64,000 bases of DNA. Origin: an uncultured Bacteroidota bacterium. Lineage in GTDB: Bacteria > Bacteroidota > Bacteroidia > Flavobacteriales > Flavobacteriaceae. Under the pieces are notes generated by a model. It searched no databases and had not been told where the DNA came from. It saw nothing but the letters and a program-made list of their open reading frames with translations. Positions within the stretch are counted from its first letter, which is position 1, and the number at the start of each line of letters is the position of its first letter. Position numbers and translations under genes: made by a program. The stretch is taken from positions 56,691-120,690 of the forward strand of contig CACMUP010000003.1 in assembly GCA_902616905.1 (NCBI GenBank). Direction: 5' to 3'. This document shows, piece by piece, positions 1-64,000 of the stretch.

Positions 1-525
1 TTTTCCAAAACCAAAACCTGGATCAATCAAAATGTCATGAATTCCAGATAATCTCGCTTTTTTTATCTTATCACTAAAGAAATAAATTATTTCACTAACA
101 ATGTCATCATAGTAAGGATTTACTTGCATAGTTTTTGGTATCCCTTTCATATGCATCATGACGTATGGAACCATATATGAACTTACAATAGAATACATAT
201 TTGGGTCTAAGTCACCTCCAGATATGTCATTTATCATGGAAACACCTAGATCTAAACTCATTTTCGCAACTTCACTATTATATGTATCAATTGAAAAAAA
301 CGTATTAGGAAATTCTCTTAAAAGATGCTTTAAATAAGGTTTAAGAATTTTAATTTCATTAGTTGGGTTTATAATTTCGCTACCTGGTTTACTGGTGGCA
401 ACACCTACATCAATAAAAAAGGCACCTTCTTCAATCATTTTTTTTGTTTGAAAAGTTGCAGATTTTATTGAATTATATTTTCCACCATCATAAAATGAAT
501 TTTCTGTTAAATTTAGTATGCCCAT
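1..525 (-). CDS. folP: Dihydropteroate synthase, partial (C-terminus beyond window)
   Basis: Condenses a pterin diphosphate with p-aminobenzoate in folate synthesis (cytoplasm). The minus strand reads MGILNLTENSFYDGG at the N-terminus, then a SIDTYNSEVA segment, NDISGG, MHMKG and IDPGFGFGK at the window edge, which are the successive pterin and substrate-loop motifs of the family. About 175 residues are present and the C-terminal part is cut off. The ATG at 525 is the only standard start I see, but the frame stays open to about 612 and encodes family-like sequence (ELATPKI) just before it, so the true start may be upstream at a non-ATG codon. Divergent from the DUF1599 gene at 662. Confidence 0.88.
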   Translation of the reverse strand, partial: MGILNLTENSFYDGGKYNSIKSATFQTKKMIEEGAFFIDVGVATSKPGSEIINPTNEIKILKPYLKHLLREFPNTFFSIDTYNSEVAKMSLDLGVSMINDISGGDLDPNMYSIVSSYMVPYVMMHMKGIPKTMQVNPYYDDIVSEIIYFFSDKIKKARLSGIHDILIDPGFGFGK

Positions 526-661
526 AATTTTAGGTGTAGCTAATTCAATTAAATGTTCACGTATGCGAATTAAATGAGATGATGAATTATTTTTGATAAC
601 TTTTATTTTTTCAAATTAATTATATTAAAATAAGTAAGAAATTTATACAAACTTAAATTAA

Positions 662-1198
662 ATGGAAGCTACAGAAAAAGAGTATAAAAAAATTGTTTTT
701 CAATGCAGAAGCCTCTTTGAAAAAAAACTCGAAGATTATGGCTCTGCTTGGAGAATACTCAGGCTTACTTCTCTTACAGACCAAATATATATAAAAGCTC
801 ATCGAATCAGAAGTCTGCAAACACGGAAAATAAGAAAAGTTAATGAGGGTCAGGAATCTGAATTTATTGGAATTATTAATTACAGTATAATGGTATTAAT
901 TCAAATGAAACTTGGTCTTGTAGATCAACCAGATTTAAATTCCCCAATAGCATTAAAATATTATGATGAACAAATCTATATCACATTTGAACTAATGAAA
1001 AATAAAAACCATGATTATGGAGAGGCATGGAAGGACATGAGAGTAAGTTCGTTGACAGATTTAATTTTGCAAAAATTGTTGAGAGTGAAGCAAATTGAAG
1101 AAAATAAAGGAAAAACGGTAATTAGTGAGGGTATAGATGCTAATTATCATGATATTATAAACTACGCAATATTTGCACTTATACACTTAAGTAGGTAA
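662..1198 (+). CDS. DUF1599 protein, internally duplicated
   Basis: 178 residues made of two copies of the same helical module. The first carries KKLEDYGSAWRILRLTSLTD and the second NHDYGEAWKDMRVSSLTD, each followed by a basic helix (IKAHRIRSLQ / LQKLLRVKQIE) and an INY.I..LI.. ending. This matches the two-domain DUF1599 proteins of Bacteroidota, commonly found beside folP and tpiA. Biochemical function is not established; the helical DYG..W core suggests nucleotide handling, which is inference. No signal peptide or membrane segment. The stop overlaps the next start (TAATG), so translation is probably coupled to the permease gene. Confidence 0.82.
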   Translation: MEATEKEYKKIVFQCRSLFEKKLEDYGSAWRILRLTSLTDQIYIKAHRIRSLQTRKIRKVNEGQESEFIGIINYSIMVLIQMKLGLVDQPDLNSPIALKYYDEQIYITFELMKNKNHDYGEAWKDMRVSSLTDLILQKLLRVKQIEENKGKTVISEGIDANYHDIINYAIFALIHLSR

Positions 1199-2271
1199 TG
1201 CTTTATTTATTAAGCAAAATTTCACAATCATTTTTAGCACTTCTCGGTGTTGCATCGTTAGTATTTTTTTTGTTCACAGTACTTCCTGGTGATCCAGCAC
1301 AAATGATGTTAGATCAGAATGAAAATAGCGAACAACTTAAAATCATTAGAAATAAATTTGGTTTTGATTTACCACTAATTCACCAATATTTATTTTATTT
1401 AAATGATTTGTCTCCAATTTCACTACACAGCCTTAATAAAGATAATTTTTCTCATTATGAGCCTCAAGTTTATGGAGGAAGAATTTTATTTAGAAAGAAT
1501 AATAAAGTATTGGTTATTAAATTACCTTACTTTAGAACATCTTATCAAAAAATGGGTAAGCCAGTTAATGAGATTATTAAAGAAACACTGCCCAATACCA
1601 CAATTTTAGCGATATCCTCAATGATTGTCGCTGTGCTTATCGGGCTCATGTTTGGAATTATCTCTACTATTTATAAAGACCAATTAATAGACCGAATTCT
1701 TATTATAATTAGTACTACAGGAATGAGTATTCCATCTTTTTTTAGTGCTATTTTATTTTCATGGCTATTCGGTTTCGTTTTAAATTCTTACACTCAATTA
1801 AATATGACAGGAAGTTTTTACGAATTAGATGATTTTGGAGAAACATATAGTATTATGTGGAAAAATCTTATTTTACCTTCAATTGTTCTTGGTATTCGTC
1901 CTCTTGCTGTAATTACTCAACTTACGAGAAATAATTTGATTGAGGTACTATCACAAGACTATATTAGAACTGCTTATTCAAAAGGGCTTTCAAAAAAGCA
2001 AGTGATTTTTAGACATGCTTTAAAAAATGCAATTAATCCAGTAATAACTTCTGTATCAGGTTGGTTTGCTTCACTTTTAGCAGGATCAATTTTTGTGGAA
2101 TATATTTTTGGATGGAAAGGTCTAGGAAAAGAAATTGTAGAGGCATTAAATAAATTAGATGTTCCAGTTGTAATGGGCTCTGTTATTGTAATTGCATTTC
2201 TTTTTATTATAATTAATATTGTTGTGGATTTGATATATTCATATTTGGATCCAAGAGTAAAAATAACTTAG
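1198..2271 (+). CDS. ABC transporter permease (DppB/OppB type)
   Basis: Inner-membrane subunit of a peptide-type ABC importer. 357 residues with an N-terminal membrane helix, the FTVLPGDPA signature typical of DppB/OppB N-termini, several further helices, and the EAA-loop region (EVLSQDYIRTAYSKGLSKKQ) that contacts the ATPase. The segment between residues about 50 and 130 is a polar periplasmic insertion. No partner permease, ATPase or binding protein is encoded next to it, which is unusual for this class; partners must be elsewhere or lost. Overlaps the DUF1599 stop and lies 3 nt before tpiA, so it is co-transcribed with core genes. Confidence 0.87.
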   Translation: MLYLLSKISQSFLALLGVASLVFFLFTVLPGDPAQMMLDQNENSEQLKIIRNKFGFDLPLIHQYLFYLNDLSPISLHSLNKDNFSHYEPQVYGGRILFRKNNKVLVIKLPYFRTSYQKMGKPVNEIIKETLPNTTILAISSMIVAVLIGLMFGIISTIYKDQLIDRILIIISTTGMSIPSFFSAILFSWLFGFVLNSYTQLNMTGSFYELDDFGETYSIMWKNLILPSIVLGIRPLAVITQLTRNNLIEVLSQDYIRTAYSKGLSKKQVIFRHALKNAINPVITSVSGWFASLLAGSIFVEYIFGWKGLGKEIVEALNKLDVPVVMGSVIVIAFLFIIINIVVDLIYSYLDPRVKIT

Positions 2272-2274
2272 ATC

Positions 2275-3024
2275 ATGAAAAATAAAATTGTAGCAGGTAA
2301 TTGGAAAATGAATAATAACAAAGAACAAACAAAAAGCCTCTTAAATAAATTAAAATCTTATAAAATTCCGGATGATGTTCGCATTATTGTTGCACCATCA
2401 TTTACTCAATTAGACCAAAGCCTTCAAATATTAAAGGGAACAAAAATTGGTGTTGCGGCTCAAAATATGAATGCAGCTTCTTCAGGTGCTTTTACTGGCG
2501 AAGTTTCAGCTGAGATGTTAAAAGGAATAGGTGTAAATTCTGTTATTATTGGTCACTCCGAAAGAAGATCCTTGTATCATGAATCAGACGAAATACTGAT
2601 TAATAAAGTAAAATCTGCAATTGAATCAAATATGGAAATAATATTTTGTTTTGGAGAAGAACTTGATGATCGAAAATCTGGCTTACACTTCGAAATTATC
2701 AATAAACAACTCAGTAGTACTCTTTTTAACTTTTCAGAGTCTGATTGGAAAAAAATAATTTTAGCTTATGAGCCTGTATGGGCTATTGGTACTGGTGAGA
2801 CAGCTTCTCCTTCACAAGCACAAGAAATGCATTCTTATATCCGTAAAATTATTTCAAATAGATATAATGATAACTTAGCAAAAAATGTATCAATATTATA
2901 TGGAGGTAGTGTGAAACCAAATAATGTTGAAGAAATATTTAAAGGTTTAGATGTTGATGGAGGTCTGATTGGTGGAGCTTCTCTTAATGCAGAGGATTTT
3001 ATGGCTATAGTAAATGCATTTTAA
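2275..3024 (+). CDS. tpiA: Triosephosphate isomerase
   Basis: Interconverts dihydroxyacetone phosphate and glyceraldehyde 3-phosphate in glycolysis and gluconeogenesis. 249 residues, the usual length. Visible signature residues: N and K in GNWKMN (residues 8-13), the catalytic His in IGHSERR (about 95), the catalytic Glu in AYEPVWAIGTG (about 165, with the flexible loop), and the phosphate-binding YGGSV and GGLIGGASL near the C-terminus. All catalytic residues are present. Tightly packed between the permease and prmA with no room for a promoter. Confidence 0.98.
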   Translation: MKNKIVAGNWKMNNNKEQTKSLLNKLKSYKIPDDVRIIVAPSFTQLDQSLQILKGTKIGVAAQNMNAASSGAFTGEVSAEMLKGIGVNSVIIGHSERRSLYHESDEILINKVKSAIESNMEIIFCFGEELDDRKSGLHFEIINKQLSSTLFNFSESDWKKIILAYEPVWAIGTGETASPSQAQEMHSYIRKIISNRYNDNLAKNVSILYGGSVKPNNVEEIFKGLDVDGGLIGGASLNAEDFMAIVNAF

Positions 3025-3861
3025 ATGAGAACCTATTTAGGATTGTACTTTAAAGTATTTCCAAAAGATCCTTGGACAGAGATTTTGCTTGCGCAACTAC
3101 AAAATTTACCATTTGAAACGTTTGAGATTACAAAAAAAGGAATTAATGCCTACATCAAGGAGTTGGAATTCAAAGAATCCCTTTTGAATCAAATCGATCT
3201 TTTTAGTAATGATAAAATTAAAATTGAATTAAAATCAAAAAAAATTCCTTTTAAAAACTGGAATTTAAAGTGGGAAAAAAATTTTAGACCTATTGAGATT
3301 GATTCAAACTGTGTAATTAGGGCTGATTTCCACAAAAAGTTTGATAAAAAATATGAACTAGTTATCAACCCAAGAATGAGTTTTGGGACAGGCCATCATG
3401 AAACAACTTTTATGATGATGAAGTTTGCTTTAAAAATGAATTTAAAACACAAATCAATATTAGATATGGGTTGTGGAACAAGTATATTGTCAATTTTAGC
3501 TTCAAAACTTGGTGCAAAAAAAATTGACGCGATAGACAATAATCCATTATGTTTAGAAAACTCAAAAGAAAATATTCTGGTTAATAATTGTTGTAATATA
3601 AATTTAATTCTTGATGATAAGATTGATAAAAAAAAATCCTTATATGATGTTATTTTTGCAAACATAAATCTTAATGTATTAATCCAACAAATTCCAGATT
3701 TTTCAAATTCTTTAAATTTAAATGGTGATTTAATTCTTTCAGGCTTTTATGTCAAAGATATTTCTAAGATTAAAAAGAAGTGTAAGAGGTTCGGTTTGTA
3801 CTTGACCGATCAAAAACAAAAAAATGATTGGTGTTCATTAAAATTTAATTATGCCTGTTAA
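3025..3861 (+). CDS. prmA: Ribosomal protein L11 methyltransferase
   Basis: SAM-dependent trimethylation of ribosomal protein L11. 278 residues: an N-terminal L11-recognition domain (1-110), the PrmA-specific MSFGTGHHETT motif (about 115-125), the SAM-binding DMGCGTSILSILASKLGA (about 147-164), the acidic strand end IDAIDNN, and FANINLNVLI. The glycine-rich motif reads CGTSIL where most homologues have CGTGIL; this looks tolerable. The start codon follows the tpiA stop directly, and the end overlaps clpS by 11 nt. Confidence 0.95.
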   Translation: MRTYLGLYFKVFPKDPWTEILLAQLQNLPFETFEITKKGINAYIKELEFKESLLNQIDLFSNDKIKIELKSKKIPFKNWNLKWEKNFRPIEIDSNCVIRADFHKKFDKKYELVINPRMSFGTGHHETTFMMMKFALKMNLKHKSILDMGCGTSILSILASKLGAKKIDAIDNNPLCLENSKENILVNNCCNINLILDDKIDKKKSLYDVIFANINLNVLIQQIPDFSNSLNLNGDLILSGFYVKDISKIKKKCKRFGLYLTDQKQKNDWCSLKFNYAC

Positions 3862-4135
3862 AGATCCAAATATTAAACCAAAAGAAATAGAAGAGATATC
3901 CATTCTTGAATCTAAGGAACATGAAATAATTTTATATAACGATGATGTAAATACTTTTGATCATGTTATAGAATGTCTTGTTAAAATTTGTGATCATTCA
4001 TACATTCAAGCAGAACAATGTGCTTATATAGTACATTATTCAGGCAAGTGTTCAGTAAAAACTGGTTTATTAGAAGAATTAATACCTAAGTGTACAGCTC
4101 TTCTTGAAGCTGGATTAAGTGCAGAGGTCATTTAA
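3851..4135 (+). CDS. clpS: ATP-dependent Clp protease adaptor
   Basis: N-degron adaptor that hands substrates to ClpAP-type proteases. 94 residues with the diagnostic LYNDDVNTFDHVIECL (NDD.NT substrate-pocket motif), the central HYSGKCSVKTG and a C-terminal amphipathic helix ending GLSAEVI. Overlaps prmA by 11 nt; prmA-clpS adjacency is common in Bacteroidota. The last gene of the tight folP-side operon; a 117-nt gap follows. Confidence 0.94.
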   Translation: MPVKDPNIKPKEIEEISILESKEHEIILYNDDVNTFDHVIECLVKICDHSYIQAEQCAYIVHYSGKCSVKTGLLEELIPKCTALLEAGLSAEVI

Positions 4136-4252
4136 TTAATAAGATTTTTTTCTTTAAAATAAATCTGCGACCTTTGAAAAAAATTGTTTAATACGGATCA
4201 ATGGATTTAATATCTTTTGTTCTCATTTCATGTATTGATTTAAAAACAGCTA

Positions 4253-4804
4253 ATGATATTTAGAAAACTACCTATTTTAATATTTATGATTATACCATTT
4301 AATTCGACTGCTCAAACAGACCTAGATACGACTATATACAAATTCAAGGTAACTAACATTGAAGGAGATATATTTGATTTTAATAGTTTAAAGGGGAAAA
4401 AAATTATGATTGTAAACACTGCATCAAGGTGTGGCCTTACTCCGCAGTACAAAAAACTTCAAGCCCTTTACGATAAGTATAATGACAAAAACTTTGTAAT
4501 TATAGGCTTTCCAGCCAATAATTTCCTTTTCCAAGAACCAGGTTCTAATGATGAAATTGCTGTTTTTTGTAAAAAAAACTATGGTGTAACTTTTCCAATG
4601 ATGAGTAAAATTTCAGTTAAAGGAAAGAATATGCATCCTATTTACCAATTCCTTACGCAAGAATCAAAAAACGGCGTTATTAGTTCAAGTGTCTCATGGA
4701 ATTTTCAAAAGTATTTAATTGACCCTAATGGGAAATTAGCTAAAGTATTATCACCTAGAACACAACCTAATGACCCCTCGGTTATTTCCTGGATAGAAAA
4801 TTAA
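4253..4804 (+). CDS. Exported glutathione peroxidase family thiol peroxidase
   Basis: Thioredoxin-fold peroxidase reducing hydroperoxides. A signal peptide (residues 1-21, ending STAQ) implies export, then IMIVNTASRCGLTPQY contains the peroxidatic Cys, GFPANNFLFQEPG the conserved Asn/Gln region, and VSWNFQKYLIDPNG the Trp-Asn pair (W and N of the catalytic tetrad). In bacteria such enzymes generally use thioredoxin or other thiols rather than glutathione. 183 residues. The stop overlaps the next start (TTAATGA), suggesting coupling to sulfur and thiol genes downstream, in keeping with bshB1 two genes later. Confidence 0.9.
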   Translation: MIFRKLPILIFMIIPFNSTAQTDLDTTIYKFKVTNIEGDIFDFNSLKGKKIMIVNTASRCGLTPQYKKLQALYDKYNDKNFVIIGFPANNFLFQEPGSNDEIAVFCKKNYGVTFPMMSKISVKGKNMHPIYQFLTQESKNGVISSSVSWNFQKYLIDPNGKLAKVLSPRTQPNDPSVISWIEN

Positions 4805-5952
4805 TGAAAAGAGAAGAAAAATTAAAAACTAGGTGTGTTCATGCCGGTGAACTTGTTGATGAGAAATATGGTGGAGCAACTTCACCAATTTACATGTCTA
4901 CATCATATAAATTCACAGATGTTGAATTTAATCAGTACCCAAGATATTTTAATACACCAAATCAATTAGGTTTAGCAAATAAGATTGCCTCATTAGAAGG
5001 AGCTGAATCTGGACTTATTTTTAGTTCAGGTATGGCTGCAATATCTAACGCACTACTTTCACATTTAAAATCTGGAGATCATGTAATATTTCAAAACGAT
5101 TTGTATGGGGGTACTCGTAATTTTATTAAAAAGGAATTCCCAAAGTATGGAATTGATTTTAGTTTTACAAATGGAATATCAGTTATTGATTTTGAAAACG
5201 AAATAAATGGTAACACCCAAGGTATTTATCTTGAAACTCCAAGTAATCCAACTTTAAAAATAGTTGATTTATCTAAAATTGGTGAGCTAGCAAAAGATAA
5301 AAATATCTGGACAATGATTGATAATACATTTGCAAGTCCAGTCAATCAAAATCCAATAAAACATGGAATTGATATAGTGCTTCATAGTGCTACTAAATAT
5401 TTAGGTGGTCATAGTGATATATGTGCAGGAGCTGTCTTAGGCTCTAAAGAAAGTATTCAGAGAATTTTCAATTTAGCAAAAAATCTCGGAGGTAGTCTTA
5501 GCGAAATGACTGTTTGGTTACTTGAAAGAAGCATAAAAACTCTCTTTATTAGAGTTCAAGCTCAAAACGATAATGCTAAAAAAATAGCAGAATTTTTAGA
5601 CAGTGAATCTTGGATTTCAAAAGTGTATTACCCAGGTTTGAATCATCACCCAAATCATGATATAGCTGTGAAGCAAATGAAAGGTTTTGGGGGAATGCTA
5701 TCATTCGAATTAGTACCGGAGATAGATTCCAAAAAATTCCTTCTAAATTTAAATTTAATTAAGCCTACAATGAGTCTTGCTGGGGTAGAAAGCACAGCCC
5801 TAAGTCCTAGGTTGACTTCTCATGCATTATTGACAGATAATGAGAGAAAGAAACAGGGAATTAATTCTCAATTGATTCGATTTTCAACTGGTATTGAGTC
5901 TTTTGATGATTTAAAAAATGATTTATTAAATGCAATAAGAAGTATTTCATGA
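4804..5952 (+). CDS. Cys/Met metabolism PLP-dependent enzyme (cystathionine lyase/synthase type)
   Basis: Fold-type I PLP enzyme of trans-sulfuration. 382 residues: RCVHAGELVDEKYGGATSPI at the N-terminus, FSSGMAAISNALL and YGGTRNF (PLP phosphate and ring contacts), ETPSNPTLKIVDL, MIDNTFASP (the Asp that binds pyridine N) and HSATKYLGGHSD with the Schiff-base Lys. The family includes cystathionine gamma-synthase, gamma-lyase and beta-lyase and the subtype cannot be fixed by eye; GVESTALSPRLTSHA is shared. Overlaps bshB1 by 4 nt (ATGA), so cysteine supply and low-molecular-weight thiol synthesis are probably co-expressed. Confidence 0.9.
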   Translation: MKREEKLKTRCVHAGELVDEKYGGATSPIYMSTSYKFTDVEFNQYPRYFNTPNQLGLANKIASLEGAESGLIFSSGMAAISNALLSHLKSGDHVIFQNDLYGGTRNFIKKEFPKYGIDFSFTNGISVIDFENEINGNTQGIYLETPSNPTLKIVDLSKIGELAKDKNIWTMIDNTFASPVNQNPIKHGIDIVLHSATKYLGGHSDICAGAVLGSKESIQRIFNLAKNLGGSLSEMTVWLLERSIKTLFIRVQAQNDNAKKIAEFLDSESWISKVYYPGLNHHPNHDIAVKQMKGFGGMLSFELVPEIDSKKFLLNLNLIKPTMSLAGVESTALSPRLTSHALLTDNERKKQGINSQLIRFSTGIESFDDLKNDLLNAIRSIS

Positions 5953-6674
5953 CTCAAGTTGATATTTTGGCTTTTGGAGCCCACCCAGATGATGTGGAAT
6001 TAGGTTGTGCAGGTACACTTTCACTCTCCATTAGTCAAGGAAAATCTGTTGCTATAATTGACCTTACAGAAGGAGAATTGGGAACAAGAGGTAACATTCA
6101 AACAAGAAAAAAAGAAGCTCAAAATGCAGCAAATATTTTAAATGTTAAATACCGTGAAAATTTAAAATTTAAAGATGGATTTTTTAAAAACGACGAGCAT
6201 CACCAGATTAATGTCATTAAAAAAATAAGATCATTTAAACCTAAAATAGTTCTCTGTAATGCTTTTAGGGATAGGCATATAGATCATAGTAAAGGAAATA
6301 AATTAGTAAATGAATCATGTTTTTTAAGCGGATTAAATAAAATCGAAACTTTCGATAGCGCAGGAGCTGCTCAAGATTCATGGAGGCCAAAATTAATTCT
6401 TGAGTATATCCAATGGGATGATGTAAAACCAGATATTATTTTAGATATTTCTGGTCATTTAGAAAAAAAACTTCTAGCAGTAAGTGCTTTTAAAAGTCAA
6501 TTTTATAATCCGGATTCAGGAGAAATTGAAACACCAATTAGTAGTAAAAACTTTATTGAAAGTGTAAAATATAGAGCGCAAAATCTAGGGCGCATAATTG
6601 GAACTACAGCGGGCGAAGGGTTTACATCAAAACAGCAGCTTTCTGTTTCCAATATATTTGACTTAATACGTTAA
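5949..6674 (+). CDS. bshB1: N-acetylglucosaminyl malate deacetylase (bacillithiol synthesis)
   Basis: LmbE/PIG-L family zinc deacetylase that removes the acetyl group from GlcNAc-malate during bacillithiol synthesis. 241 residues; the zinc and catalytic site appears in ILAFGAHPDDVELGCAGTL (HPDD) and in AFRDRHIDHSKGN (H..DH), followed by SGHLEKKLLAVSAFKSQFYN. The ELGTRGNIQTRKKEA segment is typical of BshB1. Bacteroidota of this type often make bacillithiol. Translation is coupled to the PLP enzyme by a 4-nt overlap; the oxidoreductase follows 2 nt later. Confidence 0.88.
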   Translation: MTQVDILAFGAHPDDVELGCAGTLSLSISQGKSVAIIDLTEGELGTRGNIQTRKKEAQNAANILNVKYRENLKFKDGFFKNDEHHQINVIKKIRSFKPKIVLCNAFRDRHIDHSKGNKLVNESCFLSGLNKIETFDSAGAAQDSWRPKLILEYIQWDDVKPDIILDISGHLEKKLLAVSAFKSQFYNPDSGEIETPISSKNFIESVKYRAQNLGRIIGTTAGEGFTSKQQLSVSNIFDLIR

Positions 6675-6676
6675 TA

Positions 6677-7660
6677 ATGGTTGTAATTAGGTGGGGAATA
6701 CTTGGTCTAGGTAATATCGCACATAAATTTGCTTCAGACTTGTTAAAAGTTAGTGGATGTATACTTTATGGGGTGGCCTCTTCAAGAGAGCATGTAGCAG
6801 AAAAATTCTCAGAAAAATTTAATGTTAAAAAGTTTTATGACAATTACCATAAATTAATTTCAGATAAAGAAATTGATATAATCTATATAGCCTCACTAAA
6901 TCAGGACCACTTCAAATATTCTATTCAAGCATTGTCAAATAAAAAAGCTGTTTTGTGTGAAAAACCCTTGGCAATAAATCAGAATCAAGTTCAAAATCTT
7001 ATTAAGTGTTCTAAAGAAAACAAATCATTTTTAATGGAGGCATTATGGACTAGATTTAATCCAACCTTTGAGCAACTTTTAGATTGGTTAAAAAATGACA
7101 TGATTGGCCCAATAAATTATATTAATGCCTCTTTTAGTTTCAATGGACTAAGCAGTAGTATTGATTCCCGTTTATTTGATCCTAGTAAAGCTGGAGGAAG
7201 CCTTTTAGATATCGGAATATACCCACTATTCCTTGCTTATTTAGTTTTAGGTAGACCAAAAGATATAAAATCTAATGCAATAAAAACCACCAGAGGCGTA
7301 GATAAGCAGATGGCAATTTTATTATCTTATGATAATGCACATGCCATTTTATATTCTAGTTTTTCGCATGATGAAGAAATGATAGCTAGAATATGCGGTG
7401 AAAAAGGACAAATTTATATAGACTCAAGATGGCATGAATCACCTTCTTTAACCCTTGTGAGAGGTGAAAAGAGATTAAAGCGTAATTTTAATTTCAAAGG
7501 CAAGGGTTATTCTTATGAAATAGAAGAAGCAAATCAATGTTTAAGAAAAGGACATATACAATCACATCTGTGGACACAAAAAAATAGTTTAGAGCTAGTA
7601 GCATTGATGGATGAGATCAGGGAACAAAATAAAATCTTTTATCCAATGGAGAATGAATAA
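6677..7660 (+). CDS. Gfo/Idh/MocA family NAD(P)-dependent oxidoreductase
   Basis: 327 residues with an N-terminal Rossmann fold (GILGLGNIAHKFASDL), the family lysine motif CEKPLAIN (about 95), and a C-terminal substrate domain (MEALWTRFNPTF, GGSLLDIGIYPLFL). Members oxidise sugars, inositol or trans-dihydrodiol-type substrates; no substrate can be assigned here. The LWTRFNP segment resembles dihydrodiol/xylose dehydrogenase-like members. Follows bshB1 by 2 nt and ends the plus-strand operon; an AT-rich palindromic stretch near 7,660-7,690 lies between it and the convergent gene. Confidence 0.88.
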   Translation: MVVIRWGILGLGNIAHKFASDLLKVSGCILYGVASSREHVAEKFSEKFNVKKFYDNYHKLISDKEIDIIYIASLNQDHFKYSIQALSNKKAVLCEKPLAINQNQVQNLIKCSKENKSFLMEALWTRFNPTFEQLLDWLKNDMIGPINYINASFSFNGLSSSIDSRLFDPSKAGGSLLDIGIYPLFLAYLVLGRPKDIKSNAIKTTRGVDKQMAILLSYDNAHAILYSSFSHDEEMIARICGEKGQIYIDSRWHESPSLTLVRGEKRLKRNFNFKGKGYSYEIEEANQCLRKGHIQSHLWTQKNSLELVALMDEIREQNKIFYPMENE

Positions 7661-7691
7661 TATAAAATTTATAATATTAATTTTATATTAT

Positions 7692-8252
7692 TCAACCCTT
7701 TAATATTCTTTTTAAACCAAGCTTTTTAATTTCCTTATTTTTAAGTTTATATAATCGTCCATCTCTTAACATAAAATATTTTTCTTGTAATTTGAATTCT
7801 GGAGGTTCATTTCTTCGGTAACCAGAAGAAGCTTCCCTTGCTATAAATAATTCTTTAATTGGCTTGTATAAATAAGATGTATTTCCATCTCTAAATAATA
7901 ATCTGTACCACTTTTTATTAAAAGCAATCCAAGGTTCCTTGTTGTCCAGAAGTACAATTAAGTCATTTGATTTAGGTGAAACATTTTCGTTCCAATTTGG
8001 TCGAAAATTTACATACATCAAATCAGAATATGCATCAAACTTAACTTGAACCTTATTTCCATTTATTATTGCTGGTAAAAATTTATTATGATAAAACCTA
8101 TCATCTTTTATTTTTTCCCACAAGATATTTGTGTCCTGGTCATGGTATTGATTAAAAATGGGTCCACCATATCCAATGTTACCAAAATTGTTGTTATCTT
8201 GAAGCTGTCCTACAATTAGAGAATGAAAAAAAACAAAACAAAATTTTTTCAA
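7692..8252 (-). CDS. Uncharacterised exported protein
   Basis: 186 residues, not recognised. The N-terminus is hydrophobic (MKKFCFVFFHSLIVG) and looks like a short signal peptide, followed by a Gly/Asn/Tyr-rich stretch (NNFGNIGYGGPIFNQYHDQ). The remainder is rich in beta-strand-like and aromatic sequence (VQVKFDAYSDLMYVNF, WYRLLFRDGNTSYLY) and ends with a basic tail (RLYKLKNKEIKKLGLKR). This resembles small flavobacterial secreted proteins of unknown role. First gene of the accessory region, convergent with the oxidoreductase. Confidence 0.55.
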   Translation of the reverse strand: MKKFCFVFFHSLIVGQLQDNNNFGNIGYGGPIFNQYHDQDTNILWEKIKDDRFYHNKFLPAIINGNKVQVKFDAYSDLMYVNFRPNWNENVSPKSNDLIVLLDNKEPWIAFNKKWYRLLFRDGNTSYLYKPIKELFIAREASSGYRRNEPPEFKLQEKYFMLRDGRLYKLKNKEIKKLGLKRILKG

Positions 8253-8341
8253 TTTTAAAATAATTAAAACTTAATATTGCAGTAGGGTATTAGTTTGTTA
8301 TTTCAACAGATTAGCATTATAATATAAATACTCTGTAACAA

Positions 8342-8510
8342 TTATTCCCTCTTCATCAAAATCATGATATCCTCATTAATCCAAGCATTTGTAAATTTAT
8401 TAACTGTTTCTATAGCTGGGGGTTTATCATAGACTTTCTCATTATTATTTTTTTTGTGCAAGCGATATAAATGAAATTAAAAAAAGTGTTAGTAAAATAT
8501 TATTCTTCAT
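8342..8510 (-). pseudogene. Decayed exported SnoaL/NTF2-like fragment
   Basis: From an ATG at 8510 the minus strand encodes a clean signal peptide (MKNNILLTLFLISFISLAQ) and then stops inside an A8 tract (8,448-8,455). With one A fewer the frame continues as NNNEKVYDKPPAIETVNKF and TNAWINEDI, like the first helix of SnoaL/NTF2-fold proteins, before stopping again at 8342. I read this as a truncated, frameshifted remnant of an exported SnoaL-like gene. The fold assignment rests on very little sequence. Confidence 0.4.
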
Positions 8511-8623
8511 TTTATATTAAAATTGTATTTAACGAATAGAAATTTACAATTAACACTTCTTAAAACAAATCAAGTCTAATATTATTGACTATCTGCTTTC
8601 TTTTTTCTTTTTCCAAAATTTTG

Positions 8624-8704
8624 CCTTAAAACAATTCTAAAATAAAAAAATATATATATCGCAAAAAATATGAATCCAACAATAAACATCAATATGTTTT
8701 TCAT
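8624..8704 (-). CDS. Possible 26-residue membrane peptide
   Basis: MKNILMFIVGFIFFAIYIYF plus six residues, essentially one hydrophobic helix. It starts 6 nt after the stop of the 57-residue membrane protein gene at 8711, so it could be translationally coupled. A T-tract frameshift would extend it with a basic tail (RQNFGKRKKKADSQ, stop near 8,572), so it may be a slightly damaged longer gene. Nothing identifies a function. Confidence 0.28.
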
Positions 8705-8710
8705 TATTTT

Positions 8711-8884
8711 TTATTTATTGTCATTTCTTCTTTGTCTTAATGCAATAGCAAAAGCTAAAATTGTTACTGGCCAAAGGCCAACATAAATTCCTTCCATTTC
8801 GTTTCCAGTAAACCATAAAAAAATGGAATAAAGAAAGCTTAAAAAAGCTAACAAAATAGGATAATATTTTTCTAAAAAATTCAT
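8711..8884 (-). CDS. Small two-helix membrane protein (57 aa)
   Basis: Not recognised by family. MNFLEKYYPILLAFLSFLYS opens the first membrane segment (about 8-26), a short polar turn FTGNEMEG follows, then a second segment (GLWPVTILAFAIALRQ, about 35-50) and a basic, soluble tail RQRRNDNK. Codon use and an in-frame length of 58 codons without interruption support a real gene. Confidence 0.55.
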   Translation of the reverse strand: MNFLEKYYPILLAFLSFLYSIFLWFTGNEMEGIYVGLWPVTILAFAIALRQRRNDNK

Positions 8885-8979
8885 AATATTTAAATATAAA
8901 TAGTGTTCAAAATTTAATTTATACCACCAATATAACTTTTAACTACGGGATTCATTGCTTAAATTTTAGCTTGAAAACC

Positions 8980-9300
8980 CTAATTAACTTCTTCCAATAC
9001 TGTTAAATTTTCAATTTTATATAACTCTCTGAATTTTAAATTCATTGGTGAATCTAAAACTTTGTTACCTAATTCCTCCCAAGCATTTGTGTTTTCAAAT
9101 ACCTCAATTAATTTCCCAGTACTATTACTTTTATTTGTAAACCATTCAAATCCTACTATACCAGATTCTTTTAATTTAAAAAAAAGAGGGCACCGTTTGT
9201 TCCTTATAAAATTTTTAACATTATTAAAATTTTCTGATGTGTATGATACGTCAACCAAAACAGTTACATGATTGTTATTTTGATTTAACTGTTTGATCAT
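8980..9300 (-). CDS. Dimeric alpha-beta barrel (ABM-like) cytoplasmic protein
   Basis: 106 residues without a signal peptide. The pattern HVTVLVDVSY, KESGIVGFEWFTNK, GKLIEVFENTNAWEE, NKVLDSPMNLKFREL and ENLTVLEE follows the strand-helix-strand order of the antibiotic biosynthesis monooxygenase-like (ferredoxin-fold dimer) superfamily. No catalytic residue is obvious and such proteins have diverse roles. Several cassette genes further along share this fold class but are exported, unlike this one. Confidence 0.5.
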   Translation of the reverse strand: MIKQLNQNNNHVTVLVDVSYTSENFNNVKNFIRNKRCPLFFKLKESGIVGFEWFTNKSNSTGKLIEVFENTNAWEELGNKVLDSPMNLKFRELYKIENLTVLEEVN

Positions 9301-9443
9301 CTACAGTGTGTTTGAATTAATCGAATCATCATGGAATTCACTAACATTAAATATAAAAATATAAATCCAATAATTATAATAGTAGGCTCTTATTTTGTTT
9401 ATTGTATATTTAGTATGCAAAGAATTTAATAGTTGTGGTTAAA

Positions 9444-9572
9444 ATGCCTAACTTTGTTTTGACTAATGAAATCATTTTGAAAGAAAAATATTTTTTGATA
9501 TCACCGTATATAAATTTATTAGGTTGTGAATGGCTTATGAAATCTAGCGAAAAAAACATTTTAATATTTTAG
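9444..9572 (+). CDS. Mini-ORF with YFLI.PYIN..GC.WL motif (42 aa)
   Basis: Encodes MPNFVLTNEIILKEKYFLIS then PYINLLGCEWLMKSSEKNIL and two more residues. A second short ORF at 15,691-15,768 on the same strand encodes a clearly similar peptide (LYFLITPYINYKGCGWLIKQ). The conserved peptide between two copies with diverged DNA argues for coding capacity, now or formerly. It might also be a shared fragment of a larger lost gene. Function unknown. Confidence 0.35.
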   Translation: MPNFVLTNEIILKEKYFLISPYINLLGCEWLMKSSEKNILIF

Positions 9573-10046
9573 AATTAAATGTTTTAACAATTATTAATTA
9601 CATATTAATAAGAGTTCATAAATATTCTCAAATTTTGTAAATCATTAAATAATTAAAAGAAAAAAAGGAGAGATAAGTGGTACTAATCTTCTTCCTAGCA
9701 CTCCAATCCCTGTTAATTAAAATAAACTAATTAATAATAAAAAAAATAGATTGTAAAATTGAGCTGTAAGTTAAAATTCAACATAAATCATTCTTTATTG
9801 TACAATTAATCATAACCTATTTTAAAATTTAAATTTCAAAATAAACAAATATCATGTCAATTCAATAAAATTGATATATCTAATAATTAGATATTGAAAA
9901 ATATTATATATCAAAATGAATAATAAGTCTTTCAATATAAAATAGTAGATATAACATGAATTTTAAAAATTTTTTAGAATAATAGGGTTTCATGACATAA
10001 AATTATTTTTAACGTAATATATTTGTGAACGATTTAAAAAAAAAAG
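9573..10046. other. Intergenic region without recognised genes
   Basis: Very AT-rich stretch between the mini-ORF and the Bax-inhibitor-like gene. I see no open frame with coding character, no tRNA-like fold and no clear repeat. The last 100 nt presumably hold the promoter of the gene at 10,047. Confidence 0.5.
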
Positions 10047-10784
10047 ATGAATAGACATCTATCATTAAGATCAGGTAATCCAGTCCTTTCTAGTAAAACT
10101 TTTTCAAATACAAATTTATCTGATAATCAGATGACTATTGAGGGAACTGTTAATAAAACAGCAATAAGTCTTTTACTTCTTGTAGGAACAGGATATTTTA
10201 CTTTTGATGTAATTAACCCTGTTTTATTGGTTGGTTGTGGAATTGGGGGATTTGTAACAGCAATTATTACTGTGTTTAAAAAACAGTGGGCTCCGATAAC
10301 TGTTCCTATATACGCATCTCTTGAAGGAGCTATGTTAGGAGGAATATCATACATGTATAATTCTTTATATAATGGAATAGTGACAAATGCAATACTTTTA
10401 ACATTAGCGATATTGTTTTCACTATTGATAGCATATAGATCAGGATACATAAAACCAACTGAAAATTTTAAACTTGGAGTATTTGCAGCAACCGGAGGAA
10501 TTGCTATAGTTTATTTTATAAATTTTATAATGAGTTTTTTTGGTTCAGGCATTAGTATTATAAATATCAATAATTCATCACCGTTAAGTATTGGATTTAG
10601 TTTAGTTGTGGTAATAATTGCTTCTCTAAATCTTGTCTTAGATTTCGATTTTATTGAGGAGGGTGCTGAAAAGGGTGCTCCAAAGTATATGGAATGGTAT
10701 GGTGCTTTTGGTTTGCTAGTTACACTAATATGGCTCTATTTAGAAATATTAAGATTGCTGGCAAAAATTAATTCAAGAAAGTAG
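10047..10784 (+). CDS. Bax inhibitor-1/YccA family membrane protein
   Basis: 245 residues. A soluble N-terminus (SLRSGNPVLSSKTF, with the SxNPxLxxxxF pattern of YccA-like proteins in Bacteroidota) precedes seven hydrophobic segments between about 35 and 240, with the FDFIEEGAEKGAPKYMEWYG region near the end that is highly conserved in the family. Inner membrane; homologues modulate FtsH-type proteolysis or ion leak. The only plus-strand ordinary gene in the left accessory region, so it may be a core gene surrounded by insertions. Confidence 0.93.
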   Translation: MNRHLSLRSGNPVLSSKTFSNTNLSDNQMTIEGTVNKTAISLLLLVGTGYFTFDVINPVLLVGCGIGGFVTAIITVFKKQWAPITVPIYASLEGAMLGGISYMYNSLYNGIVTNAILLTLAILFSLLIAYRSGYIKPTENFKLGVFAATGGIAIVYFINFIMSFFGSGISIININNSSPLSIGFSLVVVIIASLNLVLDFDFIEEGAEKGAPKYMEWYGAFGLLVTLIWLYLEILRLLAKINSRK

Positions 10785-10986
10785 CCTGAAAATTATTCTT
10801 TCTATTTTTAACTAAATTATAAAATTATACTAGTGTTTAATTAATCCTTTCTTTGTGATTTGGAAAATTATTTGCCTCTCGGGATGAAAATATCAAAAAC
10901 ATTAAACAGATATTCCATTTACATTTATAATATTAAATTTTAATAACGATTATATAACCTAACGTCTATATGAAAATCATTTAAGT

Positions 10987-11628
10987 CTACCAATCATCTT
11001 CGTATTTACTTTCCAACATATTTTCATGAATTAAGTTAAATATATATTTCCCATAATTTTCTAAATTTTTAGAATAATCTTTTATGTGAGATGGTATTGA
11101 TTCTATTAATAGTTGTTTTTTCTTTTTTGAAATAAGTATCCAATCTTTAGTTTTGACTTCATTTTTCCAAAAATAAACTTGTTCCGCGATAAATCCTGAA
11201 GTTGGACGCATTATTGCTAAATATGGACTTTGAGGGTTGCTTTTAGTTTTACCTGGAAATTCTCCTCTATTAAAATTAATTGTCATCTTATATCTTCCAT
11301 CTCTACATGATACATTAAAGGTATATCTATGTAAATACATAATTTCATCTGGATATTCAATTATTGCGTTGGGATACATTATTTTATTTTGATTTGGTAC
11401 AGGAATTTCTGTATTTGCTTTGATTATAATTTTATTTAATTTCGGATCATTAAATTGAATTATATCATCAGGAGATTTGAAAATATTATCTATGATAAAG
11501 TTTAATCTTGAAAAAATTTGATTTGCATTTAAACCATCAATTTTTTTAACGATACTTATTTCATTTGTGTCAACTTGTTGACCATACCCTATATAAGTAG
11601 CTAGAAATAAAATCAATAAATATTTCAT
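10987..11628 (-). CDS. Exported DUF4468-like protein
   Basis: 213 residues with a signal peptide (MKYLLILFLATYIGYGQ). The segment FSRLNFIIDNIFKSPDDII, then DPKLNKIIIKANTEI and HRYTFNVSCRDGRYKMTINF, follows the TBP-like fold described for DUF4468 proteins of Bacteroidota (a conserved Y.....V..KDGKYR pattern). Presumed periplasmic or outer-membrane associated; role unknown. Monocistronic as far as can be seen. Confidence 0.66.
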   Translation of the reverse strand: MKYLLILFLATYIGYGQQVDTNEISIVKKIDGLNANQIFSRLNFIIDNIFKSPDDIIQFNDPKLNKIIIKANTEIPVPNQNKIMYPNAIIEYPDEIMYLHRYTFNVSCRDGRYKMTINFNRGEFPGKTKSNPQSPYLAIMRPTSGFIAEQVYFWKNEVKTKDWILISKKKKQLLIESIPSHIKDYSKNLENYGKYIFNLIHENMLESKYEDDW

Positions 11629-11850
11629 CTTATAAATTTACTTACTGATCGAACTTTATCTATTATTAATATAATACATATAGAAAAAATAATCCAGCCT
11701 TAATCCAAATACCAGCTGCTATTAATAGTTTTTGAATCTTTTAAGATTACTCATGTTAATTGTAGAACACCATTTTAGTATCAAGCTAATTATTAATTGA
11801 AAATTACTCTTAACTATTGGATTAAATTATTTAAAGACCATCAAGTATTC

Positions 11851-11988
11851 TTATCCTGGTATATTACCAGATCCGTCACTAATACCGTTATAATCGTCTT
11901 TATTTTCTTTTTTATTTTTTGAATAAAAATAACCTATAAGTCCAATAATGATAAATAAAATTATTAATCCAAATATATTTTCATTCAT
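11851..11988 (-). CDS. Small single-helix membrane protein (45 aa)
   Basis: MNENIFGLIILFIIIGLIGY is a membrane helix, followed by FYSKNKKENKDDYNG and an acidic-polar tail ISDGSGNIPG. One uninterrupted 46-codon frame. No family recognised; comparable one-helix peptides occur at 20,081 and 28,975. Confidence 0.4.
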   Translation of the reverse strand: MNENIFGLIILFIIIGLIGYFYSKNKKENKDDYNGISDGSGNIPG

Positions 11989-12493
11989 ATTTTAAAGATA
12001 CAAATTGTGTAGATTACAAATTAATTGAACAAAAATAAAGTTTACATTACATAAGAAGAAGTTCAGCAGCATTTAAATAACAGAAGTTATTTTAAGCTTT
12101 GGAGATATCATGAATGAATGGCATGTATATCTTGATATGAAGTTTTAAGTATTTAAATAAGATGGAAATTTTGAACTATTCAGCGAAGTAAGGATGCTTT
12201 CCACTGAAACCTTATCTTGATATTTTTCAATAGCAACCCTATTTACATAACTACGAGTAAAATTTACATATCCACAAAACAACATTAAAATATATTTTCT
12301 AGTATAATATATATTTTTATTGCAACCTATTTTAGTAGGAAACTTTAAATTACTGAAATGGGAAATTTGATATTTTTAACTCTTTTGTGTCCAGTACTTC
12401 ATCTCTAGGCATCAATAAATAAAAATTATTTATATTATAAGAAGAGGATTAAAATTTCCTAGTTTTTATGAAGTGGTAATATTTCTTATATCA
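11989..12493. other. Intergenic region, weak ORFs only
   Basis: Contains one 46-codon minus-strand frame (12,145-12,285, beginning MLFCGYVNFTRSYVNRVAIE) with no relatives that I recognise and no clear ribosome-binding context. Otherwise AT-rich noncoding sequence. No repeat copy of the cassette type was found here. Confidence 0.4.
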
Positions 12494-13420
12494 TTACTGC
12501 ATATATCCTGGGAAAATTCCTTCTTTGGTAATATAAGTTCCTACTGAGCCTACTAAAGCTTTTTTCGATGATAAATTCATAAATTTTCGAATTGAGTAAG
12601 TTGAATTTAAACCAGTACAGTGAGCACCTACAAAGTATTGTACACCAAATTCTTTCATCTTTTGCGCAGTCCATTTTAGCTTATCCTGCCTAAGATTCAA
12701 TAAATGAAAACCTCCAATAATTTTATAAATAGGTCTATTCGGGATAATATCTTTTATATATGTTAGTGTATTAATAAGGCCTGCATGTCCACAACCACTT
12801 ACTAGTACAATTCCATTTTCTGTATCAAAAAAAAGAGATTGGTCTTCAGGTATTGTGTCTTCAACTAATTTCCCATTTGAATCAACTATGTTTCCTAATT
12901 CACTCCAATTTTTTTCATCATATTTTCTTGGAATTTGACCAGTAGTCCACAAACCTTTTATTATTTGTGATGGATTTATATGAGTTATAAATCTAACACC
13001 TAATGATTCAAGTAAGTACTTATTTTTTAGAATATAGTGACTTATTCCACTTGAATTAGGTCTTGAGTAAAAAATACCTTTTCCAGTATGTGCTTTTGAG
13101 AAAGAATTTGGAAAGTTTTTTTTTAAAGTTATTAATCCACCAGTATGATCTTTATGATTATGACTTAAAAATACATTTTCAATACTATCAAGACTAATAT
13201 TTAATTCACTCGCATTTTGAAGTACTGTTTTTTCTCTTGAACCAGTGTCAAACAGAACTCTTTGACCGTCTGCTTCAATTATTGCTGAAAAACCCCATTC
13301 TCCTATGTGGGTGTCTGAAAGCATAGTTGAGAGTATAGTAATTTTGAAATCTTCTATTTTCGAATGTTGTGAAAAACAAATCAAGGTACCAAAAAGAAAA
13401 AAGAAAGTTAGATTTTTCAT
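12494..13420 (-). CDS. Exported MBL-fold metallohydrolase
   Basis: 308 residues with a signal peptide (MKNLTFFFLFGTLICFSQ). The metallo-beta-lactamase zinc motif is HNHKDHTGG (about 92-100), with an upstream FDTGS and downstream SGCGHAGLINTL (about 205) and GAHCTG (about 272) supplying further ligands. The GCGHAG block is characteristic of the subgroup annotated as 7,8-dihydropterin-6-methyl-4-aminobenzene 5'-phosphate synthase-like; substrate not assignable. Follows the cupin gene by 11 nt and so probably shares its transcript. Confidence 0.86.
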   Translation of the reverse strand: MKNLTFFFLFGTLICFSQHSKIEDFKITILSTMLSDTHIGEWGFSAIIEADGQRVLFDTGSREKTVLQNASELNISLDSIENVFLSHNHKDHTGGLITLKKNFPNSFSKAHTGKGIFYSRPNSSGISHYILKNKYLLESLGVRFITHINPSQIIKGLWTTGQIPRKYDEKNWSELGNIVDSNGKLVEDTIPEDQSLFFDTENGIVLVSGCGHAGLINTLTYIKDIIPNRPIYKIIGGFHLLNLRQDKLKWTAQKMKEFGVQYFVGAHCTGLNSTYSIRKFMNLSSKKALVGSVGTYITKEGIFPGYMQ

Positions 13421-13431
13421 TATTTATCCAT

Positions 13432-13791
13432 TTATATTTTGGGGTAGTAAAACTTTGTAAAATCAGTAGTTTTTTCTCCTGTATGTTTTATTCCTAATGG
13501 TTCAAAAAGTAAAATCCAGGTTTCTTCATCAGCTCTTGGGCGATGTTCAACTCCTTTTGGAACAACAAGTAAATCACCGGATGACAATTCAACTGTTTTA
13601 TCTCGAAAATCTATGATCAATTTCCCTTTTATAACATGAAAAAGTTCATCCTCTTCCTTGTGACTGTGCCAAACAAAGTCACCTTCTACTTTAGCTATCA
13701 AAACTTGTTGTCCATTAAGTTCAGCAATACTGTGTGGACTCCATTTTTCATTAAACACCTCGTATTTATCATAAAGATTTATTGCTTCCAT
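13432..13791 (-). CDS. Cupin-domain protein
   Basis: 119 residues, no signal peptide. Cupin motif 1 appears as WHSHKEEDELFHVIKGKLII (H.H....E) and motif 2 as LVVPKGVEHRP with the last His; a metal site is therefore plausible. Small cupins of this type ("cupin 2") bind diverse small molecules. Lies directly upstream of the MBL hydrolase gene on the same strand, 26 nt after the SnoaL-like gene, suggesting one operon. Confidence 0.87.
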   Translation of the reverse strand: MEAINLYDKYEVFNEKWSPHSIAELNGQQVLIAKVEGDFVWHSHKEEDELFHVIKGKLIIDFRDKTVELSSGDLLVVPKGVEHRPRADEETWILLFEPLGIKHTGEKTTDFTKFYYPKI

Positions 13792-13817
13792 TGGTTATCG
13801 ATCTTGATTATTTCTTC

Positions 13818-14336
13818 TTAAAATTCGTAATTATTTTTTGTCCTAACTAAAGAGGATGCAGACAAAAGCAAATCAGTATATTCAGTAGTAGAGGAGACTA
13901 AACCTTCCTCATTTATTTCATATATATACACATATTTATTATTGTATGTGTCATATAAAGCTTCACTTTCACCATGCCAAATAACTGCAGCACCTGAGTC
14001 ATTAGCAATTATTTTATCGAAATTGAATTTTAACCCATCCGGTATTGTTGCTAGATCAGGGGTAAGGAATTCATTTATAAAAGAATCATATCCCTCATAT
14101 GTTCTTGATAATGGCTTACCATAATTCCATTTTAATGTTCCGGATAAGATAAATTTAAAATCTTCACTAATAGTATTTTGAAAGGAATCCTTATCTCCGG
14201 AAGAGATATATTCAAAATTTTTAAGTATAAATTTTTCAGAAATTTCTGTTTTCAATTCCTTTTCACTTTTGTGAGTAGAGTTTTGACAAGAATTTATAAT
14301 TAAAATTAACACTATTGAAAGTAGAAAATTTTTCAT
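13818..14336 (-). CDS. SnoaL/NTF2-like lipoprotein
   Basis: From the ATG at 14,336 the product starts MKNFLLSIVLILIINSCQNS, a lipoprotein signal with the Cys after NS. The rest (FEYISSGDKDSFQNTISEDF, RTYEGYDSFINEFL, GLKFNFDKIIANDSGAAVIW) matches the SnoaL-like/NTF2-fold pattern. The frame is open upstream to an ATG at 14,417 and those 27 codons encode another hydrophobic peptide (LIISLICVLGGSYIIIL) like one at 29,118; I prefer the internal start because of the lipobox. Upstream gene of the cupin and MBL pair. Confidence 0.72.
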   Translation of the reverse strand: MKNFLLSIVLILIINSCQNSTHKSEKELKTEISEKFILKNFEYISSGDKDSFQNTISEDFKFILSGTLKWNYGKPLSRTYEGYDSFINEFLTPDLATIPDGLKFNFDKIIANDSGAAVIWHGESEALYDTYNNKYVYIYEINEEGLVSSTTEYTDLLLSASSLVRTKNNYEF

Positions 14337-14496
14337 CTTTTTATTCATTTCGCTTAAAATAATTATATAGCTACCACCAAGAACACAAATTAGAGATATA
14401 ATTAAATTATTCTCCATATGCCAAAAATAAGATTTTACCCAATCATTTTACATAGCTTATATATATTTTATTCCGTAAAATAAAATTCCAAAACTT

Positions 14497-15219
14497 TTAT
14501 AAAATATAGAAAATCAATCCGATTTTTATAGATCTTAAATTAAATGATCTACCAGAATATTGGTTGTATAAGTTTTTCATAATTTGATTCAAACTATAAG
14601 AGAAATAAAAATTTAAAACATTATATCCAAAACTTAAATACAACTCCTTATTCCAATTATTAACTTCATTAGAAATGTTTTTTATATTGCCAGTAACATA
14701 TTTTACTTTCGTAAGAAAATTTCTTTGAAATTTAAGCCCTGTGTAAACTCTCTCGAATTGATGATCACCATGTGGGTGATTTCTCAATCTTAAAGAAATG
14801 GGAAATTCAATGAAATTAAAAGATAATTTAGATTTTTGATTAAGGGTATAATTTACAATAAATATTGTGCTTCCATCATTAACATTAAAACTTACTAGAT
14901 TAGAATTATAATTTTGAAAAGAATACCCTAAACCTAAACCAATTGCTAATTTTCGTGAAGAAATTAACGGAAAGTCTCTTACAAAACCAATTTGAAAATG
15001 TTTTGAAATTCCTTGACGTTTAAATTTTTCTTGTTCACTATTAAGAAGTATAAAAGATGAACCGAAATAAATTTTATCTTTTCGATAAAATGTTGTGTCA
15101 TTATCTTTTGATTTCTCTTGTCCCAAAATATTGGAACAAGTTAGAAGTACTATTAAAATATAATTTATTTTAAATTCTACCCAAACCAACCCACAAAAAT
15201 CACAAAGTTTCTCTTTCAT
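14497..15219 (-). CDS. Outer-membrane beta-barrel protein (PorT-like)
   Basis: 240 residues. A hydrophobic segment (INYILIVLLTCSNILGQ, about 19-36) acts as a signal peptide after an atypical N-terminal extension, so the true start may be internal. The body shows alternating beta strands with turns (LAIGLGLGYSFQNYNSN, LSFNFIEFPISLRLRNH, GLKFQRNFLTKV, LYLSFGYNVLNFYFSYSL) and ends SIKIGLIFYIL, as in eight-stranded outer-membrane barrels. PFS.RLRN-type motif is seen in the PorT family. Ligand unknown. Confidence 0.62.
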   Translation of the reverse strand: MKEKLCDFCGLVWVEFKINYILIVLLTCSNILGQEKSKDNDTTFYRKDKIYFGSSFILLNSEQEKFKRQGISKHFQIGFVRDFPLISSRKLAIGLGLGYSFQNYNSNLVSFNVNDGSTIFIVNYTLNQKSKLSFNFIEFPISLRLRNHPHGDHQFERVYTGLKFQRNFLTKVKYVTGNIKNISNEVNNWNKELYLSFGYNVLNFYFSYSLNQIMKNLYNQYSGRSFNLRSIKIGLIFYIL

Positions 15220-15270
15220 AAAGCTAAAATAACAAATGGGACAATAACCTATAAATTTTGGACTTACCCA

Positions 15271-15310
15271 TTAAGAGGATGGATTTGAGATTCCCGAACT
15301 TAATAAAGAG
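15271..15310 (+). repeat. Integrase 3'-end stump, copy R-1
   Basis: TTAAGAGGAT then a 4-bp GGAT duplication then TTGAGATTCCCGAACTTAAT, closely matching the end of the recombinase gene at 25,911-25,947 (LRGLEIPELNEE). The match reaches left of the core repeat, so this is a stump of an integrase gene rather than an internal cassette boundary. Leftmost copy found. Confidence 0.6.
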
Positions 15311-15400
15311 TATACAAGCTGGTATAAAAAAGTGGGGAAAAATTGATATTTTCTTTTTCATAGCAATTGACCCCACAATAACCAAAATCAAATAAAAACA

Positions 15401-15479
15401 AAAAAAGGGAATGTGAAGTGTAGTTTGTTATCAATCAGACATTTTCCATTTCATTAAACAAACTGACATTCCCTTTTTT
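15401..15479. ncRNA. Long imperfect inverted repeat, possible structured RNA or terminator
   Basis: AAAAAAGGGAATGT (15,401-15,414) pairs perfectly with 15,466-15,479, and AGTTTGTT (15,422-15,429) with AACAAACT (15,457-15,464); a short bulge separates the two stems and the loop is about 27 nt. Run of six T follows in either orientation, so a bidirectional terminator is possible, but the length and two-tier stem are unusual. No gene directly abuts it. Confidence 0.5.
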
Positions 15480-15690
15480 GCCCTTGCAAATATCATTTTT
15501 AAATGATATTAAATCAGTTAATCAAAATACTATCTAACTATTGTTGTATAGACAAATGTTATTGTAAATAAAACAACAAACATTTTTCCTCTAATAAATC
15601 TATAAAGTACGATTAAGACTCTTAGGTTAATAAATTACATAAAAGTTAATTAACTGGAATTATATCACTAACTTTAAATAACTTAACAAT

Positions 15691-15768
15691 ATGAAAACTT
15701 GCAAATTATACTTTTTAATTACGCCATACATAAACTATAAGGGATGTGGTTGGCTGATTAAGCAATAA
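15691..15768 (+). CDS. Mini-ORF with YFLI.PYIN..GC.WL motif (25 aa)
   Basis: Encodes MKTCKLYFLITPYINYKGCG followed by WLIKQ. It shares the pattern YFLI(S/T)PYIN-x-x-GC-x-WL-x-K with the 42-residue frame at 9,444 on the same strand, while flanking DNA is different. Either a microprotein family or two fragments of one lost gene. Confidence 0.35.
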   Translation: MKTCKLYFLITPYINYKGCGWLIKQ

Positions 15769-15925
15769 ATAATTTACTTAGGAAAACAAAAATTTAATTT
15801 TTTTTTACTGAGGATTTGAATTGTATTTATAGTTGTACAAGTACCCCCTCAACAGGAGAGGGTTTGTATGGTATATAATAGGATCAATTAAAATTTAAAA
15901 TATCTGTTATTCTAACATCCTTTAT

Positions 15926-16576
15926 TTAAATCACCTCACCTCTGCTTTGAAAATACTCTGTTATGTCTTTAATATGTTTCTCCTGAAAATTTTTATGCAT
16001 TAGTAAAAGACCATCTGTTTTAGTACCAGTTAATCCAATCCAATGTGTTGCTCCTGTTGGTCTACTAACATCACATGTTCCCATAGCTACAGTTCTATTT
16101 TTAAATTCAGAATTACTTGTTTTCTTAACTATTACTTGGTGCGCTTTCGCATAACTAGTAAGGCCTTTTATAATTACGTCATAAACTAACCAATTATCTT
16201 GTTCGTCATTGCCTTGCTTCCAATCTAAAATTTTGCCACTGTAAGCTTTTCAAGAGTCATCAAGATGTGCCCTAAGACTTGACCAAAAGGCAGAGTTTTC
16301 ATAATCTTTTACGTTTCCATCTTCTCTTCCTCTATTTCCCTGTGGACACCACCATAATAGGCGTTGTGATCTTTCATCCGATCATTGCCACATTCTTTGT
16401 AATGCATAATCACTCCCTTTTTTAAACTTTGCATCTTTCATAAAACTTTCATTTAAATTGGAAACTGCATTACCATGTCCACCTTTAACACTAAGTTCAA
16501 CAGCAGTAAATGCATTTTGAGCGTTAGTTAAAAGTTAAGAAAGAAGAAAGATTGATGACAAAAAGAGTTTTTTCAT
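15926..16576 (-). pseudogene. Exported cassette protein gene with three in-frame stops
   Basis: The frame from ATG 16,576 to TAA 15,926 is exactly 217 codons with no net frameshift but contains three nonsense codons: TAA in the signal peptide (codon 14), TGA after ALQRMWQ and TGA after RAHLDDS. Ignoring these, it encodes a signal peptide (MKKLFLSSIFLLS-LLTNAQ) and a 190-residue body with FKKGSDYALQRMWQ, NSAFWSSLRAHLDD and ATHWIGLTGTKTDGLLLMHK, resembling the dimeric alpha-beta barrel-like exported proteins of neighbouring cassettes. The leader upstream (TTAACTATAAATCAATT) is the one shared by the live cassette genes. Confidence 0.7.
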
Positions 16577-16604
16577 TTCTAATTGATTTATAGTTAAAAG
16601 TTAC

Positions 16605-16655
16605 ATTATACAAATTAATCACTGAATATAATGAATAGGATATTTTGGTGATTTA
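16605..16655 (+). repeat. Cassette-boundary repeat R0
   Basis: ATTATACAAATTAATCACTG then AATATAATGAATAGGATATT and TTGGTGATTTAG; in the integrase frame this reads T-E-Y-N-E-stop-D-I-L-V-I-stop, a degenerate form of PELNEEDMPMI-stop. Lies directly upstream of the 15,926-16,576 pseudogene leader, the same position as in the other cassettes. Confidence 0.65.
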
Positions 16656-16817
16656 GAAATTAAATTACTTCAATTCCTATAGCTTGCTTTCCAGTCTCTT
16701 AATAAATACTAGATGATAGAAGAAAGGAAATATGATAAAAAAAAAAGTAAGCTTTAATATATTTAAAATTAAAAAACCTTAAGAAGATGAGGTAGCATAT
16801 TTATTTAGAATAAATTA

Positions 16818-16979
16818 CTATTTGTTAGACAAGTTTTTGAAATAAGGGTACTTTCTGTTAAAACCAACATCTTTAGGTTCTTGATCCCAAGTGACAGAAT
16901 ATTCGTAACCACAAATACATTTATTTACTTCGCAGCCACACGATAAAGAAAGTTGCTTTTTACGTTTGAAACTAATCAT
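16818..16979 (-). CDS. Small CxC protein, putative metal-binding (53 aa)
   Basis: MISFKRKKQLSLSCGCEVNK then CICGYEYSVTWDQEPKDVGF and a basic aromatic tail. The CGC...CIC cysteine pattern within 11 residues suggests a zinc or other metal knuckle. No signal peptide. Family not recognised; the intact 54-codon frame and strong cysteine pattern support a real gene. Confidence 0.5.
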   Translation of the reverse strand: MISFKRKKQLSLSCGCEVNKCICGYEYSVTWDQEPKDVGFNRKYPYFKNLSNK

Positions 16980-17187
16980 GGTTTCACCTTATTTTGTTTA
17001 ACTTTATAAATATACTGAATTAATACTTATTTTATAAAATTTTTCATAAGTTATTGTAATTATGGTATTTGATAAGATAATTATTTAATGTATATTATTA
17101 AAGTTTTTAGAAAAAGATTAAACAAAATGAAAACTTCAAAATTTTCACCTGCGATCTTAATTAATTTTTTAATACAGAATTCTGATT

Positions 17188-17592
17188 TTAAGCAAATCTA
17201 CCCAAAGACCAACCAATAGCTCCTCCCTGAATCGCACCCATAATTGCTGATATAAATATATCTGTTAGAGCAAATTGGATTGAAACAATGTTTGTTAAAG
17301 CCATAAATTGGAAGCCAAAAAAGGTAAAGGTTAGAGTTCCAAACCAAATTCCTGAAATTGATCCAGTTTTTAAATTTGTAATACCCATTTTATCAAAAGT
17401 TATAACCCATAAGGTTATCAATGCAGATGCACTAATTAATATAAATAAAGGGTCAGGCACTTCGTTTACAATACCTGGGAAAAGTTTACTTAATTCAGCT
17501 TGCTCAGGTTGATAGAATAATATTGTCGGTATTATGCTTGCAATTGACACTGATAGAAAGCAAGAAATAAACGCTATTAAGTATTTTTTCAT
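17188..17592 (-). CDS. Four-helix membrane protein of unknown function
   Basis: 134 residues: hydrophobic segments at about 4-26, 46-64, 78-98 and 106-130, the last Gly/Ala-rich (SAIMGAIQGGAIGWSLGRF). Polar link PEQAELSKLFPGIVNEVPD between the first two. Inner membrane, no enzymatic motif. Resembles small DUF1761-like membrane proteins only in topology, so I give no family. Confidence 0.6.
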   Translation of the reverse strand: MKKYLIAFISCFLSVSIASIIPTILFYQPEQAELSKLFPGIVNEVPDPLFILISASALITLWVITFDKMGITNLKTGSISGIWFGTLTFTFFGFQFMALTNIVSIQFALTDIFISAIMGAIQGGAIGWSLGRFA

Positions 17593-18322
17593 TTTTGTTT
17601 AAATTTTTTAATCCAATATCTAATATAAGAATTGTTTATCAAACTTTTTTCTCATTGATATATAAACTTTCATTATTAAAATTGATTCAAAAAGGTATTA
17701 AAATACGAGTATTGTAAATATTTTGCTATGTATTATTTTTAAGTTTGTTTTTATTACATTTTGAGGTGAAGAACACAAACATAGTGTTAGGGGAGAAGAG
17801 GCATGGTAGACAGATAGACAGTTACAAATAATTAGATTATCTACTTTAAATTTAAAATTATGCAATGGTTTTTTTAGATTTTTTAAAATAAAAAAGGGTG
17901 CTATTTCAACACCCTTACATAATCATAAACCAATTCATATAAGAATTACTTTATAAATATAGAAACAAATAACAATTGTATCAACAACAATTAGTTAAAA
18001 AAATATTAAAAAACCACTGAAACAATCAAGTGTTTTAATCTTATTTAATTGGCTTATGATTGCACTTAATATCAAAGTGCATTTTAAACTAATAAAAATT
18101 ATCTAAATATTTAATTTTGAAATGGTACCATAAATTTTCTTTTGAAGGACGTTATAACTACCAAAAAATATTTTTGAAAACAATACTCATTTGATACATT
18201 CGATATACAGTTTTAATAACTATGTATTGTGTCATTCAATCAATTTTGGATAAAAAAAGTGATATTGATGCAATATTACAGATTGAAACTAATTTATATC
18301 GGTTTGTATTAAGAATGTATTT
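17593..18322. other. Non-coding or decayed stretch left of integrase stump
   Basis: No open frame with coding character. Contains an orphan terminator-like hairpin (17,894) and a short palindrome GCACTTAATATCAAAGTGC near 18,062. The sequence leading into 18,323 (AAGAATGTATTTTACTCATC) may be further decayed integrase coding sequence (KAMGHSS region), but the resemblance is weak. Confidence 0.45.
17894..17916 (-). terminator. Orphan intrinsic terminator
   Basis: Stem AAGGGTG/CACCCTT with a 9-nt loop; read on the minus strand it is followed by TTTTTT. No intact minus-strand gene ends here, so it may mark the 3' end of a lost gene. Confidence 0.5.
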
Positions 18323-18401
18323 TACTCATCATCTATAAAAGTTTGTATTTACTAATTTAAGGGGTCTACAAAAACCTGAATTTAATGAAGAGGATATTTA
18401 G
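18323..18401 (+). pseudogene. Integrase C-terminal stump, copy R1
   Basis: From ACTCATCATCTATAAAAG onward the sequence parallels the recombinase gene end: SSIxVxLTNLRGL.xPE(F/L)NEED. After one frame slip it reads TNLRGLQKPEFNEEDI-stop with TAG at 18,399-18,401. It keeps about 80 nt of integrase homology, longer than the internal cassette repeats, and is followed 12 nt later by the end of the first cassette gene, exactly as the integrase at 25,962 is followed by its first cassette. Confidence 0.65.
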
Positions 18402-18413
18402 ATGATTTTAATA

Positions 18414-18821
18414 TTAGTAATAAATATAATTAGTATTGTTACCAATAATTGTTAATCCCTCTGTGCCACCAACAGCAAAGGTCAAGTGTTTTTGTGCTGC
18501 TCCAGATTCATCCTCATTCATCCTGTAATTAACATATTTCTGATGAGACTCAACTGAATCCCATTCTTCCAATAAAACGTGAATATTATTTTCCTTATTT
18601 ACAAATTGAACAACACTCTTACAACCCTTAAATTTTCTAGTAACTGGTAGAACATTTTCACTGTCCATAAATGCGACCAAATCAGACATCATTCCATCTT
18701 TTACCTTTGTTGTGATAATTACGATAGCATTATTATTATTATTTTGAATGGGATTCTTGACTGTTTGTTGGCATTTTGTGAAAATTAAAACAGATAATAA
18801 TAATAATAATCTTTTCATCAT
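18414..18821 (-). CDS. ABM-like (dimeric alpha-beta barrel) lipoprotein, cassette gene
   Basis: From ATG 18,821: MMKRLLLLLSVLIFTKCQQT, a lipoprotein signal with lipobox FTKC. The mature part, AIVIITTKVKDGMMSDLVAF, RKFKGCKSVVQFVNKENNIH, LLEEWDSVESHQKYVNYRM, matches the antibiotic biosynthesis monooxygenase-like fold (V...K.G....F.., G....V......L.E.W.S...H..Y). Envelope-anchored; reaction unknown. The frame is open 11 codons further upstream but without a signal sequence. Lies between repeats R1 and R2. A poly-Asn (N5) tract encoded by AAT repeats follows the lipobox. Confidence 0.75.
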   Translation of the reverse strand: MMKRLLLLLSVLIFTKCQQTVKNPIQNNNNNAIVIITTKVKDGMMSDLVAFMDSENVLPVTRKFKGCKSVVQFVNKENNIHVLLEEWDSVESHQKYVNYRMNEDESGAAQKHLTFAVGGTEGLTIIGNNTNYIYY

Positions 18822-18844
18822 GATTGAATTATAATAATATTCAA

Positions 18845-18897
18845 CAATATACAAATTACATCTTGAACTTAATGAAGAAGATATGCTGATGATATAA
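18845..18897 (+). repeat. Cassette-boundary repeat R2
   Basis: Reads CAATATACAAATTACATC, then CTTGAACTTAATGAAGAAGATATG, with the frame LELNEEDMLMI-stop ending at 18,897. The left part doubles as the promoter-like segment of the gene at 18,414 (minus strand TAATTTGTATATT); the right part abuts the terminator of the gene at 18,928. Confidence 0.8.
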
Positions 18898-18902
18898 AAA
18901 AA

Positions 18903-18919
18903 CCCTCCACTCGGGAGGG
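18903..18919 (-). terminator. Cassette gene terminator
   Basis: CCCTCC-ACTCG-GGAGGG stem-loop; on the minus strand it is followed by seven T, the T-tract running into repeat R2. Serves the SnoaL-like gene ending at 18,928. Confidence 0.85.
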
Positions 18920-18927
18920 CTAATATC

Positions 18928-19398
18928 CTATTGTGCTGCCATTAATTCTGCCTTTAATGTGGCTGAATCGAAATAAGCTCTAATTTCAATTACCTTACCA
19001 TTTTCCCATTTCTGATTGAAAACTCCTCTGTTGGTGTATCGTAATCCTGATGCATTTCCGGTCCCTATCCAGGTTAAATAAGTATTTGACCATATATTCC
19101 CATTTTTAAAATAGTTTGTGTGTGAGTATGAGTTCAAAAAACCAATATTATTAAAAATAGAATGATGAGATTTAAAACCTTCTATGTAAGAATTTTTATC
19201 CATCATGGTGTTGTTAACATATATTAAAGCTTTGTCCGAAATATTTTCATCCCAAACTTTAAAATTTTTACTCAAATAAGCATCATTACCTTCTATAACT
19301 TTCTTAGTTATCTCGTCATCTGTCTTTATTGTACCTATTGACTTTTGGGCATTTACCCCGAAAGAAATTGTAACAAATAGAATGATTATTTTTTTCAT
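18928..19398 (-). CDS. Exported SnoaL/NTF2-like protein, cassette gene
   Basis: 156 residues with a signal peptide (MKKIIILFVTISFGVNAQ). The body has the SnoaL-like order: helix NDAYLSKNFKVWDENIS, strand ALIYVNNTMMDKNSYIEGF, then HTNYFKNGNIWSNTYLTW, GVFNQKWENGKVIEIRAYFD and a C-terminal helix. Clearly paralogous to the cassette gene at 22,972 (shared HTNYFKNG, KWENGKV, AYFD/AYYD). Periplasmic or secreted; catalytic residues not evident. Leader TTAACCATAAATCAATAAAA immediately upstream is shared by other cassette genes. Confidence 0.82.
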   Translation of the reverse strand: MKKIIILFVTISFGVNAQKSIGTIKTDDEITKKVIEGNDAYLSKNFKVWDENISDKALIYVNNTMMDKNSYIEGFKSHHSIFNNIGFLNSYSHTNYFKNGNIWSNTYLTWIGTGNASGLRYTNRGVFNQKWENGKVIEIRAYFDSATLKAELMAAQ

Positions 19399-19426
19399 TT
19401 TTATTGATTTATGGTTAATAATATTA

Positions 19427-19477
19427 AATATACAAATAACTCCTTGAACTTAAAGAAGAGAATATATCTATGATTAA
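19427..19477 (+). repeat. Cassette-boundary repeat R3
   Basis: AAATATACAAATAACTCC then TTGAACTTAAAGAAGAGAAT and ATATCTATGATTA. The core is diverged and the integrase-frame stop is displaced, so it looks like an older boundary. Upstream of the gene at 18,928. Confidence 0.7.
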
Positions 19478-19584
19478 ATAACAATCTACTCTGGTATCTC
19501 CAATGCTTAAAAAAAACCTTTATTAAGATTCAGAATCTTAAAATGATGACTTGAAATTCACAAAGCTATAATTAGTTATTTTCA

Positions 19585-19632
19585 ATAAACATAAACATAA
19601 ACATAAACATAAACATAAACATAAACATAAAC
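19585..19632 (+). repeat. Hexanucleotide tandem repeat (ATAAAC)8
   Basis: Eight perfect ATAAAC units in a row, followed by one ATAAAT. Located in the gap between repeat R3 and the 3' end of the Kazal-like gene (minus strand). Hexamer units would not shift a reading frame, but here it lies outside genes; length variation by slippage is likely. Confidence 0.95.
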
Positions 19633-19683
19633 ATAAATATTTTGAATATGGATGTAAACTTAAAACTATAAAATACAGAATAG

Positions 19684-19869
19684 TTAATTATTAAAAATTA
19701 TTATTTCATCTTCATCATATCCTGCACAAGTTGCTAAACAAAAATTGTTGAATTGTTCACCTCCTGCAATAACAGGCATATATTCTTTTGTACAAGCACA
19801 AATTTTTTCTTCATAGGAACAAAATATGAAAAGTAATAATCCAATTAACAAACACCTACTATTATACAT
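19684..19869 (-). CDS. Divergent Kazal-like exported small protein
   Basis: 61 residues: a hydrophobic N-terminus (RCLLIGLLLFIFCSYEE, possible lipobox or signal peptide) and a cysteine-spaced body, ICACTKEYMPVIAGGEQFNN then FCLATCAGYDEDE. The order C.C....MPV..GG..F.N.C.A.CAG parallels Kazal-type inhibitor domains (C.....PVCG..G.TY.N.C.A.C.G), though the PVCG Cys is replaced by Ile. Start overlaps the upstream gene stop (TAATG), so translation is coupled. Confidence 0.55.
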   Translation of the reverse strand: MYNSRCLLIGLLLFIFCSYEEKICACTKEYMPVIAGGEQFNNFCLATCAGYDEDEIIIFNN

Positions 19870-20081
19870 TAGAACTGTGAATGTGATTTAATATAACCCT
19901 TCTGGATGCAGTACTTTGATTTTAAGAACTTTGTAAACTGTGGATGGTGTTCTTTTCCTATTGCAATTTTAAAAGGTATTAGATTGGGTTTACCAACTTC
20001 TAACCATACCCTTTTATAAGAACATTTAAAGGGATCAAACCCACAGGGGAATACTTCTGCAAGATCTGAATTTAATAGCAT
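19869..20081 (-). CDS. Cysteine-containing small protein (70 aa)
   Basis: No signal peptide. The body FPCGFDPFKCSYKRVWLEVG, KPNLIPFKIAIGKEHHPQF, and LKSKYCIQKGY aligns with the 66-residue protein at 28,778 (YPCKCSGKCNYSKAYEDAGK, IGKDFSP, NTNYCLNK). Shared pattern: (F/Y)PC, C.Y..., GKP..I, IGK...P and YC..K. A small two-member family in this window; function unknown. Overlaps both neighbours by TAATG-type junctions. Confidence 0.6.
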   Translation of the reverse strand: MLLNSDLAEVFPCGFDPFKCSYKRVWLEVGKPNLIPFKIAIGKEHHPQFTKFLKSKYCIQKGYIKSHSQF

Positions 20082-20170
20082 TAACCTTTCATTGCTTTTA
20101 GACCAAAATAGAGTATAGCAAACCCACCAACTATGATCAATACAGCAATACTTTTTAAGATATTTTTCAT
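20081..20170 (-). CDS. Single-helix membrane microprotein (29 aa)
   Basis: MKNILKSIAVLIIVGGFAIL followed by YFGLKAMKG: one membrane helix with a basic N-terminus. Its TAA overlaps the ATG of the 70-residue gene (TTAATG), and the 70-residue gene in turn overlaps the Kazal-like gene, giving a three-gene coupled set. Too short to assign a family. Confidence 0.5.
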   Translation of the reverse strand: MKNILKSIAVLIIVGGFAILYFGLKAMKG

Positions 20171-20210
20171 TTTGTTATAATTTATTTTTTTCTTCCTATA
20201 ACTTTTGCTT

Positions 20211-21431
20211 CTACAATCTTGTATTAATAATATTGTTAAAAATTGACCCGAAGGTATAACTTAATCCGAGAGAAATAGTGTTTTGAAAATTAGTTGCAAT
20301 TTGACGTTGTCTTAGTAATAAATCCTCAATAGAAACTTCACCTTTTGGTAAATTGATTTGATCTCTAATAAGTTGAAATCTGCCAGTTACTCTGAGTGCA
20401 AGTCCTTGTATAATTCTTAAATTAATATAATTATTAAAGGTTAATCTATTTTGATTTTGATTATTTAAAAATTGAGATGCAGATAAATAAGAATAAATGC
20501 CACCCCAGTTTTTTCGGTATCTTAAATTTAAAGTTAAAGAATGTACAAATAGTTTTTCATTTAAGTATCCGTAAATAGTTTCTTCTATATAATCATAATT
20601 ACTATAACCTACCTTGTAGGCAAAAGTTATTTCACGATTCAAAACCTCACGATATGGATAAATATTATATTCCAAGGCAGGTGAAAAGTTTAAAAAAGAT
20701 TTGAAATTATTAAATGTATCTTTCTGAAAACTACCAAAAATACCTGTAGAAAAATGGTTAGAAATACTTTTTACAACACTTCCAGAAAAATAGGTTCGAT
20801 CTCTTACACTATTATAGTTTTCTTCTTCACCCAAAAAAGTATTCACATTATTTTGAATCCCAAAATCAGAACGTACACGCCATAAGTCAGTAACTCGGTC
20901 AATTTCAAAATCAAGTCTGTATTCTTTTTCGTTGATACTTTTTTCATCTTGATAATCAAATGAACCTGAAATTTCAAAAACCCAGTTTTTCCACTTATCA
21001 AATGTTTTAGTGGAGGTGAGATTCTCAGTCATATTATAACTAACCTCAAAATTTTTTTGATATGTTGTGTTTTGGAGCATAATAGCTAGACCTAATAAAT
21101 AGGTATTTAAAAGCTTTTCTCTTCGTTCATTCGATGTAAGGCTAGGGTCGAGAAAAACTTCTACACTTTCCTCTCTATTATTTAATCTTTTCTTCCCATA
21201 AAAATTAAACGTATAGTCTATACCTCCAGTGCCACTACCTATCTCAAAAACAAAAACGTCAAGATCCGAAAGATTCTGGTCTCTTACATAGTCAATAAAT
21301 AAGGTTTTTTGTTGAATGTAACGTGCATCACAATTACATTTCAAAAAGGTTTTAATCTTATTCTCTTGAGAAAGAACGGATACTGAAAAAAAAATCAAAA
21401 AACCAAAACCTTTAATTGTGGAATTTTTCAT
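20211..21431 (-). CDS. Outer-membrane beta-barrel protein
   Basis: About 406 residues from ATG 21,431 (MKNSTIKGFGFLIFFSVSVL signal peptide ending LSQ). The N-terminal domain has a CNCDARYIQQ segment and VFEIGSGTGGIDYTFNFYG; from about residue 120 onward there are alternating amphipathic strands with aromatic ends (WVFEISGSFDYQDE, YRLDFEIDRVTDLWRVRSDF, HSLTLNLRYRKNWGG), ending ISLGLSYTFGSIFNN. This is a typical uncharacterised Bacteroidota outer-membrane barrel. An upstream start at 21,452 exists but adds no signal features. First gene of a run continuing into the microproteins. Confidence 0.7.
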   Translation of the reverse strand: MKNSTIKGFGFLIFFSVSVLSQENKIKTFLKCNCDARYIQQKTLFIDYVRDQNLSDLDVFVFEIGSGTGGIDYTFNFYGKKRLNNREESVEVFLDPSLTSNERREKLLNTYLLGLAIMLQNTTYQKNFEVSYNMTENLTSTKTFDKWKNWVFEISGSFDYQDEKSINEKEYRLDFEIDRVTDLWRVRSDFGIQNNVNTFLGEEENYNSVRDRTYFSGSVVKSISNHFSTGIFGSFQKDTFNNFKSFLNFSPALEYNIYPYREVLNREITFAYKVGYSNYDYIEETIYGYLNEKLFVHSLTLNLRYRKNWGGIYSYLSASQFLNNQNQNRLTFNNYINLRIIQGLALRVTGRFQLIRDQINLPKGEVSIEDLLLRQRQIATNFQNTISLGLSYTFGSIFNNIINTRL

Positions 21432-21482
21432 AATAATAAAGTTGTTTAGCAACTAGAAAATTAAATCGCTTTTGTTTACAAA

Positions 21483-21992
21483 TTATTTTTTAGTATAACC
21501 ACCAACACTGGTTCTATAATCAAACTCTATTAACTCACCTTCAGAATTTTTCATTGATTTGTCAAAACCTATATCAAGAAAAAATTGTTTTAATTCGCGT
21601 GTAACTGGGCCAAGTACAGTAACACCTTCAAATTTGTATCTAGCAAATACTTCCGGTAATCTATCTTTAAGGTCACCCTCTGTAATTCTTTTATCGTGGT
21701 GCATTAATCCTTTCCAATTTGTATATGATTCATACATTGTTACACGAGATCTGTCTTCATTAATAAAAAATCTCCAAGAGGTTGTTAAAGGCTCAGACTC
21801 AACAACCATTTTTGCCCAAGCTTCATTCCATTCTTCTAGGTCAACTTCAGTACCCTCGTTAATAGACCATTCGACTAAAACTATTAAATCTTCATTTTTA
21901 GCGTCACTAACAATGATGGGTTCATTTTTAGGTTGATTTTTTACACAAGAGAAAGTAATTAAGTAAAGAATTAATATATATATATATCTCAT
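21483..21992 (-). CDS. ABM-like exported lipoprotein, cassette gene
   Basis: 169 residues. Lipoprotein signal MRYIYILILYLITFSCVKNQ (lipobox TFSC). The mature part (LIVLVEWSINEGTEVDLEEW, AWAKMVVESEPLTTSWRFFI, SRVTMYESYTNWKGLMHHDK, FEGVTVLGPVTRELKQF) has the order of a dimeric alpha-beta barrel domain. Probably anchored on the periplasmic or outer surface. Promoter-like TAATTTGTATATT lies just upstream in repeat R4. Confidence 0.7.
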   Translation of the reverse strand: MRYIYILILYLITFSCVKNQPKNEPIIVSDAKNEDLIVLVEWSINEGTEVDLEEWNEAWAKMVVESEPLTTSWRFFINEDRSRVTMYESYTNWKGLMHHDKRITEGDLKDRLPEVFARYKFEGVTVLGPVTRELKQFFLDIGFDKSMKNSEGELIEFDYRTSVGGYTKK

Positions 21993-22017
21993 TTTAGTTG
22001 ATTATGATTATAATGAT

Positions 22018-22069
22018 AAATATACAAATTAGTCCCTGATACTACTGAAGAAGATATGCTGATGATATA
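22018..22069 (+). repeat. Cassette-boundary repeat R4
   Basis: AAATATACAAATTAGTCCCT then GATACTACTGAAGAAGATAT and GCTGATGATATA; integrase frame PDTTEEDMLMIY, where the ELN codons have changed to DTT and the stop is lost. Between the genes at 21,483 and 22,132. Confidence 0.78.
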
Positions 22070-22094
22070 CCCCCCTCTTGTAAAAAAAGGGGGG
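22070..22094. terminator. Hairpin adjoining repeat R4
   Basis: CCCCCC/GGGGGG stem with a 13-nt loop, directly abutting the repeat. Occupies the position where other cassettes carry a CCCTCC/GGAGGG terminator. Lacks a clear T-tract on the minus strand, so termination strength is uncertain. Confidence 0.6.
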
Positions 22095-22131
22095 TTGTTT
22101 TAATAATATTTTTTAAAATTACTTTATAATT

Positions 22132-22863
22132 TTAGTCTCTTGGGGAGCTTAATTCAGGCATAAATGTGTGATGTCTATTAAAGCCCCAATCATCTGCTAA
22201 TGATTCTCCATACTTATCATAATCTACGTCCCAAGCTCCGAATAATTCGTTATAAGCTGCTTTGATTTTCGGGATACTATTTTTTCTCCAGTTTTCTTCA
22301 TCCTCAAAGTTTTTAAATATCCAACGTATCATTACAACATTTTGTCTTGACCCTCCTGATATAAGATTTAAAACACTTCTATTATAAGGATGCCCAATTT
22401 TTTCGTACGCCTTTTTTATTCTCATTTGAAAGGTCCAAAAATCATCTTTTTTATCCTCTTTGTAACTTAATATAGCTATCCTTCTATGATTATTTCCTTC
22501 GTAATCACCTGTCCTGTAGCTGGCATCTTGATTAATATTCCATAAAGTTACCCTTCCTGATGTGTGAGGAACATTTTTAAACCAGTAATTGTTCCCCTTA
22601 GTGTTTTGATAATCTAATTCACCTAAATTTCTAACTACTCTTACTCTTGCATAATTTTGTGCATTTGGACCAGTTAAAATCTTAAAAGTGAAAAACTTTT
22701 CTTTTGCCCCTTTGCCATTAAACATTTGTGTTTTTTTTGCCACAGCCGCCTCAAATTCTGGAATGTCTTTATTCTCTACATCTAGGACTCTCATTTGTAG
22801 AATTTGCGAATTTACATTACTTAAAAATGTAAACAGAAATATTAATAGAATTAGTTTTTTCAT
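22132..22863 (-). CDS. Exported two-domain alpha-beta barrel-like protein, cassette gene
   Basis: 243 residues with a signal peptide (MKKLILLIFLFTFLSNVNSQ). Two similar halves of ferredoxin-like order, e.g. LQMRVLDVENKDIPEFEAAV and KFFTFKILTGPNAQNYARV in the first, RRIAILSYKEDKKDDFWTFQ and VVMIRWIFKNFEDEENWRK in the second, suggest an internal dimer of ABM-like domains. Similar design to the gene at 26,406. Secreted or periplasmic; activity unknown. Shared leader TTAACTATAAATCAATAG upstream. Confidence 0.72.
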   Translation of the reverse strand: MKKLILLIFLFTFLSNVNSQILQMRVLDVENKDIPEFEAAVAKKTQMFNGKGAKEKFFTFKILTGPNAQNYARVRVVRNLGELDYQNTKGNNYWFKNVPHTSGRVTLWNINQDASYRTGDYEGNNHRRIAILSYKEDKKDDFWTFQMRIKKAYEKIGHPYNRSVLNLISGGSRQNVVMIRWIFKNFEDEENWRKNSIPKIKAAYNELFGAWDVDYDKYGESLADDWGFNRHHTFMPELSSPRD

Positions 22864-22890
22864 TGCTATTGATTTATAGTTAATTAACTA

Positions 22891-22942
22891 AATATAAAAA
22901 ATATTCCTTGAATTTAATGAGGAGGATATGCCTATTATATAA
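22891..22942 (+). repeat. Cassette-boundary repeat R5
   Basis: AATATAAAAAATATTCCTTG then AATTTAATGAGGAGGATATG and CCTATTATATAA; integrase frame LEFNEEDMPII-stop. Beyond the stop, homology to R8 continues through the hairpin into the last codons of the adjacent gene (ending SK-stop in both), about 70 nt in all. Confidence 0.82.
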
Positions 22943-22946
22943 AAAA

Positions 22947-22963
22947 TTCTCCACTTGGGAGGG
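22947..22963 (-). terminator. Cassette gene terminator (weakened copy)
   Basis: TTCTCCACTTGGGAGGG, corresponding to CCCTCCACTTGGGAGGG at 26,381 with two C changed to T on the left arm, so the stem is shorter; T-tract on the minus strand retained. Serves the gene ending at 22,972. Confidence 0.65.
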
Positions 22964-22971
22964 TAAATAAT

Positions 22972-23466
22972 TTACTTTGACATTTCTGCCATTGCTGTAG
23001 CTTCTTTAATCTGTAAAGTAGGATCATAGTAGGCCTGAAATCTTACAACTTTTCCATTTTCCCATTTCAAATCTGTATGCACTCTAGCAGAGGTAGTTTC
23101 TCCAGTGAAGTTTCCTGTTGCAGTATTAGTAAACCAGTGATTTGTCCAGATTTGGCCATTTTTAAAATAGTTTGTGTGAACGTATTCATCAGATGTTGTG
23201 AGAGATTTAAACAGGATATGGTCTCTTTTAAGGCCTTCAATCATTGATTTTTTATCTACTACCACATTATTAAATAAAACTTCGCAATCATCAGAAAGTA
23301 ATTCTTCCCATAAACTAAAATTATTTTCAACATAGTTTTTTAAAAGGTTTATGGCATTATTTGTTAGTTTATCATCTTTTTTTACAACTGCTGTGCTTTC
23401 TTGTTGTTGGTTAGAACAAGAAAAGATCATAACTGACAAGAAAAGGATCGATAATATTTTTTTCAT
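22972..23466 (-). CDS. SnoaL/NTF2-like lipoprotein, cassette gene
   Basis: 164 residues. Lipoprotein signal MKKILSILFLSVMIFSCSNQ (lipobox IFSC), then LKNYVENNFSLWEELLSDDC, EVLFNNVVVDKKSMIEGL, VHTNYFKNGQIWTNHWFTN, DLKWENGKVVRFQAYYD: the SnoaL-like fold, paralogous to 18,928. Unlike that gene it is lipid-anchored. Upstream leader TTAACTATAAATCAAAG and the AATTTGTATATTG promoter-like element fit the cassette pattern. Confidence 0.82.
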   Translation of the reverse strand: MKKILSILFLSVMIFSCSNQQQESTAVVKKDDKLTNNAINLLKNYVENNFSLWEELLSDDCEVLFNNVVVDKKSMIEGLKRDHILFKSLTTSDEYVHTNYFKNGQIWTNHWFTNTATGNFTGETTSARVHTDLKWENGKVVRFQAYYDPTLQIKEATAMAEMSK

Positions 23467-23495
23467 TTTACTTTGATTTATAGTTAATAAGTAAC

Positions 23496-23547
23496 AATAT
23501 ACAAATAACTTCCATAAACTAAATTCGGAGGATATACTTATAATCTA
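23496..23547 (+). repeat. Cassette-boundary repeat R6 (degenerate)
   Basis: AATATACAAATAACTTCCAT then AAACTAAATTCGGAGGATAT and ACTTATAATCTAG. Core changes (GAACTTAATGAAG to AAACTAAATTCGG) make it the most diverged internal copy. Right-hand end of the left array. Confidence 0.6.
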
Positions 23548-23749
23548 GTTAGTATCAGTTATCAGAAATATAATAATTATTTAAAATTTCATTAAATATA
23601 AATTTAAAAGTATTGTATAACTCATTTGTAATTTCTTTTTTTCTTGGTAACCAGCCTATTAATAATTACCTCCATGTATTCGTTAATCTTCTGGAGTTAG
23701 TTCCCTTGTGACAAGACATTTTTTCTAATTTTGAATAAACCCCTAACAA

Positions 23750-24439
23750 ATGAAAAACCTTGTTGTGAAATATTTAATTGAATTCATTGTTATAATAACC
23801 GGTATTTCTCTATCATTTTATGTAGAGAAATTAAATGAGACTAATTATCAAGAGAACTTAAAAAATCAATCTTTAGGCCGAATTCTTAAAAATATTGAAG
23901 CTGATACAAAAGATTTTAAATTTAATTTAGAAGCAAATAAAAAGTCTATATTATCAACTGATTGGTTAGGAGAACGAAATGATGATCTTCAATCATACTC
24001 AAGAGATTCTATAGGATTTCATTTAAATAGATCCATATTTTTAAATACAATTCTTGTTGACAATCAAGAGGAATATCGTGGGTTACAAAATTCAGGGTTA
24101 ATTGAGTTAATTGATAATGAAAACCTCGTAACAAATTTGCAACAAAAATATGTGAGACACGAGTTTTTTAAAAAGATCGAGGATTTTATTTTGGAAAAAA
24201 TGTCACTTTTTGAGGATTTTTCATCTAAAAATCTCAGATATAATAGTTACCGAACTGACGAAATAGGGATATCTAATGATCGAGTTTTTATAGGAGAGGA
24301 AAATATTCCGTATAATATTATTGAGTCATTAAAAGATAAAAGATCATATCATAATTTTTATATTATTCAAATCAAAGAAAGGCTTGAAGCTGATAAAATA
24401 TTGGTAGAACAAATCAAAAAAGAAATAAATAGAAATTAA
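23750..24439 (+). CDS. DUF6090-like membrane-anchored protein
   Basis: 229 residues. N-terminal membrane anchor (VVKYLIEFIVIITGISLSFYV) followed by EKLNETNYQENLKNQSLGRI, the pattern of DUF6090 proteins in marine Flavobacteriia (EFI.I..GI.....D.W....), then a long charged helical domain ending LVEQIKKEINRN. No catalytic motif. Plus-strand gene separating the left array from the tRNA-like copy; it has no cassette leader. Confidence 0.65.
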   Translation: MKNLVVKYLIEFIVIITGISLSFYVEKLNETNYQENLKNQSLGRILKNIEADTKDFKFNLEANKKSILSTDWLGERNDDLQSYSRDSIGFHLNRSIFLNTILVDNQEEYRGLQNSGLIELIDNENLVTNLQQKYVRHEFFKKIEDFILEKMSLFEDFSSKNLRYNSYRTDEIGISNDRVFIGEENIPYNIIESLKDKRSYHNFYIIQIKERLEADKILVEQIKKEINRN

Positions 24440-24749
24440 AAACGATATTAGTATTTAAAAAAAGTGGTCCAGATTAAGTCCATTTAATTAATACTATCTT
24501 CTTCAAAGAAGAATGACAGTTGCTAATGTGCCATAATTAGACAGTAGCCTAATTTATAACTATATGTAAAATCACCCCAGAGTTGTTATATACCATAAAT
24601 TAGAAACCTAGTCTCAAATGAAATTCGACTTAAAAACAGAGTAAAATACGTGCCATAACCACGCTATTTTTTGTAATTTTAAGTGTAGATCGTTTATACA
24701 TTTGTTCGCTTTTTTAGGAGAATGCGGTTGGTTAATTTCAAAAAAAAAA

Positions 24750-24769
24750 AGGGACTCAAAAGAATCCCT
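24750..24769 (-). terminator. Terminator of the tRNA-like copy
   Basis: AGGGATTC-TTTT-GAGTCCCT read on the minus strand, followed by a run of T. One mismatch in the stem; parallel to 29,723-29,744. Confidence 0.75.
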
Positions 24770-24773
24770 AGAG

Positions 24774-24833
24774 GGTGGAAGATCGGTCTCGAACCGTTGA
24801 CCTCCTGAACTACAATCAGGCGCTCTAACCAAC
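24774..24833 (-). pseudogene. Truncated tRNA-His-like copy (GUA loop)
   Basis: Minus strand from GTTGGTTAGAGC through the anticodon stem CCTGA/TCAGG to the T-arm and CTTCCACC. The 5' acceptor and the first D-stem half are missing (upstream reads GGAGCAGATTT), so it cannot fold as a tRNA. The loop carries GTA in place of the His GTG of the full copy. Confidence 0.8.
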
Positions 24834-24920
24834 AAATCTGCTCCTAAATACCAATAAATAAAAGGCATATGAACTTTTTACGATTTAAACTAATTGTAAA
24901 ATGCCAAATACGTGCCAAAA

Positions 24921-25962
24921 ATGGAACTATCTTATCCCAAAGTAAAGAAACGTGCCGATGGTAATTTCTTTATTGAGTTTACACTAGCATCTAAAAGAAT
25001 GAGACTAGTCAATGGACAAAAAATAAAATTTAACCTCCAACCTAATTTATATCCTCCAAAGGAAAGAAAGTCTAAAGCAGAATTACTTGCTAAAGAGGTA
25101 TATAATTATCTGGTGAATAACGACTATACATTCAATCATGATACTCCAAAGAATGAATTAGAGCTATATGATTTACTTGTAAAAAATAAGCTTAATGAAC
25201 CTCTATCTGATAAATACAAAAAGGCTATTGAATCTATAGCTAGACTTTTTAGGGAACAGGTAATTCTTCATAAAACTATCCCCATTAGATTCACAAATAA
25301 TTATATTTCAGAATACATAAATCCAACGTTTTAATACAACTAGAAGCCATGTAAACGCCTTTTTAAGCTATTTGAAGCAGAATGATTTTCTAGTTGAAAT
25401 AAGCTCCCTAAAGCCACGAAAACAAGCTGAAACACTCCATAAACCAATAGAAGATGTTAAGTCATTATTAGAGGAAATAAGGCAGTATAATTTCAATCTA
25501 TTTTTATGTTGTAGTCTTACTTATGGGTGTTTGCTTCGTCCCCACAGAGAGATTAGACTTCTTAAGTGGAAAGACTTTAGTGACGATCTTAAATATGTTT
25601 CAATAGATGGAGGAAGAGTTAAATCAAAAAAGAATAGGGTAGTGCCAGTCCCTGAATTTATAAGAAAAAAATTATCACCAATAGGGAAGGAGTATAATAT
25701 ATTTTCTAATTCCACTATTGAACTTAACAAGGACTATTTTAAGACCCTTTGGAGTCGATTTAAGAAGCAATCTACACTTCTTAAAGATAATCAAACCATG
25801 TACTCTTTTAGACATTCTGGAGCAATAGATATCTTTAAAAGAACAGGTAGTATAACCAAGCTTCAGAAAGCTATGGGACACTCTTCTATAAATGTTAGTT
25901 TGACTAATTTAAGAGGATTAGAAATACCTGAACTTAATGAAGAAGATATGCCAATGATTTAG
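24921..25962 (+). pseudogene. Tyrosine recombinase, frameshifted and lacking the nucleophile
   Basis: Flavobacterial phage-type integrase of about 347 codons, starting MELSYPKVKKRADGNFFIEF. The N-terminal DNA-binding part runs to 25,334, where a T4 tract (25,329-25,332) has one base too many; in the +1 frame the protein continues F-NTTRSHVNAFLSYLKQND. The catalytic domain shows Arg I (YGCLLRPHREIRLLKW), the beta-hairpin Lys (KSKKNRVVPVP), RH in MYSFRHSGAI and the MGHSS histidine, but the tyrosine position reads SLTNLRGLE where active relatives have TYLRGLE (codon AAT, not TAT). Both lesions should abolish activity. The last codons PELNEEDMPMI-stop form repeat R7, and the first cassette gene overlaps the stop on the other strand. 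Confidence 0.85.
25927..25962 (+). repeat. Repeat R7, the native integrase 3' end
   Basis: CTGAACTTAATGAAGAAGAT followed by ATGCCAATGATTTAG, encoding PELNEEDMPMI-stop. This is the reference copy for the cassette repeats; similarity to internal copies begins near the CCTGAA and fades after GATATG. Confidence 0.9.
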
Positions 25963-26303
25963 TTTTTAATGTACCTCATTCCTTCAACTCCTTTAGTCAT
26001 TTGTACATTTACTTTTACTGGTTTATTATTTTTATTAATAAACTTAATTACTTCATCTGAAGCAACATATAATCTTAATTTTGCTTTTGGAGGTAAATCA
26101 ACCCCTTGAGTATATTTACCAGTTTGTTTTTTTTCTCCCTCTATTAATACTTTAAAATTTGATGTATTAGTTATTTCAGCTCTATAGTTTTTTGTGTTGT
26201 ATTCACCAAGAATAAAAGTTTCATTTGCAGGAATTGTTAGTCCAGATTTGAATGCAGAGCAGCTTACAAATAAAACTGCACACAAAAAAAATATTTTATC
26301 CAT
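25959..26303 (-). CDS. Small lipoprotein, cassette gene adjacent to integrase
   Basis: 114 residues; lipoprotein signal MDKIFFLCAVLFVSCSAFKS (lipobox FVSC). The mature part is beta-rich (ETFILGEYNTKNYRAEITN, FKVLIEGEKKQTGKYTQG, AKLRLYVASDEVIKFINK) and of unknown family. Its stop codon overlaps the integrase stop on the opposite strand, so the cassette begins exactly at the integrase terminus. No terminator hairpin at this junction, unlike the other units. Confidence 0.68.
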   Translation of the reverse strand: MDKIFFLCAVLFVSCSAFKSGLTIPANETFILGEYNTKNYRAEITNTSNFKVLIEGEKKQTGKYTQGVDLPPKAKLRLYVASDEVIKFINKNNKPVKVNVQMTKGVEGMRYIKN

Positions 26304-26332
26304 TCACAAATATATAATTATAACATATTATA

Positions 26333-26375
26333 AATACTCCCTGAACTTAATGAAGAGGATATGCCTATTATATAA
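26333..26375 (+). repeat. Cassette-boundary repeat R8
   Basis: AATACTCC then CTGAACTTAATGAAGAGGAT and ATGCCTATTATATAA; integrase frame PELNEEDMPII-stop. Best match to the native integrase end in the array. Confidence 0.88.
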
Positions 26376-26380
26376 AAAAA

Positions 26381-26397
26381 CCCTCCACTTGGGAGGG
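26381..26397 (-). terminator. Cassette gene terminator
   Basis: CCCTCC-ACTTG-GGAGGG with seven T following on the minus strand. Ends the transcript of the gene at 26,406 just before repeat R8. Same hairpin, one base different in the loop, as at 18,903. Confidence 0.87.
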
Positions 26398-26405
26398 TAA
26401 TAAAA

Positions 26406-27146
26406 TTATTTACTTTGAAATGCTTTATACATTATAACTCTTTGTTTTAAGTCTCTTAAGTTATTCATGTTTACACTTTCCTTATCTGGATCACTTTGAG
26501 CAATACCACCCATACCTGTTTTTATGAAATCTAAATAGTTATTATACCAATCTATTGTGGTGTGAGAATAATATGTGTCTGTTCCATAATTATCAAGGCG
26601 TCTATGCAAAGTCCATCCTTGTCTTGGAGAATTTGATGAAATGGATTTATTTAACTTTACTTCAGCTTGTTCATAAGACCCATATTTGTCATTTTTTAAC
26701 TTCATAAAATTTAAAACCATAATATTTGCTGGTAAATCAACACCTTTCTTACTTACGGATTTCAAATTATTCCATTTATGTCTGTATACAAGTTTTCTTA
26801 TGTTACTGGCATCATTTTGAAATCTTTCCCAGTCTTTTTCACTTGTATTAATTTCCTTTAAAGCGTTAAAATCATCATTTGAATTTTCCTTACTAATGTC
26901 ATAAATGAAAGTGACCATATGTGTAAAATCTTCATCAGGATTATGTATAACTCTCCATACTGTAAATTCTTCTATTATACCTTTATCTTTTCTAGCTTGA
27001 TTGTATGGAAGAAATTTTTCTTTGATTAATTCTTCATATGCTTCAACATCATCAGCTTTTATAAAATGCTGATCGTAAATAAAATTTGGATTTTGAGCAA
27101 AAATATTAAATGAAAGCATTAATGCTATAAAAAAATATTTTTTCAT
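26406..27146 (-). CDS. Exported two-domain alpha-beta barrel-like protein, cassette gene
   Basis: 246 residues with a signal peptide (MKKYFFIALMLSFNIFAQ). Halves FIYDQHFIKADDVEAYEELI...EEFTVWRVIHNPDEDFTHMV and IMVLNFMKLKNDKYGSYEQA...GWTLHRRLDNYGTDTYYSHT show tandem ferredoxin-like ABM-type domains, as in the gene at 22,132. Presumably periplasmic. Leader TTAACTATAAACCAAAAT and AATTTGTATATTTAT upstream fit the cassette pattern. Confidence 0.72.
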   Translation of the reverse strand: MKKYFFIALMLSFNIFAQNPNFIYDQHFIKADDVEAYEELIKEKFLPYNQARKDKGIIEEFTVWRVIHNPDEDFTHMVTFIYDISKENSNDDFNALKEINTSEKDWERFQNDASNIRKLVYRHKWNNLKSVSKKGVDLPANIMVLNFMKLKNDKYGSYEQAEVKLNKSISSNSPRQGWTLHRRLDNYGTDTYYSHTTIDWYNNYLDFIKTGMGGIAQSDPDKESVNMNNLRDLKQRVIMYKAFQSK

Positions 27147-27172
27147 TTATTTTGGTTTATAGTTAATATTAT

Positions 27173-27211
27173 AAATATACAAATTACTCCCTGAACTTAA
27201 TGAAGAAGAAC
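27173..27211 (+). repeat. Cassette-boundary repeat R9 (truncated)
   Basis: AAATATACAAATTACTCCCT then GAACTTAATGAAGAAGAACA; identical to the consensus up to GAAGAAG, then diverges, so this appears to be the right edge of the array where unrelated sequence was joined at the core. Confidence 0.82.
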
Positions 27212-27275
27212 ACCAATTCAAAGAAAGAATTTTTGAATGGATTATAAATATTCCTTAACGCTCGTTTATTATCAG

Positions 27276-27395
27276 TTATTCGCTAAATAATTTCTGTCTT
27301 ATATACCCTGATAAGGATATTCTATTTCTTTTACATATTTCAAGTAGTTCTGCTTTGTCTTGTTTATCGATTTTGAAGATAATTACTGATTCCAT
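27276..27395 (-). CDS. Ribbon-helix-helix-like small protein (39 aa)
   Basis: MESVIIFKIDKQDKAELLEI then CKRNRISLSGYIRQKLFSE: one beta strand, then two helices with the S.S.YIR.KL pattern typical of ribbon-helix-helix DNA-binding proteins encoded by mobile elements. Just beyond repeat R9. It might be a truncated relic of a mobilisation or antitoxin gene. Confidence 0.55.
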   Translation of the reverse strand: MESVIIFKIDKQDKAELLEICKRNRISLSGYIRQKLFSE

Positions 27396-28025
27396 AGGTT
27401 AATTAATGTTAGGTTATTAGTTAGATGAATAATGTATATTGGATATGTAACGGTATTTAGTTGACTCTATATAAAACTTTCGCTTTGGAGAATTAAATAA
27501 GATTAATTCCTCCACCCCTCCTCATAGGTAGATTTAAGTTTAATCATGTTTATCGCAGTAAGTTGAATGGAGGTGGGGCGGATACGAAATCTACAAAGGA
27601 TGCCTCCGCAATTCTTACAGCTGGGTATACCTGATCCAACAGCCTTACACTTATGACTGAAGTATAGCTGGTTTAATATGAGCTCCAACATTCATTTATT
27701 AAAGTAACTAATAGGAAGTATTTTGTTTTATAATAACTATTACTCTCTTGGAGTAACTAAAAAAGAAGAAATAAAACTCGGTTTTAAATACAGTTAGGGC
27801 GTATTGAAAGAGACATTATATATTATTTTCGCTCCAAATATTGGGTTTTCTTTTTTGGGAGTATAACTATCTATTAATTAAGGATAACGGTTTGTAAATG
27901 TATAACTATCCCATAAGGAGTAAAACCTTATCCTCCGCCCACCAAAGTTATAAAGAATATTTTGCAATATCAAGTTTTAACTACTTGATTTACAAACATT
28001 TAGAACTGCCAAATTGTTAAAATCT
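27396..28025. other. Gap with unusual base composition, no supported gene
   Basis: The stretch 27,505-27,690 is more GC-rich than its surroundings; a 62-codon minus-strand frame there has a Cys pattern (CKAVGSGIPSCKNCGGILC) but no start context or relatives that I know. Short GGAG/CTCC-containing words recur (27,488; 27,756; 27,828; 27,917). Could be a mobilisation or replication remnant; I cannot support more. Confidence 0.4.
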
Positions 28026-28775
28026 CTATTCTTTATTTTCGCTTAATAACATTATCAAGTTCGATATTTTATCTGGAGCAGACCATTGAGGATTGTGATC
28101 TGATTCGAAATAAATAACCTCCCAACCTTTTAAACTTGCTTTTTCAGCTTGTGTTGCGAAATCGTCTTCTTCAGCCTTTTTATTTTTTTCAACTGTATGG
28201 ATATAAACAGAGGGTATATTTTCTCTTTCTTTATTTGTAAGAATGATCTTATCTGTCATCGTATTTATTGGATGAGGAACGTCTTTTGGTGGAAGTTTAT
28301 TTTTATCAACCCATGCTGGAACTATCCCACCTGTTTTAATATCGTTTTCTGTTGGAGTAAACCCAAATATTGAAAAAACACTTTCATTATTTACTGGAAC
28401 AATTGCATCAAGATAAACTAACTTTCTTATTCTTTGTGGTATTGAGTCAGCAACGCCAGTTATTACCATACCTCCATAACTATGACCGACTAAAATAATT
28501 TCAGATAACTCTTCATATAATATTACATTAATAATATCATTGATATGTGTTTTCAAGTTTATATCCTTCGACAATAAATGGGCTTTTTCACCTAATCCGC
28601 TTAAAGTAGGTCTGTATACGTTAGCTCTTTTATTCGTAAGTAGTTCGTCAACCTTTTTAAAAGACCAACCGCCTCCCCAAGCACCATGAACAATTAAGAT
28701 GGTAGGATCTGAATTAAATTGTGGAAAAACATTAAGTGAAATAAGAAATATAAAAGTGAATAAGAGTTTTTTCAT
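28026..28775 (-). CDS. Exported alpha/beta hydrolase
   Basis: 249 residues with a signal peptide (MKKLLFTFIFLISLNVFPQ). Alpha/beta-hydrolase landmarks: ILIVHGAWGGGWSF (oxyanion HG), the nucleophile elbow LVGHSYGGMVITG (Ser about 96), LVYLDAIVP, and the His in ESDHNPQWSAPDKI (about 227). This resembles the salicylate/pyrethroid-esterase-like subgroup; the substrate cannot be assigned. Last gene of a four-gene minus-strand operon; 2-nt gap to the 66-residue gene. Confidence 0.85.
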   Translation of the reverse strand: MKKLLFTFIFLISLNVFPQFNSDPTILIVHGAWGGGWSFKKVDELLTNKRANVYRPTLSGLGEKAHLLSKDINLKTHINDIINVILYEELSEIILVGHSYGGMVITGVADSIPQRIRKLVYLDAIVPVNNESVFSIFGFTPTENDIKTGGIVPAWVDKNKLPPKDVPHPINTMTDKIILTNKERENIPSVYIHTVEKNKKAEEDDFATQAEKASLKGWEVIYFESDHNPQWSAPDKISNLIMLLSENKE

Positions 28776-28777
28776 TG

Positions 28778-28978
28778 TTATTTATTTAAACAATAATTGG
28801 TGTTAAGATAATTATATATTAAAATCTCTTCATCACTTATTGGAGAAAAGTCTTTTCCTATAAACTTATCAAAATCAATATATTTTGGTTTTCCAGCATC
28901 TTCATAAGCTTTAGAGTAGTTGCACTTACCAGAGCATTTACAAGGGTAACCATTTGGGAAGAGAGGGACTTCAATCAT
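28778..28978 (-). CDS. Cysteine-containing small protein (66 aa), relative of 19,869 product
   Basis: MIEVPLFPNGYPCKCSGKCN then YSKAYEDAGKPKYIDFDKFI and IGKDFSP...NTNYCLNK. Shares (F/Y)PC, C.Y, GKP..I, IGK..P and YC..K with the 70-residue protein at 19,869. The clustered cysteines suggest a metal site or disulfides. Its ATG overlaps the preceding gene's TGA (ATGA). Both members lie inside the accessory region next to membrane microprotein genes, so the pair may work with them. Confidence 0.6.
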   Translation of the reverse strand: MIEVPLFPNGYPCKCSGKCNYSKAYEDAGKPKYIDFDKFIGKDFSPISDEEILIYNYLNTNYCLNK

Positions 28979-29118
28979 TTTATTCCAAATAGTTTCTTAA
29001 ATGTTTTTATTTCACATTTATAAAACTTATTGAGACTTTTACTATCCTTACCCTTAATAATAAGCAAGAATTCACCTCCGAGACAACAGATTAAAGCTAT
29101 TAGTAATCCATAATTCAT
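28975..29118 (-). CDS. Small membrane protein (47 aa)
   Basis: MNYGLLIALICCLGGEFLLI then IKGKDSKSLNKFYKCEIKT and FKKLFGIK: one membrane helix with a LGG motif and a basic soluble tail. Overlaps the preceding gene by 4 nt and the following by ATGA, so all are translationally coupled. The N-terminal helix resembles the optional upstream extension of the SnoaL-like gene at 14,417 (LIISLICVLGGSYIIIL). Confidence 0.5.
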   Translation of the reverse strand: MNYGLLIALICCLGGEFLLIIKGKDSKSLNKFYKCEIKTFKKLFGIK

Positions 29119-29414
29119 TTTTTGTTTTTTTGAATATTTACTATAGTGTCATTGCCCATAATAATAAGTACTTTTTCTTTACTATTATTTTCTTTTTGAG
29201 AATTAGAATTGATGTGAATTGAATCCTCATCATTTATAATGTCAACCTTCACATCTGATAAATCGATTATCTCTATTTTATCTTCTATTTTATCTACTGC
29301 ATTGAATATGAAACCTCCAATAGCAAATGATAATACAAGCCCTAAAATGAGTTGAATTACAAATAGAGATAAAGCAATTATTCCTAGTACTTGGAGTATT
29401 TTTTTTAAGTCCAT
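29115..29414 (-). CDS. Membrane-anchored small protein (99 aa)
   Basis: MDLKKILQVLGIIALSLFVI through about residue 38 forms one or two membrane helices (LGLVLSFAIGGFIF), followed by an acidic domain (VDKIEDKIEIIDLSDVKVDI, INDEDSIHINSN) and a KEKVLIIMGNDTIVNIQ strand pair. Unknown family. First gene of the coupled operon leading to the hydrolase. Confidence 0.58.
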   Translation of the reverse strand: MDLKKILQVLGIIALSLFVIQLILGLVLSFAIGGFIFNAVDKIEDKIEIIDLSDVKVDIINDEDSIHINSNSQKENNSKEKVLIIMGNDTIVNIQKNKK

Positions 29415-29589
29415 AATTCTTGATTTGTCTTTCGAAATTACTATAATTTGTCAAATTATTTATCAAAATATTTATTGTTAAACAATCTATCAGTTCTAAA
29501 AGTGCCAGAAATAGAGAGTAGATCAATATATGTTTAATGGAGTAATCTCGTCAGAGTCCCTATATAGTTACAATGAGAGACATAGTCTC

Positions 29590-29808
29590 GAATGAATTTC
29601 GACTAAAAAAGCGTGCCAAATGCGTGCCAAAATCGGTCTGTTTTTCGTATATTTAAGTGTAAATCGTTCTTAAACTTGTATTCGCTTTTTTGGAGAATGC
29701 AGTTGGTTAGTCCCAATAAAAAAAGGGATTCAACAGAATCCCTTAAGGGTGGAAGATCGGGCTCGAACCGACGACTTCCTGAACCACAATCAGGCGCTCT
29801 AACCAACT
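29590..29808. repeat. Right copy of tRNA-His flank direct repeat (putative attachment site)
   Basis: Counterpart of 24,611-24,833, including the terminator and the tRNA 3' portion. Also contains GCGTGCCAAATGCGTGCCAA (29,611-29,630), and a related ACGTGCCAAAAATGG occurs at the start of the integrase gene (24,909), so the element's end sequence may be shared. Confidence 0.72.
29723..29744 (-). terminator. tRNA-His terminator
   Basis: AAGGGATTC-TGTT-GAATCCCTT, a perfect 9-bp stem on the minus strand followed by TTTTTTT. Confidence 0.92.
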
Positions 29809-29822
29809 GAGCTACAACCACC
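29748..29822 (-). tRNA. tRNA-His (GTG)
   Basis: Anticodon stem CCTGA/TCAGG with loop TTGTGGT (anticodon GTG); D-arm AGCTC.GAGC, T-arm GTCGG-TTCGAGC-CCGAT, extra G at -1 and C at the discriminator position as expected for tRNA-His. The acceptor stem GTGGTTG/CTTCCAC has two adjacent T-T mismatches at pairs 5 and 6; the 3' strand would match GTGGAAG perfectly. The 3' end is shared with the truncated copy at 24,774. No CCA is encoded. Confidence 0.88.
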
Positions 29823-29985
29823 ATTAACTTAAATCCTTATTTTATAGCATCTAGCGCTCTAATATTTATAAGGGTTTTTCCAAATGTAGATGTTTAAATT
29901 AGTATCCAATTTTGTATCCATTTAAAAAATGTGTTGATTTTTAGTAAACACCTTTAACATCCAGTAAGTTCAAAAATAATAAAAA

Positions 29986-31551
29986 TTAATTCATAATAAA
30001 TGGGATTTCCATTGCAGTAGGAGTAGAAACTTCTTTAGATTTTTTAACCATATTTTCCACTTCCTTCATCAATTTTGCATTCTCAATTACAATACCATCT
30101 TTGATTGTATAAATAATTCCACCTTTTCTAACCATTTCTCCAGAATTTTCGGTAGTTAAAGCACCAAAACTATACATATTTCTTAAATTGTATAAAGGAC
30201 TCTCATTTATTACAATCAAATCAGCTATATATCCTGGTCTTACAAGTCCTAGTTTTTCTTGTCTTAATGTCATAGCGCTATTAAGCGTAGCTGATTTCAA
30301 TACCTCTAATGTATGCATACCAGTTTCTCTTAAAAGCTGTAATTCTCTAATATTAGAAAAGCCTGGGGTCGCAAAAATATAACTATCATCAGTTCCATAA
30401 GCTACTCTACCTCCTCGCTTGTTAAATTCAAAAATTAAATCCCCCCAAAGATCAAAAGCTTTAGACCAATAATATTCATCATCACTAGTCCAATCATAGT
30501 GATATGCTCCATGATAATTTGGATCAGGACCATTACGTTCAATTAGTAATTGATGAGTATATTTTTTATGCCAAGGAAGACTTTGTGCTCTAATTATATC
30601 TCTATTTGCTTCATAAACTACACGAGTTGGAAGCATAGTTACACCATAGTGAAAAAGAGAATCGGCAACTTCAGTAAGCAATCTTTTTTCATTAGTTTCA
30701 GACCATACTTTTCCCGCTTGTCTAAATCTTTCATTTTCATCATTGTAATTATAAGTAGGTTTAAAATTTTGAACTTGTCGGTCAAGAGCAGATTCAGCAT
30801 AAGCATAATGGTGTTCTATCATTGTTACTCCTAATCTTGCTGCATCAACTGCTTGTGTGACTGCAGTCGTACTAGGTGGAATATGATAAGTAGTAATTCC
30901 TCCATTTTTTGTAACCTCTTCGCAAACTGCCTTAAGTAATTCTTGACTCCATCCCAAATTTCCAGCATTAACAACATGGGCTCCTCTTGCAAACATTTGT
31001 TTTATAACTTCTGGAGCATTTTTTGGGTCATCTAATTCAACTTTATTAAAATTTGTCATTTCACCATAAGACCATATAGGGAATAATTTAGGAGCAAGAA
31101 TTTTATTTTGTTCACTTAGTTTTGCCTGTTCCATACCTGATTTTAGTCCTCTATCAGAAGCTGGTACCATTGTTGTTACTCCATGCGCGAGTTTTAAATA
31201 ATAAACATATTCTAATGGCATAGGTTCAGTTCTAAGATGCATATGGAGATCAATCATACCCGGCATTACATATTTTCCTTTAGCATCAATAACTCTATCT
31301 CCTTCTTCTCTTTTAATATTACCTCTTCTTTTTGCTGTTACAGGATCAAAAGGAATCATGTCAAATATTTTATTTTTTTTAATAATAATGTCATACGGTC
31401 CAACTGGGGGACCTCCAAATCCAGGAATTACCATAGCTCCTCTAATTACTAATTTTTTATAGGGACCATTTGCTAGACCATTAAATTTTTCTTGAGAATA
31501 AGCATTATTTATTGTAGCGAGGATTAAAAAAAGGAGGGGTAATTTTTTCAT
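29986..31551 (-). CDS. Exported amidohydrolase family protein
   Basis: About 521 residues from ATG 31,551 (MKKLPLLFLILATINNAYSQ signal peptide). Metal-dependent TIM-barrel hydrolase: KYVMPGMIDLHMHLRTEP carries the HxH pair, THHYAYAES region (TMIEHHYAYAES) and YGTDDSYIFATPG the late Asp ligand, and the C-terminal beta-sandwich strand RPGYIADLIVINESPLYNLR is typical of imidazolonepropionase/prolidase-like members. Substrate not assignable; exported members often act on cyclic amides or dipeptides. Right of the tRNA-His, so likely core genome. Confidence 0.88.
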   Translation of the reverse strand: MKKLPLLFLILATINNAYSQEKFNGLANGPYKKLVIRGAMVIPGFGGPPVGPYDIIIKKNKIFDMIPFDPVTAKRRGNIKREEGDRVIDAKGKYVMPGMIDLHMHLRTEPMPLEYVYYLKLAHGVTTMVPASDRGLKSGMEQAKLSEQNKILAPKLFPIWSYGEMTNFNKVELDDPKNAPEVIKQMFARGAHVVNAGNLGWSQELLKAVCEEVTKNGGITTYHIPPSTTAVTQAVDAARLGVTMIEHHYAYAESALDRQVQNFKPTYNYNDENERFRQAGKVWSETNEKRLLTEVADSLFHYGVTMLPTRVVYEANRDIIRAQSLPWHKKYTHQLLIERNGPDPNYHGAYHYDWTSDDEYYWSKAFDLWGDLIFEFNKRGGRVAYGTDDSYIFATPGFSNIRELQLLRETGMHTLEVLKSATLNSAMTLRQEKLGLVRPGYIADLIVINESPLYNLRNMYSFGALTTENSGEMVRKGGIIYTIKDGIVIENAKLMKEVENMVKKSKEVSTPTAMEIPFIMN

Positions 31552-31569
31552 AACATTATTTTTTTTCAA

Positions 31570-31977
31570 GTTAGTTATTTACTTACACATTTACATTAAA
31601 ACAATAGTGCTTTAATTAATCTTATTTATTATTGATTTTAAAAACTTTACCTTTGAAATATTTATTCCCTTGAAAAAAAATCTAGCTTTAAGGTGTTTTT
31701 TTTATTGCTTTTACATTTTTTTAAATACTTTTTTAGTGTATCTTTTATTATTTACGTGAGTTAATTTGAATTTTCATAAAGATTAAATATTTATTAATCA
31801 TCTTGAAATCATAATATTATAAAAAGAGCTTGTTAAAAAACTTTTTTTAAATTTATTTTAAGATTTAAGTTGAATAAATACTAAATTTTATTGAATACGT
31901 ATCATTGAATGTATGGATTTGAAAAAACTAATAAAACTTCTTACCGAAATTTAATTATTTGTTAATAAGTCAGATCA
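31570..31977. other. Intergenic, AT-rich, no gene found
   Basis: T-rich stretch with no supported frame on either strand. Presumably carries divergent promoters for the amidohydrolase (minus) and the Kazal lipoprotein (plus). Confidence 0.5.
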
Positions 31978-32157
31978 ATGAAAAAATATTATTTATTATT
32001 TTTAATAGCTTATATCACATCTTGCACTAGTGCAAGCCCTTGTGATGACAATTACTCTCCAGTTTGTGGAATTAATGGAAAGACATACGGGAATGAGTGT
32101 TTTGCTGGAATTGATGATATTACAATATATACTATTGGAGAATGTTCTAGTAATTAG
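31978..32157 (+). CDS. Kazal-type domain lipoprotein (59 aa)
   Basis: MKKYYLLFLIAYITSCTSAS is a lipoprotein signal (lipobox ITSC), followed directly by a compact Kazal domain: CDDNYSPVCGINGKTYGNEC then FAGIDDITIYTIGEC. The spacing C...PVCG..GKTY.NEC......G.C is diagnostic. Kazal domains inhibit serine proteases; here the lipid anchor would place it at the cell surface or periplasm, perhaps protecting against proteases. Missed by long-ORF criteria because of its length. Confidence 0.82.
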   Translation: MKKYYLLFLIAYITSCTSASPCDDNYSPVCGINGKTYGNECFAGIDDITIYTIGECSSN

Positions 32158-32294
32158 TATTATTAATATTAAAACTACAAATTTTACATAAATCCCTCAT
32201 AACCCCCTTCTAATTAAGTTAGCATTTGTAAAAATTACTTTTTTCATTTTAAATATTTCATATTCTAAAGAAGATAAAATATACTTAAAAGGAC

Positions 32295-32659
32295 TCTTGG
32301 AAGAGAATTAACGAATATGAAAAGATAGAAAAAGAACAAAATATATTAGTAAAGTTTGCTATAATGGGATTAAATCAGCTGGGTGTAGGCGAGAACTATC
32401 AGACTTGGTTTCTCGTATAAAGTATTATTTTCCAATTTCAAAAAAGATCAAATTAAATTCCAATCTTAAGGCTATTTAAACATTTACTGAAGAGTCGTCA
32501 AGAATATATCCATTATGGATAATTAATTGTCAACAATTTAATTATCCTCCATTTGATGTTCAGGCATTATTTCCTTTAATTCGAAAAGTAAAATTTTAGT
32601 TAGTGTTGCATAAACTAATCGATGAGGAAAGTAAGCCAGAGCTTGAGTTATTATTTTAA
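32295..32659 (+). pseudogene. Decayed coding sequence of unknown origin
   Basis: Three adjoining open pieces in different frames: 32,295-32,420 (SWKRINEYEKIEKEQNILVK, FAIMGLNQLGVGENYQTWFL), 32,495-32,599 (RIYPLWIINCQQFNYPPFDV, QALFPLIRKVKF) and after one stop LVLHKLIDEESKPELELLF. Amino-acid composition is protein-like, so I read a degraded gene, not recognised. Confidence 0.35.
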
Positions 32660-32693
32660 GACAACAAAATAAATTTTTTATTTTGCTTTTGCA

Positions 32694-32891
32694 TCATCTT
32701 TTATTTATCTTATGATATAATTCTTTTATTCTTGATGAAACATATGTTTTAAATGTAAATGGTAAAATACCATGAATTACAGCAATTAGTCCCCATAGAA
32801 GTAATTTAATACCAGTAGAAACAGCAAATACAAAATGTTTAAAATAAGATTCACCAACAGATTTAGGATGTTCAGTAAAAATATTTTTCAT
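32694..32891 (-). CDS. DUF6356-like membrane protein (65 aa)
   Basis: MKNIFTEHPKSVGESYFKHF followed by a membrane helix (GIKLLLWGLIAVIHGILPFTF) and a basic tail. FTEHP.SVGESY..H and the IHG.LPF.F motif match the DUF6356 family found in Alphaproteobacteria and Flavobacteriia. One membrane segment; function unknown. Confidence 0.78.
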   Translation of the reverse strand: MKNIFTEHPKSVGESYFKHFVFAVSTGIKLLLWGLIAVIHGILPFTFKTYVSSRIKELYHKINKR

Positions 32892-33059
32892 CTTTGAAGA
32901 GATTAATAATTTTTATTTGTCATTTTATATTTTAATTAATATACAATTATTTTTAGTGCCAGTTAAAAAAAATCAAATTTTAGGTGAAACCTAAATCTAT
33001 TTTATTACTTTTATATTGCAACTAATTAATTAAGTTGTTTTTCATAAACCAATTTGTTT

Positions 33060-33090
33060 AAAAAGCCATCACTTTAGTGATGGCTTTTTT
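33060..33090. terminator. Strong bidirectional terminator
   Basis: AAAAAGCCATCACT pairs with AGTGATGGCTTTTT (14 bp, 2-nt loop). A-tract on one side and T-tract on the other make it work on either strand; it follows the minus-strand gene ending at 33,147. Confidence 0.93.
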
Positions 33091-33146
33091 AGTAACCTTT
33101 CTTTAGTTGTGATTAGTTTATATTATTATTAAACCTCAAGTAATTT

Positions 33147-33962
33147 TTATTTTATGATATATTTTATTTCTGAGGCTTCAGAGACTCTAAAGTAACCTAG
33201 AGGATTTAGATTCGAGTCAGATTCATGGACAAGATTACCAACTAAATTTACTGGATTTGTTTGAAAAGGTCCACCTTGTTGTGTGTTTTGCAGTATAAGT
33301 AAATACCAAAAATTATATCCAATGTTTGATAGACCATATTGGCGAATTCTTATAGAATCTCCTGTTTTTAATTTTGAGTCTAAAAGAAATCCAAAATATT
33401 CACCACCATTACTAAAATCATCTCTAAATACATTATATTCAGGAATTTCTAGTTTATCTCCAATAAATTCAAAAAAACTATAGTTCCTTTCATCTATAGG
33501 ATCATAAGCGTGAGCTTCCAATTGTACAGATTCTCTTCCAAAAAGATTGATAGTTTCCTGTTCTACTCTTTCAATTGAACTTACTGAAGTAAGCGATTCT
33601 TTTGCAATATATTTTTCTCCTTTAAATTCAATTTTTAAAGTAAAAGTTTCATTTAATTTGTAAGGAATTGTATCGCTAGTTAGATATCGTCCTGAGTTAC
33701 CTTGCTCATAAAATTTATAAATATTTCCTTGTTCATCTTCAATAACAACATTAGCATTATTAGCAGCTTTGAAATCAGTATTAAAATATGGACTACTTAA
33801 GGATAAATTAACTTCTTGTTCAGTGGTTTTATTTTCTTTAATCCAATTGATAAAAGCTTCTACAACTAAAATTTCTTTAGTATCATTTAAGGAAATATCT
33901 ATTGGGTCTTCACAATTAATAAAAATTATTGAAATGTATATTATAAAAGAAAATTTTCTCAT
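33147..33962 (-). CDS. DUF4249 lipoprotein
   Basis: 271 residues; lipoprotein-like signal MRKFSFIIYISIIFINCEDP (lipobox FINC). The D.I.....LVVEAFINW opening, then an Ig-like beta domain (NVVIEDEQGNIYKFYEQGN, RYLTSDTIPYKLNETFTLKI), characterise the DUF4249 family that accompanies TonB receptors. Only 2 nt from the TonB receptor stop, so same operon. Presumed surface lipoprotein partner of that receptor. Confidence 0.87.
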   Translation of the reverse strand: MRKFSFIIYISIIFINCEDPIDISLNDTKEILVVEAFINWIKENKTTEQEVNLSLSSPYFNTDFKAANNANVVIEDEQGNIYKFYEQGNSGRYLTSDTIPYKLNETFTLKIEFKGEKYIAKESLTSVSSIERVEQETINLFGRESVQLEAHAYDPIDERNYSFFEFIGDKLEIPEYNVFRDDFSNGGEYFGFLLDSKLKTGDSIRIRQYGLSNIGYNFWYLLILQNTQQGGPFQTNPVNLVGNLVHESDSNLNPLGYFRVSEASEIKYIIK

Positions 33963-33964
33963 CG

Positions 33965-36358
33965 TTAAAATTTAAAGTTATAAGTCACAGAGGGAATAAT
34001 TCCAAATATGGTTAGCCTTAAAGCTTCATTAATTCCACTATCTAGATTTTCTTGAAACCTTATTGATGCTGCATTTTTCCTATTATAAATATTATAAACT
34101 CCAAATATCCATTGTCCCTTATTATTCTTAGGAGTTAATATAGCTGAAACATCTAATCTGTTATATGATGGTAATCTGCTACTGTTTCTTGATTCAAAAT
34201 TTGGAATTGAAAATCCAGAAAATTGATACTGAGCGTTAGGAAAGGTAATTGGCTGTCCTGTTTGGTATATAAAATTTAAGTTAAAGTTCCATTTTTTATT
34301 CAAATTGTAGTTTGATGTTATTGAAATATCATGTGTTTTGTCATAAGGGGTAAAATACCATTCTCCATTATTTATTCCTACTTCATTTTGATCTCTTCCA
34401 GGGGTTCTTTGTTCCGATCTTGATAAAGTGTATGCAATCCATCCTGTAAGTCTTCCCTCGTTCTTTCTAATTAAAAATTCTAGACCTAACGCCTTTGCTT
34501 CACCAGAAAGTAAGACTTGTTCGATGGCATCGTTAGCGATGAGTTCTGCACCATCAATATAATCTAATCTATTTTCTATAATTTTATGAAAAGCCTCTAA
34601 TTCAATATTATAGCTATTATTTTTGAATGTTTTAAAATAGCCAATCGCAAACTGATCTAATAATTGTGGATCTATAAACTTTCCGCTTGGAGCCCACACA
34701 TCTATTGGGGTAGGGGAGTTAGTATTAGATATTAGGTGTAAATATTGTGCCATTCTGTTGTAACTTAATTTAACAGATTGATTTGTTCTTATTCGGTAGG
34801 CTAATGAAAAACGTGGCTCTAGTTTTGTAAAAGTTTTAATTACATCTCCTTTTGAGTAAGTTATTGATCCTATTGGGACTGCTTCTTCATAAGCTTTTGA
34901 TGAGTCTATATAAAGAAGAGGATTATTGTTCTGGTATGTATTTAATTTTTGTCCTAAGCGAAGAAATTGACTTAGTCTTAAACCTACTTGAAGATTTATA
35001 TTTTTTTTAAGTTTATAATTCCATCCTGTATATAATGCATTTTCAAATGCAAATTTGTCTTCTAATTTTCTAGCTTGTATTGAAGAAGATTCTTCTGTTG
35101 GTCGAATTAGCCCTGGATCAAATTTGTAATAAATACTGTTTAATCCATATTCTAATTTTATTCTGTCACTTAAATAATTTTTGAAATCATATTTAAAATT
35201 AAAGTTTGTTATTCCTAAATTCCAATCAAATTCTGCGAGTCCAAAATCCAAGGTGTAATCGTAATCAGAATAAATTAGGGATAGGTTTGAAAATAATTTA
35301 TTAGAAAATAAATGATTCCAACGAAAATTAGCAACCGAATTTCCATAAGCTAAATCAAATAAATTGTCAATATCAAAAACATCCCTTCCGAAATACCCTG
35401 ACAAATACAGAGTGTTTTTTTCATTAAGATTGTAACTTAATTTGGTATTTAAATCATAGAAATAGGCTTTGTTGTTATCAATACTTTCAATTAATGGTAA
35501 AAATAAATGAGCATAACTGCTTCTTCCACCTATAAGAAATGAACTTTTACCTTTTTTTATTGGTCCCTCTAAAAGTAATCTACTAGATATTAATCCAAGC
35601 CCACCTTGACTTTTAAATTCGTTTTTATTGCCTTCTTTCTGATATATATTAAGAACTGAAGAAACTCTTCCCCCATATAAAGCTGGAATTCCTCCCTTAA
35701 ATAATCGAATATCTTTTATTGCCTCAGGATTAAATACAGAAAAAAATCCAAATAGATGTGAGGAATTAAATATTATAGCTTCATCTAAAAGAATTAAATT
35801 TTGATCTGCAGCACCTCCTCTAACATTAAACCCAGAGGCTCCTTCACCAGCATTTGTTACTCCAGGCAAAAGTGTTATTGATTTAATAATATCAGCTTCA
35901 CCTAAAACAGCAGGAATTTTTTTTATTGTATTTATTGCTAGCCTATTTACACTCATTTGAGGACTTTTTATGTTAAGGACCTCAATATTTTCTTCTAAAA
36001 TTATTTCGTCAAGGATCTCTGATTTCTGATTAAGTTCAAAATTTTTGGTTATATCTTTATTTAAGTCAATATATTCCTTTTTTGTTTGATAGCCTAGATA
36101 GTTAATTTGTAAAACATATTTTCCCTCAGGCAATGTTAATGAGTAAAATCCATACTCATTAGTGATAGTCCCTATTGTTTGATCAGAAACAATAATATTT
36201 ACTCCTATCAAAGTTTCTTTACTTTGCATATCCGATACATAACCACTAAGAGTAGCTTTTTCTTGTCCCAATAATAAATTGGAATATATAAGTAGTGCAT
36301 TGATCGAAAGAAACAATATAGAGTTATATATTCTTTTTTTAAGAATAATATTTATCAT
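33965..36358 (-). CDS. TonB-dependent receptor with carboxypeptidase-like N-domain
   Basis: 797 residues. Signal sequence, then a CarboxypepD_reg-like domain (SGYVSDMQSKETLIGVNIIV, EYGFYSLTLPEGKYVLQINY), plug domain (MSVNRLAINTIKKIPAVLGE, GASGFNVRGGAADQNLILLD, LYGGRVSSVLNIYQKEG) and a 22-strand-like barrel to the C-terminal ...FNFKF ending. Outer-membrane active transport, ligand unknown. The DUF4249 partner sits downstream; a beta-barrel protein and M28 peptidase lie upstream on the same strand, 80 nt away, so a peptide-related role is possible but unproven. Confidence 0.92.
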   Translation of the reverse strand: MINIILKKRIYNSILFLSINALLIYSNLLLGQEKATLSGYVSDMQSKETLIGVNIIVSDQTIGTITNEYGFYSLTLPEGKYVLQINYLGYQTKKEYIDLNKDITKNFELNQKSEILDEIILEENIEVLNIKSPQMSVNRLAINTIKKIPAVLGEADIIKSITLLPGVTNAGEGASGFNVRGGAADQNLILLDEAIIFNSSHLFGFFSVFNPEAIKDIRLFKGGIPALYGGRVSSVLNIYQKEGNKNEFKSQGGLGLISSRLLLEGPIKKGKSSFLIGGRSSYAHLFLPLIESIDNNKAYFYDLNTKLSYNLNEKNTLYLSGYFGRDVFDIDNLFDLAYGNSVANFRWNHLFSNKLFSNLSLIYSDYDYTLDFGLAEFDWNLGITNFNFKYDFKNYLSDRIKLEYGLNSIYYKFDPGLIRPTEESSSIQARKLEDKFAFENALYTGWNYKLKKNINLQVGLRLSQFLRLGQKLNTYQNNNPLLYIDSSKAYEEAVPIGSITYSKGDVIKTFTKLEPRFSLAYRIRTNQSVKLSYNRMAQYLHLISNTNSPTPIDVWAPSGKFIDPQLLDQFAIGYFKTFKNNSYNIELEAFHKIIENRLDYIDGAELIANDAIEQVLLSGEAKALGLEFLIRKNEGRLTGWIAYTLSRSEQRTPGRDQNEVGINNGEWYFTPYDKTHDISITSNYNLNKKWNFNLNFIYQTGQPITFPNAQYQFSGFSIPNFESRNSSRLPSYNRLDVSAILTPKNNKGQWIFGVYNIYNRKNAASIRFQENLDSGINEALRLTIFGIIPSVTYNFKF

Positions 36359-36438
36359 AGCGATTTTGATGTGGCAAAGATAACAGTGATTATAAAAAAA
36401 TCAAAAAAGCTAAATGTTCTTTTGGCTTTAAAAATAAC

Positions 36439-37071
36439 TTAAAACGCAATACCAAATCCAAAGCTGCCAATTATTGTTCCACCTGAACTCAAGCCAGGAA
36501 TAGGGGGTATGTCTTCAGAAAAGTTTTCAGTTATACCAGCTGATGTAGCTGTAAAATCTATAGAACTAGGTATATCTCCTATTCCGTATCCTACTTCAAA
36601 TCGAAAATAAAAACTTCCGCCTGACTTTAGACCTAATTTTATATTTGTGGTGCCAAAATCAAAATCAGTTGAAGCACTTCCCGTTGCTCCATCAAAATCT
36701 AAATCATTAAATGTCAATTCAGTGTTAAATTGGCCTCTCCCTAATGAAACAAAAAAACCATTTCCTTTTCGATTAAAATAGATATTAGCTCCAAATTCAG
36801 AATATGAAAAATTAGTTTCTACATCATCTGCTTCTAAATTAAAACCGCTATAATCGAAATAAGGTGATATTCGATTATCAAGAATTGGAAGTGTTACCTC
36901 AGCTGAACCTCCTACAACATTTGGTATTCCAATTTTGAATCCTATGTTTATTCTTTTAATTTTTATGCTATCTAGGTTTTCAATAACGACTTCTTCATTT
37001 TGACTAAAAGAAATGGTTGGAATATTTATAACAATTAAAATAAAGAGCGTATAAATTTTAAATTTTTTCAT
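36439..37071 (-). CDS. Outer-membrane beta-barrel protein
   Basis: 210 residues with a signal peptide (MKKFKIYTLFILIVINIPTI then SFSQ). Strands with Gly/aromatic alternation (IGFKIGIPNVVGGSAEVTLP, GFFVSLGRGQFNTELTFN, KSGGSFYFRFEVGYGIGD) and terminal TIIGSFGFGIAF fit a small eight-stranded barrel. Unknown ligand. Immediately precedes the M28 peptidase by 2 nt in transcription order. Confidence 0.62.
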   Translation of the reverse strand: MKKFKIYTLFILIVINIPTISFSQNEEVVIENLDSIKIKRINIGFKIGIPNVVGGSAEVTLPILDNRISPYFDYSGFNLEADDVETNFSYSEFGANIYFNRKGNGFFVSLGRGQFNTELTFNDLDFDGATGSASTDFDFGTTNIKLGLKSGGSFYFRFEVGYGIGDIPSSIDFTATSAGITENFSEDIPPIPGLSSGGTIIGSFGFGIAF

Positions 37072-37073
37072 TT

Positions 37074-38081
37074 TTATTGGTTTAATTTGATTTTATTTTC
37101 TTTATTGGCTAACTCCCAAGCTGTGTAAAAAATGAGTTTTGTTCTTTTCTCTAGAGTTTTGTATAATATTTTATCAACAGTATCTCCGGGTTTATGATAG
37201 TCTTCATGAGTTCCACTAAAATAAAATATTACAGGAATATTATTTTTGGCAAAGTTGTAATGATCAGATCTAAAATAATATCTGTTTGGCTTATATTTTC
37301 CAAATTCATAAACCAATGTATTGGGATCATTATATCTGTAGTCAAGTTCAAGTTTGGTATACTTTTCGTTCATTTTTTCTGACAATAAATGAAGATCATT
37401 TGAAAGAATATTTGAACCTATTAAATATATATAATTTTCTTCTTTTTTGTGTATAAGATCAGTTCTACCAATCATGTCTATATTCAAATTTGCCATTGTT
37501 TTTTCTAAGGGATAAAGTGGATTTTCTGTATAATATTTTGAGCCTAATAGTCCTTTTTCTTCACCAGTAACATGAAGAAAAATTAAACTTCTTTTAGGAC
37601 CTTTTCCAGCTAATTCTGCTTTTTTAAAAGCCTCTGCTATTTCTAAAATTGCAACTGTACCAGAACCATCATCATCAGCTCCATTATTTATATCTCCGTT
37701 ATCATCTATTCCTATATGATCAAGATGAGCAGAAATTACGATATATTCTTCCGGAAAGTCACTCCCTTTTATAATTGCCGCTACGTTTTCTGTTTTGACT
37801 TTTTTCCCTTTAATTGACAACTCCATTTTTTGAAGATAGTCTTCTGTTCCGTTTGCAGGGGGTATTTTCGAAGTTGAATAAAAATCTTTTAAAAAATTTA
37901 TAGCTCTTTTTTGACCAATTTTACCAGTTTCTCTTCCTTGAAAATAGTCTGATGCGTAAACGTAAAGGGTTTCTTTTAGTTCTTTTGCAGTTATTGTCAT
38001 AGCAAATTCTTTTGGATCTAAGCCGCTCTGACAAAAACACCAACTAAAACAAAAAAATAAAATGATTGAGTAAAGTTTCAT
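37074..38081 (-). CDS. Exported M28 family peptidase
   Basis: 335 residues with a signal peptide (LYSIILFFCFSWCFCQ). Zinc aminopeptidase fold: VISAHLDHIG (His and Asp), NNGADDDGSGTVAILEI (bridging Asp), VTGEEKGLLGS (catalytic Glu and ligand Glu), NIDMIGRTD and GTHEDYHKPGDT with the last His. All ligand positions are filled. Acts outside the cytoplasm on peptides. Upstream of the barrel gene and TonB receptor, consistent with extracellular peptide scavenging. Confidence 0.92.
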   Translation of the reverse strand: MKLYSIILFFCFSWCFCQSGLDPKEFAMTITAKELKETLYVYASDYFQGRETGKIGQKRAINFLKDFYSTSKIPPANGTEDYLQKMELSIKGKKVKTENVAAIIKGSDFPEEYIVISAHLDHIGIDDNGDINNGADDDGSGTVAILEIAEAFKKAELAGKGPKRSLIFLHVTGEEKGLLGSKYYTENPLYPLEKTMANLNIDMIGRTDLIHKKEENYIYLIGSNILSNDLHLLSEKMNEKYTKLELDYRYNDPNTLVYEFGKYKPNRYYFRSDHYNFAKNNIPVIFYFSGTHEDYHKPGDTVDKILYKTLEKRTKLIFYTAWELANKENKIKLNQ

Positions 38082-38119
38082 CCTTTTTTTTGTGATAAAT
38101 TTAAATTAATTTATCCTAC

Positions 38120-38908
38120 TTAAGCGAAACTCAATTTATTTTTTTTATATGACAAAATACCATCCCAAAGGCCAATTCTCAACTGTAAAGCTTTTTTTGA
38201 GTATTTTAATGCCTCTTCCCATTTTTCGCTATCGTTACCACATAGCTGTTGAATCATTTCTAGTGCTAAAGGTCCGTGTTCGTCAGAATCAACTTCAATA
38301 TGGCGTTCAAAATAATATATAATATCTGATAACTCTTCTTCTGTATCAATTTTTAAATTTTTGATAATTTGTATGAACATATCAGGGATTAGATCTTCCC
38401 TTCCAAATGTAAATACTGCAGCTATAACATGTATATTATTTGAATTAACAACTTCAAACGTAAACTTTAGAAAATTAATTATGTGTTTCGGGAGTGATGA
38501 ATTATTTAAAATTTTAAAAATATCTTCTTTCTTTTTTAGAGCACTAATTATAAAATCAATCTCTTTAGTATCGGCATTAATTGACTTCATCGCCTCGATG
38601 TACATCTCGAAATGACTCATAGCAACTCCATTTTTATTAATGTCAGATTCTTCTCCCCAAACAATTTCATTTATTAATCTTGACGCTTTTGGATACCCTG
38701 ATGGACTCCAAGGTATATTATTGCAGCTTAAATGATTTTGAAGTTGTTTTAAAAGTGACATAAAATCCCATACAGCAAAAACGTGAGATTCCATAAATTT
38801 TTTCAAATCATCTATATCATTTATTGATTTATAAATCGGGTGATCTTTTAATTCTTCTCTAAGTGGGAGAAGCTCTTTTTGTAATCTTTCTATCATCTTC
38901 AATTTCAT
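38120..38908 (-). CDS. DUF3050 (heme-oxygenase-like fold) protein
   Basis: About 262 residues, all-helical. RLQKELLPLREELKDHPIYK, then FMESHVFAVWDFMSLLKQLQ, INEIVWGEESDINKNG, ISHFEMYIEAMK-like MSHFEMYIEAM and ERHIEVDSDEHGPLALEMIQ are the conserved blocks; His and Glu residues at HVFAVWDF, EIVWGEE, SHFEMY and HIEVDSDEHG fit the diiron/heme-oxygenase-like site. Reaction unknown. Three possible ATG starts (38,923; 38,908; 38,896); I cannot decide. Confidence 0.86.
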   Translation of the reverse strand: MKLKMIERLQKELLPLREELKDHPIYKSINDIDDLKKFMESHVFAVWDFMSLLKQLQNHLSCNNIPWSPSGYPKASRLINEIVWGEESDINKNGVAMSHFEMYIEAMKSINADTKEIDFIISALKKKEDIFKILNNSSLPKHIINFLKFTFEVVNSNNIHVIAAVFTFGREDLIPDMFIQIIKNLKIDTEEELSDIIYYFERHIEVDSDEHGPLALEMIQQLCGNDSEKWEEALKYSKKALQLRIGLWDGILSYKKNKLSFA

Positions 38909-38946
38909 TAATATAAAGTACAAATATATCTATAAATTTGTCTAAA

Positions 38947-39555
38947 ATGGATTACAATACAATTTTACTTTTTATAATTTCTTCAATTAGTCTAACACTT
39001 TTACCTGGTCCAGATATTTTGTTTGTTATAACAACTAGTATTTCTGAAGGTTGGAAAAATGGATCAAAGATTTCTTTAGGTTTATGTACAGGACTTGTAA
39101 TTCATACACTATTAATTATGCTTGGGCTGGGATCTTTTTTTGAAATATATCCACATTGGATCCGTGTTATAGAAATATCCGGCGGAGCCTATTTAATTTA
39201 TTTAGCATTTAGTTTAATTAAAGCTTCAAATAATAATCAAAAAGAAGTTTCTGAAAATTTGAAGAAACGTTTCTTTTTAACAGGTTTTATTATGAATATA
39301 AGTAATCCAAAAGTGAGTCTCTTCTTTATAGGTTTTTTCCCTGGATTTATTTTCTCAAATAATTTATCATATAATATACAGTTCTTAATTTTAGGAGGTA
39401 TTTTCATAATTCAGGCTTTAACTATTTTTTTGCTAATATCAATACTATCAAACAAATTAGGTAAAAGGATATTGTCTAATACTAGACAACCTGTTTGGAA
39501 AAAAATTCAGGTTGTAGTTTTAGTATTTATTGCTTTTGTCCTAATATATCCTTAA
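38947..39555 (+). CDS. LysE family amino-acid exporter
   Basis: About 202 residues from ATG 38,947. Signature LTLLPGPDILFVITTSISEG near the N-terminus, GLCTGLVIH, then GGAYLIYLAFSLIK, NISNPKVSLFFIGFFPGFI and a final ILSNTRQPVWKKIQVV-helix: the six-helix LysE/RhtB fold. Exports amino acids or related metabolites. Divergent from the DUF3050 gene with a short shared promoter region. Confidence 0.9.
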   Translation: MDYNTILLFIISSISLTLLPGPDILFVITTSISEGWKNGSKISLGLCTGLVIHTLLIMLGLGSFFEIYPHWIRVIEISGGAYLIYLAFSLIKASNNNQKEVSENLKKRFFLTGFIMNISNPKVSLFFIGFFPGFIFSNNLSYNIQFLILGGIFIIQALTIFLLISILSNKLGKRILSNTRQPVWKKIQVVVLVFIAFVLIYP

Positions 39556-39613
39556 AATTTTAAATCATAAATATTATTCATAAAAGTTAAGATATACTCA
39601 ACATGTCAAAATT

Positions 39614-42040
39614 CTAAAATTTTATCTGAGTTGTAAGATATAAATTTCTATTTGGTGAGGGTATTATTCCAGGACCAGGATAACCTGTTGCTCTTCGAGT
39701 AAAATATTTTTCATCCAATAAGTTATTTATACCTAATTCAAACTTGAAAATCCCCTTTTTAAAAGAAGAAGAAACATCTATAATCTCATAACTAGGGATT
39801 AGTCCAATAACACCACTTAAATTTCCATTTATTGCATTCGTTGAATCAGAAAATTGATCTGATAGAAAGCTGTATTGAACGTTAAATGAAAAATTTTTGA
39901 AACCCGCTCTTAGTCCAGTCTTTAGATTAGTTTTTGGTACAAATTCAACTTTTTTCCCCTCAATACCTGGAGTTTTAGAACTTATATACTCAGAATCTAT
40001 TAAGGATAGATTAAAGAAATAATTTAATGAGTAATTTTTGTTATCAATTTTCAATACCTCAATAAAATTAAAGTCCACTAAAGATTCTAAACCATAAATG
40101 ACTGCGTTTCCTACATTGCCTCTCTCTGTTTTTACGCTACCATCAGAAAATTTTTTTTGTGTAAAACCAATTCTATTATCATAACTTATTCTAAATACAT
40201 TAACATCAAAAGAAAACAATTTTAAGTTTTTACCTCTTATTCCAATATCTGTTGTAAATCCACTTTCATCAGTAATATTTGGATTAATAATAAATGCAGG
40301 GTTTATAATACTAATATCTGCAAAGGTTACTGATCTGTAATTTTGTGAAATATTACCATAGAATTCTATCTTATCTGAAAAATTATAACCTATTCCTAAA
40401 CCAAGTAGGGCAAATTCTCTTTTTCTTATTTCTGAAGACGGAATTACTCTATTTAAAATTACATTTCCTGCAGCATCAGTATTGATTTTTTTATATTCTC
40501 CAATAGATGATGTTTCTATATATTCAATTCTAAATCCTGGGGTAAAAGACAGTTTAGGTGTTAAATAAAATATATTTTCTGAAAAAATCGCAATATTTTT
40601 GTTAGGATAGTTATAATTAGATTGTTGATTATAATTTGGATACTCATTTAAATAAAAATTAAAGTCAGCGTCAAAATTTTCAGAACCAGGACCTTGTACT
40701 GAATTGTTATTTGATTCATAATACTTTCCACCGATTAAAAAAACAGATTTTTTCTCTTTAATAAAATAACTCTTGAGCCATCTTACCTCAGCTCCAAAAT
40801 TTTTAAAATCACCCTTAATTAGATCTCTTTCTTGATTTGGATCAATTTGACTTACCCGATTGGATCTAAAACCTATCGAATTTCTTTCAGCATCAAGGCC
40901 AAATAAATTTATACTTAGGTTTGATAGATTACTAAAAGTATGTTCAAACTTCAAATTATATAAAAACCAATCTAAATTAAACCAATTTCTTGCTCTATTA
41001 CTTTGAAAAGGATTTTGCTGGAACATATCATCTGACAAACCACCTCCTTGTTGGGCTAAGTAATTTAAATAAGTAATTTCTGCTGTTAATGAGGTTCTAT
41101 TAGAAAAATTATATCCAGCTTGAAAGAAAAAATTAGAAGACCTAAATTTAGAATTAGGTCTGAAACCATTTCCTTTTTTTCCATTAAAAAATCCTAGATA
41201 CTTAAATTTTTTAATTGTACCTGATGCCAATGTAAAGTTTGTTAAAAGTTGATTCGAACCTATAGTATTTCTTGTTAAAATAGAAAAAGGTTTGTACGGG
41301 TCTGGTTTTTTTATTTTAAAATTTATCAAACCACCAAATTGAGTGCCATATTGTAAAGATGCAGCACCTCTTATTATCTGAACTTCCTCAAGTCCTTCTG
41401 ATGGCGGGGTGTAATAGCTTTCTGGGTATCCAAGTACATCTGCACTTATATCATATCCATTTTGACGTGTGTTAAAGTTAGATGTTCTATTTGGATCTAA
41501 TCCTCTACCTCCAATATTTAGTTGAATTCCAGCATCATCATTTTGATATATATTTAATCCTGGGATTTGATTATAAATTTGTCTAGAGATATTTGATGCA
41601 AGATTGGCCATAGACTGTTCAACCAATATTACTTCACTCTTCTTTCCAGCATAAATTTCAGTTTTTTCAAAGTCATTCATTTTTTTTAAAAGAAAAATCT
41701 CCTTTTTTCTTGAACTAATAACAACTTCTGAGAGTTCCTCACCTTTGAGTTGAACTTTAATATAAAAATTACCATCTTTTAAAAAATCAATCTTTTTTCT
41801 TACAATAGGGTATCCCTCCGCAATAAAGATTAATTCGATCTTATCTTTAAAAACTTCTATTTCAAATGGAACATTCGGTACTGCAGTTGAAATTATTCCT
41901 TGACTTTTTTCATAAATATTTATTTCAGCATTTTCATTATAAACATCGTCTATAATAACTACTCCTTTAATTATTGTCTGACAATAAAGATTCGAAAGAA
42001 ATAAAAAGAAAAGAAAATTATAGCCCTTTGATAACATCAT
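39614..42040 (-). CDS. TonB-dependent receptor, iron-type (FecA-like)
   Basis: 808 residues. Signal sequence with the start at 42,040 or 42,037, an N-terminal carboxypeptidase-regulatory-like module (TIIKGVVIIDDVYNENAEIN), plug with NIGGRGLDPNRTSNFNTRQN, DVLGYPESYYTPPSEGLEEV and IIRGAASLQYGTQFGGLINF, and a barrel ending SPNRNLYLTTQIKF. The plug resembles FecA/Fe-siderophore receptors. Overlaps the HTTM gene by 23 nt and belongs with imelysin and DUF4856, an arrangement seen in Bacteroidota iron loci. Confidence 0.92.
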   Translation of the reverse strand: MMLSKGYNFLFFLFLSNLYCQTIIKGVVIIDDVYNENAEINIYEKSQGIISTAVPNVPFEIEVFKDKIELIFIAEGYPIVRKKIDFLKDGNFYIKVQLKGEELSEVVISSRKKEIFLLKKMNDFEKTEIYAGKKSEVILVEQSMANLASNISRQIYNQIPGLNIYQNDDAGIQLNIGGRGLDPNRTSNFNTRQNGYDISADVLGYPESYYTPPSEGLEEVQIIRGAASLQYGTQFGGLINFKIKKPDPYKPFSILTRNTIGSNQLLTNFTLASGTIKKFKYLGFFNGKKGNGFRPNSKFRSSNFFFQAGYNFSNRTSLTAEITYLNYLAQQGGGLSDDMFQQNPFQSNRARNWFNLDWFLYNLKFEHTFSNLSNLSINLFGLDAERNSIGFRSNRVSQIDPNQERDLIKGDFKNFGAEVRWLKSYFIKEKKSVFLIGGKYYESNNNSVQGPGSENFDADFNFYLNEYPNYNQQSNYNYPNKNIAIFSENIFYLTPKLSFTPGFRIEYIETSSIGEYKKINTDAAGNVILNRVIPSSEIRKREFALLGLGIGYNFSDKIEFYGNISQNYRSVTFADISIINPAFIINPNITDESGFTTDIGIRGKNLKLFSFDVNVFRISYDNRIGFTQKKFSDGSVKTERGNVGNAVIYGLESLVDFNFIEVLKIDNKNYSLNYFFNLSLIDSEYISSKTPGIEGKKVEFVPKTNLKTGLRAGFKNFSFNVQYSFLSDQFSDSTNAINGNLSGVIGLIPSYEIIDVSSSFKKGIFKFELGINNLLDEKYFTRRATGYPGPGIIPSPNRNLYLTTQIKF

Positions 42041-43403
42041 TTAATGGTAAAATCCAGTTTTTATTATAAAATGATTCTTTTTTTGAGAGAAGGTTGACAT
42101 TTGGGTCAATAAACCTTTGACTAGGTCTTCCATTAAGAGCAACAAAACTGTCAGCGAAAATTTGAATGTTTTTATGACCCTGTTTTTTGAAGTGTTCGCC
42201 TAGGTAATGTGCATATTCTAAAATGAAGTCTGGTTGAAAACTCATTTGTTTAATTTGAAAAGGAGTTAAAAAGTCATCATTTTTTACATAAAAAAAATTA
42301 TTAGTAATGCTGTCTTTTACTTTAAATGTGGTTTCACCCCGCTTTTCAATTAGCATAACACGCCATGAGAACCTATAACCTTGCTCATTCCAAAATAGTT
42401 CTCCTGGGTAGAGAAAATATCTAAATGGAAAAAGAACTTGTATAAACAAAAAAGTCATCAAAATAAATGGGATGATTTTTTTGATAATTATTGGCTTGTT
42501 AACTGTTTTTAATGTATTTGATATTTTTATTTTAAAGAATGTCAAAGTATTATTAAGGACCATCTTAATTTTTTCTAATAAGAAAATATGAAGCTTTGAA
42601 TCAAAAAAGATTACTGCACTAAAAATCATTATGTAGGGAAACATACCAATTGCAGGAAAAAATACTTTAGTAAGTGCGTGAAAAACAATAACAAAAAAGA
42701 AGGCTACGTATCTCGTTCTAGAATAAATTAAAAAAAATGGAATAAATACATCATATAACATTCCAAACCAACTAGCTAAATAGTGAATTGATTTTTGTTG
42801 AAGAAGTGTTTCTCCTATAATTGGTAAATCATATTTTGATTTTAGCCAAATGGAAAGAGGTTGAGCTTCAATTAGCCAATCACTATTTATCTTAGCGATC
42901 CCAGCGTAAAAATAGACAATACAAATAAAGAACTTTATCGTATCTACTGTCCAAACAGGTATATATTCGTGTTTTTGTCCAGAAATCAAATTATCAATAG
43001 AAAAATAGTTTCCTGCAGGAAGAAAACACATTATAAATGAGAGGCAGCTTGTCAAATAATAATGATTTAAATATGTTGTTTTGTCAATTAACTCAACATA
43101 AGTAAAGGCTAGAAAAAAACAAATTATTGAAATTCTGTATTTATAACCTATTGTAACAAAAAGAGACGAAATAAGACAAATAATGAATATTGAGTAAGTA
43201 TATATTCCGAAATCTTGGACCCAGCTAAAACCAAAATACTTGAAGTGAAATTTAGGCTCTATATAAAGTGTATTGATCCATCCTTTGGACCAAAACCTTA
43301 TTACTGACAAAAACATTAAGGCTCCGAATGTGACTCTAAAAAAGGCTAATGTTGAGGAATGAGTTTTTTTATTGTTAATATAATCAACTACAGTTTTTCT
43401 CAT
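42018..43403 (-). CDS. HTTM domain membrane protein
   Basis: 461 residues. The N-terminal third to half is a multi-helix HTTM domain (related to vitamin-K-dependent gamma-carboxylase): LAFFRVTFGALMFLSVIRFW, SFIMCFLPAGNYFSIDNLIS, FICIVYFYAGIAKINSDWL and FGMLYDVFIPFFLIYSRTRY. A soluble tail follows (RYFLYPGELFWNEQGYRFSW, KDSITNNFFYVKNDDFLTPF). Inner membrane; role in iron uptake is unclear though co-occurrence is frequent. 33 nt after imelysin. Confidence 0.88.
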   Translation of the reverse strand: MRKTVVDYINNKKTHSSTLAFFRVTFGALMFLSVIRFWSKGWINTLYIEPKFHFKYFGFSWVQDFGIYTYSIFIICLISSLFVTIGYKYRISIICFFLAFTYVELIDKTTYLNHYYLTSCLSFIMCFLPAGNYFSIDNLISGQKHEYIPVWTVDTIKFFICIVYFYAGIAKINSDWLIEAQPLSIWLKSKYDLPIIGETLLQQKSIHYLASWFGMLYDVFIPFFLIYSRTRYVAFFFVIVFHALTKVFFPAIGMFPYIMIFSAVIFFDSKLHIFLLEKIKMVLNNTLTFFKIKISNTLKTVNKPIIIKKIIPFILMTFLFIQVLFPFRYFLYPGELFWNEQGYRFSWRVMLIEKRGETTFKVKDSITNNFFYVKNDDFLTPFQIKQMSFQPDFILEYAHYLGEHFKKQGHKNIQIFADSFVALNGRPSQRFIDPNVNLLSKKESFYNKNWILPLNDVIKGL

Positions 43404-43435
43404 TTAAAATTAACATGATATTGGTGCAAAAATAA

Positions 43436-44647
43436 TCAATCACCATCAGCATCCACATAATCGACACTGATATTTAGCACTTGTAGCATATCGACTTTTA
43501 AAAAAACTACATTAGCTTGAATTACATCATATGCAGTCAGCATTTTAAGATTTTCTTGATTTACTTGTTCGCTAAAATTTGTATTCAGCTCTGAAACTTT
43601 AGTTTTTATTTTTTCAAGCTGACTATTTATTTTTTCACTTAATTTTTCTTCTTTATCTGCTTCAAGATAATCCAGATAGTCTTTTATACTTAAACCTTTA
43701 GATTCTTTATCGTTTGAGTAATTTCCATTAAAAAAATAGTTTACAGCATCTGTTGCTTCTAGTGCAAGTATTTTAGAGTAGTTTTTCCCATAATACGCTT
43801 CAACTCTGTCAGGAAGCGGTTTGTCAGAAAACACACCCGCAGGAATCCCTATTTTATTTGCTCTATATCCTTTTTCAAAATAATATATGAAATCATTAAC
43901 TACTTTGTTTATACTTGAGGAAGCGGTATTATCAGTTGAGCTAACAAATGATAACTTATATTCATCACTCCAACTCGATTTAATTTCATAAGTAAGTGAC
44001 ACCATCTTATCCACTAAATCTGTCAAATACTTTCCATAGTTTAAGTTCTCATTTGAAAATTTAGAAATAATCTCATTTTCATTTTCTCCTATACCAAATA
44101 AAAGATAATCTATACTATTTAATCCTTGAGCAGAGAAATTGACAGGCTCATCAAGGTCATAATTTAGGGTTGAAATGTTATTTTCAATCCTCTCAACGTT
44201 AGTAGGGTAGAGATTAATTCTGTTTTTATAATAAATTTCTTCAGAAAGACCGATGTCAAACATTTCTACATGTTGCCATTTTAAAAAACTAGACAGCCAT
44301 GCTTCTTTCAGATTTGAAAGCGTTTCTGTTGTTGGGGCATTAACAAAAGTTGTAGCTGACTCCTTAAATATTTCTAGTGAATTATCAAAAATTGAAATTG
44401 AAGGTATAATAATATTGTCAACCCAATTAGTAAGCATTTCTTTGTGATCAAATGAGCTTGTTTCATTATCTAAAGAAGAACTATTTGAATTGTTATTATC
44501 ATTATTATCTGTTGAATTATTATCCGAAACTATTTCTGTAGTTATTGTTTCATCAATAACTAAGTTGTCAGTGTCTTCAATCTCACTGGAACATTGGATT
44601 GAAATTAAAACTATTGTAAGTGGTAAAAATGTAATATATTTTTTCAT
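43436..44647 (-). CDS. Imelysin family lipoprotein
   Basis: 403 residues; lipoprotein signal MKKYITFLPLTIVLISIQCS (lipobox IQC), a Ser/Asn/Asp-rich linker (DNNSTDNNDNNNSNSSS), then the imelysin/M75 helical domain with WLSSFLKWQHVEMFDIGLS, FSAQGLNSIDYLLFGIG (GxHxxE region here represented by GLNSIDYLLFG), SWSDEYKLSF and GYRANKIGIPAGVFSDKPL. Involved in iron uptake in related systems. The 5' leader holds a strong hairpin 15 nt before the start. Confidence 0.9.
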   Translation of the reverse strand: MKKYITFLPLTIVLISIQCSSEIEDTDNLVIDETITTEIVSDNNSTDNNDNNNSNSSSLDNETSSFDHKEMLTNWVDNIIIPSISIFDNSLEIFKESATTFVNAPTTETLSNLKEAWLSSFLKWQHVEMFDIGLSEEIYYKNRINLYPTNVERIENNISTLNYDLDEPVNFSAQGLNSIDYLLFGIGENENEIISKFSNENLNYGKYLTDLVDKMVSLTYEIKSSWSDEYKLSFVSSTDNTASSSINKVVNDFIYYFEKGYRANKIGIPAGVFSDKPLPDRVEAYYGKNYSKILALEATDAVNYFFNGNYSNDKESKGLSIKDYLDYLEADKEEKLSEKINSQLEKIKTKVSELNTNFSEQVNQENLKMLTAYDVIQANVVFLKVDMLQVLNISVDYVDADGD

Positions 44648-44662
44648 AGCTTATTTAAAAAG

Positions 44663-44694
44663 ATCAACTGCAATGAATTTTCATTGCAGTTGAT
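44663..44694 (-). terminator. Hairpin in the imelysin leader
   Basis: A perfect 15-bp stem (ATCAACTGCAATGAA with its complement) and a 2-nt loop, followed on the minus strand by TTTTT and then the imelysin start 15 nt on. It is a standard terminator in shape but sits within the ribosome-binding region, so it may act as an attenuator between DUF4856 and imelysin. Confidence 0.8.
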
Positions 44695-44803
44695 TCAATT
44701 TGCACATTTAATTAATTTAAAAAACATTTGATATGAAACAGTTTATTTTTCAAACAATTACTCATCGGTTTATGGTTATAATCTTGCACAAATTTTTTTA
44801 TTA

Positions 44804-46054
44804 TTAAAGACCAGTGGCTTGAGCAATTTCATCTGCCATGGTTGTTAATTCCTCAGGTGTTCTTTCCCAAAAACCTCCATCTCCTGCTGACAATCTTGTT
44901 AGTAATGAATTTACTTCTTCATTTGTCATATAAGGATTTCCGTCAGAATTTTTAGTGAATTGTAACCCTAGTATGAAACCATAACCCTCAGATAAAGCAT
45001 GAAGAGCGTCAGCCCACATTCCATTTGTGATATCTTTAGCACCATCTCTTAAGTAAGACTCTGCTTTGTAACCAATTACTTTTGATACTTCAGCAGAAAC
45101 AATTGCCGCTTGCTTATCTCTTTCATCATAATCTTTTGCCACAATTGCTGCTCTTCCGTATACAAACGCATCGTATATTTTTTGTGAAATACCTTCTTCT
45201 TCTTTTGAATTTACCTTATTAAGATAGTAGTTAAGATTTGCCGTGTCTTTTCCCGTGGCAGCATCTCCTAATCCAGCCTTAAATTGGCTATCGAGACCAT
45301 ATAAATAACCAAAACCTTCATCCCAAAAATGTTCCATTTTAGTTATGTAATTTTCTGCCTGATCATTTTTATATCCATAAACACCATTGTCGTTATCTTC
45401 TCTTGCTCCGTCAAGTTTAGAAAAAGAAAGATAATTATTAACAATTTGATCAACCTGAAAAGCCCCTATTAATCCCTTTGAGAAAATTTGGTTTAATTCA
45501 AAACCTTTGGCATTTACTTTAACTGTTCTACCTGTAGTCCCATCATCTTTTGTGTCAGTATAAGACCCTGCAACTCCCAATGATGCTGTAGTGCCCGCAG
45601 ATACTGCTGGTGCAACATTAGATGTAAAATCTTCAATCCATCCATCAAAAAGAGGTTTTACAGTAGCAGATGCAACAGGCGAAGATGCAGTTTTGTTACC
45701 TACTTTTTTCCCACTTGAATCCAATGTTGAATCGGTAAAACCTGTACCGGAATTAAACATTGTATCTAATTGATCTTTCGTTTTTGAATTATCATTCATA
45801 TGACCTTTTAATTCTGTAGCCATTTTCAGTCTAGCAGTTTGTCCTGTATAGTACACAGTTTGAAGACCATTTCTTGTAAATGAAAATTCTTCTGGCAAAA
45901 TGTATATATTTTGCGTTACAGTTTCAGTTTCAGTAACGGTTATTGTTTCTGTAACAATTTTCTCCACTTCAACTATCTCAGTTATTGTTTCAGTTTCCGT
46001 ACAACTAAAAAATATTGTAGCTATACCTAATATCATTAAATTTTTAATTTTCAT
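44804..46054 (-). CDS. DUF4856 lipoprotein
   Basis: 416 residues; lipoprotein signal MKIKNLMILGIATIFFSCTE (lipobox FFSC) and a Thr/Glu-rich stretch (TETITEIVEVEKIVTETITV) before the DUF4856 domain: FSFTRNGLQTVYYTGQTARL, ASLGVAGSYTDTKDDGTTGR, KGFELNQIFSKGLIGAFQVD, HFWDEGFGYLYGLDSQFKAG, GMWADALHALSEGYGFILGL. The helical domain is imelysin-related. First gene of the iron-type block; the upstream region carries paired inverted sequences (46,064-46,194). Confidence 0.92.
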   Translation of the reverse strand: MKIKNLMILGIATIFFSCTETETITEIVEVEKIVTETITVTETETVTQNIYILPEEFSFTRNGLQTVYYTGQTARLKMATELKGHMNDNSKTKDQLDTMFNSGTGFTDSTLDSSGKKVGNKTASSPVASATVKPLFDGWIEDFTSNVAPAVSAGTTASLGVAGSYTDTKDDGTTGRTVKVNAKGFELNQIFSKGLIGAFQVDQIVNNYLSFSKLDGAREDNDNGVYGYKNDQAENYITKMEHFWDEGFGYLYGLDSQFKAGLGDAATGKDTANLNYYLNKVNSKEEEGISQKIYDAFVYGRAAIVAKDYDERDKQAAIVSAEVSKVIGYKAESYLRDGAKDITNGMWADALHALSEGYGFILGLQFTKNSDGNPYMTNEEVNSLLTRLSAGDGGFWERTPEELTTMADEIAQATGL

Positions 46055-46063
46055 TTCTTTTAT

Positions 46064-46194
46064 TTATAATTAGTCTAAATTAACAGTGCTAAAATATTAA
46101 AAAGTTTGAAAGAAAAAAAATTATTTAGAATTATTATAAATAAAAGGGGGCACCCCCTTCAAAATCAGTAGTTGTTAATCTAGACTAATTATAA
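46064..46194. promoter_or_regulatory. Inverted repeat pair with a central G/C hairpin upstream of DUF4856
   Basis: A 21-nt arm at 46,064-46,084 (TTATAATTAGTCTAA...) is matched 20/21 by the reverse complement of 46,174-46,194 (...TAGACTAATTATAA). Between them lies AAGGGGG-CA-CCCCCTT (46,144-46,159). TTAGTCTAA/TTAGACTAA resembles metal-dependent repressor (DtxR-like) half-sites, an inference from context with iron genes. The hairpin followed by TTTT on the minus strand may also attenuate. Confidence 0.6.
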
Positions 46195-46364
46195 AATGAA
46201 GAATGATGCCCTTATTATGATGACTCAAATTTAGATCGTATTTATTTTAGAATTAATATAAATTAAAGTATTATTATATTTTAGATATTTTAACTCTTTT
46301 ATTGATAATGCAAGAGCTATAAAATTTGTATATTTACATGCAATTAATTATAGATTAATTGCTT

Positions 46365-47834
46365 ATGGTTCCTAACAAATTTATTGGACAAGGCCTCACA
46401 TATGACGACGTACTTTTAGTCCCAGACTATTCAGAAATCCTTCCTAGAGAAGTATCAATTTCTTCAAAATTCAGTAAAAATATTCCTTTAAATATTCCTA
46501 TCGTATCAGCTGCAATGGATACTGTAACTGAAAGTGAAATGGCAATTGCTATGGCAAGGGAGGGAGGTATTGGTGTATTACATAAAAATATGTCTATTGA
46601 GGATCAAGCGAATAAAGTTCGTGCAGTTAAAAGGTCAGAGTCAGGAATGATAATAGATCCTGTTACCTTACCTGATACTGCTCTTGTTTCTGATGCAAAT
46701 AAAAATATGAAGGAATTCAAAATAGGTGGAATTCCTGTAGTTGACAATTATAATAAACTTATTGGAATAGTAACTAATAGAGACTTGAGGTTTGAGAAAA
46801 ACAATAATAGACCCATCAAGGAAATTATGACAAGCCAAAACCTTGTAACTGTAAAAGAAGGGACTTCACTAAAAGACGCTGAAAAAATCTTACAAAAACA
46901 TAAAATAGAAAAGTTACCTGTTGTTTCCAAAGGAAATATTCTGGTGGGTTTAATCACGTTTAGAGATATAACAAAACATTCAACTAAACCAAAAGCTAAT
47001 AAAGATAAATTTGGCAGGTTGCGTGTGGCTGCAGCTGTTGGTATAACACCTGATGTTTTGGACAGAGTTAATGCATTAAACATATCGGGAGTAGATGCCA
47101 TTGTCATTGACACTGCCCATGGACACTCTAAAGGAGTGGGTGATGTTCTTAAAAAAGTAAAAAATCAATTTTCTGATTTAGATATTATAGTTGGAAACGT
47201 AGCGACTACTGTTGCTGCTAAATATCTACTTAAGAATGGTGCAGATGCGATTAAAGTAGGTATCGGCCCAGGCTCAATTTGTACAACTAGAGTTATTGCA
47301 GGTGTTGGCTATCCTCAACTATCTGCTATAATGGAAGTTAGAAAAGCTCTTGAAGGCAGTGATATACCCCTTATTGCAGACGGAGGAATTCGGTTTACAG
47401 GTGATATCCCAAAAGCTATAGCTGCAGGTGCAGATTCTGTAATGCTTGGGTCTATGTTAGCTGGTACAAGAGAATCGCCAGGAGAAACAATAATTTACGA
47501 AGGGAGAAAATATAAAACTTATAGAGGTATGGGGTCTGTTGAGGCTATGAAAATGGGTAGTAAAGATCGTTATTTCCAGGATATTGAAGATGATATTAAA
47601 AAGCTTGTTCCTGAAGGTATCGTTGGAAGAGTGCCATTCAAAGGAGATTTGAACGAAAGCATACTCCAATTTGTAGGTGGTCTAAGAGCGGGGATGGGCT
47701 ATTGTGGTGCTGAAGATATAGCTACTTTAAAAGCGAAAGGTAAGTTTGTAAGTATTACTTCTGCTGGTATGAAAGAAAGTCATCCACATGATATAAGTAT
47801 AACTAAAGAGGCTCCAAATTACAGTCCAAGCTAA
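46365..47834 (+). CDS. guaB: Inosine-5'-monophosphate dehydrogenase
   Basis: Oxidises IMP to XMP, the first committed step of GMP synthesis (cytoplasm). About 489 residues from ATG 46,365 ([20 protein letters not shown]). Barrel, then an inserted CBS pair (about 95-200: [38 protein letters not shown]), then the catalytic loop [18 protein letters not shown] with the active-site Cys, [20 protein letters not shown] and the RGMGS flap. All features present. Confidence 0.97.
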
Positions 47835-47845
47835 GTCCTTTATAA

Positions 47846-48172
47846 TCAGGCAACTATTTTAAATGTTTCAGCTTTTTTAAAGGTGATTACCCTTATTATA
47901 TACATGTTTCCAGATTTTAATGGAAAAGAAATCTTTAGATCATTTAGGTTTTGAATTTCAGAAGTAGAAATTTTATTTCCAATTATTGAGTATATTTCAA
48001 TAACACCAGGTCCATCAAAACCTTTAAATATAATACTCCCACCCTTGTAGAGTATTATTTTATCAACCTGTGTTGAAAAAATATTTTTTGAAATATTAGA
48101 GCTAGGTGATTCTGTTGCGAATGCAATAACTATATTTAGGAAGAGAATGAGAAAAAGTAATTTTCTAATCAA
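47846..48172 (-). CDS. Exported mini-protein resembling a type IX secretion C-terminal domain
   Basis: 108 residues; signal peptide MIRKLLFLILFLNIVIAFAT followed by roughly 30 linker residues, then IILYKGGSIIFKGFDGPGVI, EIYSIIGNKISTSEIQNLND and FPLKSGNMYIIRVITFKKAE-TFKIVA. The IY...G..I......L.....F.L.SG.YI..V......KI. pattern is the Por-type (type A) sorting domain, but there is no cargo domain. Either a truncated T9SS substrate or a stand-alone domain. Convergent with guaB. Confidence 0.65.
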   Translation of the reverse strand: MIRKLLFLILFLNIVIAFATESPSSNISKNIFSTQVDKIILYKGGSIIFKGFDGPGVIEIYSIIGNKISTSEIQNLNDLKISFPLKSGNMYIIRVITFKKAETFKIVA

Positions 48173-48238
48173 CAGCTCTAAATTTTAAGCAATTTAACAA
48201 ATTTATACGATTTATTAAAATTTTTTCAACAATTTAAA

Positions 48239-49171
48239 ATGCTAAAAATCAATATAATAGAATATTTATTAAAGATTATTTTAAATATTGTTAATAAAAC
48301 ATCTAATTTTTTATTAACACGTATAATAAAAAATTATGTTTATGAATTTGTGATTTTGTCTCTTATATATTCTTGTAATAATTGGATACAAGTAAATGAG
48401 GAGGTTATAGCAAGAGTAGGTACCTCTTACTTGTATAAAAAAGATATTGATAATGCAACAAAATTATCAATTAGTAAATCAGATAGCATTCTAAAAGTAA
48501 ATACGTTTATAGATAATTGGGCTAAAAAACAATTACTACTTAAGCAGGCAAAAATTATTCTTTCTGATATTGATTTAATAAAATTAGAAAATATGGTTAA
48601 AGATTACAGAAATGATCTTTACACTAATTCTTATCGTAAAGCAGTTTTAAATAAAAATTTAGATACAATTATAAGTTCTGATGAGATAAATACGTTTCTA
48701 AATAAAAATAAAGAATTTTTTAGGTTAAAGGCACCGCTATTTAAAGTCCGATATATACATTTACCTCCTGACAATGTAACGCAAAATAAAATTAAATTAA
48801 GTTTTCAAAGATTTAATAATGATGACCGAATTTTTTTAGACTCTTTATCTTATCAATATAATAGTTATCTCCTCTCTGACTCATTATGGATTAACAAAAG
48901 TAATTTGATCTCTAAAGTCGAATTTTTAAATCAGCAGAATTTTATTAGTTATGTAAAAAAATCAAAATTTTATAATCTAAAAGATACTTTGGGGGTATAT
49001 TTGTTGTTCGTAAAAGATTTTTTAGAAAAGGGAGATTTGGCTCCAATTGAAATATATACATCAAAAATCAAAAACATTATTTTAAACAAGCGTAAACAAG
49101 AACTTATTAAGCAATTTGAAAATGATATCTTGCTAGATGCAATTAAATCTAAAACATTTGAAAAATATTAG
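48239..49171 (+). CDS. Parvulin/SurA-like periplasmic chaperone, lipoprotein
   Basis: 310 residues as drawn. The N-terminal section ends LSLIYSCNNWIQVNEEVIAR, where SCN is a probable lipobox; the 40 residues before it are unusually long, so the real start may be a GTG or TTG close to the lipobox. Mature part: VGTSYLYKKDIDNATKLSIS then a helical SurA-N-like domain and YIHLPPDNVTQNKIK-type segment. No intact parvulin active motif is obvious, so probably a chaperone paired with the downstream isomerase. Overlaps it by 35 nt. Confidence 0.7.
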   Translation: MLKINIIEYLLKIILNIVNKTSNFLLTRIIKNYVYEFVILSLIYSCNNWIQVNEEVIARVGTSYLYKKDIDNATKLSISKSDSILKVNTFIDNWAKKQLLLKQAKIILSDIDLIKLENMVKDYRNDLYTNSYRKAVLNKNLDTIISSDEINTFLNKNKEFFRLKAPLFKVRYIHLPPDNVTQNKIKLSFQRFNNDDRIFLDSLSYQYNSYLLSDSLWINKSNLISKVEFLNQQNFISYVKKSKFYNLKDTLGVYLLFVKDFLEKGDLAPIEIYTSKIKNIILNKRKQELIKQFENDILLDAIKSKTFEKY

Positions 49172-50525
49172 ACAATTAACTGTAGCTTTATTTTTTTGTA
49201 GTTTATTATTTGCCCAAAATCAAAATAAAAAAATAAACAGAATAAAAGTTGATGGTGTATCAGCTGTGATTGGTGATTATGTAATACTTGAGTCCGATAT
49301 AGATAAAACTTTAGTTGAAATGGAATCACAGGGAATTCCAACAAAAGGAGTTTCACGATGTCAGTTATTAGGTAAATTAATGGAAGACAAGCTTTATGCT
49401 CATCACGCCATTCAGGACAGCTTAGAGTTTAGTATTGAAGAAATTTATAGTACTGTAGATCAAATTATTGACAATTTCACACAACAATTAGGATCAATTG
49501 AAAAAGTTCTTGATTTTTATAATAAGAGTGATGAGTCTGCTTTTAGACAAGAAATTTTTGAAATAAATAAAACTCAAAAACTTTCATCACTTATGCAAGC
49601 TAAAATTGTAGAAAATATAGAAGTTACACCAGAAGAGGTTAGAATATTTTTTGAATCCATACCAAAAAATGATTTGCCAGTTTTCGGAACAGAGCTTGAA
49701 ATTTCTCAAATAGTTATAGAACCAGAAGTAAGTGAAAAAGAAAAAAATCGTATTATTAATAGATTAAAAACTTTTAAAGAAGATGTTCTCGAACGTGGTT
49801 CAAGTTTTGCTTCAAAAGCGTTGCTATACTCACAGGATCCTGGATCAAGATCCTCTGGAGGTAAGTATACATTACATAGGAAGAGACCTAGAATGGTTAA
49901 GGAGTTTCGTGATGAAGCATTCAGTTTAGAAGAAGGCGAAATCTCTGATCCATTTAAGACAGATTTTGGTTGGCACATACTAAAAGTTGATAAAGTACGT
50001 GGGCAGGAAGTGGATGTTAGGCATATATTGCTGACACCTAAGATCGAATCTTCCCAACTACAAAATGCAAAAAAAAAATTAGACACTATAAGAAAGCGTT
50101 TAGTTGATGATGAAATTACTTTTTCAAATGCAGCCCTTGCTTTTTCTGATGAAAAAGAAACTAAATTCAATGGAGGGATATTAATCAATCCACAGACCGG
50201 GGATAATCGTTTTGAACTTACTAATTTAGATCCTGTTCTATACAGTCAAATTAGAAATTTGAAGGATGGTGAAATTTCTCAGCCCCTAATTGAGGAAGAT
50301 CGTTCTGGTTTAAAGAAATACAAAATTTTAAAAGTTAGTAATAGATTTGACGAGCACAAAGCAGATTATTCGCTCGATTACTCACGCATAAAGAGTCTTG
50401 CATTGAAAGAAAAGCAACTTAATGTAATTGAAGAGTGGATGTTGAACAAGATTGAGGAAACATACGTAAATGTTAACAAAGACAGTCGCAATTGCAATTT
50501 CGTAAATAATTGGCTCAAGAAGTAA
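49137..50525 (+). CDS. SurA-like peptidyl-prolyl isomerase
   Basis: 462 residues. Signal region KNIRQLTVALFFCSLLFAQ, SurA N-domain (VDGVSAVIGDYVILESDIDK, MEDKLYAHHAIQDSLEFS), and two parvulin domains: ELEISQIVIEPEVSEKEKNR with LYSQDPGSRSSGGKYTLHRK and EGEISDPFKTDFGWHILKVD, then VDVRHILLTPKIES with LAFSDEKETKFNGGILINPQ. Second domain starts VDVRHILL, the canonical parvulin strand. Assists outer-membrane protein folding. Downstream of the lipoprotein chaperone. Confidence 0.9.
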   Translation: MQLNLKHLKNIRQLTVALFFCSLLFAQNQNKKINRIKVDGVSAVIGDYVILESDIDKTLVEMESQGIPTKGVSRCQLLGKLMEDKLYAHHAIQDSLEFSIEEIYSTVDQIIDNFTQQLGSIEKVLDFYNKSDESAFRQEIFEINKTQKLSSLMQAKIVENIEVTPEEVRIFFESIPKNDLPVFGTELEISQIVIEPEVSEKEKNRIINRLKTFKEDVLERGSSFASKALLYSQDPGSRSSGGKYTLHRKRPRMVKEFRDEAFSLEEGEISDPFKTDFGWHILKVDKVRGQEVDVRHILLTPKIESSQLQNAKKKLDTIRKRLVDDEITFSNAALAFSDEKETKFNGGILINPQTGDNRFELTNLDPVLYSQIRNLKDGEISQPLIEEDRSGLKKYKILKVSNRFDEHKADYSLDYSRIKSLALKEKQLNVIEEWMLNKIEETYVNVNKDSRNCNFVNNWLKK

Positions 50526-50969
50526 TTATTTAAAATATTTTAGAGGAACCCATAACATACCAAACGACTCACCATTTTCTTTGTTAATATTTTTATGATG
50601 AATTTTGTGTGCTCGTCTTATGCCTTTTGCATACTTATTATTAATGTTTCTAAACATTTTGAATCTCTGGTGAATAAAAATGTCATGAACAATAAAATAA
50701 GTTAAGCCATAAATAAAAATCCCTAAGGCTATTGGTAAACCATACCAAAAGTTTGTCTCACCCCAAAGTATAACAAAACCTGAACTTATGAAGGCGTAAA
50801 ATAAAAAAAATAGGTCGTTCCTTTCAAACCAAGAATTATGGTTTTTAATATGATGATCTTTATGCCATGACCATAAAATACCGTGCATTATATATTTGTG
50901 AGAAAACCATGCAACGAATTCCATTAAAATAAAAGTAAATATAAGAGTAATTAACCAAAGTAATATCAT
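50526..50969 (-). CDS. crtZ: Beta-carotene hydroxylase
   Basis: Membrane diiron hydroxylase converting beta-carotene to zeaxanthin. 147 residues with the His-box set: FSHKYIMHGILWSWHKDHH (H...H and H..HH), later HDIFIHQRF and KGIRRAHKIHHKN. Four membrane helices in between. Length and motifs fit flavobacterial CrtZ. 4 nt after crtB in transcription order, so co-expressed; a terminal GMLWVPLKYF tail is typical. Confidence 0.92.
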   Translation of the reverse strand: MILLWLITLIFTFILMEFVAWFSHKYIMHGILWSWHKDHHIKNHNSWFERNDLFFLFYAFISSGFVILWGETNFWYGLPIALGIFIYGLTYFIVHDIFIHQRFKMFRNINNKYAKGIRRAHKIHHKNINKENGESFGMLWVPLKYFK

Positions 50970-50973
50970 GAGG

Positions 50974-51813
50974 TCAAAGTAAGTTAAGTCTATATTTTAA
51001 ATAACTTCTCGCAAAAACACTCATTTTTTGGTAGTTGGGAACCCTTATTCTTGCATTTTGGATATTAATAGACGGAGTATTTTTTAATTTATTTAATAGT
51101 TTATTATAATATTTGTACGCGGTGTAGACTCCAAATCTTGATTCAATTGGTAAGTCAAAAATACCTTTTAGAGCTAATTCAAAATCATTTTCTATTTCTT
51201 TTATGATATTAAATTTTGTTTTTTCGTCAAAATGATTAAAATCTACGTTAGGAAAATAAGTACGCTCAAGTTCTTGGTAATCTTTTTTTAAATCTCTTAA
51301 AAAATTTACTTTTTGGAAAGCAGATCCTAATGACATTGCAGCTGGCTTTAATTTAAGATATAAGTCCCCATCTCCTTTTACAAATACTTTTAAACACATA
51401 AGACCAACAACGTCTGCAGATCCATATATATATTCTTTATATTCTTTTTCATTTTTGTAAATATTTTTATTTAAATCCCAACGCATACTTTTAAGAAAAG
51501 CAGAAATAAGTTTTCTATCAATATCATATTTATTAACAGTTATTTGAAATGAATTAAGAATCGGATTTAAACTTATTTTTTTCTCTAAACTAAAATTCAA
51601 GTCTTCCTCGAAACGATTTAGTAATTCTTCTTTAGGGAAATTATGAAAAGAATCAACTATTTCATCTGCAAATCTAACAAATCCATAAATGTTGTATATA
51701 TGGTTTCTTATTGAAATATCTAACATTTTTGTAGCCAATGAGAAAGATGTGCTGTAAGATTGAGTAACAATCCTACTACAGTCTTCTGTGACTTTATCAT
51801 AAAAATTTTTCAT
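50974..51813 (-). CDS. crtB: Phytoene synthase
   Basis: Condenses two geranylgeranyl diphosphates into phytoene. 279 residues; YSTSFSLATKMLD at the start, the first Asp-rich motif FVRFADEIVDSF (DEIVD), the second VNFLRDLKKDYQELERTYFP, and SADVVGLMCLKVF, with ESRFGVYTAYKYY near the end. Complete. In flavobacterial clusters a desaturase crtI usually precedes it, but none is present here. Confidence 0.95.
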   Translation of the reverse strand: MKNFYDKVTEDCSRIVTQSYSTSFSLATKMLDISIRNHIYNIYGFVRFADEIVDSFHNFPKEELLNRFEEDLNFSLEKKISLNPILNSFQITVNKYDIDRKLISAFLKSMRWDLNKNIYKNEKEYKEYIYGSADVVGLMCLKVFVKGDGDLYLKLKPAAMSLGSAFQKVNFLRDLKKDYQELERTYFPNVDFNHFDEKTKFNIIKEIENDFELALKGIFDLPIESRFGVYTAYKYYNKLLNKLKNTPSINIQNARIRVPNYQKMSVFARSYLKYRLNLL

Positions 51814-51868
51814 AGCTTAATGTGTTTGACCAATAAACCTATGTAAATATAAAAAAATAGAGTTAAAA

Positions 51869-52807
51869 TTAAATTAAGACCTTTTTATTGAAATATTTAT
51901 GGATAAATGATTCCACAGACCTATATAGTTCTATTTTACCTGGTAGATTTTCTTTGTTTATAGCAACTTGTTGTGGGCCAAAAATGATTAATTTAGATTC
52001 ATGTTTTTCAAGAACCTGTTTAAAGAATCTATCTAAAAAGGGCATTATTTCTTCACTATTTGGTTCGACAGTCAAGTAACTGACAAAGATGAATTTGCTG
52101 TCATAACTATATAATGTCTCAAGGCTAGAAGTTTGCAGTGATTGTCCTAGAAAAATCGTACGATAACCCTTAGAGAGGATAAGGAAATTTAAATAAAGTA
52201 TACCGAGCTCATGAATTTCATTTTCAGGGAGAAAAAGAACAAAAATCGGATGTTCTTGGTTATTGAACTTATTTCTTTGTAAAGCCTCTGTTTGTAAATG
52301 GATTTTTTGTTTAACTAAGTTTGTAATAAAATGCTCGTGCGCCGGGGATATTGCTCCTGTTTGCCACAGAATTCCCAATTCTTTCATCAGTGGCATAAAT
52401 ATTTGCATGAATATATGCTCAAATTCGTGATTATCTGAAATCTCTTCATAGTTGGCATCAAACAATTCATAATCAAAATTAATCATTGCTAGTTTAAATG
52501 CATTTATAGAAACTTGTTCTGAATTTGCTTTTAAAGCTATACTTCTAACTAATTTTGGAATTTCATCTGAATTTAAGCTTGCTATTTTGGAAATCTTAAA
52601 GCCATGATTATAGAGCAAAGTTATGTTTAGAAGCTTTCTTAGACTGTCTAAACTATATCTTCGGATGTTTGTATCAGTTCTCTCCGGGGTTAATAAACTA
52701 TACCTTTTTTCCCATATTCTTAGTGTATGGGCTTTTATACCAGAAAGATTTTCAAGGTTTTTTATACTGAAAGTGCTTTTTATCCTATCCATATGTTCAA
52801 AACTCAT
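51869..52807 (-). CDS. MerR family regulator with B12-binding-like domain (CarH/LitR type)
   Basis: 312 residues. N-terminal MerR helix-turn-helix (STFSIKNLENLSGIKAHTLR, IWEKRYSLLTPERTDTNIRR), then a helical bundle with WQTGAISPAHEHFITNLVKQ (the W...EH pattern of cobalamin-binding light sensors), then a Rossmann-like domain with FLPENEIHELGILYLNFLIL (E.H..G) and GYRTIFLGQSL. Homologues repress carotenoid genes in the dark with adenosylcobalamin. The position upstream of crtB fits that role; light sensing here is inference. Confidence 0.87.
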   Translation of the reverse strand: MSFEHMDRIKSTFSIKNLENLSGIKAHTLRIWEKRYSLLTPERTDTNIRRYSLDSLRKLLNITLLYNHGFKISKIASLNSDEIPKLVRSIALKANSEQVSINAFKLAMINFDYELFDANYEEISDNHEFEHIFMQIFMPLMKELGILWQTGAISPAHEHFITNLVKQKIHLQTEALQRNKFNNQEHPIFVLFLPENEIHELGILYLNFLILSKGYRTIFLGQSLQTSSLETLYSYDSKFIFVSYLTVEPNSEEIMPFLDRFFKQVLEKHESKLIIFGPQQVAINKENLPGKIELYRSVESFIHKYFNKKVLI

Positions 52808-52849
52808 TATAAAAGCTTAAACAAATATAATAAAAAAAAATGAATCATG

Positions 52850-52933
52850 TGCACACGAGAAGATTCGAACTTCCACGAGATGAATCTCACTAGCCCCTCA
52901 AGCTAGCGCGTCTACCAATTCCGCCACGTGTGC
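52850..52933 (-). tRNA. tRNA-Leu (GAG)
   Basis: Acceptor GCACACG/CGTGTGC perfect; anticodon stem CTAGC/GCTAG with loop TTGAGGG (anticodon GAG); long variable arm, which is the type II hallmark of Leu; discriminator A. No CCA encoded. Confidence 0.95.
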
Positions 52934-52940
52934 AATTAAG

Positions 52941-53013
52941 TGACTTGGCTGGGTCTCGAACCCAGGACCCTCTCCTTAAAAGGGAGATGCTCTACCAACT
53001 GAGCTACCAAGTC
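52941..53013 (-). tRNA. tRNA-Lys (TTT), copy 1
   Basis: Acceptor GACTTGG/CCAAGTC, anticodon stem TCTCC/GGAGA with loop CTTTTAA (anticodon TTT), T-arm CTGGG-TTCGAGA-CCCAG. Discriminator A. Confidence 0.96.
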
Positions 53014-53021
53014 ATTTTTAG

Positions 53022-53094
53022 TGATTCGGCTGGGTCTCGAACCCAGGACCCTCTCCTTAAAAGGGAGATGCTCTACCAACTGAGCTACCGAATC
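53022..53094 (-). tRNA. tRNA-Lys (TTT), copy 2
   Basis: Same as copy 1 except for the acceptor end (GATTCGG/CCGAATC); both arms change together, keeping pairing. Separated from copy 1 by 8 nt, so a tandem duplication. Confidence 0.96.
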
Positions 53095-53170
53095 ATTTAG
53101 CGTGCAAATATAATATCAAATATGAATTTTACATGTTCATTTCCTATAAATTTGTTTCATATATAAAATT

Positions 53171-53701
53171 ATGAGAGCATTTAAAATAATTTTACTTGGC
53201 TATATGGGCTCAGGGAAAACATCAATAGGCAATTATTTAAAACAAGAATTAAATTATAAATTCTACGATTTAGATAATTTCATTGAGGATAAATGGGATC
53301 TTAATATTTCCAATGTTTTTGAAACAAAAGGAGAATTATACTTTAGAAAAATTGAGCGTATAGCTTTAAAAGAAATTTTAGATCAAAAAGCGCCTATGAT
53401 TATTTCTCTTGGTGGAGGGACACCATGTTATTTTAATAATATAGATTATATAAATAATCAAGAAGGGAGCATAACATTTTATCTGAAATCATCAGTAGAG
53501 TCATTAAGTAATAGACTTTTACACGACAGAAAAAACAGGCCTTTAGTCAACAATCTCAAAAATATTGATGAAATTAAAGGATATGTAAATAAACACTTGT
53601 TCGAAAGAAATAAATTTTATTTTAAGGCTCGGTACGTAATTTCTACCGATAAAAAAAAATTGGAAACTATTGTCTCTGAAATTAAAACTTATCTAACTTA
53701 A
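53171..53701 (+). CDS. aroK: Shikimate kinase
   Basis: ATP-dependent phosphorylation of shikimate in aromatic amino-acid synthesis. 176 residues; Walker A GYMGSGKTSIGNYLK (residues about 10-24), shikimate-binding DLDNFIEDKW and GELYFRKIE, ISLGGGTPCY, and the LID DRKNRPL. Full set of motifs. Convergent with, and overlapping by 9 nt, the PRTase gene. Confidence 0.95.
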   Translation: MRAFKIILLGYMGSGKTSIGNYLKQELNYKFYDLDNFIEDKWDLNISNVFETKGELYFRKIERIALKEILDQKAPMIISLGGGTPCYFNNIDYINNQEGSITFYLKSSVESLSNRLLHDRKNRPLVNNLKNIDEIKGYVNKHLFERNKFYFKARYVISTDKKKLETIVSEIKTYLT

Positions 53702-54196
53702 ATAAATACCAATTCCATCACCTTCGAGTACGACACTTATGTGTTCATTCACTGATGTGGAAAGTGAAATTCCTTTAAAATCTGCTTTGATTGGGAATTT
53801 TTTGTGATTTCTATTTACCATAACAGCAGTTTGAATTTTTTTTACTGGAATTTTTAAAAAATATGAAACTGCACAAATAAGTGTACTGCCAGTATTTAAA
53901 ACGTCATCTACAATTATAATTGATTTATTTTTAATGTCGTCTAATGAAATATCACTTTCAATAACTTTTAATAAGTTTATTTTTTTTATTGACAAGGAAA
54001 CAAAAATTAGATTTAAATCACAAATTGATTTTATTGAATTACCAATTAGGCTACTAAGAATTTTTCCTCGATCTCCAATACCAACTATAACAATAGAATT
54101 CTCTTCAATATTATTTTCATAAACTTGATATGCAATTCTCTTTATACTAGATTTAATTGCGATGTCATCTTTAATTCTATTTCCAAAAATTTTCAT
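53693..54196 (-). CDS. Phosphoribosyltransferase (PyrR-like)
   Basis: 167 residues. PRPP-binding motif KSIIIVDDVLNTGSTLICAV, with the NSIVIVGIGDRGKILSSL segment of type I PRTases upstream and VNRNHKKFPIKADFKGISLS downstream. The order matches PyrR (uracil PRTase/pyr regulator) and related proteins in Bacteroidota; it may act on uracil or only regulate. Separated by 14 nt from the S4 gene, likely co-transcribed. Confidence 0.85.
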   Translation of the reverse strand: MKIFGNRIKDDIAIKSSIKRIAYQVYENNIEENSIVIVGIGDRGKILSSLIGNSIKSICDLNLIFVSLSIKKINLLKVIESDISLDDIKNKSIIIVDDVLNTGSTLICAVSYFLKIPVKKIQTAVMVNRNHKKFPIKADFKGISLSTSVNEHISVVLEGDGIGIYLS

Positions 54197-54210
54197 TATT
54201 ACAATCGAAA

Positions 54211-54591
54211 TTAATCTTTTAAATAGCTGTCAAAACTGATATTATCAATTTCACGTCTTTCTTTTTTTGTTGGCCGACCCTTTCCTTGTTCTCTAAAAAC
54301 ATTTGATGAAAGTTTTCTAGTACTTTCAATTTCTAAAATTGAAATTTCTGTTTTTTCAATGCAATACAATCCAACAAGTTTAGCACTAATACGATTTTTT
54401 GGTAAACTTAAAATCTCAAATATTTTCCATATTTGATTTTTTCTGATTTTTACTAAATCTGTTGGGACTACTTCTTTAGAAGGCTTTACTAATTTATCGT
54501 TAATCTGAATATGACCATTTTTACATGCATTACTTGCAATACTCCTTGACTTAAACTGTCTTATATTATATAAATATTGGTCAATTCTCAC
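54211..54591 (-). CDS. S4-domain RNA-binding protein (Hsp15-like)
   Basis: 126 residues; N-terminal S4 domain MRIDQYLYNIRQFKSRSIAS and ACKNGHIQINDKLVKPSKEV, followed by a basic C-terminal extension (FREQGKGRPTKKERREIDN). HslR family proteins bind stalled 50S-nascent chain complexes. The RP.KK.RR tail is typical. Confidence 0.9.
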   Translation of the reverse strand: MRIDQYLYNIRQFKSRSIASNACKNGHIQINDKLVKPSKEVVPTDLVKIRKNQIWKIFEILSLPKNRISAKLVGLYCIEKTEISILEIESTRKLSSNVFREQGKGRPTKKERREIDNISFDSYLKD

Positions 54592-54631
54592 TTATAAATA
54601 TTTATAAACCGTAAGCAAAAATAAAGGAAAA

Positions 54632-55429
54632 TTGTATCTTTTACGACCAAAAATAATTTTCTTGAAAAAAATAATTTACACCCTACTTTTTATTTTTTTA
54701 GTTCTGTCTTGCAACAATGACGAAAATGAAATCATCCCACCAAGAGATGAGTCTGATCAAGTTATCCAAGATCAAAATGATATTGAAAATTTTTTATCCA
54801 CACATTTCTATAATTATGAAGAATTCCAAAATAATGATATTATTCCAGAATTAGTTTTTGATACAATAAGTGGCGAAAATTTAAATAAAACTCCTTTAAT
54901 TAACCAAGTCTTAAAGCAAACCGCAAATTACACAACAAACGAAGGTGAAACTATTGAACACCCCATTTATACACTTATTGCAAATGAAGGAATTGGGAAC
55001 TCACCAACTATGGCAGACTCTATATATTTATCTTACGAGGGCATACTTTTGGACAAAACTCTTTTTGATAGATCTTTTGCACCAATATGGTTTGATTTAA
55101 CAACTGTTGTACAAGGCTTTAGAGAGGGAATGCCAAATTTAAGACCAGGTGAATTTTCTGTCGATAGTAATAACGTTACTACATTCAAAAATTATGGATA
55201 TGGAGCTATATTCATGCCATCTCGATTGGCTTATTATAATAATGCTTCAGCGTTAATACCTGAATATTCCTCACTTATTTTTAAAATAAAAATGTTTTTA
55301 GTTAGAGAAACTGATCATGATGGTGATGGTATACCGTCAGGGGAAGAATATGATAACGACGGAAATGGACTCCCTGATGATAGCGATGAAGACGGAAAAC
55401 CTGATTACTTGGATAATGACGATTTATAG
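54632..55429 (+). CDS. FKBP-type peptidyl-prolyl isomerase lipoprotein with acidic repeat tail
   Basis: 265 residues. The likely start is a TTG at 54,662 giving LKKIIYTLLFIFLVLSCNND with lipobox VLSC (ATG 54,632 adds ten residues). The FKBP core follows: NYTTNEGETIEHPIYTLIAN, DSIYLSYEGILLDKTLFDRS, VVQGFREGMPNLRPGEFSVD, YGYGAIFMPSRLAYYNNASA and SLIFKIKMFLVRE. A C-terminal DHDGDGIPSGEEYDNDGNGL-type stretch (about 38 residues) has thrombospondin type 3/calcium-binding character. Periplasmic folding factor. Confidence 0.86.
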   Translation: MYLLRPKIIFLKKIIYTLLFIFLVLSCNNDENEIIPPRDESDQVIQDQNDIENFLSTHFYNYEEFQNNDIIPELVFDTISGENLNKTPLINQVLKQTANYTTNEGETIEHPIYTLIANEGIGNSPTMADSIYLSYEGILLDKTLFDRSFAPIWFDLTTVVQGFREGMPNLRPGEFSVDSNNVTTFKNYGYGAIFMPSRLAYYNNASALIPEYSSLIFKIKMFLVRETDHDGDGIPSGEEYDNDGNGLPDDSDEDGKPDYLDNDDL

Positions 55430-56014
55430 TTTGTAAGATAAGCCAATACTCCAAACATTGGATCTAGTATCAATTCTGCCAGATACTGGTACACCATTTT
55501 GTTCCAATAAACTTAACTCATTTTCGTTAATACCACGGTCAAATCTTAAATCTGCATTAAGTGGTCCTAGATGTGCTCTTAAACCAAAGTGAATACCTAA
55601 AGATGTCTTTTGTTCTATAGCAGATAAACTAAAATTTTTAATTTCAGGTTCAAAATTGTATTGGAGAGTAGGACCTGAAAAAAAACTGATTACAGGCAAT
55701 AATTTTAAACCTAATGATATAGGTGCTTCTAATTTTGATTGACTCAAAGAAATTGATTCAAATGTACTGTTAAGATAAGAAAATTGTAATTCAGGACGCA
55801 AATACAAAAAAAATAGGTTTAATGATGCGTATCCTCCAAAAAAATATCCATTTTTATTTTCATTAATTAAAGCTAAAGATGATAAATCGGATGATGCACT
55901 TGTAATGTCTCCAGAGGCATTTAGACTTATACCTGCCTTTAACCCATAATTTAGCTGACAAAAGGATTTAAATGATATTAAAAAAATAAGAAATGTTGAT
56001 ATTATTAGTTTCAT
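55424..56014 (-). CDS. Outer-membrane beta-barrel protein (PorT-like)
   Basis: 196 residues with a signal peptide (MKLIISTFLIFLISFKSFCQ). Opens LNYGLKAGISLNASGD, the classic outer-membrane protein start, with strands GGYASLNLFFLYLRPELQFS, PISLGLKLLPVISFFSGPTL and a final NVWSIGLSYKL. Eight-stranded family with unknown role. Convergent with the FKBP gene, overlapping by 6 nt. Confidence 0.7.
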   Translation of the reverse strand: MKLIISTFLIFLISFKSFCQLNYGLKAGISLNASGDITSASSDLSSLALINENKNGYFFGGYASLNLFFLYLRPELQFSYLNSTFESISLSQSKLEAPISLGLKLLPVISFFSGPTLQYNFEPEIKNFSLSAIEQKTSLGIHFGLRAHLGPLNADLRFDRGINENELSLLEQNGVPVSGRIDTRSNVWSIGLSYKL

Positions 56015-56029
56015 AGTTAAAAGTAGAAT

Positions 56030-56995
56030 TTATTTTCGATTTTTTAATATTAATACTTTTCTAATAATTGCTTCCTTGTCTAGGCCATATTTTTTCATTA
56101 GTTGTAATGGTGTTCCAGATTCTCCGAAAGTATCTTCTGTAGCAACAAATTCCATAGGACATGGATAATTTTTGACAATTATTCTTGAAATACTTTCACC
56201 TAGGCCCCCTAAATAATTGTGTTCTTCAGCACTCAGTAAACAGCCTGTTTTTTTTACTGATTCCAAAATAATTTCAACATCAAGTGGCTTAATAGTATGT
56301 ATATTTATTACTTCAGCATTTATATTTTGCTTTTCTAATTCTTTCGCAGCTTCTAAGGATTCCCAGACTAAGTGTCCTGTTGCCACAATTGTAACATCTT
56401 TTCCTGGCTTAAGTAGTATCCCTTTTCCTATTTTAAAACCTAAATCATCAGTTGTAAAGTTGGGGACAGAAGGACGCCCGAATCTTAAATAAACAGGACC
56501 TTTATATTCAGCAATAGCTAGAGTTGCACTTTTTGTTTGATTAAAATCACAAGTATTTATAACAGTCATACCTGGGAGCATTTTCATTAATCCAATGTCT
56601 TCTAATATTTGGTGAGTTGCTCCGTCTTCTCCAAGTGTTAATCCAGCGTGCGAAGCACAAATTTTAACATTTTTTCCAGAGTACGCTATTGATTGTCTAA
56701 TTTGGTCGTATACACGACCTGTAGAAAAATTTGCAAAAGTTCCTGTAAATGGTATTTTACCACCAATTGTAAGTCCAGCGGCTATACCCATCATGTTAGC
56801 TTCAGCAATCCCAATTTGGAAAAAACGATCTGGATATTCGTCTATAAATTTTTGCATCTTTAAAGACCCAACAAGATCAGCACAAAGGGCAACAACATTT
56901 TGATTTGTTTTTCCTAATTCATAAAGCCCTTCTCCAAAACCTGAACGAGTATCTTTATTCCCTTGATTTGTGTAATTTATCATGTTAAAATTCAT
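56030..56995 (-). CDS. Transketolase, C-terminal subunit
   Basis: 321 residues: pyrimidine domain (DTRSGFGEGLYELGKTNQNV, YPDRFFQIGIAEANMMGIAA, GKIPFTGTFANFSTGRVYDQ with the catalytic Glu in IAEANM) and C-terminal domain (GPVYLRFGRPSVPNF, EEHNYLGGLGESISRI). Together with the gene upstream it forms a two-subunit transketolase of the pentose phosphate pathway. The start may be the ATG at 56,983. 8 nt from the N-terminal subunit. Confidence 0.92.
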   Translation of the reverse strand: MNFNMINYTNQGNKDTRSGFGEGLYELGKTNQNVVALCADLVGSLKMQKFIDEYPDRFFQIGIAEANMMGIAAGLTIGGKIPFTGTFANFSTGRVYDQIRQSIAYSGKNVKICASHAGLTLGEDGATHQILEDIGLMKMLPGMTVINTCDFNQTKSATLAIAEYKGPVYLRFGRPSVPNFTTDDLGFKIGKGILLKPGKDVTIVATGHLVWESLEAAKELEKQNINAEVINIHTIKPLDVEIILESVKKTGCLLSAEEHNYLGGLGESISRIIVKNYPCPMEFVATEDTFGESGTPLQLMKKYGLDKEAIIRKVLILKNRK

Positions 56996-57002
56996 TCCAG
57001 CA

Positions 57003-57848
57003 TTAATAATCTCCCAGGGTTTCTTTATTTTGGCTTAATGCTATTTTTAATTGTTCATCGTTTGGAGCTTTCCCATGCCATGCGTGAGTGTTCATCATAA
57101 AATCAACTCCATTACCCATTTCTGTTTTCATTAAAATTGCAATAGGCTTTTCATGGCCAAGTTTTGTTTTAGCTATTTCAATTTTATCGATTATATTTTT
57201 TATAGAATTACCATCATTGATTTCTACAACACTCCATCCAAAAGAAATAAATTTACTTTTCAGATTGCCTAAGTCTAATACATCATTGGTATTTCCATCT
57301 ATTTGTCTTCCATTTACATCAATTGTAGCAATAATATTATCTATTTTATTTGCGGCTGCATACATAATAGCTTCCCAATTTTGCCCCTCCTGTAATTCTC
57401 CATCCCCCATTAATACAAAAACTATGTTAGGGTCATTATCTAATTTTTTTCTTAGTGCTGAGCCAATTGCTACCGATAAACCCTGGCCTAGGGAGCCAGA
57501 GGCTACTCTAATACCTGGGAGTCCCTCGTATGTTGTAGGGTGACCCTGTAATCTTGAATTAATTAATCGAAAAGTATTAAGTTCTTGTATAGGGAAGAAC
57601 CCTCTACGAGCTAAAACACTATAAAAAACTGGTGATATGTGACCATTTGATAGAAAAAAAATATCTTCATTTTTACCATCAATTTTAAATGGTAGTGAGA
57701 ATTTCATTTGATCAAAAAAGAGGGTCACAAAAAATTCCGTACAACCTAATGAACCTCCAGGATGACCGGAATTTACTCTATGGACCATCCTTAGTATATC
57801 ACGCCTTACTTGGATTGTTGTTTTTTCAAGTAATTTTATGTTTGGCAT
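57003..57848 (-). CDS. Transketolase, N-terminal (thiamine diphosphate) subunit
   Basis: 281 residues: MVHRVNSGHPGGSLGCTEFF, FLSNGHISPVFYSVL, ASGSLGQGLSVAIGSAL, and FVLMGDGELQEGQNWEAIMY (GDG...N ThDP motif), DVNGRQIDGNTNDV. His and Asp residues for ThDP and substrate are present. Complete as the split form. Confidence 0.94.
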   Translation of the reverse strand: MPNIKLLEKTTIQVRRDILRMVHRVNSGHPGGSLGCTEFFVTLFFDQMKFSLPFKIDGKNEDIFFLSNGHISPVFYSVLARRGFFPIQELNTFRLINSRLQGHPTTYEGLPGIRVASGSLGQGLSVAIGSALRKKLDNDPNIVFVLMGDGELQEGQNWEAIMYAAANKIDNIIATIDVNGRQIDGNTNDVLDLGNLKSKFISFGWSVVEINDGNSIKNIIDKIEIAKTKLGHEKPIAILMKTEMGNGVDFMMNTHAWHGKAPNDEQLKIALSQNKETLGDY

Positions 57849-57992
57849 ATTATTATGTTGGTGAACAAAAATAACCGAAGTACATTCATTATCAAAGTGC
57901 TCTTTCTTTTTTTTGTCCTCATTTTACAAGAAATAATTAACAATAATTATTCAATCCCGAATTTCATTATTAGTATATTATATTTGTATTAG

Positions 57993-59123
57993 ATGAAATT
58001 TAAGCTTATTACTACTGATAATAAAACTAAAGCTAGAGCAGGTCAAATAACAACAGATCACGGAATAATAGAAACACCAATTTTTATGCCAGTAGGAACT
58101 CTGGGAACTGTAAAAGGAGTTCATCAAAGGGACTTAAAAAGTGTAATAAATTCTGAAATTATTTTGGGGAATACATATCATTTGTATCTCCGTCCTGGAA
58201 CAAAAATTATAAATAAAGCTGGAGGTATTCATAAATTTATCGGTTGGGATCGGCCAGTGTTAACGGATTCTGGAGGTTATCAAGTTTACTCCCTTTCTAC
58301 AAATAGGAAAATTAAAGAGGAGGGTGTTAAGTTCAAATCTCATATTGATGGCACATATCATTTGTTCACACCAGAAAATGCTATTGAAATTCAAAGACTT
58401 ATTGGTGCTGATTTAATAATGGCATTTGATGAGTGCACACCATATCCTTGTGACTATAAATACGCCAAAAGTTCAATGGAAAGAACTCATAGATGGCTTG
58501 AACGTTGTATTAAGGCTAATAAAAAATATCCGTATAAGTATGATTATAAACAGACACTTTTTCCTATAGTTCAAGGAAGTACATTCTCTGAATTAAGAAA
58601 AGAATCTGCTTATTTTATTTCAGAAAAAAATGCGCCCGGGAATGCGATAGGGGGTTTATCTGTAGGTGAACCTGTTGAAGAAATGTATTCAATGGCTTAT
58701 GAAGTCTGTTCAATTCTGCCCAAAGAGAAACCTCGATATTTAATGGGAGTAGGCACCCCAGCAAATCTTTTGGAGAATATTGCGATTGGAGTGGACATGT
58801 TTGATTGTGTTTTACCTACCAGAAATGCCAGAAATGGTATGTTGTTTACCTCAGAAGGTATTATAAATATCAAAAATGAGAAATGGAAAAGTGATTTTAC
58901 TCCCTTAGACACCTCCAATTACAGTTTTGTAGATATTGATTACACAAAGGCTTATCTTAGGCATCTATTTACAGTAAACGAAATGTTAGGCAAACAAATT
59001 GCAACGATTCATAATTTGAGTTTTTATCTTTGGTTGGTTCGTGAAGCAAGAAAAAAAATTATTAAAGGTGTTTTTAGCTTTTGGAAAGAAAAAATGATTA
59101 GGCAAACACAAATTCGTTTGTAA
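57993..59123 (+). CDS. tgt: tRNA-guanine transglycosylase
   Basis: Exchanges guanine 34 for preQ1 in tRNAs with GUN anticodons, in queuosine synthesis. 376 residues: MPVGTLGTVKGV, LGNTYHLYLRPG, VLTDSGGYQVYSLS (catalytic Asp in the DSGG loop), QRLIGADLIMAFDECTPYP, GGLSVGEP, and the second catalytic Asp in DCVLPTRNARNG. The zinc-binding Cys cluster expected near the C-terminus is weak (YLRHLFTVNEMLG...THNLSFY); the CxC pair of other members is not visible here, worth noting. Followed immediately by the LptF/G-like gene. Confidence 0.94.
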   Translation: MKFKLITTDNKTKARAGQITTDHGIIETPIFMPVGTLGTVKGVHQRDLKSVINSEIILGNTYHLYLRPGTKIINKAGGIHKFIGWDRPVLTDSGGYQVYSLSTNRKIKEEGVKFKSHIDGTYHLFTPENAIEIQRLIGADLIMAFDECTPYPCDYKYAKSSMERTHRWLERCIKANKKYPYKYDYKQTLFPIVQGSTFSELRKESAYFISEKNAPGNAIGGLSVGEPVEEMYSMAYEVCSILPKEKPRYLMGVGTPANLLENIAIGVDMFDCVLPTRNARNGMLFTSEGIINIKNEKWKSDFTPLDTSNYSFVDIDYTKAYLRHLFTVNEMLGKQIATIHNLSFYLWLVREARKKIIKGVFSFWKEKMIRQTQIRL

Positions 59124-60197
59124 ATGAAACTAATTGACTCTTATATTATTAAACGCTATTTAGGAACTTTTTCAATTATGATTTTATTATTCATTCCAAT
59201 TGGAATAATGGTAGATTTGGCAGAGAAAATTGATAAAATTAAAGAAAAGGAAGTTCCTTTATTAGCTATTTTAGAATATTATATTGATTTCACTTGGTAT
59301 TTTGCAAATCTTCTTTTTCCTATTTTTTTATTTCTTTCTGTTATATGGTTTACTTCAAGATTGGCTAATAATACAGAAGTAATAGCAATATTAAGTTCAG
59401 GGATTTCATTTTTTAGATTTCTTCGTCCATATTTAATTGGTGCAACTTTCATTGCACTCTTCGCTTTTTTTGCTGGAATGTATATTGTTCCTAAATCAAA
59501 TCAAGGATTTAATGACTTTCGTTACAAATATTTAGTTAAAAAAGAAGCGAGGAATACTGACAAGGTTTTTTTACAGATTAATGAAAATGAATTTATTTAC
59601 GTAAATAACTATGATCCAATTAGAAAACAGGCTTCTGACTTTACATTAGAAAATTTTAAAGAGAATAAATTGAATTTTAAAATAAGTTCAAGGAGGATAA
59701 GATGGATAGAAAAAGACAGTTTCTTTAGATTGTTTAATTATAAGAAAAGAGTTTTTTTAGGAGATAAAGAAACTTTAGAAACTAGTATTCGTAAGGATAC
59801 TATTTTTGATTTTAACATTAAGGATTTGGCACCTGTAAATTATATAGCTGAAACTCTTACTTTTTCAGACCTTAATCAATTTATTGAAGACGAAAAACTT
59901 AGGGGTTCATCTTTAATTAATAATCATTTATTAGTTAGACATAAAAGATGGAGTATTCCTGTCTCAGCTTTTATTCTAACTTTAATCGCTGTTTCTGTAT
60001 CATCATTCAAGCGTCGAGGAGGTATGGGAGTAAACCTCGCTTTTGGCATTACCCTTGGCTTTCTATTCATTTTTTTTGATAAAATATTTGGGGTCATGGT
60101 AAGTAAATCCTCATTTTCACCCTTCATTGCTGCTTGGCTTCCATTATTTATTTTTGGTCTATTGGCCTTTTTTTTACTACGAAATGCAGAGCGATAA
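59124..60197 (+). CDS. LptF/LptG family permease
   Basis: 357 residues: MKLIDSYIIKRYLGTFSIMI opening, two more N-terminal membrane helices, an Arg-rich soluble domain about 130-260 and a last helix set (FFRLFN...LVRHKRWSIPVSAFILTLIA, SSFKRRGGMGVNLAFGIT). Membrane component of the lipopolysaccharide transport bridge. Starts directly at the tgt stop and overlaps the transporter gene by 14 nt. Confidence 0.88.
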   Translation: MKLIDSYIIKRYLGTFSIMILLFIPIGIMVDLAEKIDKIKEKEVPLLAILEYYIDFTWYFANLLFPIFLFLSVIWFTSRLANNTEVIAILSSGISFFRFLRPYLIGATFIALFAFFAGMYIVPKSNQGFNDFRYKYLVKKEARNTDKVFLQINENEFIYVNNYDPIRKQASDFTLENFKENKLNFKISSRRIRWIEKDSFFRLFNYKKRVFLGDKETLETSIRKDTIFDFNIKDLAPVNYIAETLTFSDLNQFIEDEKLRGSSLINNHLLVRHKRWSIPVSAFILTLIAVSVSSFKRRGGMGVNLAFGITLGFLFIFFDKIFGVMVSKSSFSPFIAAWLPLFIFGLLAFFLLRNAER

Positions 60198-61072
60198 AAA
60201 TAAGAATCTTTTAATTTATCATTTTTTGGTAATTATTTTTGGTTTTGCATCCATTCTTGGAAAGCTAATTTCTGTGAATGCTTTGCCACTTACAATATAT
60301 AGAATGTCTATTGCCTTTATTGGACTCGCAATCTATTTTTTATTGATTAATCCAAAATATTTTCTTTTGGATCGTACAATGTGGAGTAAAGTTTTTTTGG
60401 GTGGATTTTTTATTGGATTACATTGGTTTACATTTTTTTTATGCTATAAAAATAGCAGGCGTTTCTTTAACTCTAAGTATGATGGCAACAGGAGCTTTTA
60501 TTACCGCATTAATTGATCCTTTAATAAACGGAAGAAAAATATTGACTTATGAAGTTTTTTTTGGTGGCTTTGCAGCTATTGGTATTGGTGTTATCTATCA
60601 AGCAGAATTTGAACATTTTTTTGGAATTTCGATTGCATTTTTATCAGCTTTTTTGTCAGCTTTATTTACCATTTTAAATGGTCAAATGGTAAAAAAAGCA
60701 AGACCTATAACTTTATCATTTTATGAATTAATCGTTGGTTCTTTATTAGGCCTAATCATATCATATTTTTCCAAAACGCTAAATATTGAAAATTATATGA
60801 TATCTGGTATGGATATAATATGGTTATTGATTTTAGGATTAGTTGGTACTTCTTTTGCTTTTAATATGTCCATAAAAGTCATGAAATATTTGTCACCATT
60901 TACAATTATGATGGTAATTAATCTTGAACCAATTTATGGTGTTTTAATATCTTTATTAATATGGAAAGATGAGTCTTTTTTAAGCACAAATTTTTATTTA
61001 GGTTTTGCGATTGTTATGGCATCAATCTTTTTGAGTGCTCTTTATAAGAAATTTAGAATAAATAATAGCTAG
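60184..61072 (+). pseudogene. EamA family transporter, frameshifted in a T8 tract
   Basis: The N-terminal half reads MQSDKNKNLLIYHFLVIIFG to GGFFIGLHWFTFF, then the frame leaves at a run of eight T (60,433-60,440). In the next frame it continues YAIKIAGVSLTLSMMATGAF and ITALIDPLINGRK to the C-terminal EamA helices (LEPIYGVLISLLIWKDES). With seven T the ten-helix protein would be intact. Could be an inactivating slip, a phase-variable tract or a sequencing error. Overlaps the LptF/G-like gene stop by 14 nt. Confidence 0.8.
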
Positions 61073-61114
61073 TGCTATTATAAAGAATTTTTAAATTTGT
61101 AATAATGAATTATT

Positions 61115-62068
61115 ATGGAATATTTAGATTTTGAATTACCTCTTAAAGAATTATATGAACAACTAGAAAAGTGTAAATTAATAGGTGAGGAAAGTAAAAT
61201 AGATGTTTCTGAAACCTGCCTTCAAATAGAAAAAAAAATAAAAAAAAAGAAAGAAGAAATTTTTGGCAACTTAACTGCATGGCAAAGAGTACAGTTATCA
61301 AGACATCCTTCAAGACCTTACACTTTAGATTATATTAACTCATTAACAAATGAAACTTTTCTAGAGTTACATGGAGATCGAAACGTTATGGATGACAAAG
61401 CTATGGTTGGTGGCTTAGGAAAAATCGAAGATCAATCTTTTATGTTTATTGGAACACAGAAAGGGTACAACACTAAAACACGTCAATACAGAAATTTTGG
61501 AATGGCTAATCCTGAAGGCTATCGTAAAGCTCTTAGATTGATGAAATCTGCTGAAAAATTTAATATTCCAATAGTAACTCTTGTTGATACACCCGGTGCA
61601 TTTCCTGGTTTAGAGGCTGAGGAGCGTGGACAAGGAGAAGCTATTGCAAGAAACATTTACGAAATGATGTCTATATCTGTCCCAATAATTGTAATCATCA
61701 TTGGTGAAGGTGCTTCTGGAGGTGCCTTGGGAATAGGAGTTGGAGACGAAATATTTATGTTGGAAAATACCTGGTACTCCGTAATTTCACCAGAATCTTG
61801 TTCCTCTATACTTTGGAGAAGCTGGGAATACAAGGAAAATGCTGCTGAAGCCTTAAAATTAACCTCTAAGGATATGCTTAAATATAAATTGATAGACAAA
61901 ATAATTAAAGAACCATTGGGTGGTGCTCACTATGACAAAGAAGAAACTTTTAATCTGGTAAAAAAAGAAATACTTTCATCATTTAAAAGAATTCAAAAAT
62001 TAAATACCAAAGAAAGAATTAATAAGCGTCGAAAAAAATTTATATCTATGGGTAATGTTTCAGAATAA
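61115..62068 (+). CDS. accA: Acetyl-CoA carboxylase carboxyltransferase subunit alpha
   Basis: Carboxyl transfer from biotin to acetyl-CoA, first step of fatty acid synthesis. 317 residues: [17 protein letters not shown] opening, [59 protein letters not shown] and [20 protein letters not shown]. Complete; a cluster of A-tracts occurs near codons 35-45. Confidence 0.96.
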
Positions 62069-62172
62069 TTTTCAGTTTTTAACAATTTTTTGCAACTTAT
62101 AAACATCGGTTTCTTTATAGTTAGATGATAAACTTTACTAAAACTTATTAGATAAGTCCTTATTTTAGTTTC

Positions 62173-63708
62173 ATGGAAGACAAAAATCATTTAGGGCTTA
62201 AGAAAATTACTAATAATCCCTCTGTTATTGACCTTCAGCAAGGTAAAATTCCACCTCAAGCAATTGACCTAGAGGAGGCAGTTTTGGGAGCAATGTTGAT
62301 TGATAAAAAGGGCGTCGACGAAGTAATTGATCTTTTGCAGCCAGAAGCTTTTTACAAATTACCACATAAGTATATTTTCGAAACAATTTATCAATTATTT
62401 CATGATTCTGAACCAATAGATTTATTGACAGTTTCAGCTGCTTTAAGAAAAAATGGAAGACTCGAGGCAGTAGGAGGGGAGTTTTATTTAGTACAACTTT
62501 CTCAAAAAGTTGCATCTTCAGCACATATTGAATTTCATGCAAGAATTATTCTTCAAAAATTTATACAGCGCAGTTTAATTAGGATATCAAATGAAATCAT
62601 CGAAAATGCTTACAAAGATAGTACTGATGTTTTTGACTTATTAGATGAAGCTGAAACTAAATTATACGAAGTAACTCAGGGTAATATTAAAAAATCATCT
62701 GAGTCCGCCCAAAATTTAGTTTTAGAGGCAAAAAAGCGCATAGAGGATATTTCTAAAAGAGAGGGCTTGAGTGGAATAAGTACTGGTTTTGAAAAATTAG
62801 ATAAGTTGACTTCAGGATGGCAACCCAGTGATTTGATAATTATAGCAGCTAGACCTGGTATGGGTAAAACCGCATTAACTCTATCAATGGCTAGAAATAT
62901 AGCAGTTACAAAAGAAATTCCAGTAGCTTTTTTTTCATTAGAAATGTCCTCCGTTCAGCTGATAACTCGTTTAATTTCATCGGAAACAGGTTTATCGTCA
63001 GAAAAACTTAGAACAGGTAAACTTGCAAATCATGAATGGCAACAACTTAATGTTAAAGTAACAGATTTAGAAAAAGCACCTTTATATATTGATGATACAC
63101 CATCACTTTCAATATTTGATTTGCGTGCAAAATCAAGAAGGCTGGCATCTCAGTATGGAATCAAATTAATAATTGTTGATTACCTTCAATTGATGACAAT
63201 AGGTTCATCTAATAAAGTAGGAAATAGAGAACAAGAAATTTCCACAATCTCTAGAAACTTAAAAGCATTATCGAAAGAGTTAAATATACCTGTGATTGCT
63301 CTTTCACAATTATCTCGAGCAGTTGAAACAAGAGGAGGTACTAAAAGACCAATGTTATCTGATCTTAGAGAGTCGGGAGCAATTGAGCAAGATGCAGATA
63401 TAGTTTCATTTATATATCGTCCTGAATATTATAATATAGACGAATGGGATGATGAGGATCATACGCCTGCAGATGGTCAAGCTGAATTTATAGTTGCAAA
63501 GCACAGAAATGGTGGATTGGACAGTATTCGCCTTAAATTTATTGCTCATTTAGGAAAATTTGAAGACATGGATACTTTCGACACACCGTTCGAATTTCAA
63601 TCAAAAATGAATCCCAATTTGGATAAAATCTCAAGTAATAAGTTTCAAAATCCAGATGACATATTTGGACCATCAGATGTTGATGATGAAGTTGAATCAC
63701 CACTTTAA
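62173..63708 (+). CDS. dnaB: Replicative DNA helicase
   Basis: 511 residues. N-domain PPQAIDLEEAVLGAMLIDKK (helicase primase-interaction part), linker, and RecA-type ATPase: Walker A IAARPGMGKTALTLSMARN, VAFFSLEMSSVQLITRL, Walker B IKLIIVDYLQLMTIG, RNLKALSKELNIPVIALSQLSR (Arg finger region) and DLRESGAIEQDADIVSF. No intein or insertion. The standard hexameric fork helicase. Confidence 0.97.
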   Translation: MEDKNHLGLKKITNNPSVIDLQQGKIPPQAIDLEEAVLGAMLIDKKGVDEVIDLLQPEAFYKLPHKYIFETIYQLFHDSEPIDLLTVSAALRKNGRLEAVGGEFYLVQLSQKVASSAHIEFHARIILQKFIQRSLIRISNEIIENAYKDSTDVFDLLDEAETKLYEVTQGNIKKSSESAQNLVLEAKKRIEDISKREGLSGISTGFEKLDKLTSGWQPSDLIIIAARPGMGKTALTLSMARNIAVTKEIPVAFFSLEMSSVQLITRLISSETGLSSEKLRTGKLANHEWQQLNVKVTDLEKAPLYIDDTPSLSIFDLRAKSRRLASQYGIKLIIVDYLQLMTIGSSNKVGNREQEISTISRNLKALSKELNIPVIALSQLSRAVETRGGTKRPMLSDLRESGAIEQDADIVSFIYRPEYYNIDEWDDEDHTPADGQAEFIVAKHRNGGLDSIRLKFIAHLGKFEDMDTFDTPFEFQSKMNPNLDKISSNKFQNPDDIFGPSDVDDEVESPL

Positions 63709-63712
63709 TATA

Positions 63713-64000
63713 TTAAATATTTATTTTTAATAATAAATCAGTTTGATTATCATTTCCCAACAAAAATGAATGCTTAGAAAATATTTTAAATCCCAAATGT
63801 TTGTAAAATTCAATCGCATTTTTATTAAATTCCCAAACACCTAACCAAATTTTTTCATACCCTTTTTTCTTTCCAATCTGAAAAATGTTTTCAAAAGCCT
63901 TTCTTCCATAACCTTTTCTCGCATATTTTGAAAAAAGATATATTCTTTCTACCTCAAAAGCTTTACCTATAAAAATTTTTTCAGTTTGTGCAGATTCAAA
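63713..64000 (-). CDS. GNAT acetyltransferase, partial (N-terminus beyond window)
   Basis: 96 codons of the C-terminal part. VERIYLFSKYARKGYGRKAF is the acetyl-CoA-binding motif A (R/Q-x-x-G-x-G/A), followed by IWLGVWEFNKNAIEFYKHLG, motif B. Convergent with dnaB. Substrate unknown. Confidence 0.85.
   Translation of the reverse strand, partial: FESAQTEKIFIGKAFEVERIYLFSKYARKGYGRKAFENIFQIGKKKGYEKIWLGVWEFNKNAIEFYKHLGFKIFSKHSFLLGNDNQTDLLLKINI

Follow-up and report, generated by a model that had tools for sequence, protein, structure and literature searches.

A tyrosine integrase of tRNA-gene islands, in flavobacteria and their relatives, probably captures gene cassettes at the roughly 35-bp end of its own gene. 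In the window (the whole 64-kb stretch of DNA analysed here), the last ~35 bases of an integrase gene, referred to below as the core, are repeated on the same strand and up to 10 kb away: there are seven good copies, one half copy and one weak one. A first-pass annotation had pointed out that the integrase's last codons (PELNEEDMPMI-stop) recur in this manner, and this is borne out: a 20-mer search allowing up to 3 mismatches finds five matches in the 64 kb, and none over 100 dinucleotide shuffles. A 34-nt matrix, trained on the same eight window copies that it scores, places these on the plus strand at 36-49 bits (16622, 18376, 18863, 19444, 22036, 22908, 25928, and 26341); its next-best places are 23514 (10.6 bits) and 42503 (9.4 bits). 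The copy claimed at 23.51 kb, being this close to the noise at 9.4 bits, is therefore weak, and the one at 27.19 kb keeps its left half only; the other listed copies stand. An independent 26-nt matrix, derived from 74 other integrases (loci from the best 80 of 138 matches), recovers the integrase end and five of the seven other window copies at threshold 14 (core centres 18393, at 14.3 bits, 18880, 19461, 22925, and 26358), missing those centred at 16639 and 22053. The features are listed below, with the complete and weak core copies as located by the 34-nt matrix and with positions relative to the core numbered, here and throughout, from the first base of its GATATGCC.

15281..15314, plus strand: decayed integrase tail
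16622..16655, plus strand: core copy, 38.6 bits
17188..17592, minus strand: gene within the 1.75-kb unit between the cores at 16639 and 18393
18376..18409, plus strand: core copy; to its left, a longer decayed integrase tail reaching to about -42
18414..18854, minus strand: cassette gene, 146 aa from TTG
18863..18896, plus strand: core copy, 48.1 bits
18928..19398, minus strand: cassette gene, 156 aa; its protein belongs to a cluster of 9 cassette proteins, the longest of which matches SnoaL_2
19444..19477, plus strand: core copy, 36.2 bits
20211..21992, minus strand: unit with at least two genes (ORFs of 413 and 169 aa)
22036..22069, plus strand: core copy, 42.0 bits
22132..22863, minus strand: cassette gene, 243 aa, exported-looking
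22908..22941, plus strand: core copy, 44.2 bits
22972..23466, minus strand: cassette gene, 164 aa, DUF4440-like (E 0.002, below the cut-off)
23514..23547, plus strand: weak core-like copy, 10.6 bits
24598..24833, minus strand: decayed tRNA-His copy with 3' flank, just upstream of the integrase; 82% match to the intact tRNA-His
24912..25962, plus strand: tyrosine integrase pseudogene, its second ORF matching PF00589 at 42.7 bits
25928..25961, plus strand: core formed by the last codons of the integrase gene itself, whose stop is at 25960-25962
25959..26303, minus strand: first cassette gene after the integrase, 114 aa, exported-looking
26341..26374, plus strand: core copy, 49.1 bits
26374..26398, minus strand: terminator-like hairpin, read from the sequence, adjoining the core at the end of the 26406-27146 gene
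26406..27146, minus strand: second cassette gene, 246 aa, exported-looking, without a Pfam match
27191..27211, plus strand: left half of a core copy, where the window array ends on the right
29747..29821, minus strand: intact tRNA-His at the island end, downstream of the integrase

The units between copies are as described before (about 0.4 to 2.6 kb, with exported-protein genes on the opposite strand and terminators adjacent to repeats), and the integrase stumps placed at 15.27 and 18.32 kb correspond to partial integrase ends at 15.28 and 18.35-18.41 kb. What the first-pass annotation overlooked is that the window's integrase is, as read from its sequence, dead: it is frameshifted once, into ORFs in different frames (24912-25334 and 25372-25962), and the codon for its catalytic nucleophile Tyr has become Asn (SLTYLRG to SLTNLRG). 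The window array is therefore either a relic or dependent on another integrase copy.

Relatives of the integrase were limited to the best 80 of 138 matches; the resulting 79 loci (L002-L080) are therefore its closest relatives and no random sample. Within this set, 69 of the 79 integrases are full length with the catalytic Tyr; that of L074 is frame-broken near its end. A recognised integrase core is present at 74 loci, 35 of which have further copies; of these 80 non-integrase copies, the integrase strand carries 61 downstream and 10 upstream of the gene, and the opposite strand carries 9 (again from the best 80 of 138 matches). A downstream copy is present at 28 of the 60 closest-relative loci with at least 1 kb of downstream sequence and absent at the other 32. 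The 26-nt matrix, at threshold 14, gives no matches in one letter shuffle of each locus from L002 to L080. The stop codon of these integrases falls at +15 in 61 of 74 cases (at +18 to +48 in the remaining 13), and it is retained at +15 in 62 of 78 non-integrase copies from the same set.

The left half of the cassette cores resembles the end of the integrase at its own locus: mean mismatches are 3.06 (87 copies at 36 loci, from the best 80 of 138 matches), compared to 5.12 when loci are permuted 500 times (sd 0.28, minimum 4.22). Core sequence thus tracks the local integrase lineage, as expected if that enzyme recognises the core. In lineages other than the window's genus, the repeat continues as coding sequence of the integrase (SLTYLRGLEIAELKEED), and its differences are codon-like; over 31 cassette left arms they number 67, 40, and 167 at codon positions 1, 2, and 3, and a simple crossover at the core would fail to explain these. 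L005, L078, and L079 (no core) and L045 and L073 (no anchored integrase) were set aside in the codon-position, own-end-match, copy-extent, and unit counts.

A total of 165 units have a median length of 891 bp and usually hold one gene each; units over 5 or 6 kb, and L172 (from the same genome as L017), are outside the unit counts. The longest ORF faces the integrase in 133 of 156 units, and by a crude rule 108 of 137 unit ORFs of at least 100 aa look exported, against 117 of 340 chromosomal controls. The core adjoins the upstream side of most cassette genes, at a median of 84 nt from the start codon. This position, and a promoter-like flank common in the window's genus, would suit a regulatory element or transposon end that the units share and that has no relation to the integrase; given that the repeat continues in other lineages as integrase coding sequence, with its codon-like differences, such an element is hardly credible, and a dispersed repeat or transposon end in particular was set aside.

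In the window's genus (genome sizes 1.0-2.2 Mb, many incomplete), a search found the core in 32 of 38 genomes, with 211 matches, summed over the table, compared to 2 for a reversed control pattern. Runs of up to 12 cores occur in the genus arrays, in a scan over loci other than L182-L189 and without a shuffled control of its own. An integrase or stub was detected at E 1e-6 in 14 of the 38 genomes, and most of the genus arrays examined have no integrase, absences that are soft because many of the 38 genomes are incomplete.

The integrase is, judging from the sequences around it, one that belongs to islands at tRNA genes, a point absent from the first-pass annotation. At 26 of 61 testable loci among the best 80 of 138 matches, the region preceding the integrase is repeated downstream, and 23 of these 26 repeats are tRNA sequence by reading of the alignments, giving 23 of 61 islands with tRNA direct repeats at both ends; ARAGORN finds a tRNA within 120 nt upstream of the integrase at 19 of the 79 closest-relative loci. 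In the window itself, tRNA is the sole Rfam match between 12000 and 31000. The tRNA site and the core bear no resemblance by eye, and one enzyme would have to serve both. This lack of likeness, together with the excess of genomes with cores over those with an integrase or stub, could mean that unit movement is the work of some other recombinase, be it XerC/D of the host or a further integrase, with the integrase 3' end simply a favoured target. With core sequence tracking the local integrase lineage, and with the integrase absences as soft as they are, we consider this quite unlikely.

If the integrase's own end is the landing site, related genomes should differ by whole units there, and they do. 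L013 reads integrase-A-x-B (B running off the contig) where L014 reads integrase-B-A, two cassettes in swapped order; L028, L030, and L074 read integrase|C, integrase|X|C, and integrase|X|Y|C; L167 reads A|X|B and L224 A|B. The integrases of L063 and L064 are 95% alike up to the core end, beyond which come different cassettes. Near-identical units are found between differing neighbours, and one cassette of the window's own genome has a 96.7% copy in another genome, with other neighbours. Out of 43 rows of possible insertions, seven read as cassette differences at a core, five of them with clear cores on both sides (L013/L014 twice, L017/L167, L028/L074, and L028/L030); for L071/L054 and L048/L133 a second core is either degenerate or could not be located, and in the other rows the core is absent at the junction or the difference involves integrase remnants or truncations. 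Pairs in these neighbour comparisons and in the breakpoint comparisons below share loci and are not independent (L162 is the contig of L007, L163 that of L048, and L192 and L172 are in that of L017).

The first-pass annotation had made two proposals: that insertion takes place at the 3' end of the integrase gene, and that a copy of the last codons comes in with each unit. The gain, loss, and swapping of whole units at the core in related genomes supports the first proposal. As to the second, every informative base from +8 to +59 in L028 versus L030 goes with the cassette (DMP-MV-stop versus DMP-NIL-stop), so there the last codons arrive with it; the frequent retention of the stop at +15 agrees. 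The annotation would have abandoned the idea had related genomes never gained or lost units at the core, or had the repeat been unrelated to the integrase end; units do differ at the core, and what is repeated is coding sequence of the integrase.

Successive tRNA islands might instead have inserted and decayed in series, leaving integrase ends as scars between cargo genes. In the window, the integrase stumps and a pair of tRNA-His copies do represent remnants of islands in tandem, and a few copies elsewhere have longer integrase remnants (L020 to -299, L016 to -139, and L051 to -92). The left edges of copies are, however, non-random: among the 50 extended copies, 18 have theirs at -50 to -59, and in the remaining 39 of the 89 copies it is near -18 (loci from the best 80 of 138 matches). 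The same unit also recurs with differing neighbours on its left, the edge again lying at the core, and the other tRNA-His piece in the window is confined to the integrase's own unit, none lying between other units. Serial accretion thus seems very doubtful.

Borders of shared cassettes were located in pairs of at least 92% with different neighbours. The right borders, in 12 pairs, lie at -22 to -18 in five and at -29, -8, +6, and +35 in one each, three giving no position. The left borders, in 18 pairs, lie at +4 to +18 in nine, at -15 in one, at -25 to -34 in three, and at -60 in one (with the same neighbour), and are indel-shifted to 59-60 in four. Breakpoints thus do not fall at one fixed place, and the core is often inherited with neither neighbour. 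Each insertion may copy the local core, a target duplication that would fit cores shared with neither neighbour; against this, variant cores travel with the cassette (L148/L196 and L009 with AGCTTA; L197 with ACTTACTGAGGAGGATACG).

The variable breakpoints also suit a further possibility, that units are exchanged by ordinary homologous recombination between cores and similar promoter and terminator flanks, with no integrase acting now. The indel between L167 and L192 breaks at about +35, in the terminator and outside the core, and so suits homologous recombination, which this one cassette loss looks like (L224 has an alternative junction, at -18); cores and left arms appear homogenised as well. 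However, core copies in the genus share little beyond about 35 bases and the promoter-like flank, the latter judged by eye, and units lie between unrelated neighbours in different genomes. It would also be left unexplained why the repeat is the integrase gene end, why it stops at the stop codon, and why most copies in the best 80 of 138 matches lie downstream. As the general explanation, homologous recombination is unlikely.

Capture by the integrase is the reading preferred here: since units differ at copies of its last codons, it likely collects genes at its own gene's end, although its role as catalyst of their movement is something we infer from the sequences. The landing site would be the last codons and stop of the gene, roughly 35 bp, with which a free cassette circle bearing one core would recombine, perhaps by way of weak inverted arms on either side of the core centre. 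With every insertion the enzyme would gain new final codons from the cassette, and excision would be insertion reversed. Gene conversion may homogenise the cores, and the exact exchange point would then be hidden. Arrays without an integrase would be served in trans by a related one, or be static. The integrase itself may have an arm-binding domain: its structure model has an N-terminal sheet and helix, and the best structural matches are lambda Int, then Tn1549 Int. A phage or plasmid origin was rejected (the best phage and plasmid matches, among the matches listed, are 22-24% identical), and a viral-contig scan gave 76 pattern matches, none confirmed as a relative of the integrase.

More broadly, and with somewhat less assurance, we lean toward a Bacteroidota platform that evolved independently of integrons: a lambda-type tRNA-island integrase using its own gene end as landing site, with cassettes that renew its last codons and an integrase gene that is itself mobile as a cassette (L009, L010). 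If so, the capture of cassettes has more than one origin, in this case within another branch of the recombinases; the trade of single exported-protein genes among these small genomes would be explained; and the question of keeping a recombination site inside an enzyme's own coding end would become testable. For annotation, an integrase's own 3' end could serve as a probe for its cassettes. Searches of an open-access literature library brought up no comparable system.

Integrons are the textbook natural gene-capture platform, and their attI site lies beside the integrase gene, outside its coding end, whereas the core here spans the last codons and stop. The likeness is in an integrase followed by a tandem array of small one-site units, with cores mostly direct and in runs of up to 12; the differences include cassette genes that mostly face the integrase, and islands at tRNA genes. 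For integrons, the corresponding features are a tyrosine recombinase, tandem small and mostly one-gene cassettes each with a site, shuffling, and integrase-less arrays (described in PMC8618304 and PMC9024848); their integrases are placed among the simple recombinases in PMC8138268, and a broad survey names one complete integron in Bacteroidetes proper, that of Salinibacter ruber M1 (PMC9024848). An integron integrase is ruled out here: the IntI family model (TIGR02249, cut-off 265) gives at best 28.3 bits over six full-length integrases and 29.5 over five C-terminal parts, and the predicted N-terminal fold is arm-binding-like. The attC sites of integrons fold into single-strand hairpins; such folding was set aside here after 12 folds (six sites, both strands), with z from -2.41 to +1.02 and one of the 12 below -2.

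In dif modules, neighbouring sites alternate in orientation and have an XerC/D recognition sequence; here 71 of the 80 non-integrase copies (best 80 of 138 matches) are on the integrase strand. The plasmid dif (pdif) modules of Acinetobacter are described as single genes or gene sets between short recombination sites, mobile as modules (PMC13141974). Units here are likewise genes bounded by short sites and moving as modules; however, pdif has Xer sites on plasmids, with C and D modules, while here there are chromosomal contigs and mostly direct sites matching the local integrase end.

The archaeal suicidal integrases (SSV1, pTN3, and pT26-2) are described as having the attachment site inside the integrase gene, which integration splits into inactive parts (PMC8371274). 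Here the site is the last codons, and most of the closest relatives, as counted above, remain full length with the catalytic Tyr. Genomic islands at tRNA genes with a tyrosine integrase, of the Islander type, are described in PMC4383910, and the 23 loci (of 61 testable, best 80 of 138 matches) with an integrase beside a tRNA copy and a tRNA direct repeat at the far end have the same architecture; where they differ is in the cargo, a large part of which is a cassette array attached to the opposite end of the integrase.

The end of the integrase gene does recur through the window as first proposed: a 20-mer of its 3′ end has five matches with at most 3 mismatches (none in 100 shuffles), and a 34-nt matrix, derived from the same window copies that it scores, marks eight strong places including the integrase gene, all on the + strand, with the next at 10.6 and 9.4 bits. 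Two copies listed in the first-pass annotation fall short of this, that at 23.51 kb being weak and that at 27.19 kb a half copy. A matrix that does not depend on the window, being derived from 74 other integrases, recovers 5 of the 7 copies outside the gene (one barely over threshold) and misses those at 16639 and 22053. One cassette unit (a segment between two copies, or cores) also has a brief stretch of tandem ATAAAC hexamers (19585-19640).

The window integrase is itself a pseudogene: it is split into two ORFs in differing frames, and the catalytic Tyr codon of its SLTYLRG motif has become Asn. Its genome (an assembly 68% complete) has no second match of the integrase family at E 0.001. 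One scan of named genomes gave 138 confirmed matches, and the 79 best loci among them served as relatives (numbered with an L below), by record title mostly Flavobacteriaceae, Polaribacter or other Bacteroidetes. The titles of L030 and L060 read Rhodobacteraceae and Nitrospirae, while their integrases lie within the mainly flavobacterial set; these records are perhaps mislabelled or misbinned. The Tyr is kept in 74 of the 79; L076 has Asn there, as in the window, and four are truncated or frame-broken at that place.

The query matched through its last residue in 71 of the 79 loci, and the integrase's core could be anchored in 74. The consensus around the G at position 0 is CTGAACTTAAAGAAGAG followed by GATATGCCTATGGTTTAG; positions -17 to +17 are conserved across the integrase loci. 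Weak inverted arms, CTGAAC and GTTTAG, are centred on position 0 (the symmetry read by eye). Extra copies occur in 35 of the 74 loci, 61 downstream and 10 upstream on the integrase strand and 9 on the opposite strand; letter shuffles of every locus gave zero core matches. Of the 60 loci whose sequence continues downstream for 1 kb or more, 28 have a downstream copy and 32 have none. Cassette cores differ from their own locus's integrase by 3.06 mismatches, against 5.12 when permuted (500 permutations, minimum 4.22). Integrase coding sequence extends left of the core in 50 of 89 copies, most commonly to -50 to -59 (18 of the 50); in the window's genus the left-side match ends mostly at -18. In several cassettes (L046 801; L071 10785 and 14325; L061 16240) a similar alternative left arm, around ACAATTTACAATAATTTT, replaces the integrase tail. 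Opposite-strand cores in L058 (17052), L061 (13694-16240) and L071 (14325-15454), some of them in arrays, lie several kb downstream and face the integrase-bearing part.

Within the window's genus the core pattern is found in 32 of 38 genomes, including all 7 of best quality (211 hits summed, versus 2 for a reversed control pattern), and an integrase or stub in 14 of the 38. In the stretches fetched from this genus, 248 cores delimit 162 units (median 882 bp) in runs of up to 12. The integrase was found in 23 of 397 family genomes (E 1e-10) and 12 of 395 class genomes (E 1e-40).

Related loci differ by whole cassettes. L013 reads integrase-A-x-B (B extending past the contig end) and L014 integrase-B-A, and the edges of both shared cassettes coincide with cores. 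L167 reads A-X-B where L017/L192 and L224 read A-B, X being 825 bp with a single exported-looking ORF of 229 aa; a cassette from the window's own genome has a 96.7% match in another genome, with different neighbours. The integrases of L063 and L064 are 95% identical to the core's end, after which the cassettes differ. L028, L030 and L074 read integrase-C, integrase-X-C and integrase-X-Y-C; between the first two, every informative position from +8 to +59 follows C, so that a different cassette gives the integrase different final codons. In L197 (G431:C2), one cassette start occurs twice in the array, at 5043 and 7737 in reverse-strand coordinates (98.8%), with a variant core common to both.

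Breakpoints were sought in pairs sharing a cassette at 92% identity or more, with different neighbours. Right-hand breakpoints most likely lie at -22 to -18 in 5 of 12 pairs, left-hand ones at +4 to +18 in 9 of 18, the remainder scattering or giving no position; by these positions the cassette proper tends to begin in the right part of a core and to stop where the following core starts on its left. The core is often inherited with neither neighbour; some variant cores move along with the cassette on their left (L148/L196, L009) or on their right (L197). Exchange inside the core, with homogenisation between cores, is the mechanism proposed here; local copying is a possible alternative. Under core exchange with homogenisation, part of the cassette losses would still proceed through homologous recombination; the L167/L192 breakpoint, at about +35, is outside the core. 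Left-arm differences by codon position number 67/40/167 (0.24/0.15/0.61), compared with 0.27/0.08/0.64 between integrases, and this codon-like pattern suggests that left arms are often renewed from integrase genes.

The 165 units have a median length of 891 bp, and 156 contain an ORF of at least 55 aa (median coverage 75% of the unit). The longest ORF is oriented toward the integrase in 133 of the 156; median distances are 84 nt between its start and the core on the right, and 47 nt between its end and the core on the left. A crude rule for signal peptides makes 118 of the 156 look exported; at 100 aa or more, 108 of 137 cassette ORFs do, versus 117 of 340 chromosomal ones. The products form 101 clusters, 76 of them singletons. 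Seven cassette proteins were scanned against Pfam: four matched above cut-off, to SnoaL_2, DUF6090, Beta-lactamase-family serine hydrolase and alpha/beta hydrolase, a fifth matched GWxTD below it, and two had no match. In L009 (9200-10574) and L010 (2317-3726) the integrase gene is itself flanked by two cores, placed as if one cassette of the array.

Most of the integrases measure 340-360 aa and carry PF00589. Six full-length examples score at most 28.3 bits against an integron-integrase model (cut-off 265), exceeded by a XerA-type model (up to 49.5, cut-off 220). A structure predicted from 12 sequences (mean pLDDT 80, pTM 0.54) has a sheet and helix at the N-terminus, like arm-binding domains, and paired motifs upstream of the gene are candidate arm sites. 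In the Foldseek ranking lambda Int is the top match, Tn1549 Int the fourth and an integron integrase the eighth, every TM-score being below 0.6.

ARAGORN places a tRNA within 120 nt upstream of the integrase in 19 of 79 loci, and the pre-integrase region is directly repeated downstream in 26 of 61, as tRNA sequence in 23 of these (read from alignments). The window has two such regions, at 82% identity:

24598-24833, degraded copy of tRNA-His and of its 3′ flank, upstream of the integrase
29747-29821, intact tRNA-His, downstream of the integrase

These are probably the remains of a tandem island insertion at one tRNA. Upstream tRNAs together with downstream tRNA repeats make it likely that the island enters tRNA genes via its 5′ side, and cassettes at the 3′ end; the same integrase may serve both sites.

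No description of cassettes delimited by an integrase's own 3′ end was found in the open-access literature, bioRxiv preprints being outside this scope, so one may exist elsewhere; the parts consulted of PMC8138268, PMC8618304, PMC9024848, PMC8371274 and PMC13141974 do not describe them. Among known systems, the dif module and the suicidal integrase were rejected on the features tested. The likeness to integrons is one of structure and natural variation, while three of their defining features that were tested are absent here. A separate kind of system, capturing cassettes by the mechanism proposed, appears to us the probable reading.
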